33,126 nt of DNA from an uncultured Kiritimatiellota bacterium (lineage in GTDB: Bacteria > Verrucomicrobiota > Kiritimatiellia > RFP12 > DVOR01): NCBI GenBank assembly GCA_944389545.1, contig CALXMT010000026.1, positions 1 to 33,126 on the forward strand. Direction: 5' to 3'. The notes beneath the pieces were generated by a model. It saw only the letters and a program-made list of their open reading frames with translations. It was not told the DNA's origin and made no database searches. This document shows positions 1-33,126 of this stretch, piece by piece. The position numbers and the translations under genes were made by a program. Every line of letters starts with the position of its first letter. Position 1 is the first letter of the stretch.

Positions 1-108
1 GCTCTCCCCTTCTTAGGAAACCTTATCGCGACATCCCCGAGACTACCCCCGCGCGATTACTTTTCGATTTGGCGCCTTCTGTTCACTGTTCTCTGTTCTC
101 TGTTTTCT

Positions 109-139
109 AGGGGCGCATTTGCGCCCCTTATGCTATACT
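109..139 (+). promoter_or_regulatory. Hairpin plus extended -10 promoter for the alcohol dehydrogenase
   Basis: A perfect 8-bp inverted repeat, AGGGGCGC/GCGCCCCT with loop ATTT, lies at 109-128. Two bases later comes an extended -10 element, TG-C-TATACT (131-139). No recognisable -35 hexamer is present because the hairpin fills that region. The same hairpin then TATGCTA arrangement occurs before ribH. Transcription would start near 146, leaving a leader of about 40 nt. The hairpin could alternatively be the terminator of a gene upstream of the window. Confidence 0.55.
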
Positions 140-148
140 TTCATTGTC

Positions 149-179
149 GCCGGGGAGAGTGCCCCGGCACAAGAAAGGA
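149..179 (+). promoter_or_regulatory. Leader stem-loop and ribosome binding site of the alcohol dehydrogenase
   Basis: GCCGGGG (149-155) pairs with CCCCGGC (162-168) around a 6-nt loop, so the predicted mRNA begins almost directly with a GC-rich stem-loop. The purine-rich AAGAAAGGA follows at 171-179, 8 nt before ATG 188, and stays unpaired. A 5' stem-loop that leaves the binding site free often protects mRNA; that role here is inference. Confidence 0.5.
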
Positions 180-187
180 CCCCTATC

Positions 188-1366
188 ATGGCACGTTTCA
201 CCCTTCCCCGCGACATCTACTTCGGCCCCGGCGCGATGAAAGAACTCGCCGTCCTCGGCAAGAGCCGCAAGCACGCCTTCATCGTCACCGGCGGCCACTC
301 CATGCAGAAGAGCGGCGCCCTCGACCGCCTCCAAAAGATCCTCACCGACGCCGGCCTCCAGGTCACCCTCTTCACCGGCGTTGAGCCCGACCCCTCCGTC
401 GAGACCGTCATGAAGGGCGCCCAGGCCATGCGCGACGCCCAGCCCGACGTCATCATCGCCATCGGCGGCGGCTCGCCCATCGACGCCGCCAAGGCCATGT
501 GGGTCTTCTACGAACACCCCGAAAAGACCTTCGACGACATCAAAGACCCCTTCTCCCTCCCCATCCTCCGCCAGAAGGCCATCTTCGCCGCCATCCCCTC
601 CACCTCCGGCACCGCCACCGAAGTCACCGCCTTCTCCGTCATCACCGACTACTCCACCAAGGTCAAATACCCCCTCGCCGACTTCGAGATCACCCCCGAC
701 ATCGCCATCGTCGACAGCGACCTCGCCGAGACCATGCCCCCCAAGCTCACCGCCCACACCGGCCTCGACGCCCTCACCCACGCCATCGAAGCCTACGTCG
801 CCGCCCTCCACAGCGACTTCTCCGACCCCCTCGCCATCAAGGCCATCCAGATGATCGACGACGACCTCGTCGCCTCCTACAACGGCGACATGCCCGCCCG
901 CGGCCGCATGCACATCGCCCAGTGCCTCGCCGGCATGGCCTTCTCCAACGCCCTCCTCGGCATCACCCACTCCATCGCCCACAAGATCGGCGCCCAGTTC
1001 GGCCTCCCCCACGGCCTCTGCAACGCCATCCTCCAGCCCTTCGTCATCCAGTTCAACCGCAAGGCCTGCGAAGCCCGCTACGCCGACATCGCCCGCGCAC
1101 TCGGCCTCCCCGGAAACACCGAAAAGCAACTCGTCAACGTCCTCGTCGACAAAATCTGCGCCCTCAACGACTCCCTCGACATCCCCCCGACCCTCGAAGC
1201 CGCCGGCGTCGCCCGCGAAACCTTCGACGCCCACCTCGACTTCATCGCCGAGAACGCCGTCAAGGACCCCTGCACCGGCGCCAACCCCCGCGAAACCACC
1301 GCCGACGACATCCGCAAGATCCTCGTCGCCGCCTACGACGGCATCCCCGCCGCCATCAACTGGTAA
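188..1366 (+). CDS. Iron-containing alcohol dehydrogenase
   Basis: A group III (Fe-dependent) alcohol dehydrogenase of 392 residues, normal family length. It should interconvert an aldehyde and an alcohol with NAD(P)H in the cytoplasm, most plausibly ethanol or a short-chain alcohol during fermentation. The nucleotide-binding motif GGGSPIDAAKAM is at residues 93-104 and GTATEVTAFSVI at 141-152. The four expected metal ligands are present: Asp194 and His198 in GLDALTHAIEAY, His261 in GITHSIAHK, and His275 in GLPHGLCNA; their spacing matches FucO-type enzymes. The start at 188 is chosen over in-frame codons upstream because AAAGGA sits 8 nt before it and homology begins at MARFTLPRDIYFGPG. Third codon positions are almost all C, suggesting strong expression. 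The gene is monocistronic, with a terminator 23 bases after the stop. Substrate cannot be told from sequence. Confidence 0.95.
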   Translation: MARFTLPRDIYFGPGAMKELAVLGKSRKHAFIVTGGHSMQKSGALDRLQKILTDAGLQVTLFTGVEPDPSVETVMKGAQAMRDAQPDVIIAIGGGSPIDAAKAMWVFYEHPEKTFDDIKDPFSLPILRQKAIFAAIPSTSGTATEVTAFSVITDYSTKVKYPLADFEITPDIAIVDSDLAETMPPKLTAHTGLDALTHAIEAYVAALHSDFSDPLAIKAIQMIDDDLVASYNGDMPARGRMHIAQCLAGMAFSNALLGITHSIAHKIGAQFGLPHGLCNAILQPFVIQFNRKACEARYADIARALGLPGNTEKQLVNVLVDKICALNDSLDIPPTLEAAGVARETFDAHLDFIAENAVKDPCTGANPRETTADDIRKILVAAYDGIPAAINW

Positions 1367-1388
1367 GCCCACCCCCTCACCTCCCCAA

Positions 1389-1415
1389 AGCCCCGGCACC
1401 CGCCGGGGCTTTTTG
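1389..1415 (+). terminator. Intrinsic terminator of the alcohol dehydrogenase
   Basis: AGCCCCGGC (1389-1397) pairs perfectly with GCCGGGGCT (1402-1410) around a 4-nt loop, followed at once by TTTTT (1410-1414). This is a textbook rho-independent terminator starting 23 bases after the TAA stop. Confidence 0.9.
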
Positions 1416-1983
1416 GTGGAAGCTTGGAAGCTTGGAGGCTTAGAGGCTTGGCTTTCTCGGTGGGGCTCCGCCCCACATCCCCGCTCTCCTCCGTCGCCCG
1501 CAGGGGCGCTCCGTGGCCGTGGAAGGTTTGGCGCTTCGCGCCTGCACGCTCTGTTTTCTGTGGCCGTGGAAGGTTTGGCGCGTTGCGCCTGCACGCTCCG
1601 TTCTCCGGGGCGGCCCTGCCGCCCCTCCCCCTTCCCCAAAGCATGGCGTGCGAAGCCCGCCATGCCCTACAGGCCCCCCGGGCCGGACGTGCGCCTTGCG
1701 CGCACGCACGGCCCGCCCCCGCCTCGCCTTTCCTTCGTGTCCTTTGTGTCCTTTGTGATTTCCAAAACAATCTGGCAGTTCTGCGTGCGCCAGCACGCCA
1801 AAATCTGCACCAATCTGCGGGATCTGCGTTTTCCATTCTGGCAGTCCTTCGTGTGCCTTCGTGGTCCTTCGTGTTCTTCGTGTCAGCCCCGCAGGGCACC
1901 CCTTCCACACCCCTCCCAGCGCCCCCATCTTTGTGGAAAACACGCGGCCCCACTCAAAAACACTTTGCAGAAAGGCCTGTATT
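1415..1983. repeat. Gene-free gap filled with tandem and hairpin repeats
   Basis: No gene is seen here. In order: an 8-bp tandem tract of AAGCTTGG-like units (1417-1452); a hairpin GTGGGGC/GCCCCAC (1460-1476); two tandem 47-bp copies of a hairpin module beginning GTGGCCGTGGAAGG (1513 and 1560); a GGGGCGGC/GCCGCCCC hairpin (about 1606-1624); a block with GCATGGC/GCCATGC arms (about 1640-1665) that recurs near 32376; 9-bp TCCTTCGTG-like tandem units (about 1731-1760 and 1846-1885); and AATCTGCGG-like units (about 1800-1830). Short open frames across it read as peptide repeats set by the 9-bp period and are not genes. Confidence 0.8.
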
Positions 1984-1992
1984 TGCTAAGCT
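1984..1992 (+). promoter_or_regulatory. Possible extended -10 promoter of the giant gene
   Basis: TG-C-TAAGCT (1984-1992) fits the extended -10 layout seen before the alcohol dehydrogenase, ribH and rpsO, though TAAGCT is a weak hexamer. TTGCAG further upstream is a poor -35 candidate. Initiation would fall near 1999-2001, which would favour translation from ATG 2016, preceded by GAGGT at 2006-2010, over ATG 2004, preceded by AAAGG at 1993-1997. Confidence 0.35.
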
Positions 1993-2003
1993 AAAGGTGT
2001 GAT

Positions 2004-5000
2004 ATGAGGTACGCAATGAGAACGATTTTGCGGAAGCTTTTTGGGGCGTCCACTGGTGGCGGCGCCTGCCTGTCCTTCTTTGTCTTTGCCCTCACGGGCC
2101 TTATTTCCGGCATTCCCCTCGCCGCCAGAGCCCAAGACAGTGTCACCGTCGGCACCGTCACCTTCCGCGACAAGACCGCGGACTCCATCGTCGCCGATGG
2201 CGTGTTGTCGTTCACTGACCTTACGCAGGCGAATGCTGGTACGGGAGAAAACCAGACGAACAAGTTCCAAACCAAAGGCACTGTTGGTCTGATTGACACT
2301 TTCTTCTCGCCTCGTCAGACCTTGGGGTCTAATCAATCTTGGACGGCCACCTTCACGGCGACGAAGACCATCACCTTCGATTCCGTTCATTTCGGTGGCA
2401 TCCTTTGCTATAACGCGAATTGGGGTGAAATACAGGGCAACGCGAAGCGCACCAACTTTACCGTCACGGCGGGAGGGGTGACCTCTGCGCCCGTCACTAT
2501 AAATTGGACGAGAGGCGACTCTGTAGACGACGCCATGGAGGCCACGGTGTCCATGGGGCAGACTGTCACGCTCGAAGAGGGCGAGACGCTGACCCTCCTC
2601 GCGAACAATGGCAACGATGTGATTGTTAGCTTCGGCTTCTCGCAGATGGAGTTCATCGGTTCGGGGTCTGCTTCCCAGATGGTGGAGTGGGAGGCCGAGC
2701 CGGAGCAGACGGGCAAGAGCCAGGCCGCCTTCACAGGCGGGTTTACCTTTAGGCTTGATGGTCTGCAGCAGGTCGGCGACCAGGTGCCGAATCCTCTGCC
2801 GGCGACGGCCTCTCTCTCCGCCGTCACGGTGGAGTTCTTGGTGAATCTAGACACCGGCGCGATGAATCAAAATGTCCGCCACCTGGCGCTGACGGACGAG
2901 GCCGGCTCCGTGCTCGCCGTCTCCGCCGAGGCCGACCCGACCCCGGTCGGTTCGGACATCCAGCACCAGCAGATCGTCTTCTCCTTCCCCGGCCTCCCGG
3001 AGCTTTCCCTCTCTACCTTATATAAAGGCCACTTCACGGCGACCGCGCCGGAGGTCGGCTCCACCTTCGACGCCTCCTCCGACGTCAGGACGCGCATTTC
3101 CTTCTATCAAGACCAGACCGCCATCGATGCCGGCAATCAGGTCAACGGGTTCCCTGCCTATTGCCTGGCGGCCAGCTTCTCCCTTCAGGCCGAGGTCGAG
3201 GAACCCCTGGGGGCGCTGAACATCAACTTCGACTCGGATTCGAGCCGCTTGGATGCGGAGACGCTTTATGGTCTCGATGGCGTGCAGTATCCCGGCAGCC
3301 AGTGGAACACGTTCTCGAATCTGCCCTCGAATAGTGTCACGACTGTGACGGATGTTTTGGACACCAACGGCACGCCAATGACTGTTTCGTATTACAGCCG
3401 TGGTGCTGAGGATTATGGCGATGCGTACGCGCCGCTGCTGCGGACAATCTTGCTAGATAATATCGGGGATGGCGCATATGTCCAGGTCGAAGACATTCCG
3501 TATGAGTCCTACGACGTCTATGTCTATATGACGCAGAATTCCTTGCCGGATTGGCGTAATGGTTCTATCGTCGTGAATGATACGGCGAATCAGTTCTATT
3601 ATATGCCTGAGGATGCGGATGCCGCAGTTGTCGCTGAGACCGCGACGAGGTGGGGCGGTGATACCACTGCTGAATTGCAACAGGTCACCCTTGGGCAGAC
3701 CGTCATGCGTATTGCCGGCCTCTCTGGGGATCGCGTGAAGTTGCGTGCGATTCGTGGCGCCAATGGTCGCGGCAACATCGCCGCGGTTCAGATTGTGGAG
3801 TTGCGGACGGAGCCGGAGCCGACGCATTGGGAAGGCACCATTAGTGAGAATGTCGCGGCTTCGGCGCTGATTGTCTCCAATGGCACCACGCAGAAGGCGC
3901 TTTCGGCGCTGACCGAGGCGGATACGGTGGAGCTGGCCTTTACGGGGACGGTTTCGCTGAATGTGGACACCGCAGTGACGGTGGACGCGCTGACTCTGGT
4001 CGGCACGGAAGACGCGACGTTGGTGATGAACGCGGACGCGCCCATCACCGCGGCGGAGATCACCATCGAGGGTGGGCTCATCATGACGGCGGAGGATATC
4101 TTCGTCTCCGAGGCGCCCATCGACCTCGCGGAGGGTACGACCTTCGCCATTATGGGCACTCCAGGAACCGCCATCACCTTCAACCAGGCGCTGACCGGTG
4201 CTGGCAGCGTCCAGATTTGGCCGGGCACGGACGTCACCATCGAGGCTGACTTCACCCACACCGGCGGCACCACCGTCAATGGTGTGGTGGGAGGGGAGCA
4301 CCCGGCCACCACCACGCTCCGCTACGCGGGTCACCCTGTCGGGGCCGTCACCGTCGGCCCGGGCGGTGTCTTCGACCTCAACGGCCACGCCTGTGTCCAG
4401 CCCATCACCCTCAACGGTGGCACCCTCCGCGCGGATGAGGCCATCGACGACACCGTCGGTGGTGAATATGTGGCGAGTATTGACTTTAATAACAATGCGA
4501 ACGAGTCTACGCCTATCCCTGCCGACACGATCGCTGGCGTCTTGGGTATGCGCGGCGAGTATTGGACCGCAGGGAATGGAACCTCCGGCAATGGGACGTT
4601 GGCCTTCTACGCCAGCGACACCATTGCCGGCGCCGGCGCGACGCGTGCGGCTGAAAGCACGATTTCTTGGAATTCCGGCGCCGTATGGGGCGCGGGCAGC
4701 AACTGGCAGTATCTTCATGGTTACCTGGATGATCGCCAGACCAATCCTGGCACGGTGACGCTTTCCATCCCGGAGGCTTATGCCGAGGTCGGCTATGACC
4801 TTTATCTCTATTCCAACACGGATAATGGCGGGGCTTTTGCGGCTCGTGAAATCATCGGCGATGATGGCGTGACCACCGCCTATACCTATGTGAATGGGGT
4901 CCTCACCACCGGCAATACGGCGGGGTGGGGCAACGTCACCGCCGGGCGCACCACGGTGGCCGAGGGTACGAACCTCATGATTATCCCCGGTTTGCATCAC

Positions 5001-8000
5001 CGCAATCCGGTCATCAGGCTGTGGGATCGCACCCTCAACAGCGTGCGAACCCGCGGATGTTTGCCCGCACTGCAAATCCGGGCCGGAACGCCGGAGGTCG
5101 GTAACTTCGCCGGGGCGCTGAATGTGACGGGTGCGGGTTCCCAAATTGAGATCGCCGATGGCCTGGACATCTCCTTCGTCGGGGTGATTATCGTCTCGGG
5201 CGAGGGGACGCTGAGCAAGTCTGGCACGGGTACGCTGACCTTTGGCGGCACCGTCACGGGTAACCTCACGGTGGACGCGGGTGCACTTGCGCTCAACGAG
5301 GCCACCATCTCCGGCACCGTCACCGTCAACAACGCGAACGGCCTCACCGTGGGCGCGGGCACCTATGACGGGCTGACCGTCAACCTGGCCGAGAACGCCT
5401 CCGCCCAGGCCACCGCTGAGACCGTGACCCTCGGTGCGCTCGCCGGCGCGGGTTCCTTCGACCTCGATGATGCCACGAGCCTGACCCTGGCCAACGCCAC
5501 CGATGCCTTCACGGGCACGTACGCGAACGCCACCGCCGCCACCCTCGCGGTGAGCGGCGGCACCCTCGCCGTGACCGATGCGCAAATCGCCCAGGTGGGC
5601 GTCCTCCGCGCCGAGGGCGGCACGCTCGCCCTGCCCAACGCTGAGGTCAAGGACCTCGAGGTCGCCGGCGGCGCCGTCACCGGCCCGGGCGGCGATTCCC
5701 TCACGGCCTACACCGAAATCTCCGCCGGCTCCGTGACGCTCACCGCCGCCGGCACCGCCGCTTCCGCCCGTCCCGCGATGGTCGGCGCGGATGACGCTTC
5801 CGTGGAGAACTTCTCCCTCGTTGAGGACGGCACCATCCATTACAACACCCCCGACGACCGCAACCTCTACTTCCCCGAGGGCTTCATCCCCAATCGCGGC
5901 GCGGGTGCCCAGCCCTATGTCATCGTCTTGGGCGAGGACTTCGCCGACTTCGCCACCTTCCCCTTCAGCTTCACGGTCCTCGGCGCAGACCCCGCCGCCT
6001 CCTTCACCCTTCGTCGCCCGGACGGCACCGCCGCCCCCACGGATTCCTTCACCGCCAGCGGCTCCGCCATCACCATCTGGAACGTCGGCGCCATCATCGA
6101 CTACTCCGAGGATCTCCCCCAGGCGCGTTATCACTACGCCTTCGATGGCAACCTGAATTCCACCGTCTCCGAGACCCCCGCGCTGACGAATGAAAACGGG
6201 GCGTTTGTCGCCTCCGAAAACGGTCAGGCGCTTTCCGCCGGTTCGCCTTATGTGACGGGCGGTAACTTCAGCTTCTCCGGCGCGTGGACGTTGGGCCTCT
6301 ATCTCAACGTTGCCGAGGCGGCCCCCCACGTCACTCTGTTCCATGCCGCCGTGCAAGCCGGCTTCACCAGCCCCGGCGCACTCTTCCTGACCACGGGCGA
6401 GACCGCCGATGAAATCGTTCTTTGGCGGCGGAACAACGGCAATAATGGCTATGATGCGCTCGTGACCGCCGACCTCGGCCTGGGCGGCGCCAACGCTTGG
6501 CACCATGTGCTCATCACCCATACCGACACGCGCATCCGCCTTTATGTGGACGGCGAGCAGGTCGGTGAGGTCGATGGGACATTCGAGAACACCTACACCG
6601 GCATCCAAATCGGCAAGGGTCTGGGTGGCTATTCGCTTCCTGACCACACCAATGGCGCCGGTAGCTTCCAGCTCGATGACGTGACCATCTGGCCCGCCGC
6701 CCTGCGCGACGTGCAGATTGAGAAGGCCCTTGCCACGACCACCGCCGCCTGGCGCATCCGCGAGGGCGAGACCCCCGCCGAACTCTTCACGGCGAACGCC
6801 CCCTGGACGCGCACCGACGGCTCCTCCGATGTCTTCGCCGCCGCCGATGAGGATGCCTCCACCCTCACCGCCCGCGCCACCCTCTCCGTCAAGGCCGGGG
6901 CCGATGAACTCTTCACGGCGCTTCAGAGCTTCACCGCTCGCTACGTCCTCCTCGAGGGCGAGCCGCTCACCTATGCGCTCACCACCCTCACGGCGCCGAC
7001 CCTGCCCGCCAACATTCAGACCCTCGTCGTTGGCAATGACTTGACGGTCGACCTCTCCGCCGTGAACCTCGCTCTGGCGGCCGAAATCGCTTCCGAACCC
7101 AACGGACACCTTGTCTTCCCCGGTGTGTGGCGCGGCACGGTCACCCTGACCAATGTCCTCGAAGGCTTCGACTTCACCGTCGAGGCTCGCGAGGACGGTC
7201 TCTACCTCAGTCTTGGTTCCGGCGATTATCCCTGGTCGCTGTCCTTCGACACCTTCTGGGATAACCTCCCTGCCTCCACGCTCTATGGTATGGATGGCTA
7301 TCAAGTTGCCGGTTCCAACTGGAATGTGGTTCGGGACACTTCCTACACCGTCACCAATCCGCGCCGTCAAGACGGCACCACGCAAGCCGGGGTCTCGCTC
7401 TCCGTTGTCAATGCCGGTGGTCAGTGGTATCATTACGGCTATGGGGACTTGATGATGAAGGGCACCACCGATGGCCCTTCGCGCTACGCCTTCACGGGTC
7501 TCCCCGCCGGCCAGTATGAGGTCGTGGTCTACTTCCACACCCGTGACGCCAATAATGTTCCGATCTCTCCCGTCAAGGTCATTGGCGGCGGCTCCGCCCT
7601 GTGGTACACCTATGCCGCCGATGCGTCCGAGTCCACGGCCTCCGACACCGTTCCCACGACGGGGTGGGGCGACATGAGCTATGATGTCGTTACGCATGGC
7701 TACAGTGAGGCCCTCGGCAAGACTATCCTTCGTGCTCCCGCGACCGTCGGTATGGATGGGACGCTCACCATCGAAGTCTCCGATACCGAAGACCCGACCG
7801 CCGGCCCTGGTTTGGACTGGCAGTTGCCGTCCGGCGTCACGGCGCGCGGTTTCATCGCCGGCGTACAGGTCGTGGCCATTGCCCCGATGCCGCTTTACAC
7901 CCGCACCGTGAATGGGACGGAGGCGTGGGAGGCCACGGGCGCGTGGACGGGCGTGCTGGACGACACGACCGTCGATGTGCCGCCGGAAGGGGCGCGCCTG

Positions 8001-11000
8001 ATGGTCGAGACCACGGATGCTTCCATCCTTACCGTTGATGGGGCGCTCCCCGCCTATGACTCTCTCACCGTTGTGGGCGGCGGCACGCTCGCCCTCAGCG
8101 TCAACGGCCAGAACCTTCTCACCGATGACGAATACAAGGCCATCCCGCGCGGGCAGGCCCACACTGTGACCATCCTTGACGCGACCATCGACCCCGCGCA
8201 GGTCACCGCCTGGGTCTCCGCCCTCAAGTATGGCGCCACCGCCACTGTCTCCGTCGCCGAGGGCGGCATCACCGCCGAGGTGACCCTCCCCGAGTCCGCC
8301 TATCCCAGCGACCAGACCGACGACTCCGAGTCCATCTCCTTCAACTTCACGGACTTCTACAACCGCGATGGCACCGATGACGGCGTCGGCGCCATCGCGG
8401 ACGACGCGATGGGCGCCAGCGGCACGCCTTACGAGACCTACGGCGAATATTGGGCGGAGCCGACCACGCGTGAGCCGCCCGCCTCAAACCCGTTCCCCGC
8501 GACGGAGCCGCCGCTGTCCGCGCCCGTGGTGCTGAACACCGCGCGCGGCGCGGCCGGCGCGGACACCTCCAAGAAGGCCTCGGTGACCTACAACGTCTAC
8601 CATGGCTGGGGCAGTGGCATCGGCGGTACGTATCAGCCCATCCTGCAGGCCTTCGCCAACGGCCACTCCCTCTCCGGCGGCGGGGGCGACGGCGGCATCC
8701 CCTCCGTCTCGGTGGACGTGCCCGACGACTGGGGCAACTACACCGCCGTCGTCTACATGAGCACCGACTCCGGCTCGAAGCGTCCGTGGCTGCCCAAGCG
8801 CGTCAACGGCACCTTCTACTATTATACCGATGAGGGCAGGCTGGCGACGCTGGAGGACGCGACCCAGGCCACCACGGTCGGCGGCCTGCCGGATGAGGTC
8901 AAGGACACGACCCACGCCTGGGGCGGGCAGACCGAGGACGGCACGCTGGTCGAGGGCACCAACATGATGGTCATCCCCAGCCTCTCGGGCGACTTCAAGC
9001 TTGAGTTCTGGAGCAAACCCGCCGACAGCGGCAACAATGTGGACGTCACCCAGACCCAGGGCCGCGTGGCGGCGTTCCAGCTGATTGAGAACGCCCCTGA
9101 CAACCTGCCGAACCTCGACGCGGTGCGGGTCTACCAGGCCGAGCTCACGGGCGAGGACAACGCTTGGGCAGACCTTGCCTGGACGGTCAACGGCGCCGCC
9201 GCCGTGGAGGCCCCCGGCGCGGGCGACGCCGTCGAGCTGACGCTGACGAACGACGCGACGCTCACCTTCGACGCTGCCACCACGGTCTCTTCCATCACTG
9301 TTTATGGCCAGGGCCACGCCCTGCGTGTGACCGATGCGGCCAACGCGACCGCCACTTGGCACTTCCTCAACGACACCATCTTGGCCCTGGGCGCCGACAC
9401 CGACATGCTGCCCGCGACCATCGGCACCAACCCCAAGCGTGTCCGCTACGACTACATCTACGCGCAGGACTACACCGTCACCAACGCCTACGAGACCGAG
9501 TTCGCCGCCGGCTTCTCCGGCAACCTGAACCTCAACGGCAACGGCCTCATCGAGTTCTCCCACGGCGATGTCGCCATCGGGACGTTGAACGCGGCGGCGA
9601 ACACGGTCCAAAGCACGGTCCTCTTCTCCGGCGACGTCAGCCTCACCATCAGCGGCACCAACAATGCCAACGGCCTGAAGCTTGGCAACACCGACGTCAT
9701 CTTCCGCGACGACGCCAGGGCCACCCTCTCGCGTATCCACATGCGCGGGCAGAGCGCCACCCATTCCTCCATCACCCTGGAGGACAACGCCGCCATCACC
9801 GTCACGGGCTCCACGAACGGCGTGCACAACACGAACACCCTCCAGTTCGGCGACTGGGGCGGCTCCTCCGCCCTGACCCTGCGCGACAACGCCCGCCTCG
9901 TCGCCGCCGCCGCGGATCTGATGCTCGGCGGCTCCGTGGAGACCGCCGCGGGCACGAACGGCGCCACCGTCACCCTCGAAGACGACGCCGAGATGCGCGT
10001 GGCCGGCGTGGCCAGCTACAACCAGTCCTCCGGCGCGGTCGTGCTCAACGGCGGCACCCTCCTCGTCGGCTCCAACGGCATCCATTCCTTTGTCACCGCC
10101 ACTGTCCCCACCACCACCGCCGTCCTCTCGGTGGCCTTCAATGGCGGCGCGCTGGGCGCGTGGCAGGATTGGACGTGGAATGGCACCACGGCGGGCATCG
10201 TCACCACCGTCACGGGCGACCCGATTCTCGAGACCTCCCGCGGCGTGACCCTGACCGTGGCCGCGGGCTCGAACCTCTTCTCTACGGCCCTTGAGGCCAC
10301 CGTGCGCGGCGAAGGCACTGTCACCTCCGCCCTCACCACCCTCCCGTCCCTCACCCTCGAGGGCGGCACCTTCGAGAACACGGTCGCCGCGCAGGCGCCC
10401 TCCGTCAGCCTCGAGGGTGGTACCCTGGCGCTCTCCGATGTGCTCACGGTGGTGGATGGCTTTGAGTCCCACGGCGCGGGCGCGGTGCGCATCCCCGTCT
10501 CGCCCTCCGGCGCGGACGGTTGGCTGGCGATGGCCGAGGGCGGCCTGGTGCCCAACGTCGCGAACGTTGTCTTCACCCTGGCGCTCGACCTCGCCGGCGC
10601 GGAATCCCTCCTGCCCTACCGCGTGCCCCTCTTCATGGGTGCCTTCCGTAACAATGCGACGGCCGCCTGCGGCTTTGCCTACTCGGGCAACGTGAACAAC
10701 GCCGTCTCCACGGCCACGCCTGTCTACGTCAAGGGCAACCAGGGCCAGGGCCTCTACGCCCAGCTCGCCGGCAACGCCGTCGTCCAGCCCCACACCCAGA
10801 CCCTCAACGACACGCCGTATACACTGGACCAGTCCACGGCCTCCGTCTATGACTACTGGATCTTCAACGCTGAGACTGCCGGCGGCAAGCTGACCATCAC
10901 CGATGGCGGCATCGGCATCAAGGATGTCTCCTTCGAGGGCCTCAGCGCCGTTGTCGTCGCCTCCGGCACCGAGCCTCACACCCTGCTCCAGACGGAGACC

Positions 11001-14000
11001 CTGGGCCTCGGCATTCCTGTGACCTTCGACCTCACCGCGTGGGCCACGGCCCTCAACGATTGGGCCGCCGGCGCCGTGAACGGCGTCCCCGCCAGCCTCT
11101 GCTTGGCCAGCGGTCAGGTCTCCGTCGAGACCACGCCCACCTTCATTGGCTGGGAAGCTCCCGCGGGCGTCATCGTCTCCATCGAGCAGGGTGAGCGTGG
11201 CCTCTACCTCGTGGCGACCTCCAATCGTCTGGCCAGCACCGTCTCGGTGAACTTCTCCGACCGCGCGAACCCGCTGTCGGCCACCCCCGCCGCGCCCGGC
11301 GCCTACGCCGTGCCCGTCGCCGCCTGGAACGACCTGCAGGGCCTCTTCTCCAGCGCGCAGCTCTACGTCTCCGACATCGGCGGCGCGGCCACCGTTCAGG
11401 CCATCCGCGGTGCGGGCGAGGCCGCCCAGCCCACCCAGGTCTCCTCCTCCGCCACTGCCACGGCTTCCGCCACGGCCAATCCCTCGCTCCTCCAGGTGTG
11501 GCTGAGCGACTCCACCGCCACCACCCTGCGCGTCGCCAACGCGCCCTTCGCGCGTTACCGCCTGGCCCTCATCTTCTCTTGTGACATCGAAGACGCCGCC
11601 TTCGCCACTGTCACCGTCGGCACCGACACCTACGCCATGGATGCCGCCGGCTACGTCCGTAAGAACGTCACCGGCCTCGGCAAGGTCGCCGGCGACACCC
11701 AGTGGGGCTCCACCAACCTCGACACGGCGGACTACTTCCGCCAGGGCACCAACGTCCTCCTCACCGACGTCATCACGGACGCCTCTGTCACCGTCTCCCT
11801 CCCCGCCTTCGTCTATGGCCGCACCTACGCCGGCATCGCCGCCGTCCAGATCATCGAGGCCCCCGACACGGCGACCTCCGAGGAAGGCACCGACTACACC
11901 TACACATTCACCGCCGGTGACGAAGACATCAACCTCGCCAACCTCGACCTGACCGTCGATGGCGTGGCCGGCCAGACCTGGCAGAGCGGTGCCAACAACA
12001 CCCTCTCCCTCACCGTGCCCGAGGGCTTGGACGTCACCCTCACCCTCCCGCTCAACTTTCAGGCCGACCTCGTCCGTGCCACCGGCGACGGTAGCCTCAC
12101 CCTCCAGGTCGAGGAGAACGGCGGTGCCGCCCTCGGCACCCTCAACGCCACCGGCCTCGGCAACCTCACCGTCCGCTTCCCCTGTGTCGGCGTCGCCTTC
12201 GAGCCCGCCGATGGCGTCTCCCGCTTCGAGGCCGCCTTCAATAACAATGGCGCGACCTACACCATCGCCGACGGCGCCACCCTCGCCCTCGGCGCGGACA
12301 GCGGCGTCGCCGTCTCCCTCAACGGCACCCTCGACCGCACCGGCGCCACCACCACCCTCGCCGTCAACCTCACCTCTCCGGGCACCCTCCGCCGCGATTA
12401 CCCGATGTCCATCCCCAGCCTGCCCAATGGGACGAATGGTGCGGAGACGGACATGACGATGGCCTTCAAGGCCGGCACCGCCCCCGACAATCCCGTCAAT
12501 CTCCGCGCCAATCTCTTGGTCGAGGATGGCGATGTCCTGCGCGTCCCCAATAGGTATCACTTCTCCGGTGCCTCGCTTGTCTACACCCAGACCGGCGGCT
12601 TGGCTACCTTTGAGAGTGCAGACGCCACGCAAGGCGGCTTCCTCCTCTTGGCCGCCGCCTCCCCCGACAATGCCACAGCGGTGGTCTCTCTTGGCGGGCG
12701 CAACGGCGCACGCTTGGAGACCCCGGTGGTTTGGTCGTGGCGCGGCAACGCCCACGTCGATCTGGATGTCTCCGGCGACGCGACGCTCGCGGTCGGCAAC
12801 ATGGGCTTGCGCGCCAACAACGCCACCGCGCGCCTCGATGCCACCTTCACTGAGGGCGGCACCCTGGAGCTCACCGACACGACCCTCGGCACCGGCGGCA
12901 GCGGCACCGTCGCCACGACCTTCAACGGCGGCCGCATCGCCTCTGTCCAAGGTGAGGCCACCCTCACCCTGCCCGTGACCTTCGCCGGCACCGCGGACGC
13001 GCCCACGACGATCGACCCCGGCAAGTTCGGTACCCTCGTGCTCGACGCCGCCAACACCGCCGCGGAGACCGCCGTCCTCGCCGTGCCGCGCGGCACCCTC
13101 GCCCTCGCCGATGCCTCCGGCCTTGGCGGGGCCACCGTCACCGTCGCCGACGGCGCGGCCTTCGAGGCCCGCGGCTTCACCGGCGAGAACGACGCCTCCG
13201 AGGAGGCCCGCACCGTCCCCGTCGTCGCCATCAAGCTGGACATCCCCGCCGGCGTCGGCAACTCCGACGGCACCGCCATCCAGGAGTTCTGCCTCTATCA
13301 AGGCGACGACAAGGTCGAGTGGCCCAGCGGCACCACCATCTCCGGCACCGGGCGGAACAATACCCCGAATTGGGCCGCAGGCGGCAATGAGGCCATCAAC
13401 GCCCTGATCGACGGCGTCACCGGCGGTGTGGCGTCGCCCGGGACGTGGACGAAGCCGGAGGACGGCTCCACCGGGGCGTATACGGACAACGCCAAAAACA
13501 ACAAGTGGTATCCCATCACCAACACAACGGGGACGGCCTCGGCCACCATCACGATTGGCGGCGATGGCGTCGTCTTCGATTCCTACACCCTCTGGTGTTC
13601 CGACTCGCAGAGCCGCTTCCCCTCCGCCTGGACGCTCAGCGTCCGCTACGCGGGCGACGCCGAGGACAGCTGGACGGAGCTCCACGCGCCGACCGGCCAG
13701 AACCGCCCCGCCGCGAACACCGAGTCTGCGAAGTTCTCCGTCCCTGTTCGGACGGAAGGTGGTGCGACGACGCTCGATGACGTGACCGGCAGGGTCGTCT
13801 TCCAGGCCGGTGCCCAGTGCCGTGCCGTGCGCAAGGCCGGTGCGACGGGCCTCCCCTACGTTGCCCGCATCGCCGGCACCATCGACCTGCCGGATTCGGG
13901 CAAGGATGGTATCCGCTTCTTCCTCGATGGCGAGGAGTTCGCCGTCGCGAACGTCACGGTCAACGAGGGCAACGGCACCGTCACCTTCGGCGCGGGCGGC

Positions 14001-17000
14001 CCGATTACCGTCACCGATGTGATTTGGGATGTTACGAAGCCCACCGGCACGTGGGCCGATGGCTCGACCGGACCGTGGGTGGACGGCGCCACCTTCCGCA
14101 ACGGCGCGGGCGTCTCCTTCCCCGCGCCCACCGGCGACACCAAGATTGCCGTCTCCGTCCTCGGCGCGCCGCGTCCCGATGCCTTCGCCATGGAGGGCGA
14201 CCTGGACTACACCTTCTCCGAGACCGAGGCCGGTGACCGCATCGACCTGAGCGCCGTTGAGGCCACGACCTCCACCACCGTCGACGCGGCCGAGGACGCC
14301 AACGATGTCACCGTGAAGGCCATCGCGCTCGGCGCGGCCACCTACGATGTGCCCATCGACACCGGCGCGGCTGACCGCGGCATCTCCGCCAACGGCTCCA
14401 CCATCCGCCTGGCCGGCGCCCTCTCCGCCGATGGCAAGACCGCCAGCCTCGTCGGCTCCGGCAACCTCAACGCCGTCGGCGCCTCCCCGCACGGCGTCTG
14501 GTTCGACGGCACCGACACCGCCTGCTACCTCACCCTCTCCCCGCGCGCCGGCGAGTGCCAGCAGCTCTCCGCTTATGCCGCACACCTCCGGGGCGAAGGC
14601 CAGGTCGTCATCGCCGGCCAGGTCGCCGATGACGGCTCCGTCAGCGGCGGCACCGTCGAGTTCTCCGGCACCTCCTCCACCGGCGGCAACAACGCCTTCT
14701 CCGGCACCTTCGAAATCCGCGACGGCGCGACCCTCGACTTCACGATGACCCGTGGCGAGGGAGGCGACAATCCTTACTTCCTGGCCGCCGATGGCACGCC
14801 GCTCTATAAGAATGGCCTCGTCGGCTTCACCCTCCGCAACGGCGGTGTCCTCCGCTTCAGCGGGCACCGCGGCTTCATCGGCGGCTGGGGGCAGATCAGC
14901 AACAGCACCCCTGACCTGTGGACGAGCCAGCCCATCGTCATCGGCTACCGCTCCGCCCTGGAGTGCGTCTACGGCTCCGGCACCTATTGGCAGCACACGC
15001 CCTATGGCCTGCGCTTCGACGGCGACGGCGCCACCCTCCTCATCGACGACGGCGACGCGTCCGGTCTCGGTATGGACTTCGTGCGCGGCGCCACCCTCAC
15101 CGTCGCCGGCATCGGCGACGCGGGCGACCCCGACGACCCGAAGACCACCGACGGCGAGCTGACGCAGGGCATCACCGCCACCATCGAAACGGTGGAAGGC
15201 GCCACGATGCGCATCTTCGGCGACGGCGGCCAGGACGATGCACTCTTCCTGGACGTGCATGAGGGCTCCACACTCCGTGTTGCGGCCGACCTCGGCTCCA
15301 CCACACCCGACGGCACCAACCGGACCGACCCCGCGCCTTTCGTCAAGCGTGGCCCCGGCCGCATGACCCTCGAGTGGCCTGAAATCACCAACCTTGTCGA
15401 AGTCGAGGTCGAGGAAGGCACCCTGGGCGGTACCGCCGCGCTCACCGATGTTGCCAGTGTCATCACCATGACCGCGGGCACCACCATCGAGGCCGGCCTC
15501 TCCGTCTCCACCCTCACCGTTGAGCCCGGCGTCACCCTGGCCATCGACCCCACCGGTGCCCGCCAGCTCCGCGCCGACACCGCCCTCTTCTCCAATGGCG
15601 GCGCCTACCTCGTGGACGTCCTCGCCGGCACCGACCTGCCCGATGACGCGACCGGCCGCGAGCCCATCAAGGTCGTCTCCTGGGCCAACGCCCCCGATGC
15701 CGTCAACGCCGCCTTCCAGCCCAGCGCGGCCCTCACCGACGCCGGCTACGGCCTCGAGGTCCGCACCGATGGCCTCTACCTCATGCCGGCCATCACCTAC
15801 TACCGTGAGCTCACCGGCATCGCCGCCTCCACCGGCAGCACCTACCAACTCCGCTGGGACGCCAAGGAGTGGTACACCTCCCTTGACGTCGTGGGCCAGG
15901 CCGACCAGGCTGTCACCTTCAATCCGTCCGAGGGGGTCACCGTCAACGTCGTCCTCCTCCTGCCCGAGGGTGGCGCGGGCGATCAATTGCCGGGCATCTT
16001 GATCAACCTGAGCGGCCCCACCACCTTCTCCTCCCTCCGCGTCGCCCGTCTCGCGGAAGTGGAGGGCGTGCAGACCCTCGAGACCGTGGATTCCGACATT
16101 GCCTACGCCTACGACCTCCGCAATGAGACGCCGCCCGCCGAGGGCGAGGTGAAGGTCTACGAGTGGCTCACCTCCCTGGTCTACCTCACCAACGGCGACC
16201 CCGAGGTCGCCCGACTCCAAGCCACTGTCCCTGAAGACACGGCCTACACCGTCGATGGCACCTCCGTCGTCCTCTACCGTGTCGCCGATGGTCGCGCCGC
16301 CATCAACGTCTCCTTCGCCGCCGGCACCGAGGGCACCCCCTCCTGGCTCCCCGCCGAGACCGCCCCCTGCGGCCCCGTCCCCTACGCCGGCGTCTACTGG
16401 AACAACATCACGGCCACCACCGGCACGCCGCTTACCATCACCGGCGCCAAGCACGAGGTCTACCAGACCCCCATCACCGTCACCGGCCTGGTCGATGACG
16501 CCAACAACCCCGAGACCGCCTCGCTGACCTACGCCTACAGCACTAGCAACGGTTTCGGCTCCGTCAACAACCGCACCCTCAATGGGAACGCCCGCCTCGC
16601 CTCCGCCTTCCTCCGCGGCGCCAATGTCGCCCTCACCCCCGTCGGCGGCCTCGAGGCCCCAGGCCACAACGCCGGCTGGACCGTCCGTGTGTCGGACATC
16701 CCCTTCACGCACTACGACCTCTACCTCCTCTTCGCCGGCTCCGCCGATGGCTCGGTCACCTATCCCGCCGTCCGCGTGAAGGTCGGCACCGAGGCCTGGC
16801 GCACCTACTCCTTCGTCAACGGGTGGACCGCCCCCGCCGGTTCCGCCGTCACCTGGGCCGGCCAGGGCTACTCCGAGCAGGGCTTTGTGGATAGGCTCAA
16901 CCTCCTCCACCTCCGCATCGAGGGCTCCGATGGTGGCTCCATCCAGATCGCTCCCTGCGACAACAGCGATGCCGCCGTCGGCCTCGCCGGCCTCCAGATC

Positions 17001-20000
17001 GTTGAGCTGGACCAGGACGACCCCGTCTACTACCGCCTCATCGGCTCTCGTTGGGGTGACGGTTCCGCCTGGAGCCGCAACGGCGAGGCGAACGGCGCCT
17101 GGTCCGATGCCTCCCTCGAGGCCCCCCACTACGCCCGCTTCAGCAACACCGCCACCGCCCTCGAGGTCGACCGCGAGGTCGCCGTGCCCTTCCTCCGCTT
17201 CGACGGCGTCTCCAACCTCACCGTCACCGGCGAGCCCGGCTTCCTCTCCACCGGCGGCCTCGACTTCACCGATGTCACCTCCGAAGGCACCGTCACCTTC
17301 GAGGAAGACGTCTTCGCCCAGCCGCCGCAGGTCGTCCTCGGCTCCGGCCTCACCCTCGAGGTGCCCGAGCCCGAAGCCGGCATCCTCGACAACGATTGGC
17401 GCTGGCGCTATAGCGATGACGCCGCCCACGGCGCCACCCTCCGCAAGACCAAGGCTGGCGGCCTCCGCCTCACCCAGACCGTCGACAACGATCTCCAGAT
17501 CAATAACGGCACCCTCTGGGTCACGAGCTTCGCGGGTGGATCTCCCTTCACCCTGACTGATCGTGGGAACTACGAAAACGCGGTTCTCGGTCGCACCATC
17601 TCCGGCGAAGGCACCCTCGGTTGGGACGGCACGCACGATTTGGGCATCAACATGAGCAACCTGCCCACCGGTGATGCCGACTCGTCGGACGGCGTGCTCC
17701 TCCACATCCGGAACCGCGCGGTCGTCATCCGCTCCAACTCCGGGGCTATCGCCCCTGAGAAGACTATCCTTGTCGAGGGCGAGAACGCCACGCTCTCCTT
17801 CCTCAAGAGCGGTTCTCGCCTTGTCTTCAACAACGGCACCTTCGTGGCCCGTAATGGCGGCGTTATCCGTGTTCCGGAGCATCGTGCCGACAACGACCTC
17901 TTCGAGAAGAACGTGAATACTGCCGGGACCTCTCTTGAGAGCGGTATGCTCCAGATTGGCGTCTTTTATGCCACCACCAATTCCTCCTCGGACAATTCCC
18001 AGCGGATGATCCGGAGCAGTGGGAATTCCCGTCTCTACTTCTTCCATTCGGGCGGTAACGATGGCGAGCGTGCCAGACAACATGCCTACCAGCAAAAGGC
18101 GGTGAAGGTGTGGGATGGTCGTCTGTTGGTCACGGATGGCATTCTGGCGTTGCACTCCAATCTGGGGCTCACTACCGAGTGCCCGAACTCCCTCACGCTC
18201 TTCCCCAACTCCAACACCTCCGCCATCTATCGCGATGGGGAGTCCACCACGCATGGCTATATCGATGTTGCCAACGGCGCGACGTTCTTCTCTGCCTATC
18301 CTATCTACGCAGGGAGTGGCGGGAACAACAATACGCTCGTCAAGGTTGGCGGCGGCACCTGGGTCCAAGTCAAGAACCTCTGCCAGTCTGTCGGCTACAA
18401 CAGCTCAGCCGGTGGTACCACCGGCGGCACCGGCTTCTACAATACCGTGGAGATTCGTGAGGGCTCCTTCCGCCTGAACGGCGCCATGGCGCTCCAGCCG
18501 CCGGTCATCAACGAGGAGCAGTCCACCGCCAATTTCAATGTCAAGAGCGGTGCCCGCCTCGAAGGTATGGGCGCCTTCGGTTCCGGCTTCAACGTCACCG
18601 TTGAGAGCGGTGCCACCCTCCTCAGCGGTATGCCTTCCGGCACCTCTTGGGTGACTGGCGCCGACCGGTGGTATGGGGAATATCCCAACAACTTCAAGTG
18701 GCCGGTCGTCGCTGCTGTTTCCGCCCGTAACCTCACCTTCAACGGTTCGCTTACCTTTGCGGACGGCGCCATCCTCGAGGTCAATGTCGACACCGACTCT
18801 GATACCGCGCGGCCTCTCGCCACCGGCGAAGATGCCACCGTCCGCTTCGAGGGTACGCTGACCGTGCGCCTGACGAACATGCCCATGAGCATTGCCGAGC
18901 CTGTCCGGCTGACGAACTTCGCCGTCACGCCCTCGGGCCTCACCGCCGATGGCTCCATCATCTGCCCAGAGGCCATCGCCATTGACGCCGAGGTCAAGCT
19001 CTGCACCGAGGCCGATGCCACCGGCGAAGGGGAGGCGGAGGAGCCCGACACCGCCGTCAAGAACCTCTGGCTCATCCCCACCGGCGCCTCCCACCGCTGG
19101 ACCGATGCCACCGGCAGCTGGTCCGAGGAGAAGTGGCACCAGGGCGATGCGACCGTCCGGATTCCCAACGGCAACAACACCGACAGCTCGTCCTCCATGC
19201 CCAATCCCTCTAACCCGAAGGACTCTCCCACCGCCCGTGTGGAGAGCGCCGCCGGCGTGAACCTCACCATCGATGCGCCCCCTGCGCCTACGCAACCCAA
19301 TCCCGACGCTGCAGACGCGCTCAACTTCTGGGGTGTCTACGGCCTCATCCTCACTGGCGGCACCAGTGGTGACATCACCCTTGCCCAGGGCGGCACCATC
19401 GAACCCTCCGGCACCACAGTCACCGGCAACCTCTATGGCATCGACGTCGGCACCTCCTTCTGGAAGCTCGGCGATGGCAATGCCACCATCGATGCCCTCC
19501 TGCGTCTCTACGGCAACGACCCCACCTTCACCGTCTCCGGCGGCAACCTCACCCTCCATCGGCCCATCCTCCTGGCCAGAGACGAGGGTGGCCAGGAAGA
19601 TATGCAACTCCGCAATCCCTTTGAGATTGGCTCCGGCGCCACCCTCACCCTCGACTTCGCCCTCCCCGAGGACGAGACCGAGCGCAACGCCCTCCGCGCC
19701 TACTATCAGGACCGCGGCTTCTCCGCTCCGAGCGAGATGGGCTCTGTCGATCCCGAGCAGGCGCAGTTGCTCCAGGGTCCCCTCACGGGCTCCGGCACCC
19801 TCCGCGTCCAGGGCGAAGGCACCTCTGTCCGCCTCGGCAGCATCAACGAAGGCGGGACCACCGCCGACAGCGGCGTGAACTTCTCGGTCGGCACGGGCAC
19901 GACCCTCACCCTCGCCGGCGCCCTCTCCGGCGGCGGCGCGGCTGAGCGCACCGCCACCGTCGAGGCCGGCGCCATCTTCGACCTGCAGCGCGAGACCGCC

Positions 20001-22661
20001 CTCGGCTCCGCCGATTGGACCTTCAACCTCGCCGCCGGCACCGCCGACGATACCACCGGCACTCCCGCCGGCGCCATCGTCCGCACCGACAACGATGTCC
20101 GCCTCCGCGGCACGGTCAACGTCACCGGCACCGGCTCCGCCACCCTCGGCTCCGGCGGCCTTGCCATTGACGACTCCCTCACCGTGGACGTTCCCGCGGG
20201 CGCCACCCTCACCCTCGCCGCCGCCAACGTCATGACGCCCTCCGGCGCCTCCGACGATGCCGTCTTCACCAAGACCGGCGCCGGCGTCCTGGACGTCACC
20301 TCCGGCAACTTCGAGCTCGGCCTGCCCGTCTCCATCGAGGAAGGCACCCTCCGCCTCTCCGCCAGGCCGAACCCCAGCCCCTCCGGCGACCGCACCATCG
20401 ATTGGAACGTCCGTGAGGGCGGCACCCTGGCCTTCGCCGGCACTGCCGGAGTCTTCAATCTCGAGAGCTACGGCTCCCTCACCGTCGAGGCCGGCGGCAC
20501 CCTCGCCCTCACCGGCGGCAGCGTCACCATCAATGGCATCTCCACGGACCTGCCGCTCTTGGCCGCCGGCTCCATCGTCTCCTTCGGCAACGGTACCTCG
20601 CTGCCCACCGCCTCCAGCTCCGGCGTCCTCTCCTTCGCCAACGGCGGCACCGTCGATGGCACCGTCACCGTCGCGCTCAACATCGATGCCACCAATCCCA
20701 ACAACCTGCCCTCTCAGGCGGTGACGCTGATCTCCTTCGGCGATGGTAACCGCCAGGGCACCGGCGAGTTCATCCTCGGTGGCGACAACGCCGCCGAAGT
20801 CGCCGCCGCGGGTTACACCCTCCACGACAACGGCTCCACCGTCACCCTCGAGCCCTTCGGTGGCGACGCCCTCTACACCTGGGCCGCCAACGGCGCCGAA
20901 GGTTCCGAGTGGGCGACCGGCAACAACTGGGTCGGAAGGAACGGCACCGGCCGCGTCACCTGGCCCGCCGAGTTCGAAACCCCGCCCGCCGTCATCCTCC
21001 CCGAGGTCTCCCCGCTGCGGGACGAACCGACGTTCCACATCCCCGCCGCCTTCCGTACCATCAATTGGACGGGCGAGGCGCAGACCCTCTCCGGCCTCCA
21101 GGCCTCCAACGACGCGGCCAACGCGGATGGCACCGGCGGTGACTACACCCTCACCGGCTCCGCCGCCCTCACCGTCGATGGCACCCTCCTCAAGACCGGC
21201 TCCGGCGGCTTGACCTTCAACCGCCCCGTGACCGTCGGCTCCACCGGCGCCCTCTCCCTCTTCGGCGGCACCGTCACCTTCGCCAATGGCGCCACCCTCG
21301 CCAACACCGCGATCGACCTCAACAACGCCACCCTCGCCTTCACCGGCGATACCGGAACCACCATCAGCGGCCGCCTCGCCGGTAATGGCTCCGGCACCGT
21401 CTTGAAGTCCGGCGCCAACACCCTCACCGTCCGCTCCACCATCGGCGAGGCCATCGACCGCTTCGACATCGACGGCGGCACCCTCCGCCTCACCGCCGAC
21501 TACCAGGCCGGTGCCCTCACGCCGACCTTCGACATGGCCTCCGGCACCACCCTCACCCTCGGCGGCGCCGTCGTCGGCGGCTCGGTCATTGAGCCGACCT
21601 TCGCCGAAGGCAACACGGGCTTCACCCTCCGCTGGGAAGGCGCCGCCGGCACCGCCACCGCCGCCTCGCCCGTCCTCGGCAAGGTCCCCGCCTCCACCTT
21701 CGACTACCAGCCCGCGTCCGGCCACCTCATCCTCGACCCCGAGTCCCTGCCCGAAGGCGCCGCCCTCATCCTCGGCGACGCGGTCAACGAGTCCAGCGCC
21801 CTCCGTCTCGGCGCCGGCGAAGGTGGCGAGGCCATCCGCCTCTCCGCCCTCACCGCCCCGGTGGGCACCGTCATCGGCGTTGAGCCCGCGACCGACCTCG
21901 CCGCCGGCGATTGGGCCACCGAGCGCGCCCTCACCCTCGCCCTGAACACCGAAGACCTCGTCACCGTCGGTGCCACCTTCATGGGCGCGGTCCTTGAGGA
22001 CAACACCACCGTCCGCGCCGGCCTCACCGTCGAAAAGGCCGCCGGCGCCACCGTGGAGCCCACCCTCGCCTACATCGGCGAATCCGACCACAACGCCCTC
22101 GGCACCCTCACCGCCGGCGCCAATGCCCGCGTCGAGGTCACCGGCCTCTGGGCCGGCCCCGCCCGCGCCGCGGTCGGCGGCACCCTTGCCGGCAGCGGCA
22201 CCATCGGCGCCGACGGCACCACCGCCGACAACGTCGAGGTCGTCGCCGGCGGCATCCTCTCCGCCACCGTCACCTCCTCCGCCACCGGCGCCATCGAGCC
22301 CGCCGAGCTGACCGTCCAGGGTGACCTCGCCATCCAGGATGGCGCCATCCTCGCCGTCACCGCCGCCGTCCAGGGCGATGGCACCACCGCCGTCTCCCAC
22401 GTCACCACCGACTCCGTCAACTTCACGGGGTCCCGCGTCAACATCGAGGTTCGCCTCGATGCCCCCGACGAGGCCGCCGTCAACGGCAAGCCCATCCTCA
22501 CCTGGTCCTCCCTCAACGGCACCACGGAGGTCACCGCCGTCGTCAAGGTGCGTAATGAGAACGGCGATTGGGTCGACAGCAAGGACTACTCCGTCATGAA
22601 GGAAGGCTCCCGCCTCGTCCTCCGCCGCGCCTCCGGCCGCTTCTGGATGATCCTTCGTTGA
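2004..22661 (+). CDS. Giant exported beta-helix/autotransporter-repeat protein, possible adhesin
   Basis: One uninterrupted frame of 6,885 residues (numbering from 2004; ATG 2016 is an alternative start). The N-terminus is a Sec signal peptide: basic RTILRKLF, a hydrophobic core, and cleavage after ARA near residue 43. The rest is rich in Thr, Gly, Ala, Asp and Val with GGTLAL/LTV-type strands typical of beta-helices. Strand-repeat motifs of the autotransporter-associated type (KxGxGxLT) occur near 1070, 4446, 5146, 6089, 6395 and 6467. A ~200-residue module ending in AAVQIVE-like strands occurs six times (residues about 406-601, 823-1028, 1744-1959, 2110-2364, 3079-3287, 4766-5003). A LamG-like domain lies near 1376-1577 (WHHVLITHT, LYVDGEQVGE) and an F5/8-type C (discoidin)-like domain near 3743-3915 (ALIDGVTGG, FDSYTLWCSDSQSRFPSAW). 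No C-terminal beta-barrel, LPXTG or PEP-CTERM signal is visible; the protein ends RRASGRFWMILR. Surface adhesion or glycan binding is inferred from domain types. The gene appears monocistronic. Confidence 0.9.
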   Translation: MRYAMRTILRKLFGASTGGGACLSFFVFALTGLISGIPLAARAQDSVTVGTVTFRDKTADSIVADGVLSFTDLTQANAGTGENQTNKFQTKGTVGLIDTFFSPRQTLGSNQSWTATFTATKTITFDSVHFGGILCYNANWGEIQGNAKRTNFTVTAGGVTSAPVTINWTRGDSVDDAMEATVSMGQTVTLEEGETLTLLANNGNDVIVSFGFSQMEFIGSGSASQMVEWEAEPEQTGKSQAAFTGGFTFRLDGLQQVGDQVPNPLPATASLSAVTVEFLVNLDTGAMNQNVRHLALTDEAGSVLAVSAEADPTPVGSDIQHQQIVFSFPGLPELSLSTLYKGHFTATAPEVGSTFDASSDVRTRISFYQDQTAIDAGNQVNGFPAYCLAASFSLQAEVEEPLGALNINFDSDSSRLDAETLYGLDGVQYPGSQWNTFSNLPSNSVTTVTDVLDTNGTPMTVSYYSRGAEDYGDAYAPLLRTILLDNIGDGAYVQVEDIPYESYDVYVYMTQNSLPDWRNGSIVVNDTANQFYYMPEDADAAVVAETATRWGGDTTAELQQVTLGQTVMRIAGLSGDRVKLRAIRGANGRGNIAAVQIVELRTEPEPTHWEGTISENVAASALIVSNGTTQKALSALTEADTVELAFTGTVSLNVDTAVTVDALTLVGTEDATLVMNADAPITAAEITIEGGLIMTAEDIFVSEAPIDLAEGTTFAIMGTPGTAITFNQALTGAGSVQIWPGTDVTIEADFTHTGGTTVNGVVGGEHPATTTLRYAGHPVGAVTVGPGGVFDLNGHACVQPITLNGGTLRADEAIDDTVGGEYVASIDFNNNANESTPIPADTIAGVLGMRGEYWTAGNGTSGNGTLAFYASDTIAGAGATRAAESTISWNSGAVWGAGSNWQYLHGYLDDRQTNPGTVTLSIPEAYAEVGYDLYLYSNTDNGGAFAAREIIGDDGVTTAYTYVNGVLTTGNTAGWGNVTAGRTTVAEGTNLMIIPGLHHRNPVIRLWDRTLNSVRTRGCLPALQIRAGTPEVGNFAGALNVTGAGSQIEIADGLDISFVGVIIVSGEGTLSKSGTGTLTFGGTVTGNLTVDAGALALNEATISGTVTVNNANGLTVGAGTYDGLTVNLAENASAQATAETVTLGALAGAGSFDLDDATSLTLANATDAFTGTYANATAATLAVSGGTLAVTDAQIAQVGVLRAEGGTLALPNAEVKDLEVAGGAVTGPGGDSLTAYTEISAGSVTLTAAGTAASARPAMVGADDASVENFSLVEDGTIHYNTPDDRNLYFPEGFIPNRGAGAQPYVIVLGEDFADFATFPFSFTVLGADPAASFTLRRPDGTAAPTDSFTASGSAITIWNVGAIIDYSEDLPQARYHYAFDGNLNSTVSETPALTNENGAFVASENGQALSAGSPYVTGGNFSFSGAWTLGLYLNVAEAAPHVTLFHAAVQAGFTSPGALFLTTGETADEIVLWRRNNGNNGYDALVTADLGLGGANAWHHVLITHTDTRIRLYVDGEQVGEVDGTFENTYTGIQIGKGLGGYSLPDHTNGAGSFQLDDVTIWPAALRDVQIEKALATTTAAWRIREGETPAELFTANAPWTRTDGSSDVFAAADEDASTLTARATLSVKAGADELFTALQSFTARYVLLEGEPLTYALTTLTAPTLPANIQTLVVGNDLTVDLSAVNLALAAEIASEPNGHLVFPGVWRGTVTLTNVLEGFDFTVEAREDGLYLSLGSGDYPWSLSFDTFWDNLPASTLYGMDGYQVAGSNWNVVRDTSYTVTNPRRQDGTTQAGVSLSVVNAGGQWYHYGYGDLMMKGTTDGPSRYAFTGLPAGQYEVVVYFHTRDANNVPISPVKVIGGGSALWYTYAADASESTASDTVPTTGWGDMSYDVVTHGYSEALGKTILRAPATVGMDGTLTIEVSDTEDPTAGPGLDWQLPSGVTARGFIAGVQVVAIAPMPLYTRTVNGTEAWEATGAWTGVLDDTTVDVPPEGARLMVETTDASILTVDGALPAYDSLTVVGGGTLALSVNGQNLLTDDEYKAIPRGQAHTVTILDATIDPAQVTAWVSALKYGATATVSVAEGGITAEVTLPESAYPSDQTDDSESISFNFTDFYNRDGTDDGVGAIADDAMGASGTPYETYGEYWAEPTTREPPASNPFPATEPPLSAPVVLNTARGAAGADTSKKASVTYNVYHGWGSGIGGTYQPILQAFANGHSLSGGGGDGGIPSVSVDVPDDWGNYTAVVYMSTDSGSKRPWLPKRVNGTFYYYTDEGRLATLEDATQATTVGGLPDEVKDTTHAWGGQTEDGTLVEGTNMMVIPSLSGDFKLEFWSKPADSGNNVDVTQTQGRVAAFQLIENAPDNLPNLDAVRVYQAELTGEDNAWADLAWTVNGAAAVEAPGAGDAVELTLTNDATLTFDAATTVSSITVYGQGHALRVTDAANATATWHFLNDTILALGADTDMLPATIGTNPKRVRYDYIYAQDYTVTNAYETEFAAGFSGNLNLNGNGLIEFSHGDVAIGTLNAAANTVQSTVLFSGDVSLTISGTNNANGLKLGNTDVIFRDDARATLSRIHMRGQSATHSSITLEDNAAITVTGSTNGVHNTNTLQFGDWGGSSALTLRDNARLVAAAADLMLGGSVETAAGTNGATVTLEDDAEMRVAGVASYNQSSGAVVLNGGTLLVGSNGIHSFVTATVPTTTAVLSVAFNGGALGAWQDWTWNGTTAGIVTTVTGDPILETSRGVTLTVAAGSNLFSTALEATVRGEGTVTSALTTLPSLTLEGGTFENTVAAQAPSVSLEGGTLALSDVLTVVDGFESHGAGAVRIPVSPSGADGWLAMAEGGLVPNVANVVFTLALDLAGAESLLPYRVPLFMGAFRNNATAACGFAYSGNVNNAVSTATPVYVKGNQGQGLYAQLAGNAVVQPHTQTLNDTPYTLDQSTASVYDYWIFNAETAGGKLTITDGGIGIKDVSFEGLSAVVVASGTEPHTLLQTETLGLGIPVTFDLTAWATALNDWAAGAVNGVPASLCLASGQVSVETTPTFIGWEAPAGVIVSIEQGERGLYLVATSNRLASTVSVNFSDRANPLSATPAAPGAYAVPVAAWNDLQGLFSSAQLYVSDIGGAATVQAIRGAGEAAQPTQVSSSATATASATANPSLLQVWLSDSTATTLRVANAPFARYRLALIFSCDIEDAAFATVTVGTDTYAMDAAGYVRKNVTGLGKVAGDTQWGSTNLDTADYFRQGTNVLLTDVITDASVTVSLPAFVYGRTYAGIAAVQIIEAPDTATSEEGTDYTYTFTAGDEDINLANLDLTVDGVAGQTWQSGANNTLSLTVPEGLDVTLTLPLNFQADLVRATGDGSLTLQVEENGGAALGTLNATGLGNLTVRFPCVGVAFEPADGVSRFEAAFNNNGATYTIADGATLALGADSGVAVSLNGTLDRTGATTTLAVNLTSPGTLRRDYPMSIPSLPNGTNGAETDMTMAFKAGTAPDNPVNLRANLLVEDGDVLRVPNRYHFSGASLVYTQTGGLATFESADATQGGFLLLAAASPDNATAVVSLGGRNGARLETPVVWSWRGNAHVDLDVSGDATLAVGNMGLRANNATARLDATFTEGGTLELTDTTLGTGGSGTVATTFNGGRIASVQGEATLTLPVTFAGTADAPTTIDPGKFGTLVLDAANTAAETAVLAVPRGTLALADASGLGGATVTVADGAAFEARGFTGENDASEEARTVPVVAIKLDIPAGVGNSDGTAIQEFCLYQGDDKVEWPSGTTISGTGRNNTPNWAAGGNEAINALIDGVTGGVASPGTWTKPEDGSTGAYTDNAKNNKWYPITNTTGTASATITIGGDGVVFDSYTLWCSDSQSRFPSAWTLSVRYAGDAEDSWTELHAPTGQNRPAANTESAKFSVPVRTEGGATTLDDVTGRVVFQAGAQCRAVRKAGATGLPYVARIAGTIDLPDSGKDGIRFFLDGEEFAVANVTVNEGNGTVTFGAGGPITVTDVIWDVTKPTGTWADGSTGPWVDGATFRNGAGVSFPAPTGDTKIAVSVLGAPRPDAFAMEGDLDYTFSETEAGDRIDLSAVEATTSTTVDAAEDANDVTVKAIALGAATYDVPIDTGAADRGISANGSTIRLAGALSADGKTASLVGSGNLNAVGASPHGVWFDGTDTACYLTLSPRAGECQQLSAYAAHLRGEGQVVIAGQVADDGSVSGGTVEFSGTSSTGGNNAFSGTFEIRDGATLDFTMTRGEGGDNPYFLAADGTPLYKNGLVGFTLRNGGVLRFSGHRGFIGGWGQISNSTPDLWTSQPIVIGYRSALECVYGSGTYWQHTPYGLRFDGDGATLLIDDGDASGLGMDFVRGATLTVAGIGDAGDPDDPKTTDGELTQGITATIETVEGATMRIFGDGGQDDALFLDVHEGSTLRVAADLGSTTPDGTNRTDPAPFVKRGPGRMTLEWPEITNLVEVEVEEGTLGGTAALTDVASVITMTAGTTIEAGLSVSTLTVEPGVTLAIDPTGARQLRADTALFSNGGAYLVDVLAGTDLPDDATGREPIKVVSWANAPDAVNAAFQPSAALTDAGYGLEVRTDGLYLMPAITYYRELTGIAASTGSTYQLRWDAKEWYTSLDVVGQADQAVTFNPSEGVTVNVVLLLPEGGAGDQLPGILINLSGPTTFSSLRVARLAEVEGVQTLETVDSDIAYAYDLRNETPPAEGEVKVYEWLTSLVYLTNGDPEVARLQATVPEDTAYTVDGTSVVLYRVADGRAAINVSFAAGTEGTPSWLPAETAPCGPVPYAGVYWNNITATTGTPLTITGAKHEVYQTPITVTGLVDDANNPETASLTYAYSTSNGFGSVNNRTLNGNARLASAFLRGANVALTPVGGLEAPGHNAGWTVRVSDIPFTHYDLYLLFAGSADGSVTYPAVRVKVGTEAWRTYSFVNGWTAPAGSAVTWAGQGYSEQGFVDRLNLLHLRIEGSDGGSIQIAPCDNSDAAVGLAGLQIVELDQDDPVYYRLIGSRWGDGSAWSRNGEANGAWSDASLEAPHYARFSNTATALEVDREVAVPFLRFDGVSNLTVTGEPGFLSTGGLDFTDVTSEGTVTFEEDVFAQPPQVVLGSGLTLEVPEPEAGILDNDWRWRYSDDAAHGATLRKTKAGGLRLTQTVDNDLQINNGTLWVTSFAGGSPFTLTDRGNYENAVLGRTISGEGTLGWDGTHDLGINMSNLPTGDADSSDGVLLHIRNRAVVIRSNSGAIAPEKTILVEGENATLSFLKSGSRLVFNNGTFVARNGGVIRVPEHRADNDLFEKNVNTAGTSLESGMLQIGVFYATTNSSSDNSQRMIRSSGNSRLYFFHSGGNDGERARQHAYQQKAVKVWDGRLLVTDGILALHSNLGLTTECPNSLTLFPNSNTSAIYRDGESTTHGYIDVANGATFFSAYPIYAGSGGNNNTLVKVGGGTWVQVKNLCQSVGYNSSAGGTTGGTGFYNTVEIREGSFRLNGAMALQPPVINEEQSTANFNVKSGARLEGMGAFGSGFNVTVESGATLLSGMPSGTSWVTGADRWYGEYPNNFKWPVVAAVSARNLTFNGSLTFADGAILEVNVDTDSDTARPLATGEDATVRFEGTLTVRLTNMPMSIAEPVRLTNFAVTPSGLTADGSIICPEAIAIDAEVKLCTEADATGEGEAEEPDTAVKNLWLIPTGASHRWTDATGSWSEEKWHQGDATVRIPNGNNTDSSSSMPNPSNPKDSPTARVESAAGVNLTIDAPPAPTQPNPDAADALNFWGVYGLILTGGTSGDITLAQGGTIEPSGTTVTGNLYGIDVGTSFWKLGDGNATIDALLRLYGNDPTFTVSGGNLTLHRPILLARDEGGQEDMQLRNPFEIGSGATLTLDFALPEDETERNALRAYYQDRGFSAPSEMGSVDPEQAQLLQGPLTGSGTLRVQGEGTSVRLGSINEGGTTADSGVNFSVGTGTTLTLAGALSGGGAAERTATVEAGAIFDLQRETALGSADWTFNLAAGTADDTTGTPAGAIVRTDNDVRLRGTVNVTGTGSATLGSGGLAIDDSLTVDVPAGATLTLAAANVMTPSGASDDAVFTKTGAGVLDVTSGNFELGLPVSIEEGTLRLSARPNPSPSGDRTIDWNVREGGTLAFAGTAGVFNLESYGSLTVEAGGTLALTGGSVTINGISTDLPLLAAGSIVSFGNGTSLPTASSSGVLSFANGGTVDGTVTVALNIDATNPNNLPSQAVTLISFGDGNRQGTGEFILGGDNAAEVAAAGYTLHDNGSTVTLEPFGGDALYTWAANGAEGSEWATGNNWVGRNGTGRVTWPAEFETPPAVILPEVSPLRDEPTFHIPAAFRTINWTGEAQTLSGLQASNDAANADGTGGDYTLTGSAALTVDGTLLKTGSGGLTFNRPVTVGSTGALSLFGGTVTFANGATLANTAIDLNNATLAFTGDTGTTISGRLAGNGSGTVLKSGANTLTVRSTIGEAIDRFDIDGGTLRLTADYQAGALTPTFDMASGTTLTLGGAVVGGSVIEPTFAEGNTGFTLRWEGAAGTATAASPVLGKVPASTFDYQPASGHLILDPESLPEGAALILGDAVNESSALRLGAGEGGEAIRLSALTAPVGTVIGVEPATDLAAGDWATERALTLALNTEDLVTVGATFMGAVLEDNTTVRAGLTVEKAAGATVEPTLAYIGESDHNALGTLTAGANARVEVTGLWAGPARAAVGGTLAGSGTIGADGTTADNVEVVAGGILSATVTSSATGAIEPAELTVQGDLAIQDGAILAVTAAVQGDGTTAVSHVTTDSVNFTGSRVNIEVRLDAPDEAAVNGKPILTWSSLNGTTEVTAVVKVRNENGDWVDSKDYSVMKEGSRLVLRRASGRFWMILR

Positions 22662-22684
22662 GGCGCGTTGCGCCTCAACGAAGG
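22652..22684 (+). terminator. Perfect 15-bp hairpin containing the stop codon of the giant gene
   Basis: CCTTCGTTGAGGCGC (22652-22666) and GCGCCTCAACGAAGG (22670-22684) are perfect inverted repeats with a 3-nt loop. The TGA stop (22659-22661) lies inside the left arm. There is no T-tract, so it is not a standard intrinsic terminator; it may stop transcription weakly or protect the mRNA 3' end. Confidence 0.6.
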
Positions 22685-22685
22685 G

Positions 22686-22740
22686 GAAGCTTGGAAGTTT
22701 GGAGGCTTGGAAGCTTGGCTTTCTTGGTGGGGCCCTGCCC
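22686..22740 (+). repeat. 8-bp tandem tract and GTGGGGC hairpin
   Basis: About four imperfect copies of an octamer of the TTGGAAGC type follow the stop-codon hairpin. A GTGGGGC-CCT-GCCCCAC hairpin comes next, the same stem as at 1460-1476 but with a different loop. The same tract-then-hairpin order follows the alcohol dehydrogenase terminator. Confidence 0.75.
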
Positions 22741-22839
22741 CACACCCTGCTTTGGAAACTGAGTGGCCCATCCCCCGCGCCTCTGACGTTTCCCCTGGAA
22801 GCCTCGGCGGTTCACGGAGAGCAGAAACCCAGAAAACAG

Positions 22840-22897
22840 AGCGCCTTGCGAGGCGCCAAACAGGGCGGCAAGCATCGCGCTTGCCGCCCCCTTTTTA
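22840..22897 (+). terminator. Intrinsic terminator with a preceding small hairpin
   Basis: GGGCGGCAAGC (22863-22873) pairs perfectly with GCTTGCCGCCC (22879-22889) around ATCGC, followed by CCTTTTTA. It is preceded by a small hairpin GCGCCT/AGGCGC (22841-22856). It lies about 200 bases past the stop of the giant gene, so it either ends that transcript or ends a short untranslated transcript from 22745-22840, where I recognise nothing else. Confidence 0.8.
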
Positions 22898-22921
22898 TGC
22901 ATCCGTGAGGCCCCCTTCCGA

Positions 22922-23027
22922 GACCCTATAAGGGTCGGCCCTGGACCACTATAGGGTCTCGACCCCGACCCTTATAGGGTCTCACCTCGGACCACTATAG
23001 TGGTTGACCCCGGACCCTTATAGGGTC
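22922..23027. repeat. Array of five 15-bp palindromic units at 23-bp spacing
   Basis: Units start at 22922, 22944, 22967, 22990 and 23013, so the period is 22-23 bp with 7-8 bp spacers. Units 1, 3 and 5 are GACCCT-core-AGGGTC, unit 4 is the palindrome ACCACTATAGTGGT, and unit 2 is a hybrid with an ACCACT left half and an AGGGTC right half. The centres are all A/T (TATA-like). The spacers are C-rich and similar (TCGACCCC, TCACCTCG, TGACCCCG). This looks like a multi-site protein binding array rather than a CRISPR. Function is unknown. Confidence 0.8.
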
Positions 23028-23036
23028 TCAAAAAGC

Positions 23037-23542
23037 CCCTTTAAGGCTGATTGGCTGATTAGCTGATTGGCTGATTGGTAGCGCCCCTGCGGGGCAACGA
23101 ATAAAGTGGCGCCTTACCCGTCGCCCGCTTGCGGGCGCTCCTGCATCTCCTGCATCTCCTGCATCTCCTGCATCTCCTGTTGGGCGTCCCAGTAATATCT
23201 GGGGAAGTTTCCCGCAAAGACGCCAGCGCGCTTTCTCCTGCACGGCGCGGTAGGACCTATAGGACGTATAGGACAACTAGGACGGCGGCTGACGCCGCTC
23301 TACACAACGCCTCACCGTCGCCCCGCAGGGGCGTTCTGTTCTCCGTGGCCGTGGAAGGTTTGCGGCTTCGCCGCTGCACGCTCTGTTCTCCGTTCTCTGG
23401 GGCGGCAACGCCGCCCCTTGGTTCTTCGTGCTCTTCGTGATAGCCGTGCAACGTTCGGCCTCATCGCCGCCAAAGGCGGCAGTCCGGGCTTCAACCTCTG
23501 TGGCTCCTCCAAACTTCCAAGCCTCTAAGCTTCCAAACTTCC
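23037..23542. repeat. Composite intergenic repeat, copy 1
   Basis: A mosaic of four CTGATTGG octamers (23047-23078), a GCCCC/GGGGC hairpin, four CTCCTGCAT nonamers (about 23137-23172), AGGACCTAT-type nonamers (about 23251-23282), a GCGGC/GCCGC hairpin, the GTGGCCGTGGAAGG hairpin module (23345-23390), a GGGGCGGC/GCCGCCCC hairpin, a GCCGCC/GGCGGC hairpin and a closing tract of CTTCCAAG octamers. Nearly the same ~500 bp recurs at 27205-27704 in the same orientation. No gene is seen in it. Confidence 0.85.
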
Positions 23543-23580
23543 AATGGGGGCGGCATCGGCCGCCCCCATTATGCTAAAAT
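23543..23580 (+). promoter_or_regulatory. Hairpin plus extended -10 promoter of the ribH operon
   Basis: A perfect 12-bp inverted repeat, AATGGGGGCGGC/GCCGCCCCCATT with loop ATCG, spans 23543-23570. It is followed by an extended -10, TG-C-TAAAAT (23572-23580). The hairpin takes the place of a -35 box. Predicted initiation near 23587 gives a ~16-nt leader carrying AAAGGA (23589-23594) before ATG 23603. Confidence 0.6.
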
Positions 23581-23602
23581 AAGAGGCGAAAGGACTGTTG
23601 AG

Positions 23603-24064
23603 ATGACCGAGATTTGCGGAACGTTGAAGGGCGATGGGTTGCGGCTGGCCTTTGTGGTGAGCCGGTTCAACTCCATCTTCACGGAGCAGCTGTTGCAGGG
23701 TGCGCAAGACGCGGCCCGGCGCCATGGCGTGGCCGATGAGGCGATCACCGTGGTGCGCGTGCCGGGCGCGAACGAGATCCCCCTGGCGGCGGCGAAGCTG
23801 GCCAAGCGCGGCGAGGTGGACGCGATCGTGGCCTTGGGCGCGGTGATCGACGGCGCGACCGACCACGCGATGCTGATCAACACCTCCGTGGCGCGTGCCC
23901 TCTGCCAGATCGGTCTGGAGGCGGGCATCCCCGTGCTGAACGGCATCGTCTGCGCGCACAACCTTGACCAAGCCATCGAGCGTTCCGGGTCGAAGGCCGG
24001 CAACAAGGGCTTCGACACCGTGTGCGCGGCGATCGAGGCCGCAAACGTCCTGCGTCAGCTCTGA
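23603..24064 (+). CDS. ribH: 6,7-dimethyl-8-ribityllumazine synthase
   Basis: The penultimate riboflavin enzyme, which condenses 5-amino-6-ribitylamino-uracil with 3,4-dihydroxybutanone 4-phosphate in the cytoplasm. At 153 residues it has standard length. Landmarks: the aromatic stacking Phe in RFN (21-23), VPGANEIPL (53-61, where Asn replaces the usual Phe/Tyr/Ser), GAVIDGATDHAM (79-90) with the catalytic His88, and IERSGSKAGNKG (125-136) with the phosphate-contacting Arg127. The start is set by AAAGGA 8 nt upstream. It is the first gene of a run of four with gaps of 12 and 15 bases and then a 1-base overlap, so riboflavin synthesis is co-expressed with nusB. The ribH-nusB pairing is widespread in bacteria. 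No FMN riboswitch is visible before it; the leader is too short. Confidence 0.96.
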   Translation: MTEICGTLKGDGLRLAFVVSRFNSIFTEQLLQGAQDAARRHGVADEAITVVRVPGANEIPLAAAKLAKRGEVDAIVALGAVIDGATDHAMLINTSVARALCQIGLEAGIPVLNGIVCAHNLDQAIERSGSKAGNKGFDTVCAAIEAANVLRQL

Positions 24065-24076
24065 GGAGACCCCGCC

Positions 24077-24682
24077 ATGTTCGACGACGAGACGCTCCCC
24101 CAAGCCCCCGAGACCCCGGCGGCCGCGGACTCCCCCACGCTTCAGGAAATCGAGGTCATCGACCAGGAAGACACGCCCGTGACCTTCCCGGCGCGCAACC
24201 GCCGCCAGGGCCGCGCCTGGGCCCTGCAGATGATCGTCCAGGCCGACCTCAACCCCTTTGTGGACGTGGGGATGATCCTCTCGCACTTCTGGGAGCAGCA
24301 GTGGAGCTATGAGCAGGAGAAGGCCCACCGCGACGACGCCGAGCCCGGCAAGCCGCCGAAGCGCGAGCCCTATCCCGAGGAGCGCCTGGCCACCCACCAG
24401 CTGAAGCAGTTCACCGAGGATTTGGTGCGTGGCACGCTGGCCCGTCGCGAGGCCATCGATGCCGCCATCGCGCGCCTCTGCGACAACTGGAGCCTGGACC
24501 GTCTGGGCGTGATCGAGCGCAGTCTCCTGCGTCTGGCCTTCTATGAGATGGATTGGTTCGGCACGCCCGCGCCGGTCGTCATCAACGAGGCCGTGGATCT
24601 GGCGAAGTTTTTCGCGAACGAGGAGTCCGGCGCCTTCGTGAACGGCGTGCTGGACCGTCACGCGCACGAGAAGCGCGCCTAA
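24077..24682 (+). CDS. nusB: Transcription antitermination factor NusB with N-terminal extension
   Basis: A 201-residue NusB, an RNA-binding helical protein that joins NusE (S10) at boxA for rRNA antitermination. The conserved core begins near residue 41 (NRRQGRAWALQMIVQAD). The diagnostic stretches are NWSLDRLGVIERSLLRLAFYEM (about 138-159) and VINEAVDLAKFFANEESGAFVNGVLD (about 167-192). The family is usually 130-160 residues; the surplus comes from an acidic, Pro-rich ~40-residue N-terminus and a charged insertion around residues 78-103 (EKAHRDDAEPGKPPKREPYP). The binding site GAGGAG (24063-24068) overlaps the ribH stop, 8 nt before ATG, implying coupled translation. A shorter start could exist, but no better-placed site is seen. 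Confidence 0.93.
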   Translation: MFDDETLPQAPETPAAADSPTLQEIEVIDQEDTPVTFPARNRRQGRAWALQMIVQADLNPFVDVGMILSHFWEQQWSYEQEKAHRDDAEPGKPPKREPYPEERLATHQLKQFTEDLVRGTLARREAIDAAIARLCDNWSLDRLGVIERSLLRLAFYEMDWFGTPAPVVINEAVDLAKFFANEESGAFVNGVLDRHAHEKRA

Positions 24683-24697
24683 GAAAGGAACGGGGCG

Positions 24698-25609
24698 ATG
24701 GCGAAGTTGGCGGTGAATCTGGGCGGGGTGGCCATGAAGAACCCCGTGACCACGGCAAGCGGCACCTTTGGCTACGGCCAGGAGTATGACCAGCTCTTCG
24801 ACGTCTCGCGCCTGGGCGCGGTGACGGTGAAGGGTATCCGCGCCTGCCCCTGGCCGGGCAATCCCCTGCCGCGCCACGCGGAGGTCCCCGGCGGCCTGCT
24901 GAACGCCATCGGCCTGCAGGGCCCCGGCGTGGAGGCCTTCATCCGCGACGACCTGCCCTTCCTGGTCGAGCGCAACGTGCCGGCCATCGTCAACATCTGG
25001 GGCACCAGCGCCGAGGAATACGCCGAGGTCGCCGCCGCTCTCGATGGCCGGCCCGGCGTCTCCATGCTCGAAATCAACGTCTCCTGCCCCAACGTCAAGG
25101 AGGGCGGCGCCAGCTTCGGCACGCGCGTGGAGACCTTCACCGAGGTGGTGCGCCGCGTGCGCGCCGCCACCTCCCTGCCCATCATGCCCAAGCTCGCGCC
25201 GAACGTCCCCGACGTGCGCCCCTTCGTGCGGGCGGCGCAGGAGGCCGGCGCCAACGCCGTGAGCCTCATCAACACCCTCCCCGGCATGGCCGTGGACCTC
25301 GAGACGCGTCGGCCCATCCTCGCGAACCGCACGGGCGGCCTCTCCGGCCCCGGCATCCATCCCATCGCCCTCAAGCATGTGTGGGAGGCCGCGCAGGTGG
25401 CCGAGGTCCCCATCCTCGCCATGGGCGGCGTGATGACCGCCAAGGACGCGCTGGACTTCATCTTGGTGGGCGCCACGGCCGTGGCCGTCGGCACCGCCAC
25501 CTTCCTCGACCCCATGGCCCCCATCCGCGTGCTCGAGGGCATCGACCGCTGGCTGGATGACCACGGCATCGCCGACATCAACGACTTCCGGGGCACGCTC
25601 CAGCTCTGA
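24698..25609 (+). CDS. pyrD: Dihydroorotate dehydrogenase, class 1B type catalytic subunit
   Basis: Oxidises dihydroorotate to orotate in pyrimidine synthesis, with FMN. At 303 residues it has the normal length of cytoplasmic class 1 enzymes. Landmarks: ASGTFGYG (20-27), the FMN-contacting Lys45 in VTVKGI, GLLNAIGLQGPG (66-77), the catalytic Cys130 in NVSCPNVKEGG (Cys marks class 1; class 2 has Ser), Lys165 in KLAPNV, NRTGGLSGPGIHPIAL (210-225) and the phosphate-binding GGVMTAKDAL (243-252). The SCPN and FGT context resembles PyrDB, which normally works with the Fe-S/FAD subunit PyrK; no pyrK lies in this window. AAAGGA (24684-24689) is 8 nt before the start, and the gene follows nusB by 15 bases. 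Confidence 0.94.
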   Translation: MAKLAVNLGGVAMKNPVTTASGTFGYGQEYDQLFDVSRLGAVTVKGIRACPWPGNPLPRHAEVPGGLLNAIGLQGPGVEAFIRDDLPFLVERNVPAIVNIWGTSAEEYAEVAAALDGRPGVSMLEINVSCPNVKEGGASFGTRVETFTEVVRRVRAATSLPIMPKLAPNVPDVRPFVRAAQEAGANAVSLINTLPGMAVDLETRRPILANRTGGLSGPGIHPIALKHVWEAAQVAEVPILAMGGVMTAKDALDFILVGATAVAVGTATFLDPMAPIRVLEGIDRWLDDHGIADINDFRGTLQL

Positions 25610-27195
25610 TGGCCCGCACCTTCCCAGACGACCTCCCCGCGGCGCCCGCCAGCGAACGGGTCGTCTTCGCGGCGCTCAAGGCGCGTCTGCCCGACCCCTG
25701 GCAGGTGTGGCACGGCGTGGCCTACTCCGCGGCGCAGACCGGCGCAGAGGGCGAGATGGACTTTGTGGTCGCGCATCCCGAGCGCGGCCTTGTGGTCATC
25801 GAGGTCAAGGGCGGCCAGCTGACCTGCCGCGGTGGCCGGTGGTTCCAAGACGGCCGCCGCCTGCGCGAGGCCCCCGCCGCCCAGGCCACCCGCGAGGCCC
25901 ACGCCCTGGTGCGCGCCTGGGAGGCCCGCTTCAACGCGCCCCCGCCCTTCCCTGTGGCCCACGCCGTCTGGTTCCCCGGCGTCAAACCCTTTGTGCCCGA
26001 GCCGCTCGACCTCGCCGGCATCACGCTCTATGCCGACGATTTGCGCGACCCCGAGTCCGCCTTGGCGCGCCTGTTGGCCGCCGAGGGCCACGCCGTCAAG
26101 GCCCCTGTCGACTTCGCGGCGCTGGAGGCGCTCCTCTCCCCCACCGTCGAGGTGCACTGCGATTGGGTCCTGCGCCGCGACCTGCAGGACGCCTCCATCG
26201 CGCGGCTGACCGAGGAGCAGGCCCGAGCCTTCGACGCCTTCGCCGAGTTCCGCCGCTTCCGCGTGCGCGGGTGTGCCGGCAGCGGCAAGACCCTCCTGGC
26301 CCTCCGCCAGGCGCGTGTCTGGGCCGCCCAAGGCAAACGCGTCCTCCTCCTCTGCTTCAACCTCCTCCTCGCCGAGCGCCTCCGCGAGCTGGTGCGAGAC
26401 GTCGCGAACATCCGCGCCGTGGCCGTCAACGACCTCTTCTGCGAACTCTTGGGCCGCGAGGATGACAAGTCCGAGGACTTCTGGACCAACCTTGCGCGCG
26501 ACGCGCCCGGCCCGGCCCGGGAGCTCGGCGCCCGCCGCGCCTTCGACGCCGTCATTGTGGACGAAGGCCAGGACTTCTCGCCCGCGCACTGGACCGCCGT
26601 CTGCGCCCTTGTGCCGGAGGACGCCAACTTCCTCATCTTCTATGACCCCGCGCAGAACATCTTCGCGCGCGACCCCACGGCTATGCCCCTCTTCGGCGGC
26701 CCCGATGCCGTGCTGACCACCAACTGCCGCAACACCCGCGGGGTCTTCGCCACCCTCCGCCCCTACGCGCCGGACGGCGTGCGCCCCTTCCCCAACGCGC
26801 CTGCGGGCGACGCCACGGAGATCTATCGCGCCGACAATCAGATTGCGCTCCGCGCCCGACTCCGCGCCCTGCTCGACCGGCTGATCCACCGCGAGGGCGT
26901 CCCGGAGGAGGACATCCTCTTGATTGGCGCCCGGGCCGAGAAGAACATGTTCATCAAGGACATCCGTGCCGCCTATCCCGGCCTCCGTTACTACACCTAC
27001 CGCAAGTTCAAGGGCCTCGAGGCCCCCATCCTCATCCTCCTGGACGTGCGCGAAGGCGACCCGCAGTGGGATCGCTCCGCACGCTACACCGCCATCTCCC
27101 GCGCCGTCCACCGCCTCTTCATCCTCGAACTCCCCCCGCAATCCCGCATGAGCACAAAGAAGCCCTCTGCGACAGAGACCTTCTTTGTGGGATGA
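25609..27195 (+). CDS. NERD-domain nuclease fused to a UvrD-like superfamily 1 helicase
   Basis: A 528-residue two-part protein. Residues about 15-120 form a NERD (nuclease-related) domain, with restriction-like acidic positions in GEMDFVV (Asp51) and VIEVKGG (Glu65, Lys67). Residues about 198-507 form a helicase/ATPase core: TEEQ (201-204), Walker A GCAGSGKT (221-228), Walker B VIVDEGQD (315-322), a TNCRNT motif (371-376) in place of the usual NYRS, and KFKGLEAPILILL (467-479) and YTAISRAVHRLFIL (493-506) for motifs V and VI. It probably acts on DNA or RNA; exact substrate unknown. The ATG shares its A with the pyrD stop (TGATG), so translation is coupled. A hairpin overlaps the last codons. 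Proteins of this type are found both as housekeeping repair factors and near defence genes; here the neighbours are housekeeping. Confidence 0.9.
   Translation: MARTFPDDLPAAPASERVVFAALKARLPDPWQVWHGVAYSAAQTGAEGEMDFVVAHPERGLVVIEVKGGQLTCRGGRWFQDGRRLREAPAAQATREAHALVRAWEARFNAPPPFPVAHAVWFPGVKPFVPEPLDLAGITLYADDLRDPESALARLLAAEGHAVKAPVDFAALEALLSPTVEVHCDWVLRRDLQDASIARLTEEQARAFDAFAEFRRFRVRGCAGSGKTLLALRQARVWAAQGKRVLLLCFNLLLAERLRELVRDVANIRAVAVNDLFCELLGREDDKSEDFWTNLARDAPGPARELGARRAFDAVIVDEGQDFSPAHWTAVCALVPEDANFLIFYDPAQNIFARDPTAMPLFGGPDAVLTTNCRNTRGVFATLRPYAPDGVRPFPNAPAGDATEIYRADNQIALRARLRALLDRLIHREGVPEEDILLIGARAEKNMFIKDIRAAYPGLRYYTYRKFKGLEAPILILLDVREGDPQWDRSARYTAISRAVHRLFILELPPQSRMSTKKPSATETFFVG
27153..27189 (+). 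terminator. Hairpin within the last codons of the NERD-helicase gene
   Basis: CACAAAGAAG (27153-27162) pairs with CTTCTTTGTG (27180-27189). Inside it, CTCT and AGAG add four more pairs past a 2x2 mismatch. The stem ends 3 bases before the TGA stop (27193-27195). There is no T-tract after it. It may act as the 3' end of the ribH operon transcript. Confidence 0.45.
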
Positions 27196-27204
27196 TTGGA
27201 AGCG

Positions 27205-27704
27205 CCCTTTAAGGCTGATTGGCTGATTAGCTGATTGGCTGATTGGCTGATTGGTAGCGCCCCTGCGGGGCAACGAATAAAGTGGCGCCTTACCCGTCGC
27301 CCGCTTGCGGGCGCCCCTGCATCTCCTGCATCTCCTGTTGGTCGTCCCAGTCGTATCTGGGGAAGCTTCCCGCAAAGACGCCAGTGTGCTTTCTCCTGCA
27401 CGACGCGGTAGGACCTATAGGACATATAGGACCACTAGGACGGCGGCTAACGCCGCTCTACACAACGCCTCACCGTCGCCCCGCAGGGGCGTTCTGTTCT
27501 CCGTAGCCGTGGAAGGTTTGTCCCTTCGGGCCTGCACGCTCTGTTCTCCGTTCTCTGGGGCGGCAACGCCGCCCCTTGGTTCTTCGTGCTCTTTGTGATA
27601 GCCGCACAGCGTTCGGCCTCATCGCCGCCAAAGGCGGCAGCCCGGGCTTCAACCTCTGTAGCTCCTCCAAGCCTCCAAGCCTCTAAACTTCCAAGCTTCT
27701 CTGG
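27205..27704. repeat. Composite intergenic repeat, copy 2
   Basis: Aligned block by block with 23037-23542, in the same orientation. It has five CTGATTGG octamers (27215-27254) instead of four and two CTCCTGCAT-type nonamers instead of four. It carries the same AGGACCTAT nonamers, the GTAGCCGTGGAAGG hairpin module (27503-27548), the GGGGCGGC/GCCGCCCC hairpin, the GCCGCC/GGCGGC hairpin and the terminal CTTCCAAG octamers. No gene is seen. Confidence 0.85.
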
Positions 27705-27853
27705 AGTGTCCTTCGTGCTCTTCGTGTCAGCCCCGCAGGGCAAACCTTCCACATCCTCCCAGCGCACCTCACCCGTCGCCCCGCAGGGGCGCTTCTGTTC
27801 TCTGTTCACTGTTCTCTGTTCTCTAGGGCGGTAATGCCGCCCCTCCGTTCTCC
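27705..27853. repeat. Nonamer and heptamer tandem repeats before the ZIP gene end
   Basis: Contains TCCTTCGTG-like units (27711-27730) joined to a block starting TCAGCCCCGCAGGG that also occurs near 1885 and 32550. Then come a GCCCC/GGGGC hairpin (about 27778-27790), a TGTTCTC heptamer tract (about 27797-27823) nearly matching the tract at 80-108, and an imperfect AGGGCGG/GCCGCCC hairpin (27825-27841). No gene is seen. Confidence 0.75.
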
Positions 27854-27892
27854 GTTGTTCTGATGGGCGGCCTTGCCGCCCATCAGAACAAC
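27854..27892 (-). terminator. Perfect 18-bp hairpin containing the stop codon of the ZIP transporter gene
   Basis: GTTGTTCTGATGGGCGGC (27854-27871) and its exact inverted copy (27875-27892) flank a 3-nt loop. On the minus strand the TGA stop (27883-27885) is inside the first arm. No T-tract follows. The layout matches the hairpins at the ends of the giant gene and the UvrD-type helicase gene. Confidence 0.65.
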
Positions 27893-28761
27893 AACAGCGA
27901 GAGCGCCATGATGGCCATGCCGGCGACGAGGCCGTAGAGGGAATCGTGGCCTTTGCCGTAGGCGCGGGAGGCAGGCAGGAGTTCGTCCAGGCTGATGAAG
28001 ACCATGATGCCGGCGACGCCGCCGGAGACCAGGCCCATGAGCATCGGCGGGGGCTCGAAGAAGATGGCGCCGTTGAAGGCGGCCAGGACGGCCCAGAGGA
28101 AGAGCGCGCCGATGGGCTCGGCGAAACCGGCCAGACAACTCCACACGAAGGCGCGGCGGCGGTTGCCCGTGGCGTAGTAAATCGGCACGGAGACGGAGAT
28201 GCCCTCGGGGATGTTGTGGAGGGCGATGGCGATGGCGATGACGATGCCCAGGTGCGGATCGACCAATGCGGCCAGGAAGGTGGAGAGACCCTCGGGGAAG
28301 TTGTGGATGGTGATGGCCAGCGCCGTGAAGGCACCCATGCGCAGGAGGTTGCGGCGGGTCTGGCGGGTGGCGCGGCGCAGGGCGCGGCGTTCGGCGGGGG
28401 TGGTGGCCTCGGCGGGGTCGCGCAGGGCCACATAGTCGCCCTTGGGGTGCGTCTCGTGGGGGTTCTCGGCGGCTGGCACCAAACGGTCAATCAAGAAGAT
28501 GAGGGCGATGCCCAGGAAGAACCCCACCGTGCCGAGCGCGGTGGCGGGCCGCTCCGCGAGACCGGCAATCTGAATCTGCTCGAAGGCCTCCGGCAAAATC
28601 TCCATGAAGGAGACATAGAGCATGACGCCGGCGGAGAGCCCCGTGCAGACGGAGAGGAAGCGGGTGTTGGCTTTGGGCGCGAAGAAGGCAATGGCCGCAC
28701 CGACGCCCGTGGAGAGGCCGGCCATCAAAGTGAGCGCAAAGGCGAGCAAGAATGTTTCCAT
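27883..28761 (-). CDS. ZIP-family metal transporter, ZupT-like
   Basis: A 292-residue inner-membrane divalent metal importer (zinc, possibly iron or manganese). It shows about eight hydrophobic segments: near 3-28, 35-58, 74-94, 142-165, 170-195, 206-230, 240-262 and 273-292. The two metal-site helices carry HNFPEG (153-158) and HNIPEG (182-187), the signature of ZIP proteins, and Glu215 in GFAEPIGAL is also a family position. The soluble loop between segments 3 and 4 (about 95-141) is charged, with scattered His (HETHPKGD), as expected for a regulatory loop. It is somewhat longer than E. coli ZupT. The ATG at 28761 is preceded by GAGGGA and a good promoter 21 nt upstream. It is monocistronic and convergent with the NERD-helicase gene. 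No Zur-like operator was recognised. Confidence 0.93.
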   Translation of the reverse strand: METFLLAFALTLMAGLSTGVGAAIAFFAPKANTRFLSVCTGLSAGVMLYVSFMEILPEAFEQIQIAGLAERPATALGTVGFFLGIALIFLIDRLVPAAENPHETHPKGDYVALRDPAEATTPAERRALRRATRQTRRNLLRMGAFTALAITIHNFPEGLSTFLAALVDPHLGIVIAIAIALHNIPEGISVSVPIYYATGNRRRAFVWSCLAGFAEPIGALFLWAVLAAFNGAIFFEPPPMLMGLVSGGVAGIMVFISLDELLPASRAYGKGHDSLYGLVAGMAIMALSLLLF

Positions 28762-28782
28762 AATTCCCTCGTTACGCGCCCC

Positions 28783-28811
28783 ACAATAGCGCACACCGCG
28801 TTGCTTGTCAA
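28783..28811 (-). promoter_or_regulatory. Sigma-70 promoter of the ZIP transporter gene
   Basis: On the minus strand TTGACA (28811-28806), a 17-bp spacer and TATTGT (28788-28783) form a near-consensus promoter. It lies 21 nt before the ATG, with GAGGGA as ribosome binding site. It is the only promoter here with a perfect -35 box. Confidence 0.7.
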
Positions 28812-28821
28812 GGGGGGCGGC

Positions 28822-28922
28822 GCTGCCGCGCAGCGTTCGGCCTCATCGCCGCCAAAGGCGGCGGCCCGGGCTCCAACCTCTGTGGCTCCTCTAAACTTCC
28901 AAGCCTCCAAACTTCCAAGCTT
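28822..28922. repeat. Partial composite repeat between the ZIP and helicase genes
   Basis: Matches the right end of the composite repeats: the AGCGTTCGGCCTCATCGCCG block with its GCCGCC/GGCGGC hairpin, the CCCGGGCT stretch, and a CTTCCAAG octamer tract ending next to the helicase stop hairpin. It fills most of the gap between the two minus-strand genes. Confidence 0.8.
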
Positions 28923-28956
28923 CTCTATTAGGGGCGCGTCAGCGCCCCTAATAGAG
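28923..28956 (-). terminator. Perfect 15-bp hairpin containing the stop codon of the UvrD-type helicase gene
   Basis: CTCTATTAGGGGCGC (28923-28937) and its exact inverted copy (28942-28956) surround a 4-nt loop. On the minus strand the last codons CTC TAT TAG lie in the first arm. No T-tract follows; an AAGCTTGG-type octamer tract comes next in gene direction. Confidence 0.65.
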
Positions 28957-30879
28957 TCCATAGCGCTTGGAGACGAGGTCGGCGGGGAGTTCTTTGATGA
29001 AGCGCGAGGGGAAGAGCGCGATGGAGCCGCCGCCGTTGAGATGGCGGTGGGAGGGGACGCAGAGGAGGAGTTCGTCTTTGGCGCGGGTGAGGGCGACGTA
29101 GAAGAGGCGGCGCTCCTCGGGGGCCTGGTCTTCCATGATGGCCTTGGCGGAGGGGAACATATCCTCGTCGCACCAGATGATGATGACGACGGGCCATTCG
29201 AGGCCCTTGGCCTGGTGGACGGTGGAGAGGCGGATGCCGGGGCGGTCGGGGTCGACGTTCTCGGCATCGACGTTGCTCATGAGGGCGACCTCGGAGAGGA
29301 ACTCGGCCACGGACTGCTCCTCGACGATTTGCGAGGCGAGGGCGGCGACGTCTTGGATGCGGTCCTCGGCGTTGTCGTAGGTGCGCTGGAGGTAGGCGGC
29401 GTACCAACCGTCGAGGAAGCGGCGGATGGCGGTGCCGCCGTGTTCGTCGAGGCCCTCGCGGCGGTAGTCCTGGAAGAGGCCGTCGATGGTGCGCCAGTCC
29501 TCCTGGGCCTTTTTGGGGAGGAGGGTGAGGAGCTTGAGGCGGGCGGTCTCGTCGCCGGGGTCGAAGTAGCTGCCGAGGCGCTGCCAGATGCGGTCGATGG
29601 TCTTGGGGCCCACGCCGGGCAGGAGGCTCAGGCACCGCGCGAAGGAGAAGGCGTCCGGCGCGCCGACGCAGAAGCGGAGATAGGCCACGACGTCCTTGGC
29701 GTGCTGGCTCTCGAAGACGCCTTGGCCGGAGGTGAGCGTGTAGGGCATGCGCAGGCGGCGGAGGTCGAGCTCCAGCTCCATCACGTGATAGTGCGCGCGG
29801 TAGAGGACGGCGATGTCCTGCGGACGGTACCCGCTCTGCAGGGCGCGCTGGATGTGGCGGATGACCATCTGGTTCTGCTCGGCGGCGTCGTAGAGGAAGG
29901 CGACGAGGGGCTTGCGTCCGGCCGGCGGGCGCGTCGGCAGGAGGGTCTTCTGGAATTGCTCGGGATTGCCGGCGATGGTGGCGTTGGCCACGGAGAGGAT
30001 CTCGGGGGCGGAGCGGTAGTTGCGCTCGAGCTTGATGATGCGGCAGTCGGGCCACCGCTTCGGGAAGTCCATGATGTTGCGGAAGTCCGCGCCGCGCCAG
30101 GAGTAGATGCACTGGAAGTCGTCGCCCACGGCCATCAGGTTGCGGTGGCGCGCGGCCAGGCGGTCGACGAGCTGCGACTGGATGGTGTTGGTGTCCTGAT
30201 ATTCGTCCACGAGCACGTGGCGGAAACGGGCGGCGTAGTAATCCGCCACCTGCGGGTGCTCCTGGAAGAGACGCAGTGTGAGGACGAGCAGGTCGTCGAA
30301 GTCCATCGCGTTGTTCTCGCGCTTGGCCTCGGCGTAACGCTCCGCCACGGCGAAGAGCTGCGCGGGGTCCACAGGGTCCTCGAAGAGGGTGTTCTCCAGG
30401 ATGGCCTTGAGGTCGCCCTGCGTGTTGGCGGCCTTGCCGATGAGCGAGGCGATGACCTCCTTCTTGGGGAAGTGCTTGGTGTCTTTGACCAACTCCTTGA
30501 GGCCGCGGTTGAGCAGCGAGAGGGAGTCCGCGCGGTCGAGAATGGCGAAGTCGCGGCGATACCCAAGGAGCGGCGCCTCGCGGCGGAGAATGCGGTGGCA
30601 CACGTGGTGGAAAGTGCCCGACCACAGCGTGGCGATCGCGGGTCCGGCGAGGGCCTGCGCGCGCTCCATCATCTCGCGGGCGGCGCGGTTGGTGAAGGTG
30701 AGCAACAGGATGCCATCGGGCGATTCCCCCTGCTCCAAAAGCCACGCCACGCGGTGCGTCAACGTCCGCGTCTTACCCGTCCCCGCCGCCGCCAACACCA
30801 AGGTCGGCCCCTCGCCGGCAGTCACCGCCGCCAGCTGCTCAGGGTTCAACAACTTCGCCCAATCCGTCGCCATGCTCAT
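28948..30879 (-). CDS. ATP-dependent DNA helicase, UvrD/PcrA/Rep family
   Basis: A 643-residue superfamily 1A helicase that unwinds DNA 3'-5' in repair and replication restart. All motifs are present in order: Q-motif LNPEQ (11-15), Walker A AAAGTGKT (30-37), motif Ia TFTNRAAREM (61-70), motif II VLVDEYQDTN, motif III VGDDFQCIYSWRGAD, motif IV LERNYRS, motif V STVHQAKGLEWPVV and motif VI FYVALTRAKDELLL. It is shorter than UvrD or PcrA (about 720 residues) and lacks their long C-terminal tail, so assignment among UvrD, PcrA and Rep is open. Two starts are possible, ATG 30879 and ATG 30873; AGGG lies 4 nt before the first and about 10 nt before the second. It appears monocistronic. No convincing promoter was found; the upstream gap is repeat-derived. 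Confidence 0.94.
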   Translation of the reverse strand: MSMATDWAKLLNPEQLAAVTAGEGPTLVLAAAGTGKTRTLTHRVAWLLEQGESPDGILLLTFTNRAAREMMERAQALAGPAIATLWSGTFHHVCHRILRREAPLLGYRRDFAILDRADSLSLLNRGLKELVKDTKHFPKKEVIASLIGKAANTQGDLKAILENTLFEDPVDPAQLFAVAERYAEAKRENNAMDFDDLLVLTLRLFQEHPQVADYYAARFRHVLVDEYQDTNTIQSQLVDRLAARHRNLMAVGDDFQCIYSWRGADFRNIMDFPKRWPDCRIIKLERNYRSAPEILSVANATIAGNPEQFQKTLLPTRPPAGRKPLVAFLYDAAEQNQMVIRHIQRALQSGYRPQDIAVLYRAHYHVMELELDLRRLRMPYTLTSGQGVFESQHAKDVVAYLRFCVGAPDAFSFARCLSLLPGVGPKTIDRIWQRLGSYFDPGDETARLKLLTLLPKKAQEDWRTIDGLFQDYRREGLDEHGGTAIRRFLDGWYAAYLQRTYDNAEDRIQDVAALASQIVEEQSVAEFLSEVALMSNVDAENVDPDRPGIRLSTVHQAKGLEWPVVIIIWCDEDMFPSAKAIMEDQAPEERRLFYVALTRAKDELLLCVPSHRHLNGGGSIALFPSRFIKELPADLVSKRYGLY

Positions 30880-30917
30880 CTCACCCTACGCTGCGCGGCA
30901 CCCACAAAAACTGCCGG

Positions 30918-30985
30918 AGAGAAACCGCAGATTCCGCAGATTTTGGCAGATTAAGGGCGTGCTAGCGCACGCAGGACTGCCAGAA
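30918..30985 (-). repeat. Inverted copy of the CTGGCAGT/AATCTGC element
   Basis: Read on the minus strand, this segment matches about 1771-1828 on the plus strand. It has CTGGCAGT, then a hairpin GCGTGC/GCACGC, then nonamer-spaced AATCTGCGG-like units. It lies immediately upstream of the UvrD-type helicase gene. Confidence 0.7.
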
Positions 30986-31019
30986 TGATTGAAAACCATA
31001 AACAGCATACTTTCGATCT

Positions 31020-31333
31020 CTCCGTCGCCCGCAAGGGCGCTCCTGCATCTCCTGAATCTCCTGTATCTCCTGTGCGGCCAGATACCGTCTGGAACTTCGC
31101 AGGAAATCACCGATTCCATCGATGGGAGTCTATTAGAGGCCGGTTGCCGCCGGCAGGACGCTCCAGTGGATCCTTGATTCCCATCGGCTTCATCCGTCGC
31201 CCCGCAGGGGCGCTCCGTTCTTCGTTTTCCGTGGCCGTGGAAGGTTTGGCCCTTTGGGCCTGCACGCTCCGTTCTCTGGGGCGGCAACGCCGCCCCTCGT
31301 TCTTTGTGGTCCCTTGTGTTCTTTGTGGTAAAC
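31020..31333. repeat. Repeat-filled gap between the helicase and epimerase genes
   Basis: No gene is seen here. It contains a GCCC/GGGC hairpin near 31025-31040, CTCCTGCAT-like nonamers (about 31041-31070), a short region with no recognised content (31075-31190), a GCCCC/GGGGC hairpin (31199-31212), the GTGGCCGTGGAAGG hairpin module (31231-31276), a GGGGCGGC/GCCGCCCC hairpin and CTTTGTGGT-like nonamers. Confidence 0.75.
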
Positions 31334-31337
31334 CTCG

Positions 31338-32294
31338 TCACGCAAAAGAACGGAAGTACTCGATGGTCTTCGCGAGGCCGTCGCGGAGGGGGATGCGGGG
31401 CTCCCAGCCAAGGCACTCCTTCGCCCAGGACACATTGGGCTTGCGGCGCTTGGGGTCGTCGCCGGGTAGGGGACGCGTCACCAGCTCGCTCTTGCTCTCG
31501 GGGAGCTGACGGAGCACCTCCTCGGCCAACTGGCGCACGGTGAATTCGCCGGGGTTGCCCATGTTGAGCACGGGGATGGTGTAACCCTTCGACGCAAAGA
31601 AAGCCTCCAGCGTAGCCTTGTCGGCCCGCATATAGGCCAGAAAGCCCGCCACGAGGTCGTCCACAAACTGGAAACTCCGCGTCTGGCCGCCGTCGCCATA
31701 AAGAGTGATGGGCTCGCCGCGCAGGGCCTGCAGGATGAAGTTGGAGACCACCCGGCCATCCTTCGGATCCATGAAGGGCCCATAGGTGTTGAAGATACGC
31801 ACCAGACGCACATCCGTGCCGCGGGCGCGACGATGCTCCAGCGCGAAGACCTCGGCCGCACGCTTGCCCTCATCGTAGCAACTGCGGATGCCCAGCGTGT
31901 TCACGTGCCCCCAGTAAGTCTCCGGCTGGGGATGAACCAACGGATCGCCATAGACCTCGCTGGTGGAAGCGTGAAGGACGCGCGCGCCGCACCGCTCCGC
32001 CGCCTCCAGCACCCGGCGGATGCCATCGATGGACGTGGTGAGGGTGAAGAGCGGGTCACGCTGATAGTGCGGCGGCGAAGCCGGACACGCCAGACTGAAA
32101 ATCCAGTCATAATCCCCCGGGATGGGCTCCCGCACATCCTGCTCCAACAACGTCACAGGCAGACCGGCCAGATTGTCCCGCTGCCCCGTGTAGAAGTCAT
32201 CCAAGATGGTGACAGAGTGGCCGTCGGCAAGCAGTCGGCGGGCAAGATTGGCGCCGATGAACCCGGCACCACCGGTGATAAGAACCTTTTCCAT
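31338..32294 (-). CDS. UDP-glucuronate decarboxylase-like NAD-dependent epimerase/dehydratase
   Basis: A 318-residue extended short-chain dehydrogenase. Its closest recognisable group is UDP-glucuronate decarboxylase (UDP-xylose synthase), which makes UDP-xylose for surface glycans. NAD-binding GGAGFIG is at 8-14. The group signature ACPASPPHYQRDP is at 69-81. The catalytic residues are Thr111/Ser112/Glu113 in ASTSEVYGDP and Tyr140-x3-Lys144 in SCYDEGKRAAE. IFNTYGPFMDPKDGRVVSNF and the RSFQFVDDLV block also fit that group. dTDP-glucose dehydratase is a less likely alternative. ATG 32294 is chosen because homology begins at MEKVLITGG; longer in-frame starts run into repeat DNA. No Shine-Dalgarno sequence precedes it, and its promoter lies so close that the mRNA may be leaderless. 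Confidence 0.92.
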   Translation of the reverse strand: MEKVLITGGAGFIGANLARRLLADGHSVTILDDFYTGQRDNLAGLPVTLLEQDVREPIPGDYDWIFSLACPASPPHYQRDPLFTLTTSIDGIRRVLEAAERCGARVLHASTSEVYGDPLVHPQPETYWGHVNTLGIRSCYDEGKRAAEVFALEHRRARGTDVRLVRIFNTYGPFMDPKDGRVVSNFILQALRGEPITLYGDGGQTRSFQFVDDLVAGFLAYMRADKATLEAFFASKGYTIPVLNMGNPGEFTVRQLAEEVLRQLPESKSELVTRPLPGDDPKRRKPNVSWAKECLGWEPRIPLRDGLAKTIEYFRSFA

Positions 32295-32301
32295 GCCAAA
32301 C

Positions 32302-32310
32302 AGTATACCA
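32302..32310 (-). promoter_or_regulatory. Extended -10 element directly before the epimerase start
   Basis: On the minus strand TG-G-TATACT (32310-32302) is followed by only 7 bases (GTTTGGC) before ATG 32294. Initiation at the usual distance would fall on or next to the A of ATG, giving a leaderless transcript. The absence of a ribosome binding site agrees. Confidence 0.5.
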
Positions 32311-32311
32311 A

Positions 32312-32630
32312 AACCCTCATCTCGCCTGATTCGCTGATTGGATGGGGCGGCCCTGCCGCCCCTCCCCCTTCCCCAAAGCATGGCGTGCGAAGCCCGCCAT
32401 GCCCTACAGGCCTCCGGGCCGGACGTGCGCCTTGCGCGCACGCACGGCCCGCTCTAGCGCAGCCTTTCTTTGTGTCCTTCGTGTCCTTTGTGATTTCCAA
32501 ACACACTGGCAGTCCTTCGTGTATCTTCGTGGTCCTTCGTGCTCTTCGTGTCAGCCCCGCAGGGCAAACCTCCCACATTCTCCCTGCGCGCCCCCTCCAA
32601 TCAGCCAATCAGCTAATCAGCCAATCCGCC
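32312..32630. repeat. Repeat-filled divergent region between the epimerase and rpsO
   Basis: No gene is seen here. It starts with one or two CTGATTGG-type octamers (32328-32340), a GGGGCGGC/GCCGCCCC hairpin (32344-32362) and the GCATGGC/GCCATGC block (about 32376-32402). Then come TCCTTCGTG nonamers in two runs (about 32465-32493 and 32512-32550), the TCAGCCCCGCAGGG block, and inverted octamers CCAATCAG (32597-32626). The stretch 32344-32580 is a close direct repeat of parts of 1606-1910. Confidence 0.8.
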
Positions 32631-32634
32631 CCAC

Positions 32635-32664
32635 TTGCACTCACCACTCGGATTATGCTATCTT
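32635..32664 (+). promoter_or_regulatory. Promoter of rpsO
   Basis: TTGCAC (32635-32640), an 18-bp spacer and TATCTT (32659-32664), the latter with an upstream TG-C making an extended -10. The stretch ATTATGCTA is shared with the ribH promoter. Initiation near 32671 gives a leader of about 100 nt. Confidence 0.6.
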
Positions 32665-32670
32665 ATCCGA

Positions 32671-32773
32671 ACTTTCCTGCGACGTGTCTTAGGATACGTT
32701 CCCCGTTGCGGGCAAGCCCCGAGGTCCGGGGCGGCTGAGAAAGGTGTACACCCCACAAAAGAGGACAGACACC
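32671..32773 (+). promoter_or_regulatory. Structured leader of rpsO, possible S15 autoregulatory site
   Basis: The leader has a small CCCG/CGGG hairpin (32702-32712), a GCCCCG/CGGGGC hairpin with a 5-nt loop (32716-32732), the self-complementary GGTGTACACC (32743-32752) and the ribosome binding site AGAGGA (32759-32764). S15 represses its own translation through leader structures in several bacteria, and these structures differ between phyla. Assigning that role here is inference. Confidence 0.35.
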
Positions 32774-33031
32774 ATGATCGACAAAAACGCCATCCGCGAG
32801 CAGTTCCGCCGTCACGAGCGCGACACCGGCTCCAGCGAAGTGCAGATCGCCACGCTCACCAAGCGCATCGAGCAGCTCACCGAGCACCTGAAGGCCAACA
32901 AGAAGGACAACTCCTCCCGTTACGGCCTCATCCGCATGGTCAACAACCGCCGCAAGCTTTTGGACTACCTCAAGCGCACCAACGAGGAGTCCTACCGCAA
33001 GGTGGTCGCCGACCTCGGCCTGCGCCGCTGA
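32774..33031 (+). CDS. rpsO: 30S ribosomal protein S15
   Basis: An 85-residue primary 16S rRNA-binding protein of the small-subunit platform (family usually 88-89). Conserved stretches: the [19 protein letters not shown] region (14-32), [18 protein letters not shown] (35-52) with the Asp-Ser-Ser rRNA contact site, and [12 protein letters not shown] (56-67). ATG 32774 is chosen over an in-frame ATG at 32744 because [11 protein letters not shown] matches the family start and AGAGGA lies 9 nt upstream. rpsO is often followed by pnp; here a terminator follows at once, and any pnp would lie beyond the window. Confidence 0.97.
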
Positions 33032-33052
33032 TTGGCCCATCCGGCCCACACC

Positions 33053-33085
33053 AAGAGGCATCCCCCGGGATGCCTCTTTTCTTTT
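33053..33085 (+). terminator. Intrinsic terminator of rpsO
   Basis: AAGAGGCATCCC (33053-33064) is followed after two bases by GGGATGCCTCTT (33067-33078), then TTCTTTT. It is a strong rho-independent terminator 22 bases after the stop. Confidence 0.92.
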
Positions 33086-33126
33086 GCCACCCCACACAAA
33101 AACGCCCCTTTATCCGCCGCCGTCGA

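Follow-up and report, generated by a model that had tools for sequence, protein, structure and literature searches.

What are the six diverged segments that recur along one giant protein of an uncultured Kiritimatiellota bacterium, and what might they do there? The stretch of DNA that was analysed (the window, 33,126 nucleotides) carries a single frame of 6885 residues, for which a preliminary description had proposed six old or fast-evolving copies of an unnamed module, set between LamG- and discoidin-like domains and resembling a carbohydrate-binding sandwich. The question has three parts: whether the segments are truly related, which fold and family they belong to, and what function could have kept them in place. 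The features on which the argument relies are as follows.

2004-22661, plus strand: frame of the giant protein, 6885 aa, carrying all six modules
2004-2135, plus strand: signal-peptide-like N terminus (MRYAMRTILRKLFG...AARAQ), read by eye
3213-3809, plus strand: module copy m1 (profile boundaries, leave-one-out; AlphaFold2 model)
4470-5093, plus strand: module copy m2 (profile boundaries, leave-one-out)
6243-6719, plus strand: LamG (Laminin_G_3) domain between m2 and m3, Pfam match
7230-7886, plus strand: module copy m3 (profile boundaries, leave-one-out)
8331-9098, plus strand: module copy m4 (profile boundaries, leave-one-out)
11238-11867, plus strand: module copy m5 (profile boundaries, leave-one-out)
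16299-17015, plus strand: module copy m6 (profile boundaries, leave-one-out; AlphaFold2 model)
22632-22658, plus strand: C-terminal tail SGRFWMILR, resembling the tails of other module-bearing proteins in the order

The giant protein and its ends

The giant protein is probably secreted, its N terminus being signal-peptide-like as judged by eye. The LamG domain (residues 1414-1572, E 1.3e-11) is the sole Pfam domain in it. Of the two kinds of neighbour first described, the LamG stands; no match to a discoidin domain was obtained at E<=1. NCBIfam returned nothing of note on the protein, the PATR repeat (PF12951) was not matched at E<=1, and no autotransporter barrel was found. An exosortase (PF09721) is encoded in 14 of the 17 genomes of the same genus (g1; e.g. 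G000:C2:146286-147038), and the window's giant protein has no match to the PEP-CTERM tail (PF07589).

A short hydrophobic strand followed by arginine is a frequent ending of module-bearing proteins in this order. The window's protein ends in ...SGRFWMILR, and others end in ...GLMILVR, ...GFMIMIR or ...LSILIR (L046, L072, L074, L076, L077, L078, L084). Among the fetched loci, 11 of 42 module-bearing frames, some of them orthologues, have such an ending, compared with none of the 448 other frames of >=300 aa. The tail matches neither Pfam nor NCBIfam and might serve to sort or anchor the protein. Elsewhere in the window, at 27946-30954, long open frames overlap on both strands (1002 aa on the plus strand, 643 aa on the minus strand); the 1002-aa frame has no Pfam match.

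Six copies of one module

Each of the six copies is ~200-250 residues long. In a leave-one-out search, the profile of five copies was used to search for the sixth, with 20 block-shuffled versions and one reversed version of the giant protein as controls. Every copy was recovered by the other five, with E values of 4.4e-16 (m1), 3.1e-12 (m2), 4.1e-6 (m3), 1.2e-7 (m4), 2.2e-7 (m5) and 3.1e-7 (m6), while the top score in the controls was <=6.5 bits. By these profiles, the six segments are true homologues, paralogues of one domain family. A profile search of the whole frame revealed no seventh copy.

The preliminary description thus holds on position, the profile boundaries falling within a few residues of those first drawn. 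Its low pairwise identity is confirmed as well (21-28% to copy 1), and so is its shared order of motifs: across 123 modules from about 30 genomes, W (100%), G (99%) and Q (98%) are nearly invariant. The six-row alignment offers no stretch conserved enough for a contig scan, for which m5 orthologues were used in its place.

The predicted fold

The AlphaFold2 model of m1, for which 55 sequences of the window and the fetched loci were used, is all beta, with a mean pLDDT of 95.7 and a pTM of 0.93; that of m6 reaches 91.1 and 0.90. The two copies are 21% identical, and both are modelled as the same beta-sandwich with the same top structural matches. The closest solved structure is that of residues 717-886 of Bacteroides uniformis beta-glucuronidase 2 (Z 12.2 for m1, 10.4 for m6), followed by YxiM (2o14; Z 11.2 and 10.4) and by the malectin-like domains of FERONIA and ANXUR, the ectodomains of plant receptor kinases (Z about 10 for m1 and about 9 for m6, with 9.4 for m6 against FERONIA). 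For m1, human malectin scores Z 9.9 (9ikp, over 145 residues at 3.1 Å). CBM35-type modules rank below the malectin-like domains, at Z 7-8.

A malectin-like (galactose-binding-like) beta-sandwich, a known fold, is thus well supported by the models as the predicted structure of the modules. The carbohydrate-binding type of sandwich suggested at the outset is upheld at the level of predicted fold, and modelling two of the six copies gave one fold. The invariant W34, P99, W150 and Q196 (m1 model numbering) seem to belong to the scaffold more than to a binding site.

Distribution and domain company

Three further copies occur in the window's genome outside the giant protein: a 1489-aa frame on contig 17 has two, and a 1288-aa frame on contig 9 has the third, next to a LamG domain. 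The module is present in 24 of 59 related genomes, including 15 of the 17 of the same genus, and in 73 of 388 genomes sampled across the Verrucomicrobiota phylum (34 of 199 genera). Where its contigs carry names, the genus consists of uncultured Kiritimatiellae/Lentisphaeraceae assemblies, of which two came from the colon of water buffalo and the rectum of yak. An iterative profile gave 131 matches in the fetched loci, corresponding to 123 distinct near-full-length modules. A tblastn search with one consensus-like copy as query found no relatives in plasmids and phages.

The carriers range from giant frames of up to 9797 aa, found elsewhere in the phylum as had been anticipated, to short secreted proteins in which 1-5 copies stand in tandem. 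Two fusions to hydrolases were seen. In the GH27 alpha-galactosidase of L114 (frame 2337-4823), Melibiase_2 (201-378) and Melibiase_C (390-464) are followed by the module at 559-761, and in L111 a GH16 domain (278-397) precedes a module at 460-653. Other companions in secreted proteins are LamG, Ig, fn3, TSP3 and PATR domains, several of these proteins having PEP-CTERM tails.

Two recurrent architectures were observed. Within the same genus, short secreted proteins (L059, L061-L065) carry their modules in tandem towards the N-terminal end and share a C-terminal ending of another, Ig-like kind (...VTFTVPD...LGVKVSRPE). In another family (genus code g75; L095-L099, L104), a conserved PEP-CTERM protein of 842-879 aa with one module occurs singly in complete genomes of ~3 Mb.

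Age of the copies and divergence of the gene

A tree built from the 123 modules scatters the window's six copies and joins modules that occupy the same slot of the giant protein rather than those of one genome. Support for the slot clades is 100 for slots 5 and 6 and 99 for slots 1, 3 and 4 (for slot 4, for most members); that for slot 2 is weaker (83-94). With the copies of each slot in a separate clade that spans species, the tree places the duplications before the genus, and each slot has been kept since. The choice between old and fast-evolving copies is therefore settled in favour of old, and a recent tandem expansion is ruled out by the clustering of modules by slot.

Relative to the giant genes of L045 (G003) and L047 (G005), some parts of the window's gene have diverged far more than others. 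For G003, silent divergence from the window is only about 0.1 over residues 1600-2000 and 2800-3000, whereas it amounts to 1-1.5 close to the N terminus and to about 1 over residues 5200-5400. In the comparison with G005, some stretches of ~100 codons have around ten amino-acid changes but hardly any silent ones. Mosaic recombination or diversifying selection may lie behind this pattern. Between slots of distant species, dN/dS is near 1 with silent sites partly saturated; given that saturation and the mosaic-looking gene, the ratio was not accepted as proof of positive selection.

Probable glycan binding and the alternatives

Why would a single protein keep six such modules in place? The giant protein is read as a glycan-binding fibre because the module keeps company typical of carbohydrate-binding modules. 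We consider it probable that the copies are ancient paralogues of an unnamed family with a malectin-like fold, acting as non-catalytic glycan-binding modules on a secreted fibre. The fibre would be very long and repeat-rich, with the six modules and the LamG domain spaced along it and presumably displayed at the cell surface. Modules at fixed positions would bind glycans, as the fold and the GH27 and GH16 fusions suggest, and six of them together could attach the fibre multivalently to glycans of plant or host origin in the gut. Carbohydrate-binding modules usually stand C-terminal to a hydrolase domain, and the fusions to GH27 and GH16, in which the module stands at that end, lend indirect support to glycan binding. 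The wide occurrence in the genus and the separate clade of each slot also point this way, while the scaffold-like look of the invariant residues, the small number of hydrolase fusions (two) and the similarity to malectin, near noise in profile comparison (2-8% probability), count against it.

A bolder extension, which can be put forward only tentatively, is that the family binds glycans throughout the phylum and that every slot has retained a distinct ligand specificity from a time before the genus diversified; the giant protein would then be a multi-ligand glycan reader of gut Kiritimatiellae.

The main alternative is that the modules have the same fold and bind no glycan, being structural spacers or domains for docking between proteins, set at intervals in a long beta-solenoid that they cap or stiffen. 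Sandwich folds can be mere spacers, and malectin-like domains can also bind peptides, as the plant protein FERONIA does with RALF. The interspersed arrangement of the modules, each slot kept in place across species, would suit such a role, as would the nature of the most conserved residues, which belong to strands and turns. Against it stand the use of the module at the C-terminal end of GH27 and GH16 enzymes and its presence in short secreted proteins, where 1-5 copies follow one another. We regard this alternative as rather unlikely.

The module could conceivably also belong to the malectin family (CBM57, PF11721) as a divergent member, binding the same kind of gluco-oligosaccharides. The structural matches (Z about 10 with human malectin and 12 with the C-terminal domain of the beta-glucuronidase) speak for this, and the weak profile-profile alignment falls in a sensible register, the YDVIVY strand of the module being paired with the Y-x-V-x-L-x-F strand of malectin. 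This register is only a weak sign of common descent. With hhalign, the module reaches a probability of 2.4% against 26 malectins of the phylum, or 7.9% with more distant module relatives as query, barely above the best of ten column shuffles (1.3%), whereas a within-family positive control gave 99.3%; against YXIM domains the probability is 1.4% or less. PF11721 matches none of the six window copies or ten relatives at E<=10, nor anything in the window's genome. For the same sixteen sequences, no profile match was obtained with AGA-YXIM_GBD (PF21254), and none at E<=10 with the CBM6, CBM35 and CBM36 models. Membership by sequence in malectin, YXIM or CBM6/35 is ruled out on these profiles; at most, the module would work like malectin or CBM domains, and true membership in the malectin family appears improbable.

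Wider searches agree with the initial impression that no named family fits. There was no convincing Pfam match for the six copies or ten relatives (E<=10), no NCBIfam family, no PHROGs match (best E 0.095) and no chain among PDB sequences, and searches of the literature gave nothing on point for this domain or for giant proteins of this kind in the phylum. The module represents an uncatalogued domain family within a known fold class, its function being probably an ordinary one.

The notion that the copies resemble each other by chance, through a similar beta-rich, Gly/Ala/Thr-rich composition, is vanishingly improbable: low identity and the lack of significance of m5 against other copies in single blastp comparisons would fit it, but the leave-one-out recovery against shuffled and reversed controls rules it out, and the predicted folds of m1 and m6 agree.

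Significance

About one in five sampled Verrucomicrobiota genomes has this module, which has no name in Pfam, NCBIfam or PHROGs. Because it is unnamed, a testable annotation is missing for many secreted proteins, among them the products of some of the longest genes in these gut bacteria. Should the module bind glycans, it would represent a new family of binding modules and help to explain the giant surface proteins of a poorly cultured group, and the conserved order of slots allows one to ask whether different slots recognise different sugars. The value lies in annotation, since the module is frequent in a phylum with poorly described secreted proteins, rather than in a surprising new mechanism.

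Comparison with known systems

Malectin (CBM57, PF11721) and the plant malectin-like domains resemble the module in predicted fold, and like it are secreted and appended to other domains. The module differs in being longer than the 163 positions of the PF11721 model, in its own set of W, G and Q motifs and in the lack of a sequence-profile match. CBM35, CBM6 and CBM36 belong to the same broad class of beta-sandwich, where Z 7-8 may mean only a common arrangement; they are about 70 residues shorter and have no sequence match. The N-terminal galactose-binding domain of YxiM and agarases (PF21254) is alike in fold (Z 11.2 over 135 residues), with no profile match. The best structural match remains the domain of B. 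uniformis beta-glucuronidase 2 (6d8g, 717-886), which superposes over 147 residues at 3.0 Å. Although it is only 10% identical to the module and gives no match among PDB sequences, it lies C-terminal to a glycoside hydrolase, just as the module does in some of its relatives.
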